64,000 nucleotides of DNA from Mesostigma viride (taxonomy: Eukaryota > Streptophyta > Mesostigmatophyceae > Mesostigmatales > Mesostigmataceae). Of the stretch, positions 1 through 64,000 are shown one piece after another. Position numbers and translations under genes: made by a program. The notes below the pieces were generated by a model. That model searched no databases. It worked only from the letters and a program-made list of their open reading frames with translations, and was not told where the DNA came from. The DNA lies in NCBI GenBank assembly GCA_009746045.1, contig RPFO01000406.1:2756229-2820228 (forward strand), read 5' to 3'. The first letter of the stretch is position 1. Every line of letters starts with the position of its first letter.

Positions 1-3000
1 AATAAACCCTCCCTCCTCCCTCCTCCCCCCTCCTCCCTCCCCCTGAATTTACCCTCCCTCCCCTCCCCCTGAATTCACCTCCCTCCCTCCCCCCTGAATT
101 CACCCTCTCGCCCTCCCTCCCTCCCCCCCTAAATAAACCCTCCTCCTCCCCCCCTGAATAAACCCTCCCTCCTCCCCTCCCTCTCCCTCCTCCCTCCCCC
201 CCTGAATTTACCCTCCCTCCCTCCCCCTGAACACCCTCTCTCCCTCCCTCCCCCCCTAAAAAACCCTCCCTCCCCCCCCTGAATAAACCCTCCCCCTCCC
301 TCCTCCCTCCTCCTCCCTCCCCCCTGAATTTACCCTCCCCCCCTCCCTCCTCCCTCCCCCACCCTGAATTTACCCTCTCTCCCTCCTCCCTCCCTCCCTA
401 AAAAAACCTCCCTCCCCCCTGATTTACCCTCCCTCTCCCTCCCCTAAATAAACCCCCTCCTCCCCCCCTGAATAAACTCCTCCCTCCCCCCCCTAAAACC
501 CTCCCTCCCTCCCCCCTGAATAAACCCTCCCTCCCCTCCCTCCCTCCCTCCCCTCCCTTCCCCTCCCCCCTGAATTACCCTCCCTCCTCCCCCCCTGAAT
601 TCACCCTCTCTCCCTCCCTCCCTCCCCCCCTGAATAAACCCTCCCTCCCTCCCTCCCTCCCTCCCTCCTCCCTCCCCCCCTGAATTTACCCTCCCCTCCC
701 TCCCCCCCTGAATTCACCCTCTCTCCCTCCCTCCTCCCCCCCAAAATAAACCCTCCCCCCTCCCCCCCGAATAAAACCCTTCCCTCCCTCCCTCCCTCCC
801 TCCCTCCCCCTCCCCCCCTGAATTTACCCTCCCCCTCCCTCCCTCCCTCCCCCCACCTGAATTTACCCTCTCTCCTCTCCCTCCTCCCCTAAATAAACCT
901 CCCTCCCTCCCCCCCCTGAATAAACCCTCCCTCCCTCCCTCCTCCCTCCCTCCTCCCTCCCCTGAATTTTACCCTCCTCCCTCCCCCCTGAATTCACCCT
1001 CTCTCCCTCCCTCCCTCCCCCCTATAATAACCCTCCCTCCTCCCCCCCCTGAATAAACCCTCCCTCCCTCCCTCCCTCCCTCCTCCTCCCTCCCCCTGAA
1101 TTTACCCTCCCCCCTCCCTCCCTCCCTCCCCCCACCCTGAATTTACCCTCTCTCCCTCCCTCCCTCCCTCCCCTAAAAAAACCCTCCCTCCCTCCCCCCC
1201 TGAATTTACCTCCCTCCCTCCCTCCCCTAAATAAACCCTCCCTCCCTCCCCCCCTGAATAACCCTCCCTCCCTCCCCCCCTAAATAAACCCTCCCTCCCT
1301 CCCCCTGAATAAACCCTCCTCCCTCCCTCCCTCCCTCCCTCCTCCCTCCCCCTGAATTTACCTCCCTCCCTCCCCCCTGAATTCACCCTCTCTCCTCCCT
1401 CCCTCCCCCCCCTGAATAAACCCTCCTCCCTCCTCCCTCCTCCCTCCTCCCTCCCCCCCTGAATTTACCCTCCCTCCCTCCCCCCTGAATTCACCCTCTC
1501 TCCCTCCCTCCCTCCCCCCCTAAATAAACCCTCCCTCTCCCCCCCCTGAACAAACCCTCCCTCCCTCCCTCCCTCCCTCCCTCCTCCCTCCCCCTGAATT
1601 TACCCTCCCCCCCTCCCTCCCTCCTCCCCCACCCTGAATTTACCCTCTCTCCCTCCCTCCCTCCCTCCCCTAATAAACCCTCCTCCCTCCCCCCCCTGAA
1701 TAAACCCTCCCTCCCTCCCTCCCTCCCTCCCTCCTCCCTCCCCCCTGAATTTACCCTCCCTCCCTCCCCCCTGAATTCACCCTCTCTCCCTCCCTCCCTC
1801 CCCCCTAAATAAACCCTCCCTCCCTCCCCCTGAATAAACCCTCCCTCCCTCCCCTCCCTCCCTCCCTCCTCCCTCCCCCCTGAATTTACCCTCCCCCCTC
1901 CCTCCCTCCCCCCCCCCAGTGACCTGAATTTACCCTCTCTCCCTCCCTCCCTCCCTCCCCTAAAAACCCCTCCCTCCCTCCCCCCCTGAATTTACCCTCC
2001 CTCCCCCTCCCCTAAATAACCCTCCCTCCCTCCCCCCCTGAATAACCTCCTCCCTCCCCCCTAAATAAACCCTCCCTCCCTCCCCGGCCCCTGAATAAAC
2101 CCTCCTCCCTCCCTCCCTCCCTCCCTCCTCCCTCCCCCCTGAATTTACCCTCCCTCCCCCCCCCCTGAATTCACCCTCTCTCCCTCCCTCCCTCCCCCCC
2201 CTGAATAAACCCTCCCTCCCTCCCTCCCTCCCTCCCTCCTCCTCCCCCCCTGAATTTACCCTCCTCCCTCCCCCCTGAATTCACCCTCCCTCCCTCCCCC
2301 CCTGAATTCACCCTCTCTCCCTCCCTCCCTCCCCCCCTAAATAACCCTCCCTCCCTCCCCCCCTGAATAAACCCTCCCTCCCTCCCTCCCTCCCTCCCTC
2401 CCTCCTCCCTCCCCCCTGAATTTATCCTCCCTCCCTCCCCCCTGAATTCACCCTCTCTCCCTCCCTCCCCCCTAAATAAACCCTCCCTCCCTCCCCCTGA
2501 ATAAACCCTCCCTCCCTCCTCCCTCCCTCCCTCCTCCCTCCCCCCCTGAATTTACCCTCCCCCCCTCCTCCCTCCCTCCCCCACCCTGAATTTACCCTCT
2601 CTCCCTCCCTCCCTCCCTCCCCTAAAAAAACCCTCCCTCCTCCCCCCCTGAATTTACCCTCCCTCCCTCCCTCCCTAAATAAACCCTCCCTCCCTCCCCC
2701 CCCTGAATAAACCCTCCCTCCCTCCCCCCCTAAATAAACCCTCCCTCCCTCCCCCCCCTGAATAAACCCTCCCTCCCTCCCTCCCTCCCTCCCTCCTCCC
2801 TCCCCCCCTGAATTTACCCTCCCTCCCTCCCCCTGAATTCACCCTCTCTCCCTCCCTCCCTCCCCCCCCTGAATAAACCCTCCCTCCCTCCCTCCCTCCC
2901 TCCCTCCTCCCTCCCCCCCTGAATTTACCCTCCCTCCTCCCCCCTGAATTCACCCTCTCTCCCTCCCTCCCTCCCCCCTAAATAAACCCTCCCTCCCTCC

Positions 3001-3480
3001 CCCCCCTGAATAAACCCTCCCTCCCTCCCTCCCTCCTCCCTCCTCCCTCCCCCCTGAATTTACCCTCCCCCTCCCTCCCTCCCTCCCCCACCCTGAATTT
3101 ACCCTCTCTCCCTCCCTCCCTCCCTCCCCTAAATAAACCCTCCCTCCCTCCCCCCCTGAATAAACCCTCCCTCCCTCCCTCCCTCCCTCCCTCCTCCCTC
3201 CCCCCCTGAATTTACCCTCCCTCCCTCCCCCCTGAATTCACCCTCTCTCCCTCCCTCCCTCCCCCCTAAATAAACCCTCCCTCCCTCCCCCCCTGAATAA
3301 ACCCTCCCTCCCTCCCTCCCTCCCTCCCTCCTCTCCCCCCCTGAATTTACCCTCCCCCCTCCCTCCCTCCCTCCCCCCACCCTGAATTTACCCTCTCTCC
3401 CTCCCTCCCTCCCTCCCCTGAATAAACCCTCCCTCCCTCCCCCCTGAATTTACCCTCCCCCTCTCCCTCCCTCCCTCCCC
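1..3480. repeat. Pyrimidine-rich satellite array, about 3.5 kb
   Basis: The whole stretch is runs of CCCT/CCTC punctuated by short AT-rich spacers of four types: TGAATAAA, TGAATTTA, TGAATTCA and CTAAATAAA. The spacers recur in a loosely fixed order, so there appears to be a higher-order unit of roughly 290-390 bp on top of the basic 20-30 bp unit. The strand bias is extreme, with almost no G on the plus strand. The purine strand could form triplex or G-quadruplex structures; that is inference. ORFs read here are low-complexity Gly-Arg-Glu strings and are not genes. The array begins at the window edge, so its full length is unknown. Confidence 0.9.
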
Positions 3481-3589
3481 TGAATAAAAAACGTACTGCT
3501 TGTACCAAAAAGAAAGCAAACATCGCAAAATGTAGGCAACACCTACAGTACATGTTCCCTTCACCTGTACTGTAACACACTGGACATAC

Positions 3590-4207
3590 CTGGAAATACA
3601 CATCGACATCCGGGTGGTAGAGGTCCTTCTCGTGCGGCATCCTGGCCCCCTCGCCGGAGAAGATGATGACGCAGCGTGGCTGCACCCAGCTTTGCTGGGG
3701 GGCCTTGCCGGGGCAGAATGGGAGGATGACCGTGCAGTAGCGCTTGTCGGTCGACCCCCCCTTGTTGCCTGCGACCCAGACGTACTCCCGCCCCGTCATC
3801 TCCCATGTCCGCCTCGCCGGGCCGTTGAAGGTCGCGGGAGTCTCGTCGAAGTTCATGCGCAAGTGAGGCGGAAAGTTCCCCCACTTCGGATCGTAGGGGT
3901 TCACGCGGTGGTCCTTTCCGTTTTCCTTGGTGTCCTTGTGCTGGAGGGTGATGATAAAGCGCTGGACCCGCCCGACCCAGCCGGACACCTTGGCCATCCT
4001 GTCCGGATGGGACCGATCCTGTGACTTGATGTTTGTCTTGGTGCGCGTGGTGAGCTTGTGCCTGCGGCGGAAGCGGTGGAGGAACCCAGAACTGCAGCTG
4101 AAAAATTCCGCGTTGTCGGGGTGAAGCCGCCCCATGAATTTGAAGAACAGGTTCTGCGCAATGGCCAGTGTGTATACACGTGTGGCCAACGGCAAGCAAT
4201 CATTCAA
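3590..4207 (-). CDS. pogo/CENP-B-type transposase, DDE exon (partial)
   Basis: This minus-strand frame encodes the second half of a CENP-B-like helix-turn-helix (GFLHRFRRRHKLTTRTKTN) followed by the start of a DDE_1 catalytic domain. NFDETP supplies the first catalytic aspartate, with a following W-x-x-x-G-x-E-x-V strand. The exon ends at a good donor (CAG|GTATGT, junction at 3590), after which the sequence runs into the pyrimidine satellite, so the rest of the catalytic domain is missing from the window. The 5' boundary is unclear: the reading joins smoothly to the exon ending at 6373 (VTRAMVR, then VYTLAIAQ), but no AG acceptor stands at the expected place. The family identity (Tc1/mariner group, pogo/Tigger) is inferred from the domain pair. 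It is likely a decayed or TE-interrupted copy. Confidence 0.6.
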
Positions 4208-4209
4208 AT

Positions 4210-4486
4210 ATCAGAAGCCAGCACCCCACCCCATTCATCAATGCATGCCACCACCCCACCCCATTCATCAATGCATGCCACCACCCCACCACGACCATCC
4301 ACGCATGCCAGCACCCCACCCCATTCATCCATGCATGCCACCACCCCACCACGACCATCCATGCATGCCAGCACCCCACCACGACCATCCATGCATGCCA
4401 GCACCCCACATCATCCATCCATGCATGCCAGCACCCCACGACATCCATTCATGCATGCCAGCACCCCACCCCCTCCATCCATGCAT
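4210..4486. repeat. 30-bp minisatellite, block 1
   Basis: About nine units of 30 bp built from a constant part (CATGCATGCCAGCACCCCA) and a variable 10-bp part. Variants here are CCCCATTCAT, CCACGACCAT, CATCATCCAT, CGACATCCAT and CCCCCTCCAT. Because 30 is divisible by three, long frames stay open on both strands without meaning. The block is separated from block 2 (4657-6231) by a LINE 3' end, and both lie in the presumed intron of the pogo transposase. Confidence 0.93.
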
Positions 4487-4656
4487 TAATTAATTAATTA
4501 AACTCGTGCTCCCGTTGGGGAGTCATGGAGCACCGAAGTGCTTTTAATCCCTGTGTGTGCACTACAGGAGAAAGGGCAGAGACCCCCAGTCTCCTTCATG
4601 CCAAAGGCATGCCACAGCTGCAATCGGGCGCGGCTAGCGAAAAGGACAGGCTAACG
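4487..4656 (-). mobile_element. 5'-truncated LINE 3' end inserted in the minisatellite
   Basis: Read on the minus strand, about 170 bp of unique sequence ends in CTCCCCAACGGGAG (a short hairpin), then GCACGAGT, then a (TTAA)n tail. The same end, in the other orientation, occurs at 9368-9425 after a LINE-like coding remnant. The flanking array sequence ATCCATGCAT is present at both ends (about 4477-4486 and 4659-4668), consistent with a target-site duplication, although the target is itself repetitive. Confidence 0.6.
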
Positions 4657-6231
4657 ATATCCATGCATGCCAGCACCCCACATCATCCATCCATGCATGC
4701 CAGCACCCCACCCCCTCCATCCATGCATGCCAGCACCCCACGACATCCATTCATGCATGCCAGCACCCCACCCCCTCCATCCATGCATGCCAGCACCCCA
4801 CGACATCCATCCACGCATGCCAGCACCCCACGACATCCATCCACGCATGCCAGCACCCCACGACATCCATCCATGCATGCCAGCACCCCACATCATCCAT
4901 CCACGCATGCCAGCACCCCACGACATCCATCCATGCATGCCAGCACCCCACGACATCCATCCATGCATGCCAGCACCCCACGACATCCATCCATGCATGC
5001 CAGCACCCCACGACATCCATCCATGCATGCCAGCACCCCACGACATACATCCATGCATGCCAGCACCCCACGACATCCATCCAAGCATGCCAGCACCCCA
5101 CGACATCCATCCATGCATGCCAGCACCCCACGACATCCATCCATGCATGCCAGCACCCCACCACGACCATCCACGCATGCCAGCACCCCACGACATCCAT
5201 CCATGCATGCCAGCACCCCACATCATCCATCCATGCATGCCAGCACCCCACATCATCCATCCACGCATGCCAGCACCCCACGACATCCATCCATGCATGC
5301 CAGCACCCCACATCATCCATCCATGCATGCCAGCACCCCACGACATCCATCCATGCATGCCAGCACCCCACGACATCCATCCATGCATGCCAGCACCCCA
5401 CGACATCCATCCATGCATGCCAGCACCCCACGACATCCATCCATGCAATGATGCCAGCACCCCACGACATCCATCCATGCATGCCAGCACCCCACGACAT
5501 CCATCCAAGCATGCCAGCACCCCACGACATCCATCCATGCATGCCAGCACCCCACGACATCCATCCATGCATGCCAGCACCCCACCACGACCATCCACGC
5601 ATGCCAGCACCCCACGACATCCATCCAAGCATGCCAGCACCCCACATCATCCATCCATGCATGCCAGCACCCCACATCATCCATCCACGCATGCCAGCAC
5701 CCCACGACATCCATCCATGCATGCCAGCACCCCACCCCATTCATCCATGCATGCCACCACCCCACCACGACCATCCACGCATGCCAGCACCCCACGACAT
5801 CCATCCACGCATGCCAGCACCCCACGACATCCATCCATGCATGCCAGCACCCCACGACATCCATCCATGCATGCCAGCACCCCACGACATCCATCCAAGC
5901 ATGCCAGCACCCCACGACATCCATCCATGCATGCCAGCACCCCACGACATCCATCCATGCATGCCAGCACCCCACGACATCCATCCAAGCATGCCAGCAC
6001 CCCACGACATCCATCCATGCATGCCAGCACCCCACGACATCCCTCCAAGCATGCCAGCACCCCACCACATCCATCCATGCATGCCAGCACCCCACGACAT
6101 CCATCCAAGCATGCCAGCACCCCACGACATCCATCCATGCATGCCAGCACCCCACGACATCCATTCATGCATGCCAGCACCCCACCCCCTCCATCCATGC
6201 ATGCCAGCACCCCACATCATCCATCCACGCT
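4657..6231. repeat. 30-bp minisatellite, block 2 (about 52 units)
   Basis: Uninterrupted array of the 30-bp unit of block 1, dominated by the CGACATCCAT variant, with CATCATCCAT, CCACGACCAT, CCCCCTCCAT and CCCCATTCAT interspersed. A second variable position reads CATGCATGCC, CACGCATGCC or CAAGCATGCC. A phase break occurs at about 5446-5453 (ATGCAATGATGCC). The variant order around 5160-5300 is similar to that at 5580-5730, indicating internal block duplication. The recurring ATGCATGC palindrome is notable. All long ORFs here are artefacts of the period. Confidence 0.95.
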
Positions 6232-6372
6232 AGCTGGCAACCTCGACAATTACAAACGCTGTTTACAGTACAACATCCTGCCCCTGCAGCGCAGCCAGAA
6301 TCATTGCACAATAAATACTCCAAAAAAATCATGACCGGCCGGCGTAGCAAGCTAACGGACCCAAACGCTTAC

Positions 6373-6879
6373 CCTGACCATAGCCCGGGTAACCTGGAAA
6401 CCGCGCTCACGGTAATCGCGGATCTCCTGCACGACCAGCTTTTCCACGTCCGAAAACATGCCCGTTTCGGGGTTACTGCCACGGCTCGGACACTTCTTGT
6501 GCTTGGTCTTCGGGTCGGACGCATCCTTCTCGATAGAAGCCAACTGCTTCGCCCACCGGGACAGGTTGGACGACGAAAGGTCAGTCTTGTAGTCATTGCA
6601 AAAGTCTCTCATACTTTTGCCGCTCGTCTCCCATTCCTTGACAATGGCTACCTTCTCCGCCGGGGTCCTGTAAAGTGTATGCTTCCTTCTCGGTCCCCGC
6701 TTGATCTTCGGCTTGCGTCGAGCCGCCGGTGATCCTGACGAGGTGCCGGTCTGGTTCACGAGCCTGCTGAGCAAGCTAGCTCTGGTGTTTGGGGTCAGTT
6801 TATTGAGGGCCGATTCCGCAGCCTCTGCAGCGGCATCCTTGGTCGGGGTGGCTTCATCACCCGCCACATCGTCAGCCAT
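6373..6879 (-). CDS. pogo/CENP-B-type transposase, N-terminal exon
   Basis: Starts at ATG (6879) with MADDVAGDEATPTKDA, then an Ala-rich acidic leader, a basic stretch (RRKPKIKRGPRRKH) and a psq/CENP-B-type helix-turn-helix at residues ~75-110 (YRTPAEKVAIVKEWETSGKS, then a WAKQ helix end). The frame runs 169 codons to a strong donor, GTCAGG|GTAAGC, at 6373. Its last residues, GFQVTRAMVR, match the usual linker between the two DNA-binding halves of pogo transposases. The next coding piece is the exon ending at 3590; the intervening ~2.2 kb is minisatellite plus a LINE end. Whether this is a functional gene or a relic cannot be decided here. Confidence 0.65.
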
Positions 6880-7295
6880 ATTTGTGGCGTCGACGGCGAC
6901 AGCTGATCAATATTCAATTACAAACCCACGCGGCCACGATCATGCCATCGTATCGCCGTCTTGTAAATGTATAATATGTAACAATGTGAGCTTTAAGGAT
7001 ATGCTTCCCTTGATGCCTCGCGGCTGTCCTGCAACCGCTGCCCCCGTTTACTGTATTCCGTGCACGACTTACACGGCGCACATTCAGGTTTACGGTGTGG
7101 AGGAGTTCGCACATAATCGCATTGGGTCTGTGGGTACCACGTGGCACAGATTGCTTACAGCTTGAATGTACCGTCACGTGACTTTTACAGAGTGTACACC
7201 CGTCACGTGACTTGTACAGAGTGTACACAAGTTCGGTTCCGTGGGCGCAGGGCCACGTGTCCCGACTTCGCCATACATTCCTAGGTACTTGCATC
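6880..7295. other. Intergenic stretch with a 30-bp direct repeat
   Basis: Between the pogo start and the 62-bp minisatellite. It contains two near-identical copies of a 30-bp block beginning CGTCACGTGACTT and ending in GAGTGTACAC (about 7171-7200 and 7201-7230). No convincing coding sequence is seen. Confidence 0.6.
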
Positions 7296-7735
7296 CTGGC
7301 CGTCCCACCTCGCTCGGTTCTGTGGTCCAAGCTGTCCCAACTTCTCGAGTTACATGGGACACTGTCCCACCTCGCTCGGTTTGGTGGTCCACGCTGTCCC
7401 ACCTTCTCGAGAAACGTGGGACACTGTCCCACCTCGCTCGGTTTTGTGGTCGAGCTGTCCCACCTTCTCGAGAAACGTGGGACACTGTCCCACCTCGCTC
7501 GGTTCCGTGGGCCAGCTGTCCCAACTTCTCGAGTACGTGGGACAGTGTCCCACCTCGCTCGGTTCCGTGGGCCACCTGTCCCAACTTGTCGAGATGCTGT
7601 ACGTGGGACACCGTCCCACCTAGCTCGGTTCCGTGGGCCAAGCTTGTCCCAACAACTCGAGGTACGTGGGACACAACTGTCCCACCTCTCGAGGTACGTG
7701 GGACACAACTGTCCCACCTCACTCGGTTCCGTGGC
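7296..7735. repeat. ~62-bp minisatellite with GTCCCA/CTCGAG motifs
   Basis: About seven tandem units of ~60-66 bp. Each contains CTCGCTCGGTT, a variable GTGG-TC block, TGTCCCAACTTCTCGAG and GTGGGACACTGTCCC. The TGGGACACTGTCCCA part is an inverted repeat, so each unit can fold. The last two units are shortened to ~32 bp. The GTGGGAC/GTCCCAC motif links it to the arrays at 10822, 12260, 60130 and 62590. Confidence 0.85.
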
Positions 7736-7906
7736 TGCGCATGGGGTTTGCGAGAAGGCAAACAGACATGTCTCCCTACAGTACACGTAAATGTGTATGA
7801 ATTTCCATGCGAAGTACTCTACGTACCTACTGGGTCAACACACGTACATATTTACAGCTCCACTCTGCTATACTGTATTTCGAGCTGGGTGAATACTCCG
7901 GTCGTG

Positions 7907-8419
7907 ATGGTGTCTACTCGCGGCGAGAACATTGCGACATCAGGCAACGCAGAATCTGAGACATGCCATCATGATGGCGATGGGCCGCTCGCCACTGCGC
8001 AAGTCGAGGGCTACCATTCTAGTCCCCGTTTAGCCGGCCCTGCGCGAGTGCAACTACAGCGTACAGTAGTCGACAATGGTGACAATCGGATACATTGTTA
8101 CAACTGTGATGACGATGACGACGTCATTCCCTCACTTGTGTCCAGTGATGAGGACACAGCTGATGAGGGCGGAAGTCATCAGGATCAGAGAATGGGAAGG
8201 TCGTCTTCTGACATGTTCTCGTGGATCGCGCCTTTTGCTGCAGCGGCCAACGACGTTCGACTACCCGTACGCGGCCAGCCTGGGCAGTTTGTCGTGATCC
8301 CCGTACAGTACGCGCCTCTCCAGCAAATGGTCATGGACGAGTCTCCCTCGCTTTATAACCTGCAACGCACACGCGCTCTCCGGTCACCGTCTGACGAGCA
8401 ATTTCCTGCCCGACATTGA
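7907..8419 (+). CDS. Hypothetical protein, 170 aa (orphan)
   Basis: ATG-initiated frame (MVSTRGENIATSGNAESE) of 170 codons. It has an acidic run (CYNCDDDDDV, then SSDEDTADEGG) around residues 66-85 and a more hydrophobic segment (MFSWIAPFAAAANDVRL) around 100-116. I do not recognise a family. It lies divergently from the pogo exon across the 62-bp minisatellite, so it could be a second TE-encoded protein or an exon of a larger gene. Composition is less repetitive than its surroundings, which supports it being or having been coding. There is no independent support for expression. Confidence 0.35.
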   Translation: MVSTRGENIATSGNAESETCHHDGDGPLATAQVEGYHSSPRLAGPARVQLQRTVVDNGDNRIHCYNCDDDDDVIPSLVSSDEDTADEGGSHQDQRMGRSSSDMFSWIAPFAAAANDVRLPVRGQPGQFVVIPVQYAPLQQMVMDESPSLYNLQRTRALRSPSDEQFPARH

Positions 8420-8644
8420 GGAGCTGACCATGTACATGTGTGTCTACAACTGAATAAGTAAGTGAGTGTTTATCTGGATACTAGAGTCGAGAGACCATGT
8501 TCTATTCTCACGCTGCCCCTGGTTGAGATTCTCCTTTTTTGCCTCGTGGAAATGCCCTAAATACATGCAAGAGACACAGTTTGCGACATACAGTACAGAG
8601 TGCATCTGGCGCATAGGAGTACATAGGATATGCTGCTCATGTCC

Positions 8645-9124
8645 GCAATGAGGACCTGTACCAGGGCATGCCATATATCACCAGCACCATTAAGCAGCGG
8701 CGCCTGCAGCTCGTAGGGCACCTAGCTCGCACCAACCAGGTAGACACCTCACGTGGCCCCCTCGCAGGACTGCGACCAGCTCAGCCTGGCCGGCACCTCC
8801 TGACGTGGGCCGGGCCCAGTCATGTTATGTAGACGCCGCAAGGCCCGCACCTTCAAAGAACAGCTAGTAGAGGACATGGGGGGCCTAGGCCTCTCCGTGA
8901 TTTGGACGAAGATGATGGACAAGGCCAAGTGGGCCCAGGTCATAGAGGACAACGAGCCCCCCCGTGTGGGGAAGCGCCCGCGTGTGCAAACCCGCGGGAG
9001 GCACGCCAGACAGCTCCCCTAGGGCAGCGTGAGGCTGTCTAGATAGATGTTGTAGTTAGGGTGCTGTTACATAGATGTCGTCGGTAGCTGATGTAGATAG
9101 ATTAGACCGGTAGGACTGTTTGCA
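8645..9124 (+). pseudogene. LINE reverse-transcriptase C-terminal remnant
   Basis: Frames in this stretch read NEDLYQGMPYI, QRRLQLVGHLARTNQVDTS and later GLGLSVIWTKMMDKAKWAQV. They match in order the C-terminus of the LINE on the minus strand at 37079-38050 (NEDLYADLPYV, HRRLGLAGHLARTDQVDTS, GLSVIWRQMVRKDRWQVV). At least one frameshift and one stop interrupt it. The last frame stops at 9022. It continues into a (CATC)n tract and a LINE-type tail (9351-9425), so the whole 8645-9425 is probably one 5'-truncated insertion. Confidence 0.75.
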
Positions 9125-9350
9125 CCCATCCATCCATCCATCCATCCATCCATCCATCCATCCATCCATCCATCCATCCATCCATCCATCCATCCATCCA
9201 TCCATCCATCCATCCATCCATCCATCCATCCATCCATCCATCCATCCATCCATCCATCCATCCATCCATCCATCCATCCATCCATCCATCCATCCATCCA
9301 TCCATCCATCCATCCATCCATCCATCCATCCATCCATCCATCCATCCATC
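9125..9350. repeat. (CATC)n microsatellite, ~56 units
   Basis: Perfect tetranucleotide repeat within the 3' UTR of the LINE remnant. All ORFs in it (Met-Asp-Gly-Trp or His-Pro-Ser-Ile repeats) are artefacts. Confidence 0.98.
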
Positions 9351-9425
9351 GGGGTTAATGCTACGTGACTCCCCAACGGGAGCACGAGTCTAATTAATTA
9401 ATTAATTAATTAATTAATTAATTAA
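9351..9425 (+). mobile_element. LINE 3' terminus with hairpin and (TTAA)n tail
   Basis: Contains GACTCCCCAACGGGAGCACG, in which CTCCC/GGGAG pair around a CAAC loop, followed by a tail of repeated TTAA. The same end is found inverted at 4487-4526, which identifies it as the 3' end of a mobile family. Confidence 0.7.
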
Positions 9426-9639
9426 TCTGGCGCATTGCTTCCTATGTCTTTGCAAATTGCTGAATCTTAAGGCGTATTGCGCTGGTTGTCTCTTTGGTAT
9501 GTGTGTCCAATGACCAAATCCATACATTCTGATTGTTGTTCCTTTTGTTGTTTTTCTAAATTGCAATGCAGGATGGTGTTGATCATCCGATGGCCACAAC
9601 AAGGCCAAGTTATGTATGGCATGGTGGGCGGCCATTCGG

Positions 9640-10262
9640 TCAGTCAGTGCAGCTGAAGCCGGTGATGGATCGTCATCAACTCGCCATACTGGCGGTGTAG
9701 TGGTACAGTTTTGGATGCAAGTGCATTTGTAGGGACATAATTAATCCCATGTTCCCCTCCCAAAGAGGACTTTTGCTCACGTGACTGCCGTCACGTGTCT
9801 ATTAATTAATTAATTAATTAAGTATTGGAGGCAGATGGTCGCACGAATAGATTGCAAGTAGTGATGAAGGAGACCGCCATGCAGTGCCCCCAGTCTGTGG
9901 GGGCTCCGCGTGTGACCGCGTTTGGCATTCATAGCGATTCGGGCCGTGGTGCCCGCAACCCTGTCACTAGGAACTTAATTAATGAATTACAATTAATTAA
10001 TTAACTAAATTGGTTACGCATGTGACTCTTTCTACGTTATTTTTCGCTGAGACAACTATTATAAACAAAGTTAGGCGTCAGTCATGCTTGCATTTATGTA
10101 AGTAGGTTTTCATTATACAATTGCCGCTTGGCAGTCATTCAAGCTGTCCGTAATAGATCAAGTTCCATGTAGGCATGCTGTCCTTAATTCCCCTCCCACT
10201 GAGGACTTATGCTCACGTGACGCAGTCACGTGTATATTAATTAATTCATGCTGTCCTTACAG
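9640..10262 (+). mobile_element. Stack of 5'-truncated LINE 3' ends
   Basis: Three partial LINE ends lie head to tail. Two (ending ~9822 and ~10248) finish with CCCTCCC-A-GAGGACTT, then the perfect hairpin CACGTGAC/GTCACGTG, then a TTAA-type tail. The middle one (about 9826-10012) begins in the coding C-terminus (compare CAAGTAGTGATGAAGGAGAC, also found in the 37 kb LINE) and ends at an ATTCGGGCCG-containing UTR plus tail. The same UTR, hairpin and tail form the 3' end of the minus-strand LINE at 36699-38050. Confidence 0.7.
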
Positions 10263-10534
10263 TAACTAATACTTTTAATCAATTCATTAATTGTACAAGG
10301 ATATGATACATTATGTGTAAGCTAGATTGCCCGTAGCAGAGCAACACCTCTCCCTCTTCAACCTCAATACATAGGTCCGCCCTTGTGTGTTCACCGTTCT
10401 CCCTCCCTCCATGCAGGTCTTCCTACCTCCTGCAATTAGTTCAGTGGGTTGCACAAGTGCGCATGTGTAAAACACAGTTAGTCAATCAATCACTTCACCC
10501 CCCATTGTCTTTCACATCATGTCTTGTACAATGT
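10263..10534. other. Unassigned spacer
   Basis: No convincing coding sequence, tandem repeat or terminal repeat is seen here. Confidence 0.5.
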
Positions 10535-10783
10535 GGCTGTTTGCGACAAGCCCGGAGCGAGTGTGCACTACCACCCCCCCCGGGGCCCCCCCGACCAGGA
10601 GGGGGGGGGGGGGGGGGTCTGCCCCCCCCCCCCCCCCCCCCCCGCTCGAGGGGGGGGGAGGGGGGGCCGGGGTCTCAACCCACCCTCTCCCCCTCCCCCC
10701 CCAGCCAGGAGGTGGAGGGGGGTACCCCCAGGCCCCACCCCACGCCCCCCTGCACACTCGCTCCGGTCTTGTCGCAAACAGCC
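10535..10783. mobile_element. GC-rich fold-back element
   Basis: Two 33-bp arms form an inverted repeat with one mismatch: 10535-10567 starts GGCTGTTTGCGACAAG, and 10751-10783 ends CTTGTCGCAAACAGCC. Between them is ~180 bp of long G runs and C runs (for example 10601-10617 and 10622-10643) that are themselves mutually complementary, so the whole unit can fold into a long hairpin. It carries no coding capacity and is best regarded as a fold-back MITE. The homopolymer runs may be unreliable in assembly. Confidence 0.7.
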
Positions 10784-10821
10784 AGGTACAGTATGTACGT
10801 GTCTACTGTACCTTGGACTTA

Positions 10822-11072
10822 CCTCGGTGGGACACCCCATTTTCCCCAACTCACCTCGGTGGGACACCCCATTTTCCCCAACTCACCTCGGTGGGACACC
10901 CCAACTCACGTCGGTGGGACACCCCAAGTCACCTCGGTGGGACACCCCATTTTCCTAAACTCAGGTAGGTGGGACATGCATTCACCACGGTGGGACGTCC
11001 CACCTACCTGAGTTTGTCCCAAATACGCTGACTTGGGACGCGTCCCACGGAAGTGGGACAGCCCTGTAGTGC
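10822..11072. mobile_element. pogo-like MITE end with GTGGGAC subterminal array
   Basis: Six or more 31-bp units (CACCTCGGTGGGACACCCCA, then TTTTCCCCAACT) are followed by the palindrome GGTGGGACGTCCCACC, then TTGGGACGCGTCCCA and a terminal GGAAGTGGGACAGCCCTGTA. The same order of array, palindrome and terminus occurs at 60102-61070, where both ends can be seen, so this is one end of that family. The terminus followed by TA is compatible with a Tc1/mariner-pogo-type insertion. Confidence 0.6.
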
Positions 11073-11277
11073 ACCATAGCACCACAGAAGATGGGCTGCC
11101 ACGATCAGCAGTCGCGTGCAGCTCTGGTTCCCCTATCTTGACAGTGCACAGCTTGCAGGAGGGGCATGCCATGGCACCAAGAATGGCCTCAAGATTGTGG
11201 GCATCCACCACCAAACGAGGCATCTCAAATGGCTGGCCACGAGTAGGGGCAGGCGCAGTGTGACGCGAGGTGTATAC

Positions 11278-11644
11278 CTTCAATGATGTGATTTCCTCGC
11301 GATTCCACCTTCTTGGGCGACGGCGGATACATCACTGGTGCCTTCCTTTTCCGCCCAAGTGCTGCTCGACGGAGTAGATTGCGCACCGGCCTCGCAGTAC
11401 CAGGGGTCGATCCCCGCGTTGCTGGTGTTGCTGGGCTGACGCTTGTTGATTCCCTGCTTTTCCTTTTCCCTTTCTGTACGCGCGGCCGACCTGGCTTTTT
11501 CTCTTTGGTCGAGCCGAGAGGGCGCCCCCTGCGTGCAGGCTCAGGCGTTGCTGCTGCCTCAAAATCCTCGCCTAGCCACGCAGCGGCTACCTCCGCAACC
11601 CGCCGCCCCTGCTGCGCCAATTTATTCCTCTTTGCCCTGCCCAT
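11278..11644 (-). CDS. AT-hook protein, first exon
   Basis: ATG at 11644 opens a frame reading MGRAKRNKLAQQGRRVAE. Two AT-hook-like cores follow (ARRGRPLGS around residue 39 and KKPGRPRVQK around residue 49), then a basic Ser/Thr/Pro-rich stretch. The frame reaches a plausible donor, GAAG|GTATAC, at 11278. No downstream exon is identified. Basic, AT-hook-bearing N-termini occur in several transposon proteins, and the exon sits between two arrays of the GTGGGAC family, so it may belong to an autonomous member; that is inference. Confidence 0.35.
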
Positions 11645-12149
11645 TTCTACTGTTTGCGGGAATCGTGATATATTCAATGCACGAAAAATTCTGTTATCTG
11701 TCCGACGTGGGTATGAAGCCCACATACGCGGAATCTGGAAAACGAGGCCGAATAATGTCGTAAATCTCTTTCGGCAGCTCTTTGGCACTCCCGTCTGGCT
11801 CGCTCCACCCAATTATCGCAGCAAACCAGCGATACGCTGCGTAAGTTTCTAAACTTATTATACGAGTCCGTGACCTCCTGGGGAGGGGTTTGATTTCTGC
11901 CGGCCGAGCCGAGAATAATTAGCTTTTCCCGGGACACGATTTGTTCGAGCTCAAATGTGCCTTACAAATGTACCCGTTTTCATTTTTCCACGCTACAATG
12001 GCCTGAACAGCCGCGTCTTCTAGAGCCTGATCGTCAATCACCGCGGCCATCGCACCGTCGTCTTGCACAATTTTTCCGTGCACGTGAAATTTTAGCTTCA
12101 GTTCCGGCGCGAATTTTTGGGCGCCAAAAAATTCGCGCATGTCCCGTCC

Positions 12150-12396
12150 CCTTAAACTGTATGTACATATGTCAAAGATTGCCACATGGCGATTCGCTGC
12201 TGGCAGAGCCTTGGATATATTTACAGAAGTACTAGCACATATATGTACATGTACGTACCTTGCCACTCACCACGGTGGATCACCCCATTTTCCCAAACTC
12301 GCCTAGGTTGAACACCCAAACTCACCTAGGTGGAACACCTAAACTCACCTAGGAGTAACACCCCCATGCTCCTAAACTCGCGTAGGTGGGACATGA
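12150..12396. mobile_element. End of a GTGGGAC-family element, same as 62580-62760 inverted
   Basis: CTGTATGTACATATGTCAAAGATTG..., TTGCCACTCACCACGGTGG and several CACCTAGGTGGAACACC units reappear in reverse order and orientation at about 62600-62760. The usual outer terminus is absent and the sequence passes directly into telomere-like repeats. Confidence 0.6.
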
Positions 12397-12424
12397 CCTA
12401 AACCCTAAACCCTAAACCTTAAAC
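12397..12424. repeat. Interstitial telomere-type repeats (CCCTAAA)n
   Basis: Three to four units of CCTAAAC/CCCTAAA in tandem, the plant and green-algal telomere repeat. The tract is short and internal, so it is an interstitial tract rather than a chromosome end. It abuts a truncated transposon end. Confidence 0.85.
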
Positions 12425-12885
12425 GTTGTGAGGGAGCCTGGAATATGTTGTATTGGCAACCAATTACACACCATAGTTGAGATTTGTCACCGTGAGGGAT
12501 TTCGCCAAAATGGAATTGCTCCTGCTTTTGTTGACGGTGCCCAAAGCTCACACAACACCACATGCACACCAAACACTACATATCCCCTGACCAATTAGAT
12601 CTCAGGATAACTGGATATAAAGCCCTTGCTTATGCTAAGATAGACACCATGTGAGGTGGGCCACATTCTTCCGTATGTCCACTTCAGACTGGCCTTCCAA
12701 GAAAATATCTGCATAGCTGTACTCTTTCAAAGCTTGTTTAAGAATTCGGTTAAGAATACATTCTTTCAGCCAGAACTGCTGAAGAAAAAGCTGCAAAGCA
12801 CGTTTGTTGCCAACCCGATTTGAAGAGTCAACCTGACGTTGCAGTGGCTACGCATGTGCCGGCGAACAAAAAAAAGAACCATTAT
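12425..12885. other. Non-coding stretch, no recognised feature
   Basis: No long frames beyond chance, no tandem array and no terminal repeats were found. Confidence 0.5.
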
Positions 12886-13530
12886 GAGTCTTTCTGGTGA
12901 TGATGACCCCGCAATGGGCGCAATTACAGCCGATACATAAGCTGTAACTTCCCCATTTTGTAAACCAGCCCCTGTACAACCAAGGCCCAAGCAATATCTA
13001 ATGGCTGTCCTTGGGCGGCAAGCATGTCCATGAGTTGCCCTAAGGGGTGAGCTATCACAACCTCACATATGTATATGCATGGAAGGCCACGTATAACTAC
13101 CGTCAAATTCAGGGGGGTCAAGACGCCCGTTTTCATTCTTGGTAGATTGTGCGTTTTGGATTATGTAATATGACCTAGACACCTACCACTTCAAGGTCGA
13201 TGATAAACAACTAGTTGCTGAACAGATTGAGCCATTGGGGTCATTGTTTGGGTCTACTGGTATACCCGTAGTTACACCCAGTACAGCGTAGAGGTGTACC
13301 ATTGTTAAAAAGCAACCAAGGGGGTAGGGGTGGGCATACCACCTACTACTATGGCCACCAACCATGCCATACAACACATTTCCCTTCCACAATGATGGGA
13401 AAACATAGCCGCATCATCACACTGCCCTTATATGGCACCTATACATGTGCAGGTGCCACCTTGTCCAAGCACGCAGGTAACGCGGTACTGTACGGAAACC
13501 CTACGCAAAGCATGCATTCATTCTAGGAAG
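12886..13530 (+). mobile_element. T1-family non-autonomous DNA element, diverged copy
   Basis: Shares, in order, CAGCCGAT...GCTGTAACTT, AATGGCTGTCCTTGGG, GGCAAGCATGTCCATGAGTT and a block with ACTATGGCCACCAACCATGC with the copies at 22786-24471 and 35675-36698. It is diverged and its ends are eroded. There is no coding capacity. Confidence 0.6.
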
Positions 13531-13882
13531 CAATCACCAACAAACTAGTGATGTTAAGCCTATTTCAGCTTTCCCCAGCTACAGAGGGAGAATCTCGTTC
13601 CTTTCGCTTCTATTAGCTGTAATGCTGATCTTCCACCCCATGTCAGCACCTCTGCTGCTGAATAGATGGTGGTACAGGTGCACCCTGTGCATCTAGAGCA
13701 GGTGGCTCTTACATCCCGCACTTGCAGGTTGTTGCTTCGAATGTATTAAGAACCGTATCACCCCCTGTCAGGGATATGTGTTCCATTTGCTCCCAACGGA
13801 GGCATGGTATAATTTAATTTGACATTTTTAAATGTCTCTTCTGGTGATCATACATTTGTTCCCACCACCCACACGTGTGCAG
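13531..13882. other. Intron or 5' sequence upstream of the LRR cap exon
   Basis: Contains no recognised exon. A signal-peptide exon for the LRR gene would be expected upstream, but I could not identify it with confidence. The acceptor at the right end is CCCACACGTGTGCAG. Confidence 0.5.
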
Positions 13883-14036
13883 CAACGGACCGAAGCGCGC
13901 TGCAAGCTATCTTCTCCGGATTTGAAAATCCCTACGATTTCCTCAATTGGGTTGATCCCGTACCTACCTGCGATTTTATCTTTGTCACATGCAACCCAGC
14001 CCGAGACCGCGTCATCGCCATAGACCTTCCAGATGG
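13883..14036 (+). CDS. LRR receptor-like gene, exon a: LRR N-terminal cap
   Basis: Bounded by an acceptor (GTGTGCAG|CAACGG) and a donor (GATGG|GTAAGT). It encodes DRSALQAIFSGF, then NPYDFLNWV, then CDFIFVTCNP, and ends in DRVIAIDLPDG. This is the plant LRRNT pattern: a leading D-x-x-AL helix, a W, two cysteines around a G-V-T-C-like strand, and an R-V-x-x-(I/L)DL strand. The exon ends two bases into a codon, which is completed by the next exon at 29437. The intron that follows is 15.4 kb and holds a CACTA element with three further elements nested in it. The protein is presumably secreted or membrane-anchored and perceives a ligand through its LRRs; function beyond that is inferred from the family. 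The kinase or transmembrane end is outside the window. Confidence 0.7.
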
Positions 14037-14277
14037 GTAAGTCCTTTCCAGATTGCTATGTTTGCTCTTTCCCTGAGTTAACTCAACCATTTTGTATGGA
14101 GACCCTAGAGCTAAATAAATATTCATCCTGCATACGTGAACCAAGCCTTGCGGTGGTGCTGGTGGTGGTGGTCAAGAGGTGGGGAGGGGGGAAGGGGAGG
14201 TGTGTGTGTGGGGGGGCAAGTAAACAGGCAAGTAGGCAGGCAAGTAGACAGGCAGGGATTGATGGAGGTCATGAGCG

Positions 14278-14534
14278 GCAGGGAGGGAGGGAGGGAGGGA
14301 GGGAGGGAGGGAGGGAGGTCCAAGGAGGTAGGTAGGTAGCTAGGGAGGGAGGGAGGGAGGGAGGGAGGGAGGGAGGGAGGGAGGGAGGGAGGGAGGGAGG
14401 GAGGGAGGGAGGGAGGGAGGGAGGGAGGGAGGGAGGGAGGGAGGGAGGGAGGGAGGGAGGGAGGGAGGGAGGGAGGGAGGGAGGGAGGGAGGGAGGGAGG
14501 GAGGGAGGGAGGGAGGGAGGGAGGGAGGGAGGGA
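14278..14534. repeat. (GGGA)n microsatellite, left part
   Basis: Nearly pure tetranucleotide repeat, interrupted at 14318-14341 by a short AGGTAGGTAGCTAG stretch. It stops exactly where the CACTA element begins, and resumes at 28349 on the other side. Confidence 0.95.
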
Positions 14535-14574
14535 CACTAGTAACTTGGCTCCTGATATTGTCAGTTTTTCACTT

Positions 14575-14830
14575 TTTTTGCACCTGATAAACGCTGATAA
14601 ACGCTGATAAACACTGATAAACGCCTGATAAAATCCTGATAAACGCCTGATAATGGCCTGATAATGGCTTTTTTTTTACTGATAAAACTGATAAAAAAAG
14701 GCACAGTTTTGACTTTTTTTTTCTGATAAAGAAGGGGTGATAAATTATCAGAAAAAATCACGAGCACTCAGGGGTGATGAATTATCAGAAAAATCAGGAG
14801 CACTCAGGGGTGATAAATTATCAGCTTTAT
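14575..14830 (+). repeat. CACTA left subterminal repeats
   Basis: More than a dozen copies of a (C/G)TGATAAA(C) motif in direct orientation, some as GATAATGG, plus a few inverted TTATCAG copies. They mirror the array at the right end. Confidence 0.85.
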
Positions 14831-16839
14831 GAGGACCATGATGAACCTAAAAAAACTGATAAAACTGGGCACAAATCATCAGGTTTATCAGCTTTGTTCA
14901 AACAACTCTGCGGTGATCAATGATCATCTTTATCAAGAGCCACGTAAATATAGCATGCAATATATCGTCGAGAGTCATTACCATGCAATATTAAGTGACA
15001 GAAATATATATAGTAGCATCAGTTATGTCACGAGCAAAAGATCTGAACATCCGTCTGATCTTTTCAACATCATCTTCTTGAGCATCCAGCGGCCATGCAC
15101 TCCTTTCTTGCTTTTCCACTTCAGCCTTCCTGCAATGAAAGAAGGGATTAACTCGTCGTCTGTCCCAACTCAGTCCTCACAGGAGGACTGAGTTGACAAT
15201 TTTCAACCGCGTGTAGCGACTAGGTGGGGGGTCCATCCCAAATGTTTTGATGTGGATCGGGGGTGTACTAGATGTCATTTTGTTGGCAAAAATACTGCAT
15301 ATGTGAAAACTTGACCCGAACACCTGAAAATTACGCGGATGTTGGGCACCCCTCGCGAATTTGCATTTTTCGGGATAAGAACGAGTGGGAAAAATTCAAT
15401 CAAATCCTGGTGCATGAAGAAAAAATATGGGCATGTAAACAATATAGTTCTTGAAACGTGGCAAAAAACTGGGCTCGATTTGGCCACTGCAACTGCCTGA
15501 AACATATAAAAAACTCTCAGTCCTCAGGAGAGGAATGGGGCTTTTGCTAACTTTGCTAGCATGTAAGTGCGGTCATACTACACACCACCGTGGCCACCAA
15601 CCATCCCAATCAACTCATTTCCCTTCAAGCATTACAGGACAACACACTTGCATCATCATACTTCAGGTATATCATACCTATCATGTAGTGAGAGCCTACT
15701 ATGCATGCATGTAGGGAATGGGCTTGGATACCTACCAACAAAGGGTTATGTTATAAGTGTCAACCACCAAAATAATGGGTAGGTTAAGCATATTTCCATT
15801 GTTTCTAACAACAATAGATATGGCTATAACTGTTTTTCCTTGCCATGATGTGGCCAACATAGTTGCTGGCACATGATGGCAGTGGTTTGTCACCAAGACT
15901 TATCACTCACCCGTATAAGCTTGAATGCACCCTTGACGCAGCCCGTGGCCACACAATCATGCAGTATGAACGTAGCAAAAGAATAACTAACAACTATGAA
16001 GGTGTTTAAACCTGCACAGCTCCTAAAACCCTGCACAACTACACTGGGTTAAGGCAAATGCCTGATAACATCATCTGAAAAGGGGGTTTTAGAGAGGGGC
16101 AGGCAACGGTCAAGATAGAGCATCAAGACTTGAACCTGACAACGCCTCGCAAGCTTAAACTCATGTACGAACATCAAGAAACGAAGAGGCAACGATTATC
16201 CGGCTTTACCTGGCACGGCTGGCGTTACCTTGGCCCAGGCGGTGCCCGCAAAAGTGGCACTTTGCGGCACATAGACCATGACGTGACAGAATGGTCGAAA
16301 TCATCAAATCTATACTGTCACTTAATTTATTCTAATACAGTGCATGTTAAAATGTAGAAAGAAACCTATCAGCCATTGAAGTTGCGCCGGAAAGCAAGCG
16401 CAGTCATCACTTCCGTCGACCTGCCTTATCGCAGTTTTTTCCAGCAAGAACAGTGCCGACACCGGGTAAATCGCATCCCCGCAAGCTAAAAATGGATTTT
16501 TATCATCTTTATGGCATTTTAAATCTATTTCCTGAGTTTGGACAGCTAACTCGTCCGCAAACGTAAACTGCATGCATGGGCGCAAGCCGCCATGGCTAGG
16601 TCGTGCATCTCCAGAACTCACGTTTCACAGGAAAAAGTACCCTTACCACCTGTACTTTGACCGCACATTTAGCCGCTCATACCAAATCCAAAAAAATCCC
16701 AAAAATATGCCCAAGAAAGATCTTTTCACGTAGTATTTGAATAAATTTTGAGAGAATTTTTTTGTCAAACATTCTGACCGGGGCGAATTTTCTACGAAAC
16801 CCAAAAACTCGGTCCTCTAGCCCCTAAATGGGCAGAAAT

Positions 16840-17617
16840 TGTTGGGGATCATATACCCACCTGCCCACACTATATTCCAGCCTGACTTTATTCTTCTTTG
16901 TTTTACTTCACAAGGGCTGAGAATTTGATAGATTTGATAAGTTAGATGAATTGCTCTCAATGAGCTGATCAATGTTCATGTGCCATAGTCCTATATTTGG
17001 CCATAGATCTCTTGTACCTGAGTTGGTCTAGTAGCATCACTTCCATGCTTGACAAGTGGTGTACTTCTTTGGTAGACAAGTGTCCATTCCATGAGCTGAC
17101 ATGTGTTGGAAGCTCATAGTGACAAGTGTTGCATTCCATTGACTGACAAGTGGATAGACTCATTGGATTACACTTGTCATTCCAAGTAGAAACCATGTGT
17201 CACTTTATTAAGCATTAGATGTGGCACATTGTTCAGAGGACATTTGGCAATCAACTGTCATGCCAGCTCATTAGAACCTTTCTAGAATGACCTTGGAATG
17301 TTCTAGGAATATACCAGGAATATTCCTGGAATATACTGAGAATATGCTGGGAATATGCTTAGATGTTTCTACAAGCTTCTATGATGACATCAGCATCTGA
17401 TGTCATCCTTCCTAGCTAGAAAGGTATAAAAAGAAACTGGCTCCTAAGGCCAGGTACCTCTTTTCCTAACCTCTCAGCCTAAGAAATAAAACTCTTTTTC
17501 TGGTCTCTCTTCCATTGTCTTCAAGCTCAGTCTTTCATCACCTGCAAGGTGCAAGGGTAACAAGGCCAAGCACAAGGCATTGTGTAAAACCCATTAGTTT
17601 CCTCTACCTTTCCAACA
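16840..17617 (+). repeat. Copia 5' LTR, 778 bp
   Basis: Begins TGTTGGGGATCATA and ends CTTTCCAACA, with the canonical TG...CA ends. It appears identical to the 3' copy at 22008-22785 by eye. It contains a promoter-like TATAAAAAG at ~17425 and an AATAAA signal at ~17483, marking the probable transcript start and polyadenylation region. It is preceded by the target duplication GAAAT (16835-16839). Confidence 0.93.
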
Positions 17618-17630
17618 TGGTATCGGAGGA
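17618..17630 (+). promoter_or_regulatory. Copia primer-binding site
   Basis: TGGTATCGGAGGA follows the 5' LTR immediately. It resembles the TGGTATCAGAGC site used by plant Copia elements with initiator methionine tRNA. Confidence 0.8.
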
Positions 17631-17636
17631 ATCTTC

Positions 17637-20153
17637 ATGAGCTCCAAGAAGACCACCAAGAAACCCAGCCCAGCTACAAGCTCCATGGCAAGCGACGTCG
17701 ACTACACTCCTATGCTGAATGTGTGCTCCAAGATGGTGCTGAAATTCGATGGCACAAGCCTACGTGGCTGGGAGGAGACCAAGACATCTCTTGAGGGTTT
17801 CTGTTCCTTCTATGAGGTTAAGGACGTCCTGCTGGGCACCAGGCAGGACCGCAAGGCTGACCAAGCTGTTGGCCTTGTCATCTCAGCTGCACTTGTGGGA
17901 GAAGCGAGGCGCATCCTATCGCTCGTGCCAGACCAATCTGGCAGCAAGCTCTACAAGACGCTGAGGGAGGTCTACGAGCAACAAAAGCTCACCAAGAGTC
18001 ACCGCATGGACCTCAGGATTCAGCTTCACCGGCTGCAAATGAAGCCTGGGGAGACCATGGGGCAGTATATCCTACGTGGATTGCTGCTGCTGGCGGACTA
18101 CCGTGCGGTGGGAGGCGTCATGAGCGACCAAGATTTTGCGGCTATCCTCAAGAGCGGCCTGCCTGACCGATATCGCCCTGCCCTGATTTCAGCGCACTTC
18201 AAAGAGGAGGACAGCTTGGAGGAGGTCAAGGCTGCGCTGCTGGAGGCGGAGGACATGCTGCTGGGAGGACGGCCTTCTCAAGCTACCAAGGAGGAGCCAG
18301 CCCAAGGTCAAGCTTTCCACACTGCCAACAAGGGTGGTGAGAGGAAGCACTGCGCCTACTGCAACAGGAGTGGGCATGCGGAGACCCAGTGCTGGCAAAA
18401 GAACTCCCAGCTCAAGCCACGAAGCAAGAACCAAGGACGGCGGGGCAACCAGCGCAGGAGGGGCAACCAAGCGACCAAGAAGGAGACCTCACCTGGCGGA
18501 AGCGTGGCCAACAACACCCAGGAGGCCGCGGAGCTGCCGGAGGGCTTCGTCTTCACCACCATCGCCGAGTCGGCGCCGTCGCAGGAGGCTGCTGCACTCA
18601 CGCAGTATAGCCCCAAGCCCCCTGCCTGGGTTCTGGACTCCGCTGCAAGCAGCCACATGTCCCCATGCCGCACTGACTTTGTGTCCCTCACCCCCACCAC
18701 TAGGAACATCGTCGGATCAGGAGGACGTCTTCGCGCGACGGGAGTGGGCACGATTCGGCTCAAACTGCCCAACCAGCATGTGCACCTGAATGGTGCGCTC
18801 TTCGTGCCCGGCTTGAGCGCCCGACTGCTATCAGCTGGGCAGCTCGCCAAGGACGGCCACAAAGTCGACCTCACCGAGCAGACAGTGGTGCTGGACAACG
18901 AGACGCACAAGATTGCGCTGCAGAACAACATCTACGTGTTACCTGCGGAGCGCGACGAGGCGGCAATGGCTGCCACGGCCATCGAGCGGCCGGCGAGCCT
19001 GCTCTGGCACTGGCGTCTTGGGCATGCTGGCGAAGATCGGATCAAGAGGCTGGCCGCCATTCCGGAGTCTAACCTTTTTTCGAGGCGCCTGTCATCGCCT
19101 GGCTGCCCATCCTGCCCTGCTGGCTTCATCAAGAGGCGCTCATTTTCGCCTGGACAGCTCCGATCGACTGTTCCCCGAGCCAAGCTTCACAGCGACATTC
19201 TCGGGCCGATGCAGCCAGCAATTGGAGGCGCCCGCTACATGCTCGGCTTCACCGACGATGCTACCCGCTGGCGATGGTGCTTTCCGCTTCGACACAAGGA
19301 CGAGGCTGTTGACGCCCTACAGCAGCTGCTCGCGCGCGAAATTCGCCCCTTCTACAACGGTTCGATTCTTCTCCGGACCGACAACGACGCAGTCTTCACT
19401 GGGCAGGCGTGGCGGGCCGTCTGCGCTGAACACCGAGTGCACCAGGAGTTCTCCAGCCCCTACACTCCTGAGCAGAACGGAGTGGCGGAGCGGCTGTGGG
19501 GTCTGGCCATGGGCATGACACTGGCAATGCTCACGCATGCCGGTTTGCCCAAAGGATTCTGGGCACTAGCCTTCAATTGCGCGGTTTATATACTTAACCG
19601 CCTGCCGTCTAGCTCGAATCCTGGAGGTGCCACGCCACACTTCCTGCTCACCGGTCGCAATGCGGATCTCTCGAATCTTCGAATTTTCGGCTGCCCTGCC
19701 TTCTATCGGGTGGAGGGCCCACGTGGCAAGCTGGAGGCCAAGGCTCTGCCTGGAATCTTCGTCGGCTATGATCTGGAATCGCCGGCGTACCTCATTTACC
19801 GTCCAGAATCCAAGGATGTCATTCGCCGCCTGCATGTCACCTTCAATGAGGCCTGGCGCAATGGGGCCATGCCAACTCCTGCGCCGCTTCTGGAAAGTTC
19901 TGCCGCACTGGAGGAAACTTCACCAACTGATCTTCCGGCTGTAGCAGAAGTTCAGCCAAATTCTCTGGCCGAACCTAGCGGACCGGTCACCCGGTCTCAG
20001 GCGAGGTTTCTGGACGCCACCAGAAGGGATATTCCTGAGGAGCTTCGCCACGAGGGAGCGGACGCACCAAGTCTGATGCAGTCAACGTCCCAAGTCCTAG
20101 ACCAGTTCCGGAGGCGCTCGACGGTGCTCCAAACTTTTCACAGCCCGTCCTAA
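17637..20153 (+). CDS. Copia Gag-protease-integrase polyprotein
   Basis: 838 codons from ATG 17637. The Gag domain starts around FDGTSLRGWEETKTSLEGF (residues ~37-55). A CX2CX4HX4C zinc knuckle (CAYCNRSGHAETQC) is at 239-252, the protease active site (WVLDSAASSHM) has Asp334, and the pre-integrase motif is WHWRLGH near 456-462. The integrase core has Asp520 (LHSDILGPM), Asp582 (RTDNDAVF) and Glu618 (EQNGVAERLWG), giving the D,D35E spacing. The order PR-IN upstream of RT is the Copia order. The frame closes at 20153, and the RT frame is already open beside it, so a single-base shift (about 20030-20100) separates the two halves. With identical LTRs, that shift is either very recent or a sequencing indel. 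Confidence 0.93.
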   Translation: MSSKKTTKKPSPATSSMASDVDYTPMLNVCSKMVLKFDGTSLRGWEETKTSLEGFCSFYEVKDVLLGTRQDRKADQAVGLVISAALVGEARRILSLVPDQSGSKLYKTLREVYEQQKLTKSHRMDLRIQLHRLQMKPGETMGQYILRGLLLLADYRAVGGVMSDQDFAAILKSGLPDRYRPALISAHFKEEDSLEEVKAALLEAEDMLLGGRPSQATKEEPAQGQAFHTANKGGERKHCAYCNRSGHAETQCWQKNSQLKPRSKNQGRRGNQRRRGNQATKKETSPGGSVANNTQEAAELPEGFVFTTIAESAPSQEAAALTQYSPKPPAWVLDSAASSHMSPCRTDFVSLTPTTRNIVGSGGRLRATGVGTIRLKLPNQHVHLNGALFVPGLSARLLSAGQLAKDGHKVDLTEQTVVLDNETHKIALQNNIYVLPAERDEAAMAATAIERPASLLWHWRLGHAGEDRIKRLAAIPESNLFSRRLSSPGCPSCPAGFIKRRSFSPGQLRSTVPRAKLHSDILGPMQPAIGGARYMLGFTDDATRWRWCFPLRHKDEAVDALQQLLAREIRPFYNGSILLRTDNDAVFTGQAWRAVCAEHRVHQEFSSPYTPEQNGVAERLWGLAMGMTLAMLTHAGLPKGFWALAFNCAVYILNRLPSSSNPGGATPHFLLTGRNADLSNLRIFGCPAFYRVEGPRGKLEAKALPGIFVGYDLESPAYLIYRPESKDVIRRLHVTFNEAWRNGAMPTPAPLLESSAALEETSPTDLPAVAEVQPNSLAEPSGPVTRSQARFLDATRRDIPEELRHEGADAPSLMQSTSQVLDQFRRRSTVLQTFHSPS

Positions 20154-20159
20154 CTACTG

Positions 20160-21979
20160 ACGACGTCTCCCCAAGTGACGCACGGGAGCTGTCTGCTGGT
20201 CCACCGGTCACTGCCACTTCAAGTGCTGCTCGACTGCAAAGTACAATCTCTGCGCTGCGACGTAACCCAGCTGGTAATGTCGCCATGGCAACTGCTGATG
20301 AGCTGATGTTTTGCGGTAGCACCCGTGAACCCCTCGCGATGGAGATTACTACCTATGCTCCCCCTGTCACGGTGTCGCCTAAATGGGCTCGTTTTTTTCC
20401 GCATTACCAGTCAGTTCGTGATCTTTTTGACACAGTGCATTTTACTGGCAGTGACGTTTCCCTTCCCGTCTCCTTTACTGAGGCTAACAACAGTCCAGAG
20501 TGGCGGGCTGCGATGTTGAGCGAAATTAATAGCATTCGTGATCATGCAGTATACTCGCTTGTGAGCCCGCGTACTTTGCCCGCCGGTGCCAAGGTCCTCC
20601 CTTCCCGGTGGGTATTTGCTGTCAAGTCCGACGGCCGTCACAAGGCCAGGTTTGTCGTGAAAGGTTTTGCCCAACGTGAAGGTATCGACTTTAATGAAGT
20701 CTTTTCCCCCACTGTTCGTGCGTCCACCGTGCGACTTGCTCTTGCTTTAGCTGTCACGTCTGGCTTTACTGTCAAGCAGCTCGATGTCCGAACCGCTTTT
20801 CTCTATGCTCCCCTACAGGAGGATGTCTTTGTGCGTCCCCCTACTGGCTTTGAAGAGCGGGATGCCAATGGCGATGTGCTTGTGTGGAAGCTGCACCGCA
20901 GCTTGTATGGCATCAAGCAAGCGCCACGCAATTGGCATAAAACGTTCCGTGCACACCTTCTTTCTGACGGCGCCATCCAAAGCCAAATTGATGCGTGCCT
21001 GTATTACTACCCTTCGTCTCGTGGTTTCGTGTTCGTGCACGTCGATGACATTCTTGCTGCTCATCCTTCCCCTTCCTGGCTGGCATCCTGGTCTCGCCGT
21101 TTGGCTAATACTTTTCAAATCACTGAGTCGGACAATCCCTCTCTTTTCCTCGGTGTTTCCCTTACTATCGACCCTGCGTCTCGTTCCCTTACCATGCACC
21201 AACGGCCCTACATTGAAGCTATTGCTGCCCGTTTTGGGCTTTCTACCCCTCACCCTGTGCACACCCCTATAGTGCCTGGTAGTCCCCGTCGCGAGGGGGG
21301 AATGTGTGATGCCCCAAACCATCAACTCTTTCAGCAGATTGTTGGTGCTCTCATGTACGCCGCGACATGGACGCGCCCAGACATTGCTTTTGCTGTCAAC
21401 CAGCTGGCCCAATGCATGCAGGCACCCACGGAGGGCGACTTGGAGCTGGCCAAGCGAGTGGTGCGCTACCTTGTCCACACCAAGGACTTGGGACTGCGCT
21501 ATGGTGGCCAAGGGGGGCTGGAGGGGTGGACGGATGCCGATTGGGGGAACTGCCCTGAGACACGCAGATCTGTCTCTGGCAATGTAGTGATGTTCAGGGG
21601 GGCCGCAGTCGAGTGGTGCAGCCGCAAGCAGCACGTTACCGCCCTGTCTTCCTGCGAGGCGGAGTACATTGCTGCTAGCAGCGTAACCCAGCTAGTGCTT
21701 CCACTGAGGCACATGTTGGGGGAGCTGGGGCATCCAGTTCAGGGGCCCACGCCTGTCTTCTGCGACAACACAGGCGCCGTGGCACTCGCTCGTGACCCTG
21801 TTCATCCCAAGCGCACGAAGCACATTGACGTGCGTTTCCATTTCATCCGGGAGAAGGTGGAGGGGGGACTCATCGCCATGAAGCATTGTCCTGGGGAGGA
21901 CATGCTTGCTGATCTTCTGACGAAGGCACTTTCACGTGCCAGGTTCACTGCCCTGCGTGGCAAACTCATGTCAACTTAG
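20160..21979 (+). CDS. Copia reverse transcriptase-RNase H
   Basis: Open without an upstream stop from at least 20100; the first ATG is at 20285. Reverse transcriptase motifs are HKARFVVKGFAQREGIDF, QLDVRTAFLYAPL and the catalytic FVHVDDI (Asp-Asp at residues 254-255 counted from 20285). RNase H follows with WTDADWGN, ALSSCEAEYIAA and RTKHIDVRFHFIRE. It ends 20 bp before a polypurine tract (AAGGGGGG, 22000-22007) and the 3' LTR. It should be translated as one polyprotein with the upstream frame; the break is a single frameshift. All expected catalytic residues are present. Confidence 0.93.
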
Positions 21980-21999
21980 TCCTTTGTGTTCAGCTGGCT

Positions 22000-22007
22000 A
22001 AGGGGGG
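22000..22007 (+). promoter_or_regulatory. Copia polypurine tract
   Basis: AAGGGGGG directly precedes the 3' LTR, where plus-strand DNA synthesis is primed. Confidence 0.85.
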
Positions 22008-22785
22008 TGTTGGGGATCATATACCCACCTGCCCACACTATATTCCAGCCTGACTTTATTCTTCTTTGTTTTACTTCACAAGGGCTGAGAATTTGATAGA
22101 TTTGATAAGTTAGATGAATTGCTCTCAATGAGCTGATCAATGTTCATGTGCCATAGTCCTATATTTGGCCATAGATCTCTTGTACCTGAGTTGGTCTAGT
22201 AGCATCACTTCCATGCTTGACAAGTGGTGTACTTCTTTGGTAGACAAGTGTCCATTCCATGAGCTGACATGTGTTGGAAGCTCATAGTGACAAGTGTTGC
22301 ATTCCATTGACTGACAAGTGGATAGACTCATTGGATTACACTTGTCATTCCAAGTAGAAACCATGTGTCACTTTATTAAGCATTAGATGTGGCACATTGT
22401 TCAGAGGACATTTGGCAATCAACTGTCATGCCAGCTCATTAGAACCTTTCTAGAATGACCTTGGAATGTTCTAGGAATATACCAGGAATATTCCTGGAAT
22501 ATACTGAGAATATGCTGGGAATATGCTTAGATGTTTCTACAAGCTTCTATGATGACATCAGCATCTGATGTCATCCTTCCTAGCTAGAAAGGTATAAAAA
22601 GAAACTGGCTCCTAAGGCCAGGTACCTCTTTTCCTAACCTCTCAGCCTAAGAAATAAAACTCTTTTTCTGGTCTCTCTTCCATTGTCTTCAAGCTCAGTC
22701 TTTCATCACCTGCAAGGTGCAAGGGTAACAAGGCCAAGCACAAGGCATTGTGTAAAACCCATTAGTTTCCTCTACCTTTCCAACA
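22008..22785 (+). repeat. Copia 3' LTR, 778 bp
   Basis: Same length and, by eye, same sequence as 16840-17617. It is followed by the target duplication GAAAT (22786-22790). This indicates a very young insertion. Confidence 0.93.
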
Positions 22786-24630
22786 GAAATACTGCCGATG
22801 CATCGGCTGTAACTTCACAATTTTGCAAACCAGATGCCATCCAACCCACCCATATCCAATGGCTGTCCTTGGGGGCCAAGCATTTCCATGAGTTGCCCTT
22901 CGGGTTGGTATATCACAACCTTACATATATGCAGGGTAGGCCATGTATAACTGCCGTCAAAGTCAGGGGGGTCAAGACGAGCGTTTTTATTTTTGGTAGA
23001 ATGTGCATTTTGAATTATGTTGTAAGAGCTAGGCACCTACCACTTCAGGGATGATGAACAATTAGTTGCTGAACAGTTTGAGCCATTGGGGTCATCATTT
23101 GGGTGGGTATACCAGCAGTTACACCCAGTACAGCCCATAGGGGTACTGTTGGTAACAAGCAACCAAGGGGGTAGGAGTGGGCATACTACCTACAAATACC
23201 TACTAATATGGCCCCCAACCATGCCACACAATACATTTCCCTTCCACAATGATGGGGAAACATAACTGCATCATCACACTGCCCTTACATGGCACCTATG
23301 TGCAGGTGCCACCTTGTCCATGCACGTAGGTAACGTGGTACGGATACCCTACGCAAGGCATGCATTCTACGAGGCAGCCACCAACAAACTAGTGATTTTA
23401 AGCCTATTTCAGCTTGCCCTAGCAAGGATAAACTAGGCCTAAGCTGCTATAGCTTGCCAGGTGATGGCCAGCACACCTGGTGGCACATGCTGACAATGGG
23501 AAGCTTCTACTCACCGGTTACATGCTTGATGATGCCACAGAGACCAGCCAACAGTCTGCCTCACACTCATGCAATATGTGTGTGGGAAATGTATAACAAA
23601 CATATATGGAGGTATTCAAACCCATACAGCCTCTAAAACTTATCACCATCACCCTGTGGCAGGTCAACTGACTGAGGGAAGCATCTAAGAAGGGTGTTTT
23701 AGAAAGGGGCCAGGCCAGGGTCAAGAAAGAGCATGAATAATGCAAAAAGAATATGCTACACAAGCTAGAACGTATATATAAACGTCAAACATCGATAGGA
23801 AAACGATGATTAAGCTTTACCTGCAGGCATGGATGGCGTTACCTTGGCCCAGGCGGTGGCCGCAAAATGGCGCATTTCGGCACACCAAAGTTGTGCAGCA
23901 TGGTCGCTGGATTCGGCGATTTCTGGCCACCCTTGCACGTTTACGACTACTATGTATCATAAAAAGTAAAAAGATACATCCTTTAAAATACGCCGGAAAG
24001 GTATTGCTGTCAACGTTTCTATCGTCCGGCCTGATCGCAGTTTTTTCCAGCAAGAACGCTGCCGACACCTATCAAATGGCATTCCCGCGAACCAAAAATT
24101 GGCCTGTATCATCTTTAGGACGTATAAAATCAATTTCCTGAGTTTGGTCAGAAAATTCGAAAGAAAACGTAAATGCCATGCGTGGGCGCAAGCCGCCATG
24201 GCCAGGTCGTCGTTTTCCGGAATGCACGTTGTACGTGAAAAAGTACCCTGACCCCTTGTACTTTGACCGGCCAGAACACCTCTATAACTTTGTCAGAAGT
24301 ATGCAAACCCTAGTACCATGCTGTGAGGAAAATTATAAACTTTCGATCTTCTCAGCTAAACTTTTCCTAATTCTCAATAGTTTTCGCGGCATTTGGTCCC
24401 CCGAGAAGGGGCCGACGTGTCGGCTGTAACTCAGTTTTAGGCGGAAAATCGGCAGCCAGACCATTTAGGGGCTAGAGAGGACTGAGTTCAACTCAGTCCT
24501 CCGTAGAGGACCAGGGACAGACGACGAGTTAACAAAGCAATTACATGCATCGGCCATCAGTCAGAACACGGCATGTTAACAGGCATCATGGCTTGTTAAC
24601 AGGGAAGGGGAGGGGAAGAGGGGGAGAGTG

Positions 24631-24799
<169 letters not shown>

Positions 24800-27700
24800 T
24801 AAAGAGACGCATCAGGGCTTCTGCAAAGACATCACACACAATGTTGGATGGCATCCCTATCTTCTTGCATGACACGGACCAGGCGTCCATGAACAGCATG
24901 GAACAAGAAAGCAAGCACCTACCTAGTCTGACAGCAATAACCGCATTACACATATTGGTACTTTGTAAGTAAACCCAGAAAAAAAAAGGCAATGCCTTCA
25001 GGAATGAGGGGATGGTTAATGCAAGGCATCGCTAACCTGTTGTGAGGCATAGCAGCTATGCATTCAGGTGCCAAACCTCATCCATTCATTGCACAGCAAT
25101 TATCGGAAGAAAACGTAAAATCTGTGCCAGAGGTTCAGGACGTATCAATGGCAAACATGCCATGCAGTTCAACAAAGGGCAATTAACTGCAACGAAGCCA
25201 CCAAGCCGCTATCAACAGCAGAAGGAACGCATAGGAATATCACCACTCACTTTTTTATTTGAAAAAGAGAGGATCGGATAGGAAAAATGCCATGTACCGC
25301 AGAAGGGAAAAACACGAGGAAAACCTTTCACGATGGTACCTAAGGCACGTTTACAACAAAAGGGAACGAATACGTCCTGGATGATGCTCACCATCAGGTC
25401 TCGACAGCGCTTTAGCAGCCGACCACGAGTCGCCGTGCCTGTGGCATCGTTATGCGGACGCAGTTCAACGGAATCAGGCATGCACAGATACATGAGCAGA
25501 ATCGAAGTAGAAAGGCCAATACAGATCCATCCACAATGCCGAGCAATGCCATTCGTGCAGCCTGACGGAAGACCCACCCGCTTTGCACAGCACACTCCCA
25601 AGCCGGAAAAGCCCTAGCTGTCTAGATGTGGCCATCTCCTACAAAAAAGATCATGAAAACAACGTCATGATCTATACTGTCAATTTTTTTTCTTACAGCA
25701 AGCGGGTTTCGAATGCAAAACGAGTGCGTAAGTCACCATAAGTTGACCGGCTGTTAACAAGGACTGCTTGCTTACCTGGTTAGAGTGACTAACAGCCTTC
25801 AGAGCTCGAACTTCTAACAGCGAACAGGATGGAATATAGACAGTACTCCTGTGTTTCTCCCTCCATCCCCAATTCCCTTACCGACATATATTCGAAGACG
25901 CCGCAACAGCTTTGACATTCCGTAAATGTGTACACCTCCCTATCACAAACTCGTTCCCGTGAAAACTGAAAAGGTCACATGATACCACTGCATGGCGTTG
26001 AGCCACTCCCAGCGCCATAATTATGTCAACCTCCCCCTAGCCCATAGCTGCGACATACTGCACGTGCCAAGTCCTTCACTGCTGCATTGCGACTTAGTGA
26101 GCGTTGCGCGTTCCCCTCGCAATCCGTTGCACACAACGGACGCGGCTCGCAGCGCGCAGAGCTGGAGTTTGAACGGAACGGTCGCAACATCGGAATCTAC
26201 ATAACTCGTGCCGAGAAACTGACAGGAGCATGTATCCACCAATGAAAGCCGCAGGTACAATCATCATTTGCCGTGCTGCCAGACCCTAGAAAACGCTTGG
26301 TTCTGCCACTGTCGAACAACCGTCTCAGCCGGGAATATTCCTGAAAAAACTGTGGCGACGGCGATTTCTGTTCGTTGGCTGACTGACTGACAGCCGACAA
26401 ACAACATACGGAACAAAACGTTAGTCTCCACTAAGTGAGAACATCCAATGAAGATTGTTCAGTAAGGTTTGTATCATATAAGTACCTGCCTATCGTTTTA
26501 TGGTATGAAGGTACGGCTTCGTCATCAGTTCATTCCCACGCCGGTTACTGTGCTGGGAATAAACTGACTGACGATTCCAAACTGCCGTTCCAAAAACTTT
26601 CAACTTTGCGCCCGATCTCGCCCAACCGTTACCTGGTAGACCGTTGGGCCTACATGATGATGATATGTACCGTTAGGCCCAACGGTATTAGCGAGTGTCA
26701 CGAAAATTTTACTTCCGATGAAGCAAGTGTCACGAAAATTTTATTGCGACAAAGCTACGCAACGCTGCACCTAGCCGCACCATTCCATAAACGCCTTACG
26801 CAGCCATGGTAGGCCGGAATAGACATGGCATTTCCAATTCGGGATTCGGACTAATTCAGTCACCTGTTTAGATTTAGCCCTACATAGCTGTGACCCGCCG
26901 GTAGTTTTCCTTGCAGCGCTGGCAAATAGATTTCGAGGTGTTGAACCTGGGGCATGTTGAATTGAGTAAACTGCCAAAACCGGCATGCGGAGTCCCAGTC
27001 CATCCGCTTTTTGTTCCGTTTTGAGAATACAGCGGCCCCTACACTGCTCTTGCGCTGAGATTGCTTTCAATATGGTTCTTGGCAGTACTGAATCGTTAGC
27101 TCAGCATCGGAGCAGGACTGGCCTTTCCTCATAATGCATCAAGCAATTAGTCTGGGGTCCGTCAACTGGACTGCATCAACAATCATCCCAACCCCGACTT
27201 CGAGTGTATCCGATCTTTTTTCTTCTGAAGAGGTCAGTCGATGAAACATGCGATTTGGTCAGTTTTAATGTAAAATCCTTTTTACCCCTGAGGTAGCCAA
27301 CGAGGCAATGATTACAAGCGGACGTACGTAGATAATCCGTTTAAAAGGTTTGTTCTGGCGATGGCTGTTCCACTTCTCATGCCTAGCACCTTTGTCACTC
27401 TCCCCCTCATTGTGGCCTCACCAGTTTTTTACATGTGTTTCGCACGCCATGGTGCCTGGCTATCATTTGTTTCCTCCACGCTGAACTGAATCTTGCTTGA
27501 CCCTCCGTTTCAGGCGTTATCAATTTTGTGTCCATTGCGCCCTTCGAGTACTGCTAATCATGCCTCGTTGCATGATTGGCAGGCTTGCCTGCTTGATGTG
27601 GCTGTGTTTGTGTGAAATCTCAATACGTACGCATTTCTTGAGGACTTCCTCAATAATTTCACGTTTCATCACGCTCTTGGTGTCATTGCTTATGCTTAGA

Positions 27701-28029
27701 CCCTCAGGAGTTATCAAGCTCCATCAGGGATTAGATGTGATTGAGCGACAATAGTTGTGATGTATGTATGCAACTTTTAGACTCTTTGAACTCATGCATT
27801 ACATCACATCTGTTATTCATTAAAAGGCCTCAATATCATTGTCAGTTTTGCGTGTTGATGTACACTAGTTTAATTGTCCGTTTTGCGTGTGGATGTATGC
27901 GGCATGTTTCAGCACATCACCTCTTTTGCATATGCCGTTCCTTGTCTCACTCAGATTCAATGCCATCATTGCCTTTGATCAGTTTTATTAGTGCCTCGTC
28001 TGGTGGTGTGAATGTCATGCCTTCATCAG
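24800..28029. other. CACTA interior without recognised genes
   Basis: About 3.2 kb with only short frames of ordinary length. No transposase, zinc-finger or other domain was recognised. A duplicated GTGTCACGAAAATTTTA occurs at ~26696 and ~26729, and GTTGGGCCTA/TAGGCCCAAC form a short inverted repeat at ~26643-26690. Confidence 0.5.
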
Positions 28030-28330
28030 TGCCGTGAGTTGCCTTTATCAGTGCCGTGCTGTTTATCAGTGCCTTTCATCAGTTTTATCAGGTTGGCTTC
28101 ATGCTCCTGATAAAATCCTGATAAAATTTATATGAAAAAGTCAGTTTTAGGCACATATGTATCTGAGGCATTATCAGGATTTATCAACCATGCGTCCTGA
28201 TATTATCAGTGCTTACATATCAGTGTTTATCAGCGTTTATCAGCGTTTATCAGTCACTCGGATTTTTTTTTATCAGGTGTTTACATATCAGTTTTATCAG
28301 GCGTTTATCAGGGTTATCAGTTTTTAAATC
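28030..28330 (-). repeat. CACTA right subterminal repeats
   Basis: More than fifteen copies of TTTATCAG(C/T), the reverse complement of the left-end motif, including runs such as TTTATCAGCGTTTATCAG. Confidence 0.85.
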
Positions 28331-28348
28331 AGAAACGAGTTACTAGTG

Positions 28349-28534
28349 GAGGGAGGGAGGGAGGGAGGGAGGGAGGGAGGGAGGGAGGGAGGGAGGGAGG
28401 GAGGGAGGGAGGGAGGGAGGGAGGGAGGGAGGGAGGGAGGGAGGGAGGGAGGGAGGGAGGGATCGAGGGAGGGAGGGAGGGAGGGAGGGAGGGAGGGAGG
28501 GAGGGAGGGAGGGAGGGAGGGAGGGAGGGAGGGA
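28349..28534. repeat. (GGGA)n microsatellite, right part
   Basis: Continuation of the tract that ends at 14534, with one interruption (GGGATCGAGG near 28460). It was split by the CACTA insertion. Confidence 0.95.
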
Positions 28535-28950
28535 CTTGGCATTGCTGCTATGTACAATGTCTCATTCTGTCGTTCGTCTGAAAGACCAGGAGCTCACACT
28601 CGTCAATCTCGTTAAGTGATAGGGAGCCTATTTGTAGCAGCCCTGGCTGGGACATATGCCCTGCATGGTGACCAAGAACATGGCCCCGTCAAAGCTCATC
28701 AGCATCTCAACATACTTTGGCAAAGGATTATTTTTGGACTGTACAGCAAGCAAGGCTACATAGGAAGATACAAAAAGTCAGCTTAGTTTGTACAAGTTGG
28801 CAGAAATGTATCACCCTTTGAGAGTGATATTATGTTGAAGCTACTATCTACTCTCTAGGCATTTCAACTTACATACATTAGCTCACACAACCTAGTTGCG
28901 ATCTGTTGCTGGTGCTTGGATTTCCCATTGCATGCCAGATGCCACCCACC

Positions 28951-29103
28951 CACCTACCCTGGCACCCACCCACCCACCCACCCACCCACCCACCCACCCA
29001 CCCACCCACCCACCCACCCACCCACCCACCCACCACCCACCCACCCACCCACCCACCCACCCACCCACCCACCCACCCACCCACCCACCCACCCACCCAC
29101 CCA
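28951..29103. repeat. (CCCA)n microsatellite
   Basis: CACC/CCCA repeats with one phase shift near 29032. They grade at 29104 into a (CCCG)-rich block. Confidence 0.95.
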
Positions 29104-29400
29104 CTCTTCCACCCGCCCGCCCGCCCGCCTGCCCACCTGCCCGCCTGCCCGCCCCCCCGCCTGCCCGCCCCCCGGGGGTGTGAGCTTCTTCTGTCAGTTC
29201 TCACTCATGCAGTGTTTTCTTTGAATGTCTCCCCCACCCACCGCCCGCCCACCCGCCCGCCCGCCCGCCCCCCGCCCGCTTGCCGCCCGCCCGCCCGCCC
29301 GCCCGCCCGTCCGCTTGCTCGCCCGCCCCCCCGGGGGTGTGAGCTTCTTAGAACTGTCAGTTGTCACTCATGCAGGTAGCGCAGTGTTTTCTTCGAATGT
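29104..29400. repeat. Tandem duplication upstream of LRR exon b
   Basis: Two diverged copies of a unit made of CCCGCC repeats, CCCCGGGGGTGTGAGCTTCTT, TGTCAGTT, TCACTCATGCAG and TGTTTTCTT-GAATGT (about 29104-29226 and 29227-29400). Both lie in the intron just before the exon starting at 29437. Confidence 0.7.
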
Positions 29401-29436
29401 TTTTGTGGGATTTTACTCTCTTTCCTACATCACCAG

Positions 29437-29496
29437 CATCGGTCTTACTGGAACTCTTTCATCTGCGCTGGGAAGCTTGACGGCTCTGAGAAGTCT
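29437..29496 (+). CDS. LRR receptor-like gene, exon b: LRR 1
   Basis: Acceptor ATCACCAG|CATCGG and donor AGTCT|GTACGT bound 60 bp encoding IGLTGTLSSALGSLTALRSL. Joined to exon a it reads ...DLPDG-IGLTGTL, the normal step from the cap strand into the first plant-type LRR (LTG-x-(I/L)-x-x-x-LG-x-L-x-x-L). It starts one base into a codon and ends two bases into one, like the other LRR exons. Confidence 0.7.
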
Positions 29497-29528
29497 GTAC
29501 GTTTTCATTATTATCTACAATGAGCTAG

Positions 29529-29738
29529 TTGGTGAGCTATGCTCATTTTATCTATGACTAACCTGCTGAGCGGAGAATGCAACGCCGTATAGCACCAAAG
29601 GAAAAAATAATTTTAGAAAAAAAAATATTTTTTGTGCTGGCACCCGTACCCCAGCCACCCAGGTAGGGGTTGGCTGGAGAGGTGGTTGCTATAAAGGGTG
29701 GGCTTCCATTCTAGGGAAGCAGGTTGTTTCTTTTGCCT
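29529..29738 (+). repeat. DIRS split repeat A1
   Basis: Starts TTGGTGAGCTATGCTC and ends GTTTCTTTTGCCT; matches 34427-34636. It includes TATAAAGGG (~29691), a plausible promoter for the gag ATG at 29807. Confidence 0.88.
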
Positions 29739-29806
29739 GAGAACCTCAAGTGACCACATCACAAAAAACAAAACGCAATATAACACATCAAGCATTATAA
29801 CCCACC

Positions 29807-30909
29807 ATGACCTCAGTGACAGCCCCAGAGCGGAATTTCATAGCAAAGCTCAAGCAAGAAGCCAGGGAGGGATGCACCCCAAAGGAGGCCGCAACTGCGG
29901 TCCAGAAGATCCTAGGGGAGGGGCATTGGCTAGAGCGGATCCAGAAGCTCAATCCGGGGCGTGCCAAGAACGTCATGGACGTGTTGGAGAAAAGGGGGTT
30001 TGTCAGCGACTGGGATGGGGAGGAGGCCCTGGCCGATGTGCTAGCAGCGCAACTGGGGGAGGCTATTGCAGAGCCGGATCCACCAGTGTCAGCAGGTGGG
30101 GTGGGAGCTGGGGGTGTTCCCCCTTCGGCAGGTGGAAGCGGAGGGGCGGGGCATGGTGGACCGGGCGCTGGCGAGGAGGATGGCGCCCCTGGGGCGATCG
30201 ACCAGGATGTGGCGGACCTAGACCGGAACATAGGTCGGCTGCTGGGCACCGAGACGGGCTATGCAACGCCAGCGGGAGGGCTTCCATCCCGCCGGGCAAC
30301 GCCCGCACTGGCGGAGATATTGGCGACCTGATATCGGCCATGTCGAAGCTGCTGGACCAGGCAAAGACTCCAGCAACTGCAAGCCCAGCCGCAGCGGCGA
30401 CTGCTGGCAGGCTGGCGCGCACGAAGGGGGTGGCGCTGAGCGGGCATGCAGTGCCGGTCCTGGTGAGCAACATGCTGGAGGCGGTGCTGCCGGGGATGCT
30501 GGACTACGCAGAGAGCGTGGGGGGGAAGTCAATCCGTGCATCGTTAATGCTGACGATGCACGGCAGCTCAGCCAGCGGGGAGAGGAGGATGCTGCTCCTG
30601 CAGATGGCAGGAATTCTGGACACGATGGTGACAGAATTTGGCTACTGGGCCACGCCACGCTCCGAAGTAATTCTGGAGCTGGCAGCAGCCGAGTACCTGG
30701 CAAAGCTGATCACGGCATGCCAGCTGGTGGATGTGGGGTCGACGGGTTGGAAGGGGACTCCGTCGGCAATGCTGCCATTCCAGGAGGGTGGAGCAATGCT
30801 GGCGTCTCCGGCGGTGCGGGCGGCGATGAGCATGGGGAAGCTGCAGCACAAGCTGGAGCAGGGTCCCGGCAAGAAGGGGCAGGGCGGCCCGTCCAACAAC
30901 AACAAGTGA
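29807..30909 (+). CDS. DIRS element Gag-like protein
   Basis: Starts in a good context (CCACCATGACC) with MTSVTAPERNFIAKLKQEA, followed by a Gly/Ala/Pro-rich linker. The first frame closes at 30331, but the adjacent frame is open from before 30270 to 30909 and continues with IGDLISAMSKLLDQAKT, ALSGHAVPVLVSNMLEAVLP and HKLEQGPGKKGQGG. One single-base shift near 30270-30320 therefore splits the gene. I do not recognise the fold. Its position before RT and its basic Gly-rich C-terminus fit a nucleocapsid-type Gag. Confidence 0.65.
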
Positions 30910-31105
30910 GGGAGCGGTGCCTTCTTCCACTACCTCTTCCAGCACCCCTGCCACCTCGTGACTGGTGGCAGCAGGTACGCTCAGGCCGTAGGCGCGATAG
31001 GATGAGTCGGGCTTTTAATGCTCGCACACTAGCCTGTCAGACGGTTAGGGCGTTAAACTGGATGGGGGGGGGGGGCGAGACCCGCCTGCTGTAGATTCAG
31101 CCCGT

Positions 31106-33382
31106 GTGCCCGGGCCTCTGCAGCAGGCGGCCCTAGATGGGATCGATGATGCTTGCAGGTCCTTTGTCCGCCGGAACGGTGGTTCCGTAGCGGCAATGGC
31201 AGGATCTGTAGTGGATGGGGGTGAATATGCTGAAGGAGCCCCTTACGAACCGTTAGTGGCCGCACGCTTGGCCTTGCCTGGTCCGGGGGAAGGTGGCCAA
31301 GTGGATGTGCTGAACTTACTACCCCCCTCTTGGGGAGCAATTTTGAATGATGAGAGTAGGATGGTACGGACGCTGAGCCCAGCAGAGCGGATCTTGCAGA
31401 AGTCGATGCGGATCTCGCGGGGGTGTAGCATGGAGGAGTTCGCGCGGGTTTGCACGGTGTGTGTGGAGAGGGGGATTTTGGGTGGATTTTTTGAGGAGGA
31501 GCCGCCTATGGTGAACGGTACTTTTGGGGTCGGAAAGCCCGACGGCCGTATACGGCTGATTGTGGACAACCGGCGTGGCAACATGCCACTACCAGATCCT
31601 ATGCCCGCTTTTTTACCACACCTTGGCGTGATTTGCGATTTGCCCACGCGCGCTGGGGAGGATGTTTTTGGGGGCGTATCAGATTTGGATTCGTACTACA
31701 ACAGACTCCGCCTGCCAGTTTGGATGCGGCGGTACTGTGCGTGGATGCCGGTGTGGTCGGATCTGGTGGGCCTGAGTGGGGCTCGTCGGAAGGTGTGGCC
31801 GTGGATGTTGTGCTGGCCAATGGGCAACAAGCTGGCCGTCGCCGTGGCCCAGTGTGTGCATCAGTCTGTGTTGTACCGCTGTGGCCCCAAGCCGCCGTTG
31901 GAGGCTAGTCGTGGGCTGAGCATCAACATGTCCGCGCTGATCCTGGTGGCGGAGGCCAACGAGGCGGGGGAGACCGTCCGGCTGAGGCTGGAGGAGGACC
32001 CTGCTGCGCCCTTGGCGCCCTCGCCGTGCTTCGAATCTCGGCAGGATCTGGAAGGTATGCATGCTGTGACGATCGATGACCTCCATTTCACCCACTGTGC
32101 GTCGGTGGATGGGGTGAATCAGCAGCTAGATCGTGTTCAGGCTGCCTACGCCGCTGTTGGGCTGGTGCAGAAGTCTGACAAGGTGGTACGGGCGACAGCA
32201 GAGCAGACTGGTGTGCAGGCGGTGGGTGTCATTCACCAAAGAGATGGTGACGTGGTGCCTGTTCCTGAGCGTGTGGTGGCAGTTATCGCTGCTACTCATA
32301 GAATCTTAGATCGCGGGTTTACATACTACCGCGAACTTAGTTCTGTGCTTGGGAAGTGGGTGTGGATGCATCTGCTGTGCCGCCCCATGCTTTCGGTGTG
32401 GTCTGAGACGTACCGGCTGCTAGCAGCCATGAATGCCTCCCTGCCTGGGCGCCGCTGGCGCCTCCCTGCGGGGGCCCGCCAGGAGCTTCAGGCGGCGATC
32501 GACCTGGCCCCCTTTTTGAGGGCGGCCAGGGCCCGGCCCCTTTCTGACCGGGTCGTCGCAAGTGATGCGAGCGGCTCCGGCGGTGGGGTGGTCTACAGGG
32601 ACCTGCCTGGGGCCGATTGTGCCCGGCTGGCGACCCGGCGCGAAGCGCGGGGGTGGCGGACGACAGCTTTAACGTCTGGGGAGGACTGGGACCTGGAGCG
32701 CATGGAGGAGGGGGACTACAGCCTGCTGGATAGTGGCCACTGGCGTACGGCACTGTCCTACCGGTGGCGGGGGCAGCCTAACCACATCAACGTCAAGGAG
32801 GCGATTGCTGCGACACAGGGGGTCGAGTGGTCGTGCCGGACCAAGGCGTGTCGAGGTAAGCGAGTCGTCCGGCTCGTAGACTCCAGTGCTGTGGTGGGGG
32901 CGTTTGTCAGAGGGCGGTCGTCTTCCTACCGCCTCAACCAGCTGGTTCGGCGCTACTGCGCTCTGTCACTGGCTGGCGACACGCAGAGCCACTGGGTCTG
33001 GGTGGCTACCGACCACAACCCAGCTGACAAGGCCAGTCGGCGTGGCGCTTGGATTCCTGACTTGACCCGGTGTGGTGACGTGCATCCCAACCCTGGGCCT
33101 GAGGGGGCGCGACGCCCTCGGGACTTGGCACTTTTGGAAGGCACAGTCAACCCTGTGTCTACCTTGCCAGCGTACCGGCGTGCGGCGGCTGTCTACGTGG
33201 CGTGGGCGCCACCTGGCCCTGTCGACCCAGCTGACGCGGAAGCCATTTTCTGTGAGTGGATTTCTGCTGTCTACCATGCCAGGGCGGGCGGGGGCGTACC
33301 TTATGCCAGCATGCCAAGGCCTGTCTGCACCTGTACTACCCCGACATTGTTCGGAATTGGGTACTGGCGGACCGCCTGCTAG
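31106..33382 (+). CDS. DIRS element reverse transcriptase-RNase H, with 2A-like motif
   Basis: Open for 758 codons; the first in-frame codon in this interval is GTG, so the true start is uncertain. RT features include GVGKPDGRIRLIVDNRRGN (~148), VSDLDSYYNRLRLP (~190) and the catalytic VTIDDLHF (Asp324-Asp325). RNase H follows with VVASDASGSGGGV (~485), VRLVDSSAVVGAF and TDHNPADKASR (~630). Immediately after RNase H comes CGDVHPNPGP (residues ~656-665), matching the 2A consensus D-V-x-x-N-P-G-P, then the beginning of the tyrosine recombinase region. That protein leaves this frame at ~33300 through a single-base shift in a G-rich run. Confidence 0.88.
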   Translation: MPGPLQQAALDGIDDACRSFVRRNGGSVAAMAGSVVDGGEYAEGAPYEPLVAARLALPGPGEGGQVDVLNLLPPSWGAILNDESRMVRTLSPAERILQKSMRISRGCSMEEFARVCTVCVERGILGGFFEEEPPMVNGTFGVGKPDGRIRLIVDNRRGNMPLPDPMPAFLPHLGVICDLPTRAGEDVFGGVSDLDSYYNRLRLPVWMRRYCAWMPVWSDLVGLSGARRKVWPWMLCWPMGNKLAVAVAQCVHQSVLYRCGPKPPLEASRGLSINMSALILVAEANEAGETVRLRLEEDPAAPLAPSPCFESRQDLEGMHAVTIDDLHFTHCASVDGVNQQLDRVQAAYAAVGLVQKSDKVVRATAEQTGVQAVGVIHQRDGDVVPVPERVVAVIAATHRILDRGFTYYRELSSVLGKWVWMHLLCRPMLSVWSETYRLLAAMNASLPGRRWRLPAGARQELQAAIDLAPFLRAARARPLSDRVVASDASGSGGGVVYRDLPGADCARLATRREARGWRTTALTSGEDWDLERMEEGDYSLLDSGHWRTALSYRWRGQPNHINVKEAIAATQGVEWSCRTKACRGKRVVRLVDSSAVVGAFVRGRSSSYRLNQLVRRYCALSLAGDTQSHWVWVATDHNPADKASRRGAWIPDLTRCGDVHPNPGPEGARRPRDLALLEGTVNPVSTLPAYRRAAAVYVAWAPPGPVDPADAEAIFCEWISAVYHARAGGGVPYASMPRPVCTCTTPTLFGIGYWRTAC
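33077..33100 (+). promoter_or_regulatory. 2A-like ribosome-skipping motif
   Basis: Codes for DVHPNPGP preceded by CG. In known 2A sequences the ribosome skips the Gly-Pro bond, releasing the upstream protein. Here that would separate RT/RNase H from the recombinase. Confidence 0.6.
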
Positions 33383-34034
33383 CAGGTTGGCAGCGGCTTG
33401 TTCCGGCTGTCAGCCCTCCGCCTATGCCCTGGCGCCTTTGCTATTTCACTGCCCTGTTGCTAGTTTCACGTCGACAGGTGCATTTGAGTGCGTTGATTAT
33501 TATTGCTTTCCAGCAGTATTTACGCATTAGCGAGGCGCTAGGGCTGCGGGTTCGGGATGTGGCTCATCCCGGCCACCCCCTTCTCGAGCCAGGGCCCATG
33601 GTCGGTGCCCTTGTGCTGCGCAACCCCAAAACTGCGCAGGGGGCGGCCCAGCACGTCCTCGTCCGGGATCCACTTTCTTTGTGGCTCCTGCGACGTCTGA
33701 CGGCTGGCCAGCCCCCGGATGCACTCCTCTTTCGGGCTTAACGTACAGCCAGGCTAGGCAGCAGTGGGAGGCTGTGCAGGCCCGCATGGGCATCCCAGGG
33801 ATGTTTTCTTTTCACAGCCTCCGGCATGGGGGGGCGACGCACGACGCCATCGCTGGCGAGTCGCCGGAGGCCATCCAGCTGCGCGGCCGGTGGGCTTCGG
33901 CCCTCTCGGTCACGCGCTACATTGGCCTCCACCGCAGCCTCCTGGGGCGCGACATCCCACCCGCCCTCTGGGCTCAGGCCCTGGGTTTTGACCCAGCGGC
34001 TTTCCGGCGCCACTTCGGTGGCGTCGTGTTTTGA
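33101..34034 (+). CDS. DIRS element tyrosine recombinase (frameshifted)
   Basis: Read across two single-base shifts (about 33300 and 33700-33735), the region forms one tyrosine recombinase. The N-terminal core-binding part contains YRRAAAVYVAWAPPG. The first catalytic Arg is in QQYLRISEALGLRVRDV (~33510-33560). The H-x-x-R box is HSLRHGGATHDA (~33812), the third conserved block is LRGRWAS, and the Tyr nucleophile is in SVTRYIGLHRS (~33910). It catalyses integration of the circular DNA copy. Both breaks lie in G- or C-rich stretches, so sequencing indels are possible. Confidence 0.8.
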
Positions 34035-34229
34035 CGTCCTCCTGTTTTTATCTCTCGTCTTTTAGCTATCAACTGACCTCACCCTTGTGTGGGAGGTCAG
34101 GGGGGAAATGGTTTAACTAACCCGAGGGTGAACCTGGGTTGGGACAAAGTACCCCCATAGCTAGGTAGTTTAAGTTTTCTTTTTTGCATGTCCTACGTAT
34201 TTTCGGCTGTTAGCCATGTAAGGAGATGT

Positions 34230-34426
34230 GGGTAGAGCAGGGGCACAGCTGCTGTGGGCTGGCCCTGCACATTCACATAGTGTGCTCACCCTAGCATACA
34301 GATGGCCGTGTTGCCATCTGGTAGACATGTCTGTGTTATTCCACCGTATAGAGCTAGCACACATATTGTAATAAATTTGATGTTTTGTGGTGATGCATGC
34401 AAAGCAAGGCAAGGCCAGAAATGGAT
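34230..34426 (+). repeat. DIRS split repeat B1
   Basis: Starts GGGTAGAGCAGGGGCAC and ends CCAGAAATGGAT; matches 34661-34857. It contains AATAAATTTG, a possible polyadenylation signal. Confidence 0.88.
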
Positions 34427-34636
34427 TTGGTGAGCTATGCTCATTTTATCTATGACTAACCTGCTGAGCGGAGAATGCAACGCCGTATAGCACCAAAGGA
34501 ATAAATAATTTTAGAAAAAAAAATATTTTTTGTGCTGGCACCCGTACCCCAGCCACCCAGGTAGGGGTTGGCTGGAGAGGTGGTTGCTATAAAGGGTGGG
34601 CTTCCATTCTAGGGAAGCAGGTTGTTTCTTTTGCCT
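34427..34636 (+). repeat. DIRS split repeat A2
   Basis: Direct copy of A1, joined to B1 without spacer, as expected of the internal B1A2 junction. Differences from A1 are few (for example AAATAAT versus AAAATAAT near 34501). Confidence 0.88.
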
Positions 34637-34660
34637 CCCACCCACCCACCCTGGCAAAAG

Positions 34661-34857
34661 GGGTAGAGCAGGGGCACAGCTGCTGTGGGCTGGCCCTGCA
34701 CATTCACATAGTGTGCTCACCCTAGCATACAGATGGCCGTGTTGCCATCTGGTAGACATGTCTGTGTTATTCCACCGTATAGAGCTAGCACACATATTGT
34801 AATAAATTTGATGTTTTGTGGTGATGCATGCAAAGCAAGGCAAGGCCAGAAATGGAT
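34661..34857 (+). repeat. DIRS split repeat B2
   Basis: Direct copy of B1; the right end of the element. Confidence 0.88.
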
Positions 34858-35525
34858 GGGATATTTGCTGTATGCCATTGCAATTATGTAGTAGGTCAAT
34901 GCTTGATTTTGTATGTACGTCTAATTGTGTGTGTACATGTATGTATGACGGCTGGTAACAACAACCTGCATCAAGCAATACGTGACGAAGGATTGATTGA
35001 TGGATTGAAACTCACATCAGCTGATGCAATCACAAGGTGTTTGAAGCTACACAAGTAATCTGCGTTCATTGTGACCATGCATATTCAAGTTACCAGGCAA
35101 TGCATATGTTATGGATGTCTCAGTGTTTGTTTTACAGCTGGGATTGCACTGCAGATGTCCTATCCCACTTACATGTTACATAGGCAGTGACTCCCACCAA
35201 ACACCCAAGTGCGGACCAGTCGGGTGATTTCCCACCGCACTGTCCTGTATAAAGGAATTTAGGTTCAGAGAATAGTAATGTATGCCTGCACTACAGTACG
35301 TACCTTTGGGGTGGTTATAGTGTACATACTCTTTGTACTTTATATCGATGCAAACACCCCAATTAGAGTACTGACGGGTGATTGCGAAGGCGTGAATAGT
35401 TGAAGGTGGAAATCCTGATTTTTCTGGCAGCTCATTTGATTGATTATTTGAATGTACAATACTGATGCCCTGTCACACACAGTGACGTTTCAATTTCTAC
35501 GATTATCATTATATCGATTGCACAG
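34858..35525. other. LRR intron 2, right part
   Basis: AT-rich non-coding sequence. No repeat or second exon was recognised apart from the acceptor TATCGATTGCACAG at its end. Confidence 0.5.
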
Positions 35526-35600
35526 GAAATAGATTGACGATGAATACCTTGAGGGGTCCATTCCGTCAACGATCGGGAGCCTTACCGAGTTGCAATACTT
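35526..35600 (+). CDS. LRR receptor-like gene, exon c: LRR with in-frame stop
   Basis: Acceptor GATTGCACAG and donor ATACTT|GTAAGT bound 75 bp. The LRR core reads IDDEYLEGSIPSTIGSLTELQYL, and the exon has the same phase as its siblings. In that phase the third codon is TAG (35530-35532). Either the exon is broken, it is skipped (which preserves the frame because it is symmetrical), or the base is wrong in the assembly. Confidence 0.6.
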
Positions 35601-37039
35601 GTAAGTTTTCTGCATTCGTTGTTAATAGCTAACATGGGTTGTGTTGCCCCAAGTGGGACGAGTCCGCCCTTTAACCCCTATGTAAATGGGCCGAGATCCA
35701 GCCGATAAATCCGCTGTAACTTAACAATTTTGCAAACCAGATGCCATCCAACCTACCCATATCCAATGGCTGTCCTTGGGGGCCAAGCATGTCCATGAGT
35801 TGCCCTTCCGGTTGGTTTATCACAACCTTACATATATGCAGGGTAGGCCATGTATAACTGCCGTCAAAGTCAGGGGGGTCAAGACGTGCGTTTTCATTTT
35901 TGGTAGAATGTGCAGTTTGAATTATGTTATAAGACCTAGGCACCCACCACTTCAGGGATGATAAACAATTAGTTGCTGAACAGTTTGAACCATTGGGGTC
36001 ATCATTTGGTTGGGTATACCAGCAGTTACACCCGGTACAGTCCATAGGGGTACCGTTGGTAAAAAGCAACCAAGGGGTAGGGGTGGGCATACTACCTACT
36101 AATATGGCCACCAACCATGTCATACAATACATTTCCCTTCCACAATGATGGGGAAACATAATTGCATCATCACACTGCCCTTACATGGCACCTATGTGCA
36201 GGTGCCACCTTGTCCATGCACGTAGGTAACGTGGTACGGATACCCTACGCAAGGCATGCATTCTAGGAGGCAGCCATCAACAAACTAGTGATGTTGAGCC
36301 TATTTCAGCCTGCCCTAGCAAGGATAAACTAGGCCTAAGCTGCTATAGCTTGCCAGGTGATGGCCAGCACACCTGGTGGCACATGCTGTCAATGGGAAGC
36401 TTTTACGCACCAGTTACATGCTTGATGATGCCACAGAGACTAGCCAACTGCCTCACACTCATGCAATATGTGTGTGGGAAATGTATAACAAACATATATG
36501 GAGGGATTCAAACCCATACAGCCTCTTAAACTTATCACCATCACACTATGGCAGGTCAACTGACTGAGGGAAGCATCTAAGAATGGTGTTTTAGGAAGGG
36601 GCCAGGCCATGGTCAAGAAAGAGCATGAGTAATGAAGAAAGAATGTGTACACAAGCTAGAATGTATACATAAGCGTCATACATCGACAAGAAAACGATTA
36701 ATTAATTAATTAATAGACACGTGACTGCGTCACGTGAGCATAAGTCCTCAGTGGGAGGGGAACAAGGGATGGAATGGATGGTGTAAGCTATCTAGGTCCT
36801 AGTTACAGGGGTGTGGGCACCGCGGCCCGAATCGCTATGAATGCCATACGCATACTGAACAAGTCTCGAGTGGACACGTGTGTAGTACTCCTACACACAC
36901 AGATCTCGAATGATTTATCTAGTACCAAAGCCGAAAGGCTTGCATCACTCCCCGGAAAGGAGAACTTTTGCGGATGACTGTAGGTGTCAGTTGGCGATGC
37001 CTTAGGATCAGGAGACGTCCGTCCTATAGTCAGCAAAAA

Positions 37040-37075
37040 GTTGGTGCGAGAGGTCCCCAGTTCGATTCTGGCCTG
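37040..37075 (+). other. tRNA-like B-box fragment
   Basis: GAGAGGTCCCCAGTTCGATT and the following CTGG resemble the T-arm of a tRNA (stem CCAG/CTGG around a TTCGATT loop). No complete cloverleaf could be drawn. It sits in the 3' region of the LINE and may be a tRNA-derived fragment. Confidence 0.3.
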
Positions 37076-37079
37076 GATT

Positions 37080-38050
37080 CATTTGCAGATCGCGTTTTCC
37101 GCGGACCGGCACTGAACGCAAATGGTTTTCACCTTTGCGGCGTGCCGAATCAGAATATACGCGGTCACACGCGGAGCCCCCACAGACTTGGGGGTGGTCT
37201 CCTTCATCACTACTTGCCATCTATCCTTGCGTACCATCTGCCTCCATATTACAGACAAACCAGGAGGCAGCCCGGGTGTGAGCCCGTCACGTCTAGTGTA
37301 GCACATGTCCATTCCGAGTCTATCACGAAAAGTCCACGGGTGGCGGCCCTGCTGCGGGCAGCCTGGGGCACGCCAGGTGAGGACATATCGCCCAGTCTGG
37401 GCGGGCTTGGTGCCAGCTAGTCTATATGATGTGTCTACCTGATCTGTGCGGGCCAGGTGCCCGGCAAGGCCCAGGCGCCTGTGCCTAATAATGTGGGAAA
37501 CATAGGGCAAATCAGCGTACAAATCCTCATTACTAATGTGCAAACCAAAGGGGATGTTAAGGGCCTTGCGCAGCATCTTGGTGACGGTGCCGTCGAGTCG
37601 TTGCTCCAGCTCCTGCGTCAGTGTCCAGGTCTCGGCGCCGTAGGTCAGGATCGTCAGATTGACGACCGTGAAGAGGTCACACTTGACAATCCGGGGTAGG
37701 GCGGGGTTGCTCCACCAGCGGCGGTGGTCATGGAGTTGCGCCCACGCCATGCCGATCCGTGTCGTCAGGTCGTCCTCGCAGTCGGGAAGCCAACTGTCGA
37801 GCAGCTTGAAGCGGCCTGAAGGAGGGTAGTTGACCTCGGTGTCGTCTAAGAGGCGGAGTGTGGGTGGGGGCCCTGCCATGCCGAGGGCCAGGGCCTCCGT
37901 TTTGGGGCTGATTTCTAGACCAACCGCCCGAGCCTCGAGCGCCAGGCAGTCCAGCCAAAGTTGGGCAGACTCCGGCTTCTCGATGAGCGTGATGTCGTCG
38001 GCATAAATGAGGCCAGCTAGTAAATTCTGCTTGTTAGTCGGCCCCCCTTC
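37080..38050 (-). CDS. LINE reverse transcriptase, C-terminal part (truncated)
   Basis: The minus-strand frame begins in LINE sequence with EGGPTNKQNLLAGLIYADDI, containing the catalytic Y-A-D-D box. It continues with GLEISPKTEALALGM, the RT thumb-like region LTYGAETWTLTQELEQRLDG, and the LINE C-terminal block GLAGHLARTDQVDTS and GLSVIWRQMVRKDRWQVV. The residues before EGG in the open frame come from the E1 LTR and are not part of this protein. The N-terminal endonuclease and most RT fingers are missing because of 5' truncation. A relative lies at 8645-9124. Confidence 0.8.
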
Positions 38051-38694
38051 AGTTAGCATATTGGTGATGCAATATGCTAAGCATATCATACCTGAAGTGG
38101 CCTTTCCAACGCCGTGCTAGACGCCTCATTTGGACAAGGAACTTGAGAGTTATCAAGTCCCGAAGTAATGCCGCCGGACGCTACAGCAGTACCAGGACTA
38201 AGGACACGTGAGGGACAGGGCACGTGGCAGTGTTGGGTGAACCATCACACGTTACGTGTCACAGGACCGACTGTCACTAGGAGGTACTGTGGTCAATATT
38301 GGTTGATGGTACCAAGAATGTCACAGGACTTCAGGACTGGCAGTCCTGCAGGCCTGGGATGGACGGGTACTTGTCATGACGGATAAATCCAGAGCGTTAC
38401 TGTCATTCATGGAAGGACAGACGTCCTGGATTGATGCAACCAAGGAAATTGACAGTGGCGGACCTGCCAAGGCGTGCAAGGCCTGGCAGCAATGGTGAGA
38501 CCTAGAAAGGCTCGGACACAGCAGTGGCCAAGCGTCTTTTCCCAACACCGTCCGTGGGTACTGCCGCCTCAGGCTAGTGACCACAGGGTAGTGAGGCAAC
38601 TGTGGTAAAGGTTAAAAGCCGCTGGTTGAAACCATGGCTCCATTCATCACATCTTGGGAAGACCAGAAACTCACTGATCCGCGTTCATCTAAAT
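38051..38694 (+). repeat. E1 5' LTR
   Basis: Begins AGTTAGCATATTGG and ends ATCTAAAT, with boundaries fixed by the CCTTC target duplication; it lacks TG...CA ends. It starts with a perfect hairpin (TTAGCATATTG/CAATATGCTAA, 38053-38080). ORFs in it are repeated identically in the 3' LTR and are not genes. Confidence 0.85.
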
Positions 38695-38705
38695 CGTATT
38701 ACAGT
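38695..38705 (+). promoter_or_regulatory. E1 putative primer-binding site, complementary to its own 3' UTR
   Basis: CGTATTACAGT follows the LTR directly. It does not begin with TGG and so cannot pair with a tRNA CCA end, but it is the exact reverse complement of 45252-45262. Confidence 0.55.
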
Positions 38706-38718
38706 CTGGTCGACGGAT

Positions 38719-39683
38719 ATGTCGAATTCGGACTCTGAAGCTAGGACAAACACCTTTGCGCGTGCAGCAAGGGTAGCGGCGTCCAGTCCAGTACCCGCAG
38801 GAGGGCACGAGGACTCGGGGAAGTGCGCCGAAATATTCGTGCGGTGTCGGCACCGGGCGAGTACGTCCGAGGAGCAGCCGAGCAGCTGCTGAGATTTCGC
38901 GAGGACCTCGCGGAAATCATCAGAAGGCTGCCAGCGTCTTGGCGGGCTGGCCACACAAACGCATTCGCGTTTGAGCAGGTGGTCACTCTGCTTTTGCAGA
39001 TAATTGCCATAAGCCTCGGGGGTGCCCGAGAGATAAACGACCTTGTCGCCAATCTCCGCCTTGGGGACGACTACACCGGCGTGCCAAACGTGGTGCAGGT
39101 CGCCCGGGACAGGCGGGAGGCCATCGTTCGTGGCAGTACGCAGGCGTTGGTGGCAGAGTGCCAGAATCTGGCGCACTCTGTCTTAGAGTTGACCAGAGGC
39201 GCTGCTGATCGTGTCTTCATTACTCTTAATCCCTTCTCCATCTACACTAGTCGGGATACTCCACATTCTCGCCGAGAGTTAAACCAGCTAAGTTTGACTG
39301 TCGACGTGGTTGGCGGTCGAGAGGTCTCAGCCGACGACGCCTTCTACGACTTCGTAGATCAGCCAGCAGGGGCGGTAGTACAGCCGGCCCAGAGGCGTCA
39401 CGAGGGCGACGGCTCTCAGGAGGGCCGTGAGCAGGCGCAGCGGGACGAGCTTAATCGCTACCACATTGACGACAACGTTGGTTTAGGTGAGGCCCATTTG
39501 TTGAGGTGGGGGCGTTCTCGCTGGATACGTGATTACGCGTATGGTTTGAGGCTTCCGGTGGTTATTAGGCCTGTGCCTACTCACGACGACCAGGGGCAGC
39601 CATTGAATCCGGTGGAGGGACCGTTCCACGAGCCAGCACCTGCACCGGTTGCAGGAGAAGCTTCGTCTGAAAACGAGGCTTGA
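38719..39683 (+). CDS. E1 ORF1: pre-gag protein of unknown function
   Basis: The probable start is ATG 38719 (MSNSDSEARTNTFARAA); the main body is open from 38823 in another frame, so one shift lies near 38800-38830. The body contains EQLLRFREDLAEIIRRL, LLLQIIAISLGGAREINDLV, DAFYDFVDQPAGAVV, EGDGSQEGREQAQRDEL and GRSRWIRDYAYGLRLPV. The same blocks in the same order occur in E2 (55944-54746) at clearly lower than LTR-level identity, so the protein is under constraint or recently was. I know no standard LTR-retrotransposon protein in this position and recognise no domain. No signal peptide or membrane segment is evident. It is followed 68 bp later by the gag ATG. Confidence 0.65.
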
Positions 39684-39751
39684 GGGGGTGGAGGATAGGT
39701 GGAGAGTTTGCTGTTTTCTTGTTGCAAAGTTGGTCGCAGCCATTGTATATA

Positions 39752-41071
39752 ATGCCTAGGAGGGCAAGCCGGGGTGCGGCGACATTCGAGGAGCAACGGG
39801 AGCGAACGGCAGAGGAGGACATCGCCAGAGAGGAAGGGGAGGCGATGGAGGAGAGGGGCGTGGAGGCGCCAGCTGGGCAACCTATCCCAGAGATGGACCC
39901 CAGGCCGGGAGAACACACAAGCGGTGGCGTGATGGGCAAGCTGAGGCGGAGAAAGTCAAGCGTGCCAGGCGACCTACGGAGGCAGTGGTGCTCACAACGC
40001 CTGGTGAGGAGGACGCCATCGTCACCCCAGGTGTGCGTGCTGCAAAGCAAGCTGCTGTTCACGATAGGGTGTCTGGTATGTTGCCCGAGCGTTTGGAGGC
40101 TAGGATTGACCCTCCCCAGGCACCACCAGTGCGTGTGGGGAGTGTGTTGCCTGGCACCCGTCCATTTTCTGATGCTGTGACAGTCATGAATGGGCAGAAA
40201 GCGCTCAACCCTCCCTGAAGCAAGACAACCTGGATAAATGGCTTGATGACATGAAGCTAGTCGTGGGCTCTGTCGCAGCAGGTGTGGATATTGTCAGGGT
40301 GTTTCACTCTTCCACCGCAAACAAGGGTCGTCTGAAAGGGTCAATGACATGGCTAGGCATGCTCTGAAGAGGGGCACACTTGGCTGCAGTTCCTGGATGA
40401 CATCAAGGAGGAGTTTTCTGACAGGGTTCACAATCTCACCATGGAAAAGAAGAGAGAATTTGATGAGTTTGAGATCAAGGGTGAGGTGGCTGCTGAGCTG
40501 GCCAGGTTTGAGTTGATCGTGGAGGCAGGCAAGAAGCAGGGCTTCAGTGTGACAGTCAGGGCAGCAGCAGACCACTTCTTGATAAGATGGGCTTGTCAGA
40601 GGAAGGTAGGGCTACTGCTAGGCAGCTCTGTGATCTCACTGATGGCACCTGGGGGGCTCTGAAGCGTGTGATACTAAACTTCAGGACCCGGGTCCCTACC
40701 TGCAAGGGTATCAGTTCTCAGGGAGGGTCAGCGTCTCAGGCTAGCCAGGGCAAGAACCGTACCCCATCTGGGACACGGTATGGCAGCAGGAGAAGGAAGC
40801 AGGCCCAGAAGGAGCAGAACCAGGGTGGTGGAGGAGGTCAGCAGGGGAACCAGAATCAGGGGAACCAGTCTGGCAACCGTAACAGCCATCAGCAGGGTAA
40901 GGGTGGTGGCCAGGGGCAGAATAACAATCAGCCTCAGGCAACCAGAACAAGCAGGACAGCAAGGCCCCAGGGGGAGGGTCTGGCAAGAGCAAGTGTTTTG
41001 CTTGTGGCAAGGAAGGTCACTGGAAGAGGGATTGCCCAAACAAGAAGAAGGGGCAGTCTGATCAGAAGTGA
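39752..41071 (+). CDS. E1 Gag (several frameshifts)
   Basis: Starts at ATG 39752 in the context TGTATATAATGCC, which is conserved in E2. It begins MPRRASRGAATFEEQRERTA. Successive pieces in different frames match the E2 Gag: DAVTVMNGQKALNP (~40170), LDKWLDDMKLVV (~40230), EFDEFEIKGEVAAELARFE (~40460). The end is a zinc knuckle, CFACGKEGHWKRDC (~41000-41040), before TGA at 41069. At least three single-base shifts interrupt it. The nucleocapsid knuckle is immediately followed, in the same frame after the stop, by pol. Confidence 0.6.
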
Positions 41072-41074
41072 CTA

Positions 41075-44000
41075 GTGAAGCAGTCCCGTGTACATAGTGA
41101 GACACCCTGTGGGGACACAGCTTCACATGTAAATAAATCTGGGCAGGGTGCCACCTCTGATCAGCACCAGGGGTGTACTGATGTTCTCATTCCACAAGAT
41201 TGCATGCATGCTGCAGCACAACAATCCCCTCAACTGTCAACAGGTGGAGGGTCCCCAGACAGGGTTGGCTCTGGGAGCCTAGATGCTCTGCTGGGAGGGT
41301 CTGCTGGGTCCTCTGGATCCAAGATGCAGAAGGTGGATGTTGCGTCCTCACACGCAGGGCCCGTCCAGGCGTCTTCCCAGGTGCGTAATCTGGCTAGGCA
41401 ACTGAGCTACACGGATGCTGGACGCAGGCTGCACAATATCTTTGGTCACACAGCCATGGCTGAGATGTTTGGTTGGAAGATTGGAGATGAGCCACTGAGG
41501 GAAGCATGCAGGGCTGCAGCTGAGCAATGTACTTGTAAGGAGAATGCTGCCAAGAAGCCAAGGTCCCATGCTAGGGAGCCTGCCAGGGAGAAGGGGGACA
41601 TCCAGGTAGACGTCCAGCATATCAGGGGCTTATACATTTTGGTGGCAGTGGACAGATTTAGCAGGTACAGGCTGCTCCAGATTCTGCCAGATATGAAGGG
41701 GAATACCCTGCTGCTGGGCTTGCAGACTCTCTTACCAGGCTTTGGGGTGTACAAGACAGTACAGGCTGATATTCAGTTTGAGTGCCTACTGTCACAGCAG
41801 GAGCAACTGCCATGCAAGCTGCTGGTCACGCCCAGGGAGAGCCATGGACAGCAAGGTGCTGTGGAGAGATCCATCAGGGAGGTCAAGACCGTAGTGCTGG
41901 CAGAACCTAAGGTGCCACTGGTAGCATCTGCTTTGGAGAGGGCAGTGTGGACCAGGCAGGTGGAAGAACAGTTGAACCTCAGAATAAACTACTATTATGA
42001 CGGGGTGGCTGTCAATCCTGTAGCACTGCAGTTTGGGATGCTAGCCCAGGAAGTGGTCCAGGCATGCTTGAGGAAAGCAGACAGGGTGTTTGCTCAGTTG
42101 AGACGCAAGGATAGGGGCTGGAATGTGCTGAGGCCTCAGGTGGGGCTGAAGGTCAGAATGTGGAAGGAGCCATCAATGCAGGGCAAGAGGGGCAAGTGGC
42201 AGAACGGGGTGGTGACCTGTGTGGAAGATGCCAATCGTTCCTGCCTTGTGGCCTTGGAGAGTAATCCCAGGCATGTTTACAGGTTGAGCTGGGCCAACGT
42301 CAAGGAACGCAAGCCACATGCAATCTGGCCTGCAGACGGGCCTGGACCCCAGTGTTGGCTGGAGGGCCAGGTTAAGGACCAGGTAGTTGATGTGCCTGTC
42401 ACTGACGTGGGAGGTGGCTATCCCTCTGATGATGATGAGGTGCAGGAGGCAACTGCATCACCTGTGGTGGAGCCAACGGGGGCTGGGCCTGCACCAGGGT
42501 CCAAGAGGCCACTCATGGCAGACATTGTCCGGTCGCTCATGTTCAACAAGCACAAGGATCCCAAGGTATCTAAGTTGACTGAATGGGGTTCTTGCTGGGC
42601 TGCTACCCTAGAAGTGGATACTAACTCAGAGGTGTCTATCATCAGGGTGGAGGATGCTCAGGGCCTGAAGGTGAATAAGGCTGGCTGCAGGGCAGTGAGT
42701 GACTTTACGGGCACTGTAACAATGAAGATCCTAGGGGAAGTGACTGTGCCTATCCTGGGTGTCCCCACTGCGTTCTGTGTGGTGGAAGGGTACCAGGGGC
42801 CTGCCATTTTGGGCCAGAATTTCTTGTGCATGCCAGGAGTGACTCTGTCAGCAGATGAGCTTGCACTAGAAGGTCACGGCAGTTTGCCCCTCCAGAGATA
42901 TCACTACTCCAAGGGTCTAGCTGTGGCAGTCAAGGCTGTGAAGGGGCAGCAGAGTGTGGGGCCTGAAGGCAAGGAGCCCATTGCTGAGGACTTGTTGATC
43001 ATCCCAACCACCCTAGATCCACGGGACTTGGGGGTGCACAAGTACCAGATTGCTGGTCACAGTCCTATTTCCTGGCACCAGTTGGTAGAGTTGATGCAAA
43101 GCCCCAAGATGGCTAAGGCATGGATTCTAGGGTTTGTCTCCAGTGGGCATGACTGGATAGTGTCTAACTGTGCTGAGCCTGTGGATGAGTTGCCCAGGGA
43201 GCATCAGTTGCTAAGGCTCTTGTTTGTGCTCAAGCTGAAGGAGATAGACGGTGTGCAGGTGCCACATGTGAGGCCAGTTGTGACTGAGTACCATGGCACG
43301 GGGGAGCTGACAGATGAGGAGTTGTATACGCCTGGGATGCTGCATGATACCTGGAGGATTGTTCTGTGTATATATCTGTCTTTCCTGGTCAAGGGCATTG
43401 CGTACAGCTCTGTGCTGATTGATTTCAAGAGGGCTTTTCTAAAGGTGATGTGGAGCAGGCCAAGGAGACGTGGCGTGATATCCCTCCCTTCTTTGTAACA
43501 GTGCCCAAGGTGTGGAGAGCAGAGATCAAGTCAAAATATCTCAGAATACTCAAGGGTTTGGAGGGTCTCAGGTCCAGCCCTATCATCTGGAGAAAGAGCC
43601 TGGAAAAGTTTCTGAAAACTCACTGTGGCTTTACTGTGTCTCCAGTTGATCCTTGCTTGTTCCAGAGTACTCATGAAGGGTTGCCTGTGTTTGCATCTCT
43701 GCATGGAGATGACCTGCACCTTTTAGGGCCTCCTGAGTGGGTGGATTCAGTACTGTCCAAGATCCAGAAGAGGTTTGAGTTAGGAAAGGTCCAGCACATG
43801 AAGCAGGATGAGCCCATGGTGTTTTGTGGAATGCAGGCCACGCTGATCAAGAGGGCAGGTACTTGGTTTATCAAGATGGAGGGTGGCAACAACTATCCTC
43901 AGCAGATCATTGATGCCCTCCAGCAGCCCATTACCCAGGCCAGGTGTGCCACAATCAGGGGAATGTTGGCTTGGCTAGCTAGCATTTGTGCCCCAGATTT

Positions 44001-44610
44001 GTTGGTGCTGAGTAGGCTCACAGATGCTCAGCTGGTTGAGGTAGGGGCAGAGCAGGTGGTTGAGTCTGTCAGGAGCTCACCTCCACTCATACTGGCAGCT
44101 GTGGACTTGTACAAACCACTCAACATGGTGCTTTTTGTGGACAGTTCCATGGACAGCAGGAAGGTGACGGATGTCAGGGGTAGGGCAGCAGCACTCATTA
44201 CACTACAACAGGAGCACACTTCTCTGGTCAGCTGGTACAGTAGGTTACAGAACAGGGTGACGCCCAGCAGTGACATTGCTGAGTGCAGGGCAATATGTGA
44301 GGGGCTACACACTGCTCTTTACCTCAGGGAGTTATTCTACCAGCTCTGTCAGGTAGCTTCCTGTAGCTTGCAGCTGCACACACTGGTCAAGACAGACAGC
44401 ATGGGCATGGTGCAGTTTGTGCACAGACAGCTCGCCAGGAGCAGGGATCTGGATTATTTGTTGCTGAAGGAGATGTCTTACCTTGCTCATCTTGAACATG
44501 TGCCTGGTGTTGACAACCCAGCAGACGCCCTCACCAAGCTGGAGAGCAAGGCTGAGCTACAATACCCTGTGCTCAAAGGGCTCATGGACCCCTTTTCTGG
44601 TGGGACTTGA
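41075..44610 (+). CDS. E1 Pol: integrase-protease-RT-RNase H (one frameshift)
   Basis: The first frame runs 41075-43498 and the second 43450-44610; a missing base near 43445 separates them (compare AFLKGDQDQARQTW in E2). Counting from 41075, a zinc-binding-like LHNIFGH lies near residue 119. The integrase core has Asp179 (VDVQHIRG), Asp232 (QADIQFEC) and Glu264 (GQQGAVERSIREVK), a D,D31E spacing, followed by a C-terminal VGLKVRMWKEP domain. The protease is downstream of integrase: VDTNSEVSII with Asp515, and GPAILGQNFL near 575-584. RT follows (VLIDFKRAFL, Asp783), with HGDDLHLLGP in the second frame. RNase H has VLFVDSSMDSRK and SDIAECRAICEGLHTALYLR. Usual Copia order is PR-IN-RT-RH. Confidence 0.8.
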
Positions 44611-45573
44611 AGTCCAGCCTTTGCCAGTTGGTGGCTGACCAGTGCTGTTGTCCCCAGGGGGGAGGGCAACAGGTAGCCTACCTGTCACCAAGCAGGTAGA
44701 AGGCTCAACAGGAGCAAGCTCTTCCTGTAAAGGATTAGCACAGTGGGATGCCTTTGGCCTCGGGCAGTTAGGCCATGACAGGGCAGGCCATGTTGAGAGT
44801 TCTTCCAGGTTGTTTGTATATATCTCTCTTGTTTAGTTTTCTTTAGCTGTGAATAAGTGACAACCTTGGATATTATGGTGTTGTAACCTGACAGTTGGGC
44901 CTTGCTGGTGCAGGCTGGTCCACTGGGAACACTCAACATTGGTTTTGGTGGATATTCTATAATAAACCATAATCATGTTGTATGCCAATCTCTCTTGTTG
45001 TCTGTCATGTGACCAGGTTAAGTTTAACCTGGGGTTCTGGGGTAGGGTTCGATTCCCTAGTTGAGCCACAGCCTGGTATGTATGACTCCTGGGCTTTAAC
45101 ACCCAGTGATGACATGGGCTCCCCATCAAGCAGTGGCACAGTGGTGTTGAAGTGGTTTCCATTGGTGAACATTTGGATGGATGATGCCTGGAACGCTCGG
45201 GGCGGGCGCCATGAAACGGGCGCCAGTGATAACTGGGAAGACCAGGAACTCACTGTAATACGTTTCCTGTAGTCAGGGCCTCTCATTCAGATATCCAGGA
45301 TATGTTGCCTAAGGAATATTCAACATCCTCCTTTAAGCCCAAGCCAAGGTACAGTTGCAAAAGAAAGGGTTGGGGATGACCTGCAGGTCAAGTTAATGAT
45401 CAGATGGCAGGGTTGAACCATAGATCCCTAAGAAGGATACCATTAAGGTGGCAAAAGGGGTGCTCATGAGGCTTATTATAAGTCCAGGGTAACCAGTTGT
45501 CCATTTCACAAGGCAGCAAGGAATGGGTTGGTCATGGTGTGAAGCTTGCAGCTCCAAAACAAGAAAGGGTTGG
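44611..45573 (+). other. E1 3' UTR with structured blocks conserved in E2
   Basis: Non-coding. From left to right it holds the inverted repeat CCAGGTTAAGTTTAACCTGG (45013-45032); a hairpin with tRNA T-arm geometry, TAGGG-TTCGATT-CCCTA (45043-45059); the block CTGGGCTTTAACACCCAG; a GGCGCC-loop-GGCGCC hairpin (45205-45224); then GACCAGGAACTCAC running directly into the anti-primer site (45252-45262). Near the 3' LTR is a purine-rich AAGAAAGGGTTGG, the likely polypurine tract. The same items, in the same order, occur in the E2 3' UTR. Confidence 0.65.
45252..45262 (+). promoter_or_regulatory. E1 anti-primer site
   Basis: ACTGTAATACG, exact complement of the 11 nt following the 5' LTR (38695-38705). 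Confidence 0.55.
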
Positions 45574-46217
45574 AGTTAGCATATTGGTGATGCAATATGC
45601 TAAGCATATCATACCTGAAGTGGCCTTTCCAACGCCGTGCTAGACGCCTCATTTGGACAAGGAACTTGAGAGTTATCAAGTCCCGAAGTAATGCCGCCGG
45701 ACGCTACAGCAGTACCAGGACTAAGGACACGTGAGGGACAGGGCACGTGGCAGTGTTGGGTGAACCATCACACGTTACGTGTCACAGGACCGACTGTCAC
45801 TAGGAGGTACTGTGGTCAATATTGGTTGATGGTACCAAGAATGTCACAGGACTTCAGGACTGGCAGTCCTGCAGGCCTGGGATGGACGGGTACTTGTCAT
45901 GACGGATAAATCCAGAGCGTTACTGTCATTCATGGAAGGACAGACGTCCTGGATTGATGCAACCAAGGAAATTGACAGTGGCGGACCTGCCAAGGCGTGC
46001 AAGGCCTGGCAGCAATGGTGAGACCTAGAAAGGCTCGGACACAGCAGTGGCCAAGCGTCTTTTCCCAACACCGTCCGTGGGTACTGCCGCCTCAGGCTAG
46101 TGACCACAGGGTAGTGAGGCAACTGTGGTAAAGGTTAAAAGCCGCTGGTTGAAACCATGGCTCCATTCATCACAGCTTGGGAAGACCAGAAACTCACTGA
46201 TCCGCGTTCATCTAAAT
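45574..46217 (+). repeat. E1 3' LTR
   Basis: 644 bp, one noticed difference from the 5' LTR (CACAGCTTGG versus CACATCTTGG). Confidence 0.85.
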
Positions 46218-46913
46218 CCTTCTCCAAGCTCGTTCAAGAAAACGATGCTTCAGCTTTACCTGGCATGGCTGGCATTACCTTGGCCCAGGCGGTGGCGGCA
46301 AAATGGCGCATTGTGGCACACCAAAGTTGTGCAGCATGGTCGCTAGATTCGGCAATTTCTGGCCACCCTTGCACGTTTACGACCAAATCATCATAAAAAG
46401 TAAAAAGATACATCCTTTAAAATACGCCGGAAAGGTATTGCTGTCAATGTTTCTATCGTCCGGCCTGATCGCAGTTTTTTCCAGCAAGAACGCTGCCGAC
46501 ACCTATCAAATGGCATTCCCGCGAACCAAAATTGGCTTGTATGATCTTTAGGACGTATAAAATCAATTTCCTGAGTTTGGACAGAAAAATTCGAACGCAA
46601 GCGTAAATGCCATGCGTGGGCGCAAGCCGCCATGGCCAGGTCGTCTTTTTCCGGAATGCACGTTGTACGTGAAAAAGTACCCTGACCCCTTGTACTTTGA
46701 CCGGCCAGAACACCTCTATAACTTTGTCAAAAGTATGCGAACCCTACATAGTACCATGCTTTAGAGAATTTTATAAACTTTCGATCTTCTCAGCTAAACT
46801 TTTCCTAATTCTCAATAGATTTCGCGGCATTTGGTCGCCCAAGATGGGGCCGATGCGTCGGCTCTAACTCGATTTTAGGCGGAAAATCGGCAGCCAGACC
46901 ATTTAGGGGTTAA

Positions 46914-47239
46914 CGTTTGCTAACGAAGCATCTGTTCCTGTACAGAACACTTGCAATCTTACTTAATTCTAATTGTACAGTATATTGTTGACCTGAGCCT
47001 ATGTATTCTCGCTTTCATGTGATTAAAAGTCTGAATATACTGTACATAACTTGCACATATAGATATTTGTACCGGGTACACTAGTTTGTCCATCGGTTGG
47101 TTCAGAGCAATGAACAAAGCTGCATGCCTACATGTATCTGGTTGAGCTTTAGCCTCTCAGTGTGCAGTGTGTTGTATCACTGTTTCCGCATGCATCGCTC
47201 CGGCGTCATTGGTATGCCTATGTGTTGCATTGCGCACAG
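46914..47239. other. LRR intron 3, right end
   Basis: AT-rich and non-coding; it ends in the acceptor TGCATTGCGCACAG. No repeat recognised. Confidence 0.5.
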
Positions 47240-47311
47240 GAACTTGGGGAAGAATGACTTGGACGGTTTCCTTCCGTCAAGTATCGGGTCATTGACATCG
47301 CTGACATTTCT
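47240..47311 (+). CDS. LRR receptor-like gene, exon d: one LRR
   Basis: 72 bp between TTGCGCACAG and GTAAGTCC, encoding NLGKNDLDGFLPSSIGSLTS and then LTFL. This is a complete 24-residue plant-type LRR (N-x-L-x-G-x-(I/L)-P-x-x-(I/L)G-x-L). Phase is identical to the other LRR exons. Confidence 0.8.
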
Positions 47312-48170
47312 GTAAGTCCTGGCCAGTCCTGAAGTGAAGTAGCTGGCGTGGGTGCAGCGCCCGCTTGTAGAATGCAAGGAAATCGGGCTGGTTTGTATTA
47401 AAATTTACAAGGAAGACATTGTGATACTGTAAGACAGCCGCTCACAGTCTGAGAGCTTCTAATGGGAAATGGGATCCACCATGCTTCATGCTGTAAGTGT
47501 TCCACACAACACACCCACAGTACCCCCTGATGGAGGATGCTATTTATAGACAACAAGGGCCTTGATGTAGGGTCACCCACTTACACACCCCTAAGTAGCC
47601 CCACGTATATGCATCCTTGGCTTCTTTAGTATGGCCTGGAAATAATTATTAGGCTGGATGGGGGCAGTTGTGGCGCAGTTTGACACCTGGTGCTGTCCCT
47701 TGGGTACGAGTAAGAGACGGTTGAGGGGCTTCATTTAGTCAACCTGACCATGACGCCACTGGTCTTCCAGCAAGCAAATGCGATGAGCCATTTTAGCGCC
47801 CAATGCCAACCTCTAACCTGCCCACTGTTGCCTGTGGTTACCACTCCAACAACCATGCTTAAGCCTTGAAGGTAGAGCCATGTAGGACAGTACTAGAAAG
47901 ACGCCGAGACTCTCGTGAGGTTCTAGCTTTATTGCCATGGCTACCTTCCTTGGCCTTATATCAACAGTCAGTACAGGAATAAATCCACCGCGTTTATCCA
48001 GCACTCAGGTGATGGATGACCTTGATTTGCTGCCTTGATTAGTATGAGTCCTTGGTAGGAGCCTGCAAGACCAACAGTCACTTGCAGTTCCTGTGCTGAC
48101 CTGTACAATCAATTATGTACGACTGACTGTTCCATACCTCAAGGTTCCTAATACTTTGTACGCGGCGACC
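47312..48170. other. LRR intron 4, left part
   Basis: Non-coding. TTGTGGCGCAGTTTGACACC at ~47667 resembles a tRNA/SINE A box, but no matching B box at the right distance was found. Confidence 0.45.
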
Positions 48171-48819
48171 AGTTAGCGAACAGCCAGAACTGTGAGTTCC
48201 TGGTCTCTCGCGCCACACAACGGGATGAGCCAAAGTTGCAAAGGCAGCAACCTTTTAACCCGTGCACCAAGCCACGACCACGGTGAGCGGTTCCACGACC
48301 AATGTGGGAGCCTCGGTTCGTGCTTGCCCAGATAGCTGGTCATCCCCCATGACCAAGCTATATCCTTTGCGTTGTTCCTCGTTCCCATCGGTGTGACGAG
48401 GCACGTGCAGGCAGGCAAGCAAATCCTCAACGTCCACTGGCATCAGTGCAGAGCCAGGACGAACTGGATTTGCCTAGACTCTGCAACCTAGGAAGTACAG
48501 GACCTGTCACAAGCCTGCAAGGCCTAGTATCCTTGCAGACCTGTGCCAGTTCCTGTAGTCCACCAGTCACAGGCTGCTGCTCTTCTGGTCTACGTGGACC
48601 ACAGTCACGTGATAGTCAGGCTAAGCCTGCGCAGGCACGGCCTGCCACGTGTCCTGTCCACTACACCAGAGGACTGTACCTCAGTCGGCCACGGACGGCT
48701 AGGACTTCGGGACCTCATATCTTTCTTGTCCCTTGTCTGTTTCAGGCGGTCAGCACGGCGTTGGAAAGGTCTTTCCAAACTGCATCCACTTAGCATATTG
48801 GTTGCCCAAAATGCTAACT
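48171..48819 (-). repeat. E2 3' LTR
   Basis: 649 bp; begins (minus strand) AGTTAGCATTTTGG and ends GTTCGCTAACT. The polypurine tract AAGAAGAAAGGGTTGG lies just inside (48820-48837). Confidence 0.85.
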
Positions 48820-48837
48820 CCAACCCTTTCTTCTTTT

Positions 48838-49825
48838 GGAGCTGGACCAGCTTGAAAAAACCTAACCTTGCTTGTGCCCACTCAGCCACAGACCGCTTGG
48901 TCCCTTGAGGTTGATCAGACCTTTGAGGGCCCAGGTTCCTGCCTCCTTTGGGTAACAACATATCTGCCCTTGGACCAGGCTAGGTGTACTGGCCAGTGAA
49001 TCAGAGGTCACCCCAGGTTATCCCCTGACCCCTTGGTCAGCTCCCAACCTTTCCTTGGGAACTTGGTGCTGGATTAAAGTCAAGGCACATTACCTAGTCC
49101 AATGGCTGGGATTACAGGATGCCAAGAACGTACTATTGTGAGTTCCTGATCTTTCACAGTTATCACAGGCGCCCGTTCTTATGGCGCCCGCCTTGGCCAG
49201 CCTTTCCCTTATGCTCAAAGAACACAGGTAGCACCTAGGCAAATACTGCCTCCTTGGGGAGCCCATGTCTTCACTGGGTGTTAAGCCCAGGAATCACTCA
49301 TGCCAGGCTGTGGCTCTGCTGGGGAATTGAACCCCACCCCAACCTCCAGGTTTATAGGTGACCTGGAACTTTACACAAGAGAAACATTACAACCATGGAA
49401 CAACATGAGAATGACATGACATGATTATGTTTTATTCAAGCATTATATAACCCAGAATGTGGCCCCCTGGCAACCATGTTCCACATGGTCACACAACCAG
49501 GTTCTTTATTAGCAACAGGTTGGAAACAAGCACTAGAAAACATATATACAGCAACCTGTAAGAACCAACATTCGGGTTGCCCTTGCATGGCCTAACTGTT
49601 TGAGGCCAAAGGCGTCGACTTAAGTCCTGGCGACTCTTCTGAACCCCATGGGGAGGGCCAGGCATGATTCTCAGCTGGTAGGAGTGACATTCCACACCAA
49701 CTCCTGTCCAGGAGGGTGTACCTAACCCTGAAGGACCGGCTGTCAACCAGTAAGCACCAGTCACCACTTGGTACTTTGGTCAAGCAGCCCACTGGGGGCA
49801 CCCAAGCTGAAGCAAGGCCTGGTCT
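48838..49825 (-). other. E2 3' UTR with conserved structured blocks
   Basis: In sense order: inverted repeat CCAGGT...ACCTGG (49346-49366); a T-arm-like hairpin TGGGG-TTCAATT-CCCCA (49320-49336); a block with CTGGGCTTAACACCCAG; the GGCGCC-loop-GGCGCC hairpin (49169-49188); CAGGAACTCAC running into the anti-primer site (49129-49138). The T-arm-like stem differs from E1 at one pair, which changes from A-T to G-C. Confidence 0.65.
49129..49138 (-). promoter_or_regulatory. E2 anti-primer site
   Basis: CAATAGTACG on the sense (minus) strand, exact complement of the 10 nt following the 5' LTR (55969-55978). Confidence 0.55.
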
Positions 49826-52800
49826 CTATGGCCGCCCGTGTAAGGGGTCCATGAGCCCACGGAGCAGGGGGTACTGCCTCTCCGCCTTCTCCTCCAGCTT
49901 GGTGAGGGCATCTGCAGGGTTGTCCACACCAGGCACATGTTCAATGTGAGCTAGGTAGGACATCTCCTTGAGCAACAAGTAGTCAAGGTCCCTGCTCCTG
50001 GCCAGCTGCCTGTGCACAAATTGCACCATGCCCATGCTATCAGTCCTCACCAGTGTGTGCAGCTGCAACCTACAGGAAGCCACTTGACATAGCTGGTAGA
50101 AGAGCTCCCTCAAGTAAAGAGCAGTATGCAGCCCTTCACAGATTGCCCTGCACTCAGCAATATCACTGCTGGGTGTAACCCTGTTCTGCAACCGACTGTA
50201 CCAGGTAACAAGTGAGGTGTGATCTTGCTCCAGGGTAACTAATGCTGCTGCCCGGCCCCTGACCTCTGTGACCTTCCTATTGTCCATAGAACTGTCTACA
50301 TAGAGAACCATGTCAAGGGGCTTGTACAAATCCACAGGACCCAGTATGAGAGGGGGAGACATCATGACAGCCTGCACCACACTCTCAGCACCCACCTCAA
50401 CCAGCTGGGAATCAGTAAGTCGACTCAGAACCAGCAAGTCAGGGGCACATATACTTGCAAGCCATGCCAGCATGCCCCTGATGGTAGCACACCTAGCCTG
50501 CGTGATGGGCTCCTGCAATGCATCTACAATCTGCTGTGGGTAGTCCTTACCACCCTCCATCCTGATGAACCACGAGCCCTTGGCTTGGAACAACGTAGCC
50601 TGCATGCCACAGAAGACCATAGGCTCATTCTCCACCATGTGCTGTATCTTACCCAGCTCAAACCGCTTCTGGATCTTAGCCAAGACAGCCTCAACCCAGT
50701 CTGGTGGACCTATGAGATGCAGGTCATCACCATGCAGTGAGGCAAAGACAGGAAGGCCATTGTAGGACCCTTGGAACAAACAGGGATCCACTGGAGACAC
50801 AGAACCCACAAGTATTCTTCAAGAATTTCTCTAGGCTCTTTCTCCAGATAATGGGACTGGACCTGAGACCTTCCAACCCTTTCAGAATTCTCAGGTACCT
50901 GGCCTTTATCTCTGCTCTCCATACAGCAGGTACAGTCACAAAGAAAGGAGGGATATCTCTCCAAGTCTGCCTAGCCTGATCTTGGTCACCCTTGAGAAAA
51001 GCCCTCTTGAAATCAATCAGCACAGAGCTATAGGGCACACCCTTAACCAGAAAAGACAGAAATATACACAGCAGAATCCTCCACGTGTCATGCAGCATCC
51101 CTGGAGTATAGAGCTCCTCATCTAACAACTGGCCAGTGCCATGATACTCGGTTACAACTGGTCTGACATGTGGCACCTGGACACCATCAACCTCCTTGAG
51201 CTTGAGGACAAACATCAATCTGAGCAGCTGGTGAACTTCTGGCAGCTCATCCACAGGTTCTGCACAGTTGGAAACTATCCACTCATGCCCAGAAGCAACA
51301 AAGCCAAGAGTCCATGCCTTAGCCATCTTGGGGCTCTGCATCATCTCGACTAGCTGGCGCCAGGGAATAGGACTGTGAGCAGCTATCTGGTACCTGTTTA
51401 CCCCTAACTGCCTTGGATCAAAGGTGGTTGGGATTATCAACAAGTCCTCAGCTATGGGCTCCTGACTCTGAGGACCCTCAGCTGGCTGACTCCTAACAGC
51501 CTTCACCGCCACTGCAAGACCCTGGGAATAGTGATATCTTTCAAGGGGGAGGCTGCCCCTGCCTTCTAGTGCCAACTCATCAGAGGTCAAAGTAACCCCT
51601 GGCATGCACAAGAAGTTCTGTCCCAGAATGGCAGGCCCCTTATAGCCCTCTACCACACAGAACGTGGTGGGCACCCCTAAGATAGGCACACTCACTTCCC
51701 CAAGGATCTTCATGGACACCTTTCCTGAGAAATCAGACACAGCAAGGCAACTGGGATGGGACATCTGTAAGCCTACAGCATCCTCTTCCCTGATGACAGA
51801 CACCTGTGAGTTGGTATCTACCTCCATTGTAGCTGCCCAGCACGACCCCCACCCCGTGAGCTTGGATACCTTGGGATCATGTTTGCTGCGCATGAGTGCT
51901 CGGATGACGTCCGCCATGAGAGGCCCCCGGGCCTTAGGTGGCTGCCCCGTCCCCTCTGGCCTTGTGACAGTTGCTTCAGCAGCCTCCTCCTGCTCGTCAT
52001 CTTCCAGCAGGGACAGACCATCATCCACTACCAGAGGATTGTTAGCTGCTGCTGCCTGGCTCTGGCCTGGCTCCTCAACCCAGCTGGGAGGGCCTGGCCC
52101 GTCTGCAGGCCAGATTGCATGTGGCCTTCTTTCCTTGACATGAGCCCAGGACAACCTGTACACGTGCCTTGGATCCTTTTCCAAAGCCACCAGGCAAGAT
52201 CTGTTAGCTTCTTCCACACGAGTGACAACCCCATCCTGCCACTTCCCCCGCTTGCCTGGAATAGATGGTTCCTTCCACATCCTGACCTTCAGCCCCACCT
52301 GAGGCCTCAGCACATTCCAGTTCTTGTCCTTACGTCTCAGCTGGGCAAATAACCTATCTGCCTTCCTAAGACTGGCCTGCACCACGTTCTCAGGTAACAA
52401 GCTATACTGCAGGGCCAGGGGAGAGACAGCCACACCATCAAAGTAATAGTTAACCCTGTGGTTCAGCTGCTCTTCTATCCCCTTACACCAGGCTGCCCTC
52501 TCTAAGGCAGATGCCACAAGTGGCACTGACTCTGCTGCTAGCACCACTGTCTTCACTTCACGTATGGATCTCTCTACAGCCCCTTGCTGCCCATGACTCT
52601 CCCTGGGGACTACTACCAGCTTACAAGGCAGCTGGTCCTGATGCTTGAGCAAACAGTCAAACTGCAAGTCTGCCTGCACACTCTTGCACACCCCAAAGCC
52701 TGGGATCAGGGCCTTCATACCCAACAACAAGTGGTGCTCCTGCATACCAGGCAGAACGTCTATCAGCCTATATCTGCTGAACCTGTCCACTGCCACCAAT

Positions 52801-53357
52801 ATATACAAGCCCCTGATATGCTGGATATCCATCTGGATGTCGCCACGCTCCCTAGCAGGCTCCCTAGCATGGGACTGAGGTGGGTGAACAGCATTCTCCT
52901 GGCAACCACAGTTCTCAGCAGCAGCCTGGCATGCCTCCCACAAAGGCTCCCTACCTAGCTTCCAAGCAAACATTGCTGCCTGCCCAGAATGCCCAAACAT
53001 ATGATGCAATCTATGGCCAGCCTCAGCATAGCTCAGCACTCTGTCAGTACTGACCTGGCGAGACGTCTGAACCGTGTGTGGGGACACATGATCCACTCCT
53101 GAGGTTCCAGGGCTTCCTGCAGGCCATCCTGACTCCCCAAGCCAGGTCCTGCTCCCTGGACCGCTCCAGGCCCTTCCAGCAAGGTCCTTGGCCCTCCAGG
53201 CCAGCACCTGCTGGAGACCCACCACCTGCATGAGGCATAGGGAATTCAGCTGCAGCATTGTTATTGCAATCCAGTGGAAGAACAACATCTTTACACCCTT
53301 GGTGCTGCACAAGGGGCACACCCCCATCCTTATGTACATCCAACACACCTTCCCCAA
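49826..53357 (-). CDS. E2 Pol: integrase-protease-RT-RNase H
   Basis: The main frame is open from 53357 to 50727 and the last part from 50809 to 49826, with one shift near 50800. The first ~100 residues, up to about 53050, are better read in the neighbouring frame. Domains match E1: RLHHMFGHSG zinc-binding-like motif; integrase core with MDIQHIRGLYILVAVDRF, QADLQFDC and GQQGAVERSIREVK; protease LEVDTNSQVSVI and GPAILGQNFLCMPG; RT LIDFKRAFLKGDQDQA and HGDDLHLIGP; RNase H VLYVDSSMDNRK and SDIAECRAICEGLHTALYLR, ending near DNPADALTKLEEKAE. Integrase again precedes protease. All catalytic acids seen in E1 are conserved. Confidence 0.82.
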
Positions 53358-53394
53358 GGGGTGATTGACTATTTACAGGGGATGATGTAGCTAG

Positions 53395-54746
53395 TCACTG
53401 CTGCCCGACTGGCCCCCTGCCCCAGCAGGCTTGGCCTTCCTGTCAGGACACTCACGACGCCAGTGACCTTCCTTGCCACACACAAAGCATGCTCCACCCT
53501 TCTTCCCAGACCCAGCCCCACCCTTGCCAGGCTTCCCTGGCCTCCCTGAGACTGTCCACCCTGCTTGCCCTGGTTGCCTTGAGCTTGGCCCTTGCCTTGC
53601 CCTTGGCCACCCTTACCCTGCTGACCACCAGCTTGCTGGCTCCCAACCCCTCCTTGGGAACCTGCACCCTTGCCACCCTGAGCCCCCTGCCTCTGGCGCC
53701 TGAAGCGCTTACGCTTGTTGGGCCTTGCCCCATCACGGGCTGGGTACCCGGGGACATCACCTTGGCCCTGCACAGCGGAGGTGGCATTGCTGCCATGGGA
53801 CTGGATAGCTTTGCAGGCAGGATCTGGCTTCCTTATGCTGAGGATTACAAGCTCCAGAGCACGCAAGGAGCCATCAGTCTGGTTAAGAAACATGCGGGCA
53901 CTGTTCCTCCCATCCACACTCAAACCCATACGGTCCAGGAAATAGTCTGCCAAGGCCCTATCTGTGACCAGGAAGCCATACTTGGCCCCCTTGTCTCTGA
54001 TACGGTTGAGCCTAGCCCATTCCTCTGCCACAGGGCCCACTATCTCAAAGGTGTCATACTGATGTTTATAGTAGTTGGTGAGGTTGAGAACCTTGTCAGA
54101 GAACTCCTCCCTCAACCCATCCAGGAACTGTGCCCAGGTTAGCTTATCCTTGACACCAGTCCTAGCCTTTTCCCTGACACGCTCTGACGAGTCCCTGTTG
54201 CACGTGGACGAGTGAAACACTTGCACTAGGTTGACAGTGGGGTCCACGGAGAGCACAACCAGCTCCATGTCCTCTAGCCACTTGTCTAGAGCTTCCTGTG
54301 CTAGTGGTGGGTTAAGAGGCTTTTGTCCATTCATAAGCGTGACTGCACTCATGTGAGGTCTCGACCCTGGCAGCGCTTCACCGGCTCCACCACAGTGGGT
54401 GTCACAGTAACAACGCCACTTGGGCCAGCAAGCACAGGGGAGAGCACATCCACGTGAGGCCTCTTACCATTGCCGTCAGCGGAGGTGTCCCTCTTACGCT
54501 TCTCCACGGCAGGTTGCCCATTCGCCACCGTTATTGCATCAGATGCTCCTAGCGCCCGCGCCTTGCGCGCCTCCTCCACCGAGTCTTCGTGCCGTCTCTT
54601 GCTGCCTGGTCTCTTTCCCCCATCGCCCTCGCTGGCTGGGATCGCCTCCCCACCAGCTGCTCCTTGTCTTGCCGAGGCTCCTGGCTTGCTCCAGCCGGTG
54701 CCTCCATCTCGCCCTTGTCGCCGTCTCCCGGTTTGCCACGAGGCAT
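53395..54746 (-). CDS. E2 Gag (frameshifted)
   Basis: Starts at ATG 54746 (MPRGKPGDGDKGEMEAPAG). The largest intact piece is 54352-53369, with TLMNGQKPLNPPLAQEALDK, LTWAQFLDGLREEFSDKVLN and YFLDRMGLSVDG, then a Gly/Gln-rich tail. In yet another frame the end carries a zinc knuckle, CFVCGKEGHWRREC (~53440-53490), and stops at 53395. At least three shifts are needed to join these. The stop codon of ORF1 overlaps the start codon as TAATG. Confidence 0.62.
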
Positions 54747-55944
54747 TATATACAGTGGGATGGCAAACAAAACAGGCGATAGACAAGGAAAACAGGCTCA
54801 AGCGCTGGTGCTGCCGGAAGAAGCCGCTGGCGCTCCTCAGCTATGGCCTCCTCCTCACGCTCCTGCGCTGTGCGCGCCACCGGTGTCCCTACGCGCGGAA
54901 CTGAACGGACCTCCTCCGCGTTGTAAGGACCTAATACCCGGCTCACCGGCCTCCCGGCTGGTGTCTGCTCCACCGGCAGCCTAGGCGCACTACCACGGCG
55001 ATACCACTGCAGGTTCCTGACCCACCGACTGCCACCACCCCGCCTGTCGTTCCGTGACCCCCGACCAATCTCAGCGAAGTCGTGTTCTGGCTCAAACGGG
55101 ATATGCAACTCCGCCCTACGCCGAGCTGAGTAGCCCTCGTTTGTGCCGTCCCCTTCGTCAATCTGCTGTGACGAACGAGCTATGATGCCCGTGGGGCGAT
55201 CCACGAACTCGCTGTGAAAATCCTCGTCGGTGACGTCCCGACCGGTGATGACTGTCACCGTTGGCCCACACGCCCCCGGCCTGCTTTGCAACCTCGGTGT
55301 ATCCAAGGTCGACCAAATGCCGGCTGGTCGTGTCGTGATCACCCAGTGATCGGCGTGACCACGCGCCTCTTGGGTCAAGATATTGACCAGGTGCTCACAC
55401 GTCTGAGCTACCACTTCAGCCGAATCCCACGGACTGTCGGCTTCACGCGTCTGCGCGTCCCGTATAATATGTGACGCGTCGGTCCCCTCCCCCAGCGAGC
55501 TTGTCGCCACCCAGTGGTTGTACAATCTGGTACCACCTAAACAAATGGCCACCAGCTGGCCCAGCGTTTCACGCGCTAAGTCCAGCGCCTGAATGGTGAC
55601 GTGCCCGCCCTGGTACGCGACCTCCAAACTGTAGATCAACGAAGCTATTTCGTCGCGAATAGCGACAAGCCGCTCCGTGCAGACCCGACCCGTCTCCCCT
55701 GGCGACGTCGTCGCCCTTATCCTCATCACCACTGGGTCGTTTGCCGACGGCCCTGCTGCGTTTCCAAACACAGCAACCCAACCTCCTTCCGCAAGACCCC
55801 TCGCAACGTAGGCGGCCTGCACAAACGTAGAAGCGTTGGATGGGTGGGAATAGGGGAAAAACGCGTTCTCGCGCGCTGGCGCCTCGGGAGCTGCTTCGTG
55901 CCCGGGGATGACTCAGGTGTCTCGACCCGAGCCTCGGCCGACAT
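54746..55944 (-). CDS. E2 ORF1: pre-gag protein, homologue of E1 ORF1
   Basis: The probable start is ATG 55944 (MSAEARVETPESSPGTKQ); the main body is open from 55822 in another frame. It contains SPGETGRVCTERLVAIRDE, LGQLVAICLGGTRLYNHWVA, DFHSEFVDRPTGIIARSS, EGDGTNEGYSARRRAELH and GGGSRWVRNLQWYRRG, aligning in order with E1 ORF1. It runs on to ...RLFCLPSHCI and ends in TAA overlapping the gag ATG (TAATG), an arrangement that permits termination-reinitiation. Function unknown. Confidence 0.65.
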
Positions 55945-55968
55945 GAAAAACCTTGCACAACAGAAATG

Positions 55969-55978
55969 CAATAGTACG
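55969..55978 (-). promoter_or_regulatory. E2 putative primer-binding site
   Basis: CGTACTATTG on the sense strand directly after the 5' LTR; complementary to 49129-49138 and not to a tRNA CCA end. Confidence 0.55.
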
Positions 55979-56627
55979 AGTTAGCGAACAGCCAGAACTG
56001 TGAGTTCCTGGTCTCTCGCGCCACACAACGGGATGAGCCAAAGTTGCAAAGGCAGCAACCTTTTAACCCGTGCACCAAGCCACGACCACGGTGAGCGGTT
56101 CCACGACCAATGTGGGAGCCTCGGTTCGTGCTTGCCAAGATAGCTGGTCATCCCCCATGACCAAGCTATATCCTTTGCGTTGTTCCTCGTTCCCATCGGC
56201 GTGACGAGGCACGTGCAGGCAGGCAAGCAAATCCTCAACGTCCACTGGCATCAGTGCAGAGCCAGGACGAACTGGATTTGCCTAGACTCTGCAACCTAGG
56301 AAGTACAGGACCTGTCACAAGCCTGCAAGGCCTAGTATCCTTGCAGACCTGTGCCAGTTCCTGTAGTCCACCAGTCACAGGCTGCTGCTCTTCTGGTCTA
56401 CGTGGACCACAGTCACGTGATAGTCAGGCTAAGCCTGCGCAGGCACGGCCTGCCACGTGTCCTGTCCACTACACCAGAGGACTGTACCTCAGTCGGCCAC
56501 GGACGGCTAGGACTTCGGGACCTCATATCTTTCTTGTCCCTTGTCTGTTTCAGGCGGTCAGCACGGCGTTGGAAAGGTCTTTCCAAACTGCATCCACTTA
56601 GCATATTGGTTGCCCAAAATGCTAACT
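55979..56627 (-). repeat. E2 5' LTR
   Basis: 649 bp, nearly identical to the 3' copy (differences noticed at CTTGCCAAG/CTTGCCCAG and CGGCGTGACG/CGGTGTGACG). Confidence 0.85.
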
Positions 56628-56645
56628 CCAACCCTTTCTTCTTTT

Positions 56646-56850
56646 TTTCGACCAGGTCTAATGCATGTCCTGCCACGTGCCTATGCCCGTCACGCCTTAA
56701 ATTTTGGTTCCGACACGCCTTGACCCGGCGGCACAGCTTCGGGACCTGATATCTTCTACGTCCCTTATCTGATTTAGGCGGTTGGCACGACGTTGGAAAG
56801 GTCTTCCCAAGCTCTAACGCTTCGCACATCGGTGTCCCAATATGCGAACT
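56646..56850 (-). repeat. Diverged LTR fragment of the E1/E2 family
   Basis: On the minus strand it begins AGTTCGCATATTGGG with the family hairpin. It then shares GGAAGACCTTTCCAACG, AAGATATCAGGTCCCGAAG and GCACGTGGCAGGACA with the E2 LTR. It abuts the 18-bp polypurine-like sequence that precedes the E2 5' LTR. Confidence 0.65.
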
Positions 56851-57407
56851 GCTACTATATCAGAGTGACGCCTGTGCATTGTTTTAAATAGGAATCGATC
56901 CTCCCAGCTTGTATGTACACGGTCCACTTATTGTGCTACGTTGGTTTGTATTGCTTTCGCAAGTCAACACGGGCGGTTTGATGCGAGTGCTGCATGGGTA
57001 AGCCTTCTTGGTTCGCTGGGTAGGGAGCAACTGCATGGTGTGCACTGGCTTCTCCTACCAACCGTGAGTGCCCTGTACATTATTAGCTCTGCTTGGCATG
57101 CAGGCAATCGTAACACAATTATGTAATTGGTAGAGGCATATTGCTAACTTGCATAATTTTTTTCCTTACATTTTTGTGTGTATGCACAAAAAAGAGCTAT
57201 GTTTTTTTTATTATGCATGCTGATTACTTCATACTTATTTAATGGCCGATTTAAGTATTACTTGTAGTTCTCTTTGCCTTGGAATGAAGAGCGTCCCTGA
57301 GTCCTTCCATAAAGAGGCCTTGCTTTGTTTGCCAATGAAGCAATCCACCCCTCAGTTACTGTCTACAAACTGCTGCTTTCTAACCTGTATGGCCTTGTTA
57401 CGTGCAG
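56851..57407. other. LRR intron 4, right part
   Basis: Non-coding; ends in the acceptor CTTGTTACGTGCAG. No repeat recognised. Confidence 0.5.
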
Positions 57408-57479
57408 CAATCTGGAGAATAATGACATGAGCGGATTGATTCCGACACAGATGTCCAGCCTGACAGCGATGCAGCACCT
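57408..57479 (+). CDS. LRR receptor-like gene, exon e: one LRR
   Basis: 72 bp between TACGTGCAG and GTACGTCT, encoding NLENNDMSGLIPTQMSSLTA and then MQHL. A full LRR in the same phase as the others. Confidence 0.8.
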
Positions 57480-58598
57480 GTACGTCTCCATCTAAACATT
57501 GCCTCAATAGGGTCATTGCTTTTTCTCCCAAGGAAGAGGGGCTCCTACCAGAGGAATTCGAACAACCTGTTTACATTAGTGCGTGTTAGGCAAACATGTA
57601 GAGCATTGCTAAGTACAGCTGTCAAGATCACGCTATCTACTAATATCTAGCTGGCAGGCAACACCATGCCTGGGCCCAGTACTCAGCCCCTAAACAAGTA
57701 CGTGGGGCTTGTCCCCCAAAGCAGCGTGTGCACTGGGTGGGTGGGAGCTGCAAAAAGGCCTCACCGCGTTCCCTTCCCCGGCCTTATTACAACCGAAATA
57801 CAATATCCTGCGTGATTCACATGCCGCGTTTGCAACATGCAGGAAATACTACAGTTACCGTACAAACAATTGAGACTAGTCCGTACATGACGTATAGTGC
57901 TCCACACACATGCAGGCGGTACATGACAGTGTTCATGTACTGTGTAGGGCTACGCTATACCTGCGGCAGGCAGCCCCCCCCCCCTCTTAACCAGTTGAAT
58001 GCCCTCTTGCGCGGCTTCCACGCAGGCTGAGAAAGTAACTGGAGAGACGCGAATGCTGAGAAACTGACTCAAAGGGGCTGCTTTTTACAATATTGTTGCC
58101 CCTACTAACAGTTGCTTGATACCCGATGTTACTGCAGGGCTTGCCTGCTAAGATTTTTCTCATCAAGCCATCATAAAATCCAGAGGGGAATCTACCTGAT
58201 GTCTTGGGATCAGCTCGAGTTTTACTGAATTTTCCTACCTAGATTTTCATTCATGCATTATATAGACAGAGAACTAAGAATCTATGAAATGCAAGTATCC
58301 CCCTTCTCAGGGATATTTGTAACATGATCTCCCCAACGGGGTAATGTTGAAATTTAATTTAATTTTTTTTAATTATAGACAGAAGGTGCAGTTTGAATTT
58401 CAGGTATGGGATACTGCATGGAGATCAGTTGTATTTGAACCACTGAAGCTACTGGGTAAATATGTTTACTGAGCACAGATACATGTACATGCACTCCGCA
58501 TTTTCAGCGGCCACACAGTCTAATAAATCATTGACGATGCCCATATCTGCTTAATAATGCTGTGTTGTGTGCAAACTTCTTCTTTGCATTTGCCACAG
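57480..58598. other. LRR intron 5
   Basis: 1.1 kb, non-coding. CTCCCCAACGGGGTAATG at ~58331 followed by a T/A-rich stretch resembles the LINE 3' end at 9368 and may be another truncated copy. Confidence 0.45.
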
Positions 58599-58673
58599 GG
58601 ACTTGGATGATAATGACTTCAGCGGCACCCTTTCCGCAGCAGTGTTTACTCCCATGTCATCTCTTCAATTCCT
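58599..58673 (+). CDS. LRR receptor-like gene, exon f: one LRR
   Basis: 75 bp between TTGCCACAG and GTACGTCT, encoding DLDDNDFSGTLSAAVFTPMS and then SLQFL. It is a 25-residue LRR with an insertion after the central loop, in conserved phase. Confidence 0.8.
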
Positions 58674-60101
58674 GTACGTCTGCCTTTTTTCCTTGAAATT
58701 CTGCATTTTGTATACTACCTCCGGTGCTGTGAAATATCTCCAAAGCCATTTTTCTGGAATATTTTAATCTCGCATTGCGGGCAATTTTTTTTGTCAGGAC
58801 ATGAGTTGGCCTGAGCAAAGTAATTTAATTATTGAAGGGTAGGAAAGATACTGTTTTCGGTGCGATTACCAGTGCCAACATTAGAAGTTCAAGGCTTTTG
58901 GAGATCACCATTGATGTAGGCATAAAACATTGCATGCTCCTTGATGAATGTTGTCCCATCACTCCCGTCAGCAATACTCATGCCGCTAGCCTTTTTTTTG
59001 CAGAATGCCACGTGTAATACGTACGTATACATAATAGATGGGCTTGATGTAAAACGCGTATACTACCCTTCAGGGAAAATACACGTGCACGTAAAGGCCA
59101 ACTTAGCCGACGTTGCTAGCATCACAAGTTCTCTTTGTATTTTGTCTTATCAACAATCGCGTGGGCCATGGCAGGAAACAGCTTGGCAGCAGATTGGTAG
59201 CGTTATGTTACGAATCCAGGTTGGCCGCTGATCTTGGCACGTCCGTGCAATCTTGTTCGTTTGTACTCTCGAGCACACATCGAATTTCAGCATTGCATAC
59301 GCTGAGTGATGAAATGGCTCAGCGGTTGCCAGAAAAAATCTTTTAGGCCCGCTTGTAGGGGGGAAAATGCACAAAAAATACACAAAAATATGCACATAAA
59401 CCCCAAAATCCGTGCGGGCGTACTAAAATGTGTAATACATACTTGGTACATTTAACTCATCGTCAGACTAAAGAAACGCAGTCCTAATAATAGGACTGAG
59501 CTGACTTTTTTCGACCGCGTGCATGTAGCGACTATGTACTTGGGGGTTCCATCCAAGATGTTTTTATGTGGGTCTATGGCAGCGCTTCTAGTAACGAGAC
59601 GTTTTCGTCAAATGTTGACGCAAAACCTAAATTTCGCATTGAAACGTCAACGCTTTAGGATAAAAGGTCAACACTTTGACGCCAAACGGTTAATGCCGAA
59701 TCGTCAAAACGGTTGATGCCGAATCGGCCAACCAGATTTTGAACAGAAGGGGCTCCGGGCAACAACTGTCAACGAGCGCCATGAGGCGCGGCGTCACTGG
59801 AAGGGGGGGTAGGGGGCGCAGCGTCAACTATAGTACTTATTATGCAATAAAATCCTTGTTACAGTACTACACTTGCTGTCTGGTACAGTGAATCATATGG
59901 TGCGTAAATCTTGCCAGTTTCCTTTGCCAGATCAAGTTTCTTCTGAGACTCATTGAGCACTGTGAGGCTTAGGTCACGACAGTGTAGGTAAAAAGGACGC
60001 AGCAACAGATTACCAAAATGCAGGCAATAGCGATATTCCGATGGTCGCAGCTGGCAATAGGTCGATCCCAATGGATGCGTTTTACTTTTAAGATTGCGGA
60101 A
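58674..60101. other. LRR intron 6, left part, with a T2-like fragment
   Basis: 59481-59580 contains CAGTCCTAATAATAGGACTG, GACCGCGTG, TGTAGCGACTA and GGGGGTTCCATCCAAGATG, similar in order to 15172-15250 in T2, so it is a relic of that family. The rest is non-coding. Confidence 0.5.
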
Positions 60102-61070
60102 CAGATGAGTCTCACATCCGTGCCCAGGACAGCGGTGGGACGATTTCACGAAGGTGGGACACCCCAACTCGCGTAGGTGGGACACCCCATTTTCCCAAAC
60201 TCACGATTCAAGGTGGGACACTCCATTTTCCCAAACTCACGAAGGTGGGACACTCAATTTTCCCAAACTCACGAAGGTGGGACACTCCATTTTCCCAAAC
60301 TCACGAAGGTGGGACACTCCATTTTCCCAAACTCGCGTAGGCGGGACACCCCATTTTCCCAAACTCATGAAGGTGGGACACCCCATTTCCCCAAACTCAC
60401 GAAGGTGGGACACCCCAATTTTCCCAAACTCACGTGGGTGGGACACCCCATTTCCCCAAACTCACGAAGGTGGGACACCCCATTTTCCCAAACTCATGAA
60501 GGCGGGACACCCCAATTTTCCCAAACTCATGAAGGTGGGACACTCCATTTTCCCAAACTCACGAAGGTGGGACACCCCATTTTCCCAAACTCACGAAGGT
60601 GGGACGCCCCATTCTCCCCAACTCATGAAGGTGGGACACTCCATTTCCCCAAACTCACGAAGGCGGAAGGTGGGACACCCCAATTTTCCCAAACTCGCCA
60701 AGGTGGGACACTCCATTTCCCCAAACTTAGTAGGTGGGACACTCCATTTTCCCAAACTGGATCACGAAGGTGGGACACCCCATTTCCCCAAACTCACGAA
60801 GGTGGGACACCCAATTTTCCCAAACTCACGTAGGTGGGACACTCCATTTCCCCAAACTCACGAAGGCGGAAGGTGGGACACCCCATTTTCCCAAACTCAC
60901 GAAGGTGGGACACCCCATTTTCCCAAACTCATGTAGGTGGGACGCCCCATTTTCCCAAACTCACGAAGGTGGGACATGATTTCACCAAGGTGGGACGTCC
61001 CACCTTCGTGAGTTTGTCCCAAGTTCGAACGCCGGATTGGGACGCGTCCCATGGATGTGAGACTCCACTG
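60102..61070. mobile_element. Non-autonomous pogo-like element made of a GTGGGAC minisatellite
   Basis: The ends are inverted: CAGATGAGTCTCACATCC on the left, GGATGTGAGACTCCACTG on the right, the latter followed by TA. Next to the right end are TTGGGACGCGTCCCA and GGTGGGACGTCCCACC. Between 60150 and 60980 are about 27 units of 30-31 bp (GAAGGTGGGACACCCCA, then TTTTCCCAAACTCAC) with many substitutions. There is no credible coding sequence. The same unit and termini occur at 10822-11072 and 62537-63003. Confidence 0.65.
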
Positions 61071-62536
61071 TAAAGAATGCTTAACAAAAAGGGTGCCGTA
61101 TCTTTCGAGTCAGAGTCCATTGCTAGCTCGTCTAAAAAGAAAATGGGTGGACCGGCGTAGGATGATGCGGAAAAGGATGCCATGGATGCTGGTAGTATTT
61201 TTGCGGATGAGAGGCAGGGTAAGCACCGTCGTGCCAAGTGGGGGAGGGAAGAGCATGATGAGGCCGTCGATGCGGGTGAGAACGGAAGTGGCAATGAGAA
61301 AGCGCATGCGAATACAGCAACAGAAACCTCGTGACGAGGGTCGGCGGACTCTGCATGACGGAGGGAAATATGGGAAGAAAACGACGGGAAAGAGAGGAAA
61401 AAGCAACCTGGCAACGACAAGTCAAAACTCTTCTGACGCCGAGTCAGGAGGAGAGGACAGCAAAGGCATGCAGCCTAAGAAAAAGCAACCTGCCCTTTTG
61501 ACACTTGCTTATTTTATCCTACTGCCTGTGCCCTAGAGAGGCACACTGGCACAGTCGCACGGGCAATGCCTGCGGTTCAGAGTATATCATCATTATCATG
61601 TCTTATTTCCACACAACTGCTGAGCCGGGTTGGCCAGTGCGGGGTATATTAAAATAAAAGTACGTATTGGGGCGTACTTTTAGGTCCGCCGTATTATAAG
61701 CGTATTATACGGCACGCGTGAAACTTGGACTTAGCCGATTTCGCATGGGTACGAGTGGTGAGCGCGACGCCTAGGTTCTGACTGGGGTACTTGCGCCGCG
61801 TTGGCTTCACGTCCAATTTCCTAGTAGAACTCGACGGGAATAGTACTTTCCGCCAAGTGTCCAGATCCTGACGTACCAAAAGGCCAAGGCTTCAACTAGT
61901 TATGTGTGTTAGCAGTTAGTATGCCAGCGTATTCCAGCTATATGCTAATTGCTGGCGCCAGCCGGCAATGGAACGTCGTGCAAGGCTGTCTATCATTCAG
62001 TGTTGCGCAATTTAGCGTCAGGCAATTCAGCGTCAGTTTATAGACCATGAAGACCAAGGGGCTTGAGTGGGATTACGTAAAAGAAACGACAGAAAAGTTA
62101 CAGGATGCGGTTACTAAGAAGGTAGTTACGCTCTCAAAGTACCACAGTCTGTGCTTTTTGCCAGAAACGTTTTGACAACAACGGGGGGTGCATCAGCACG
62201 ACCCGAGCCCGGGCACATTTTGCGGGCATATCAGGCCAGGGGATCAGGATATGCGAGAGGATATTCCGGATGACAAGAGGGAAATGTTTCTGGCACTCTC
62301 TGGAAGGCAGGCGAGAAGCAGCTGGGAGCAAAGAAGCAATTCGCGGTCAACAGGGCCGTGGCGGAGTTGGGAGGCCCTCCTGCCTCCTTGTCCATTCTCG
62401 TGGGCGTCCAGAGCCAGATCACGAGGTGGCTGGTTCCCGTCAACGAGAAGCAGGCACATTGAGAGCAAGGTTCTTGTGTCTTATCCTCTCATGCATTATA
62501 GTAGATGGCTTTACTTGCTTGCTGGGCAGCCCCCCC
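61071..62536. other. LRR intron 6, middle part
   Basis: Non-coding or decayed. A stretch at 61160-61330 reads DAEKDAMDAGSIFADE and GREEHDEAVDAGENGSG, an acidic relic that may derive from a transposon protein. Stops break it on both sides. Confidence 0.4.
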
Positions 62537-63003
62537 CTGCATTAAACAACCGTGAGACGCGTCTCAATCCAGCGACGGTAAGACAAACTCAGCAAGGTGG
62601 AACGCTCCACCGTGGTGAATTCATGTTTCACGGTGGTGAGTGGCAAGGTAGGTACATACATATATGTGCTTGTACTTCTGTACTTATATATCCTTTAGGC
62701 AGCAGCGAATGGCCATGTTGCAATCTTTGACATATGTACATACAGTTTCATTGATTATTGTATATTTTATTAATATGACGGGTTCATATGAAAGAGAAAA
62801 AACGGCTTAGTTTAGGTGTTCCACTGAGTGAGTTGGGTTTTCCACCTATAGGTGAGTCTGGGAAAATGGGGTATTCCACCTAGGTGAGTTTAGGTGTTCC
62901 ACCTAGGTGGAGTTTAGGTGTTCCACCTAGGTGAGTTTGGGAAAATGGGGTGTTCCATCTAGGTGAGTTTGGGGTGTCTCACGGAAGTGAGACGGCATTG
63001 TAA
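62537..63003. mobile_element. Short pogo-like MITE with GTGGAAC array
   Basis: The left side has GTGAGACGCGTCTCAATCC, then GGTGGAACGCTCCACC; the right side has TCACGGAAGTGAGACGGCATTGTA. Units of CACCTAGGTGAGTTTAGGTG lie between, in the opposite orientation to the 60 kb array. 62600-62760 equals 12150-12290 inverted. About 465 bp, no ORF. Confidence 0.6.
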
Positions 63004-63369
63004 ATGGAGTTATGGGACACAAACTAGGAAGTAATAATTATAATAACTCTGGCAGGTCCGTCTACCTTCTTTCTACACGTCTACTGTCAGGTGTCTTGCC
63101 ACATTGAACAGGCAAAAACTGCTAGCTAGAAAGTTCCTCGACGAGCTGAGAATACAAGTTGTGCATACACACCCCGCCACGCAAATGCATGGCAGGACAT
63201 ATCGTAGACGGAGCACAGGAGATGTGGTTGCCAGCTGTGACTTAAACAGGCAACATAAGGTCTCTGCCGATATTCAGACTACTAACTAAGGGCTTATACC
63301 AAAATAATGGCTGAATCTGGTACACCTGCCCTGGCCAACTGCCTGCATTGTACTCTATTAATAATTCCC

Positions 63370-63644
63370 TTATTCACATGCAATGCACAACCTACCAAAA
63401 ATGAAAACGCGCGCCTTGACCCCCCTGACTTTGGCGGTTCAGTTATATATGGACTACCATACATATATGTGCATGAGGTTGTGATAGATCACCCCTTTTG
63501 GCAAGTCATGGACATGCTTGCCCCCCAAGGACAGCCATTAGATATTGCTTGCAGTTGTACACAGGGGCTGGTTTACAAAATAGGGAAGTTACAGCCGATG
63601 CATCGCCTGTAATTGTGCCTATTGAGGGGTTAACCCCTGCGTCA
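63370..63644 (-). mobile_element. T1 copy e: partial, inverted
   Basis: Read on the minus strand from 63644: AACCCCTCAATAGG, GATGCATCGGCTGTAACTTC, AATGGCTGTCCTTGGGG, GGCAAGCATGTCCATGAC and GTTTTCATTTTTGGTAGG, in the order of the T1 left half. The right half is missing. Confidence 0.65.
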
Positions 63645-63774
63645 TAAAGCAAGACAAATTGGCTTGTCTGGATTATGAAGTCATACTTTTTACCATGTTA
63701 TTCAAACACCAAGGTCGTTTCACCTTGAGTATTGCTCATGACACTCCCATGCAACACTGTTTTACCGGCCACAG

Positions 63775-63849
63775 GGACCTGGACGGACTTTATATCTCTG
63801 GAAGCATCCCTGGAGCTCTGTTGGCCGGTTTGCCATCTTTGCAGTACCT
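63775..63849 (+). CDS. LRR receptor-like gene, exon g: one LRR
   Basis: 75 bp between CCGGCCACAG and GTACGTTG, encoding DLDGLYISGSIPGALLAGLP and then SLQYL. In conserved phase; the gene continues beyond the window. Confidence 0.8.
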
Positions 63850-64000
63850 GTACGTTGCTTTTACACCTTGACACCTTCTGGCTGCCATCTACATATGACA
63901 TCATGGCAAGAGTTGCAAGACGTCGGGGAATGCTGTTAGTAGTGGTATATCACACATTCATGGACTGAAAGCAAAAAAACTTCATCTGTGCATCATGGGG

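What the first reader, a model, noticed from the sequence alone, without database searches (positions are those of the whole stretch)
38695..55978. Two related LTR retrotransposons pair their post-LTR primer site with their own 3' UTR, and the pairing covaries
In E1 the 11 nt after the 5' LTR (CGTATTACAGT) are the exact complement of 45252-45262. In E2 the 10 nt after the 5' LTR (CGTACTATTG) are the exact complement of 49129-49138. The sequences differ between elements but each matches its own partner. Both 3' UTR sites directly follow the same CAGGAACTCAC block, which also occurs near the U5 end of the LTRs. Neither site begins with TGG, so tRNA CCA priming is unlikely. The simplest readings are an element-encoded primer cut from the 3' UTR, or 5'-3' cyclisation. 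Tf1-type self-priming is known, but it uses the 5' end of the RNA, so this would be a different scheme.
Basis: partly seen in the sequence, partly recalled or inferred. Interest (0 to 1): 0.92.

Follow-up and report, generated by a model that had tools for sequence, protein, structure and literature searches.

The report
Retrotransposons primed by their own 3'UTR
A large family of jumping genes in this genome appears to start copying itself from a cut end of its own RNA, made near the RNA's tail, instead of borrowing a host tRNA as its relatives do, and failed copies in the genome still show primer and product joined together.

Summary
In both window elements the bases after the 5' LTR (11 in E1, 10 in E2) are the exact complement of a 3'UTR site. 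In the 440-Mb host genome the site pattern occurs 764 times and the LTR+PBS pattern 526 times. Three PBS words were seen; all 36 elements paired by position at the usual distance carry the matching site. None of five subfamily LTRs has a Tf1-like complement, and the PBS does not start with TGG, unlike an ordinary Copia in the window. Strongest evidence: ten genomic copies (eight distinct loci) in which LTR-PBS runs straight into antisense 3'UTR, the product expected if RNA ending ...TACG primes at the PBS and is then itself copied. Antisense runs are 17 nt to about 6.4 kb. The three copies with both ends fetched carry 5-bp target duplications. One holds a sense piece starting exactly one base past TACG. 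No genuine mirror junction, expected from DNA inversion, was found. Best reading: self-priming by the element's own genomic RNA, cut in the 3'UTR. The cut and its nuclease are inferred; no RNA data exist. It differs from the three primer types in the survey read here.

The parts
38051..38694 (+). E1 5' LTR (644 bp, AGTTAG...CTAAAT), TSD CCTTC; 1 difference to the 3' LTR
38661..38674 (+). E1 U5 copy of the motif shared with the 3'UTR (GACCAGAAACTCAC)
38695..38705 (+). E1 primer binding site CGTATTACAGT
41075..43498 (+). E1 pol part: integrase (weak rve match), then aspartic-protease-like 42515-42910, then start of RT; frame interrupted
43450..44610 (+). E1 RT (RVT_2, weak) and RNase H (RVT_3, weak)
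45043..45059 (+). E1 3'UTR T-arm-like hairpin TAGGG-TTCGATT-CCCTA
45204..45224 (+). E1 3'UTR conserved GGCGCC hairpin
45225..45254 (+). E1 3'UTR hairpin AGTGA...TCACT that presents the primer tail
45252..45262 (+). E1 self-primer 3' end ACTGTAATACG; proposed cut after 45262
45558..45573 (+). E1 polypurine tract
   Evidence: sequence
45574..46217 (+). E1 3' LTR
55979..56627 (-). E2 5' LTR (649 bp, AGTTAGC...GCTAACT); 2 differences to the 3' LTR
55969..55978 (-). E2 primer binding site CGTACTATTG
50727..53357 (-). E2 pol: integrase, protease-like 51533-51917, RT start; frame interrupted
49826..50809 (-). E2 RT-RNase H part (by likeness to E1; no Pfam match of its own)
49320..49336 (-). E2 3'UTR T-arm-like hairpin TGGGG-TTCAATT-CCCCA
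49137..49167 (-). E2 3'UTR hairpin TGTGA...TCACA
49129..49138 (-). E2 self-primer 3' end CAATAGTACG; proposed cut after 49129
48171..48819 (-). E2 3' LTR

Best explanation
E1 and E2 belong to a clade of Copia-like LTR retrotransposons that prime reverse transcription with their own genomic RNA. A conserved hairpin in the 3'UTR (GUGA...CCAGGAACUCAC) presents a short tail ending UARUACG. The tail plus the hairpin base (10-11 nt) pairs with the PBS that abuts the 5' LTR, on the same or a partner RNA. The RNA is cut after ...UACG. The 3'-OH of the long 5' piece primes minus strong-stop DNA through U5-R, which then jumps to R. Plus-strand synthesis copies the first 10-11 nt of the primer and so rewrites the PBS from the 3'UTR; this keeps the two sites matched. 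Sometimes it runs on into the RNA primer, leaving LTR-PBS-antisense fossils. Shown from sequence: the pairing, its covariation, the conserved 3'UTR, the fossils and their target duplications. Inferred: that RNA is cut at that base, by the element's RNase H (as in Tf1) or another nuclease, and that a second RNA copy serves as template.
For: (1) Covariation: among the first 100 listed sites (of 764) and the 74 listed PBS places up to contig C336 (of 526), 36 of 36 pairs 6.0-7.5 kb apart match (12 CTATTG/CAATAG, 11 TTATTG/CAATAA, 13 TTACAG/CTGTAA). B-type elements, whose LTR end the pattern did not cover: 9 predicted 5' ends fetched, 5 held an LTR end and 5 of 5 match. (2) LTR-PBS followed by antisense hairpin: 10 hits, reversed control 0; all 10 fetched; 8 distinct loci after two duplicate pairs, of A, A-like, B, C and E1 types, each with its type's PBS word. 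Antisense: 5.0 kb in C2111, 3.0 kb in C191 and about 6.4 kb in C1468, 0.8 kb in C1106 and 1.5 kb in C162/C2044, 50 and 48 nt in the two C1978 copies, 17 nt in C1504/C2165. (3) Three of three with both ends fetched have an LTR at each end and 5-bp target duplications (GAGTA, GTTGG, AGGTC); LTR pairs are 646 of 647 and 664 of 664 identical, and in C191 the 5' LTR lacks about 345 bp. (4) In C191 the distal sense part starts exactly at the base after TACG. (5) Mirror junctions (exact patterns): 0 for C and E1; one hit for A/A'/B, lying in AT-rich DNA without element sequence around it. (6) Conserved 3'UTR: with the structure I named, 99.3% of cells pair and 3 pairs change on both sides.
Against: No RNA or cDNA data; one genome. 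The covariation has few independent events (about three, my estimate), since copies are related. The search patterns exclude decayed copies; one old copy (L001/L021) mismatches at two positions. 12 of 20 fetches at predicted 5' ends held no LTR end, and one of seven earlier fetches (L024) held none. The exact +1 start was seen once; a search for it in A/A' copies gave 0, and the same search in C copies did not complete. The C-type chimeras may share history. RNAalifold's own consensus did not choose the last hairpin, and one of five covariation measures was no better than shuffles. Cyclisation is not excluded as an added role.
Confidence: 0.9

Rival explanations
1. 5'-3' cyclisation only: the pairing circularises the RNA, as CYC5:CYC3 does in Ty1, and a host RNA is the primer.
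For: Ty1 has such pairing and needs it for initiation (PMC4974528 passages).
Against: The pairing lies exactly at the LTR boundary, where the primer must sit; in Ty1 CYC5 lies downstream of the PBS. It does not predict DNA in which the PBS continues into antisense 3'UTR.
Confidence: 0.04
2. The fossils are DNA inversions or microhomology joins at the 10-bp inverted repeat formed by PBS and 3'UTR site.
For: PBS and site are inverted repeats, so the junction alone is ambiguous.
Against: Inversion also makes the mirror junction (antisense downstream 3'UTR - PBS word - 5'UTR): no genuine exact case. Distal ends do not fit a simple inversion: in C2111 sense sequence resumes 229 nt beyond the site, C1468 runs through antisense U5, and C191 has pol antisense, not inverted 5'UTR, before the +1 base. 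It does not explain the 17-nt PBS at the E1-type locus or the covariation. Mirror patterns were exact, so decayed mirrors would be missed.
Confidence: 0.04
3. A host tRNA or half-tRNA (Copia type) is the primer.
For: Related Copia elements use tRNA-iMet or half-tRNAs (PMC6317226 section 13; PMC8515867 passages). An ordinary Copia in the window has PBS TGGTATCGGAG.
Against: PBS does not begin TGG; three covarying types would need three tRNAs each mimicked in the 3'UTR; what follows the PBS in the fossils is 3'UTR antisense. Host tRNA genes outside the window were not scanned.
Confidence: 0.01
4. Tf1-type self-priming from the 5' end of the RNA.
For: Same primer length (Tf1 11 nt, recalled) and self-encoded.
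Against: In five subfamilies the best complement in the LTR is 7-8 of 11 and the longest primer-3'-anchored run is 5.
Confidence: 0.01
5. The primer is a separate small RNA made from the 3'UTR (the T-arm-like GGTTCRATTCC could act as a Pol III B box), not the cut genomic RNA.
For: About 230 nt of conserved 3'UTR ends at TACG.
Against: Antisense runs of 3.0, 5.0 and 6.4 kb suggest that the RNA copied was long.
Confidence: 0.08

Closest known systems
Tf1/Sushi self-primed elements (Tf1, Tj1)
   Same: Element RNA is its own primer; a short PBS (10-11 nt here) abuts the LTR; RNA must be cut to free a 3'-OH (PMC4600332 passages).
   Different: The Tf1 primer is a 5' segment of the RNA. Here it is a 3'UTR site about 6.4-6.9 kb downstream of the PBS, and the primer is apparently the RNA body. 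Ty3/gypsy versus Copia-like.
TAR lineage (Houba, Osr-1) of plant Ty1/copia
   Same: Copia superfamily, self-priming predicted (PMC6317226 section 13).
   Different: Its self-primer is described as released from the 5' LTR.
Ty1 CYC5:CYC3 and the Ty3 5'-3' bipartite PBS
   Same: 5'-3' contact in the genomic RNA supports initiation (PMC4974528 passages).
   Different: The primer there is tRNA-iMet; the paired RNA segment is not itself the primer.
Retroviral plus-strand strong-stop and primer over-extension
   Same: The PBS is copied from the primer; synthesis extends further when the tRNA lacks m1A58 (PMC13191261 passages).
   Different: There the primer is a tRNA of about 76 nt (length recalled); here a kilobase-long RNA, with a hairpin perhaps acting as the stop (inference).

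Membership tests
Ty1/copia (Pseudoviridae) | RT of RVT_2 type | tested here: met
   RVT_2 E 0.00038 in E1, below Pfam's cut-off score (20.6 against 31.6); E 0.025 in E2
Ty1/copia (Pseudoviridae) | Pol order PR-INT-RT-RH | tested here: not met
   Protease-like block lies after INT: gag-asp_proteas, best E 0.07, in 2 of 2 members; retroviral protease chains E 0.15. All matches are weak, so a divergent Copia-like clade, not a clean member.
Ty1/copia (Pseudoviridae) | Primed by host tRNA | tested here: not met
   PBS CGTA..., complementary to own 3'UTR
Tf1-type self-priming | PBS complementary to the 5' end of own RNA (LTR) | tested here: not met
Tf1-type self-priming | RNase H cleaves the RNA at the duplex end | not testable with these tools
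   Only inferred; in C191 a sense segment starts at the exact base
Self-primed LTR retrotransposons (broad sense) | Primer encoded by the element and covarying with the PBS | tested here: met
   36 of 36 pairs
Ty1-like cyclisation without priming | Pairing outside the PBS, separate primer | tested here: not met
   Pairing abuts the LTR where the PBS lies; fossils
LTR retrotransposon | LTRs, PPT, TSD | tested here: met
   E1 TSD CCTTC, LTRs 1 of 644 different; E2 has no clear TSD

The most novel reading that the evidence does not exclude
A fourth class of LTR-retroelement primer: the genomic RNA body itself, cut at a structured 3'UTR site, primes at its own or a partner's PBS. One RNA of a pair is thereby spent as primer while the other is template, and the PBS is rewritten from the 3'UTR in every cycle.
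Probability: 0.8. Interest if true: 0.95.

Novelty: new variant of a known kind. Interest (0 to 1): 0.92.

Why it matters
The survey of plant elements read here lists three primer types: whole tRNA, half-tRNA and a self-primer from the 5' LTR (PMC6317226 section 13), and the ICTV profile sorts Pseudoviridae genera partly by the length of tRNA used (PMC8515867 passages). A 3'UTR self-primer would free an element from host tRNA, raises the question of how a genome that cuts itself is completed, and makes Copia-like elements with no tRNA PBS worth rescanning. The fossils also give a general test, usable without RNA, for what primes a retroelement: look for PBS sequences that run on into antisense of the primer.

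Tried and rejected
Rfam scan of 38000-57000: five matches, each below its family's gathering score. tRNA scan of the window: 0 genes. Single-sequence folds of the 3'UTR are not clearly more stable than shuffles (z -0.56 and -1.69; 27 and 6 of 100 shuffles as stable), so the structural claim rests on conservation. RNAalifold's own consensus chose other partners for part of the last hairpin; I named that hairpin from the single folds and counted it. AlphaFold model of the integrase-protease piece failed (pLDDT 30), so the domain order rests on weak profile matches. Viral contigs: no relative of the E2 RT part. Run-off search at +1 in A/A' copies: 0. A separate Pol III primer RNA was considered because of the B-box-like T-arm; it is disfavoured by the kilobase antisense runs. 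My first check of E1 and the E2 rows used coordinates off by one or a few bases; others (E1; E2) hold the corrected values, and the random 10-mer count for E2 was not rerun. Literature: seven answered searches of an open-access library; no title or abstract start that I saw describes 3'UTR-derived priming; most of the listed papers were not opened, subscription papers are mostly not held, and one of Levin's Tf1 papers was looked up and not held.
Full report
1. Observation. E1 (+ strand, 38051-46217) and E2 (- strand, 56627-48171) are LTR retrotransposons whose LTRs differ at 1 of 644 and 2 of 649 positions, so both are young. The bases next to each 5' LTR are an exact complement of a 3'UTR site that ends 311 nt (E1) or 309 nt (E2) upstream of the 3' LTR: 11 nt in E1, 10 nt in E2. 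Beyond that the match stops at once. By chance about 1-1.5% of internal 10-mers have such a partner (30 and 23 of 2000), so the genome-wide test matters.

2. Genome-wide covariation. The window lies in a 440-Mb genome. CAGGAACTCAC-N5-TACG occurs 764 times, the reversed control once; the first 100 listed are AATAGTACG (49), AATAATACG (33) and TGTAATACG (18). CTAAMT-CGTAYTAYWG occurs 526 times, control 0; the 74 rows used contain only CGTACTATTG, CGTATTATTG and CGTATTACAG, three of eight allowed words. Pairing by contig, strand and distance (6.0-7.5 kb) gave 36 pairs, all complementary. Over 4-16 kb, 56 of 58 match; the two misses involve the chimera on contig C162, which is not a normal 5' end. 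Subfamily B, whose LTR end lies outside the pattern, was read directly: 9 predicted 5' ends fetched, 5 held an LTR end, 5 of 5 match (L023, L025, L026, L061, L063). The changes are compensatory between subfamilies: A against A' (one base pair), B against C (one), E1 against the rest (several). Copies are related, so I estimate about three events, not 36. One decayed copy (site L001, 5' end L021) mismatches at two positions. Of seven 5' ends fetched, five match, one is that decayed copy and one (L024) shows no LTR end. Of 20 fetched, 8 held an LTR end and all 8 match (six of them also in the pair list); 12 held none.

3. Structure. Nine 3'UTRs align into a conserved domain of about 230 nt ending at TACG: a T-arm-like hairpin GGGG-TTCRATT-CCCC inside a longer stem, a GGCGCC hairpin, and a last hairpin GTGA...CCAGGAACTCAC followed by the tail UARUACG. 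RNAalifold proposed most of this but not the last hairpin, which comes from the single-sequence folds. With the structure named by me, 99.3% of cells pair, against 35-57% when slid, and three pairs change on both sides; four of five measures exceed nearly all shuffles and one (number of pair types) does not. One compensatory pair closes the last hairpin (U-A, but A-U in E1) and uses the first letter of the variable part. GACCAGGAACTCAC or a close form also lies in U5; why is not known. Shared recognition by one element protein is a guess.

4. Primer fossils. The pattern LTR end-PBS-GTGAGTTC, that is, LTR and PBS followed at once by the antisense of the 3'UTR hairpin, occurs 10 times, reversed control 0. 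All ten were fetched; C162 and C2044 are one event (1517 identical bases), and C1504 and C2165 are one locus (2762 identical bases with the same 5' flank). That leaves eight loci, of A, A-like, B, C and E1 types, each with its type's PBS word.

5. C2111 (A-like): GAGTA | LTR - PBS - 5.0 kb antisense of the element's own RNA (E2 coordinates 7499 down to 2483) - PPT - LTR (646 of 647 identical) | GAGTA. C1468: GTTGG | LTR - PBS - about 6.4 kb mostly antisense, reaching an antisense PBS and U5 - a turn back into sense U5, a switch at the shared CCAGGA.CTCAC motif into the 3'UTR site - PPT - LTR (664 of 664) | GTTGG. Its length to the antisense PBS, about 6.36 kb by the coordinates, is close to the 6.39 kb of a C element; but parts of the stretch found no match to my references, and the antisense 5'UTR next to the antisense PBS was recognised over 12 nt only, so it may not be seamless. 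C191: AGGTC | LTR with an internal deletion - PBS - 3.0 kb antisense - then sense 3'UTR beginning exactly one base after TACG - PPT - LTR | AGGTC. C162: 3'UTR - PPT - LTR - T - LTR (665 bp identical) - PBS - 1.5 kb antisense. C1106: 0.8 kb antisense, then a jump. The two C1978 loci: 50 and 48 nt, both ending in the loop of the GGCGCC hairpin. C1504/C2165: an otherwise normal E1-type 5' end in which the PBS has become CGTATTACAGTGAGTTC; three substitutions extend primer identity from 11 to 17 nt.

6. Reading of the fossils. In retroviruses plus-strand synthesis copies the first bases of the primer, stops at a modified tRNA base, and extends further if that modification is missing (PMC13191261 passages). 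A primer that is plain RNA should over-extend now and then. The fossils are what that predicts if the primer is the element's RNA ending at TACG. The C191 breakpoint fits a template that starts at the other side of the same cut. The antisense runs of several kilobases suggest that the copied primer was the long RNA. The usual 10-11-nt stop lies at the base of the last hairpin, which may do the work of m1A58; this is inference.

7. Rival tested. PBS and site are a 10-bp inverted repeat, so DNA inversion could give the same junction, but it would equally give the mirror junction. Exact patterns for it found one hit for A/A'/B, in AT-rich DNA without element sequence around it, none for C and none for E1. 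A search for further breakpoints exactly after TACG in A/A' copies found none, so that detail rests on C191 alone; the C-type search did not complete.

8. Other primers. No LTR of five subfamilies has more than 8 of 11 complement to its PBS, with anchored runs of at most 5, so Tf1-type priming is not supported. An ordinary Copia element in the same window (16840-22785) starts its PBS with TGGTATCGGAG, the tRNA-iMet type (recalled).

9. What it is. RT matches RVT_2 and the integrase matches rve, all below Pfam's cut-off scores. A retropepsin-like block follows the integrase, while the ICTV profile lists PR, INT, RT-RH (PMC8515867 passages). It is therefore a divergent Copia-like clade.

10. Novelty. 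A survey of plant LTR elements states that all three previously described primer types were found: whole tRNA, half-tRNA and a 5'-LTR self-primer (PMC6317226 section 13). Ty1 and Ty3 have 5'-3' contacts, but with a tRNA primer (PMC4974528 passages). In seven library searches no title or abstract start that I saw describes a 3'UTR self-primer; the library lacks most subscription journals.

Noticed in passing
42515-42910 (+) and 51533-51917 (-): Aspartic-protease-like block lies after the integrase and before RT, an unusual order for Copia-like elements; matches are weak (E 0.07-0.15).
   Followed up: partly
45043-45059 and 49320-49336: T-arm-like hairpin with TTCRATT loop conserved in all nine aligned 3'UTRs; it resembles a Pol III B box and, from recall, a T-loop that m1A methylase could modify.
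   Followed up: partly
16840-22785: Ordinary Copia element with two 778-bp LTRs, TSD GAAAT and a tRNA-type PBS TGGTATCGGAG.
   Followed up: yes
56627-56820: E2's 5' LTR is preceded by a polypurine-tract-like AAAGAAGAAAGGGTTGG and an LTR relic (83% over 77 bp), and E2 has no clear target duplication.
   Followed up: no
38823-39683 (+) and 54746-55822 (-): Both elements carry a 5' ORF upstream of gag with no Pfam match at E 0.05 or better.
   Followed up: no
L084 and L085 (contig C1978): In two chimeras the antisense copy of the primer ends in the loop of the conserved GGCGCC hairpin, at 50 and 48 nt.
   Followed up: partly
L079 (contig C162): Two identical 665-bp LTRs joined by a single T, like a 2-LTR circle junction, next to LTR-PBS-antisense.
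   Followed up: partly
31106-33382 (+): Long ORF that, from recall of its residues only, looks like a DIRS-type reverse transcriptase; not searched.
   Followed up: no
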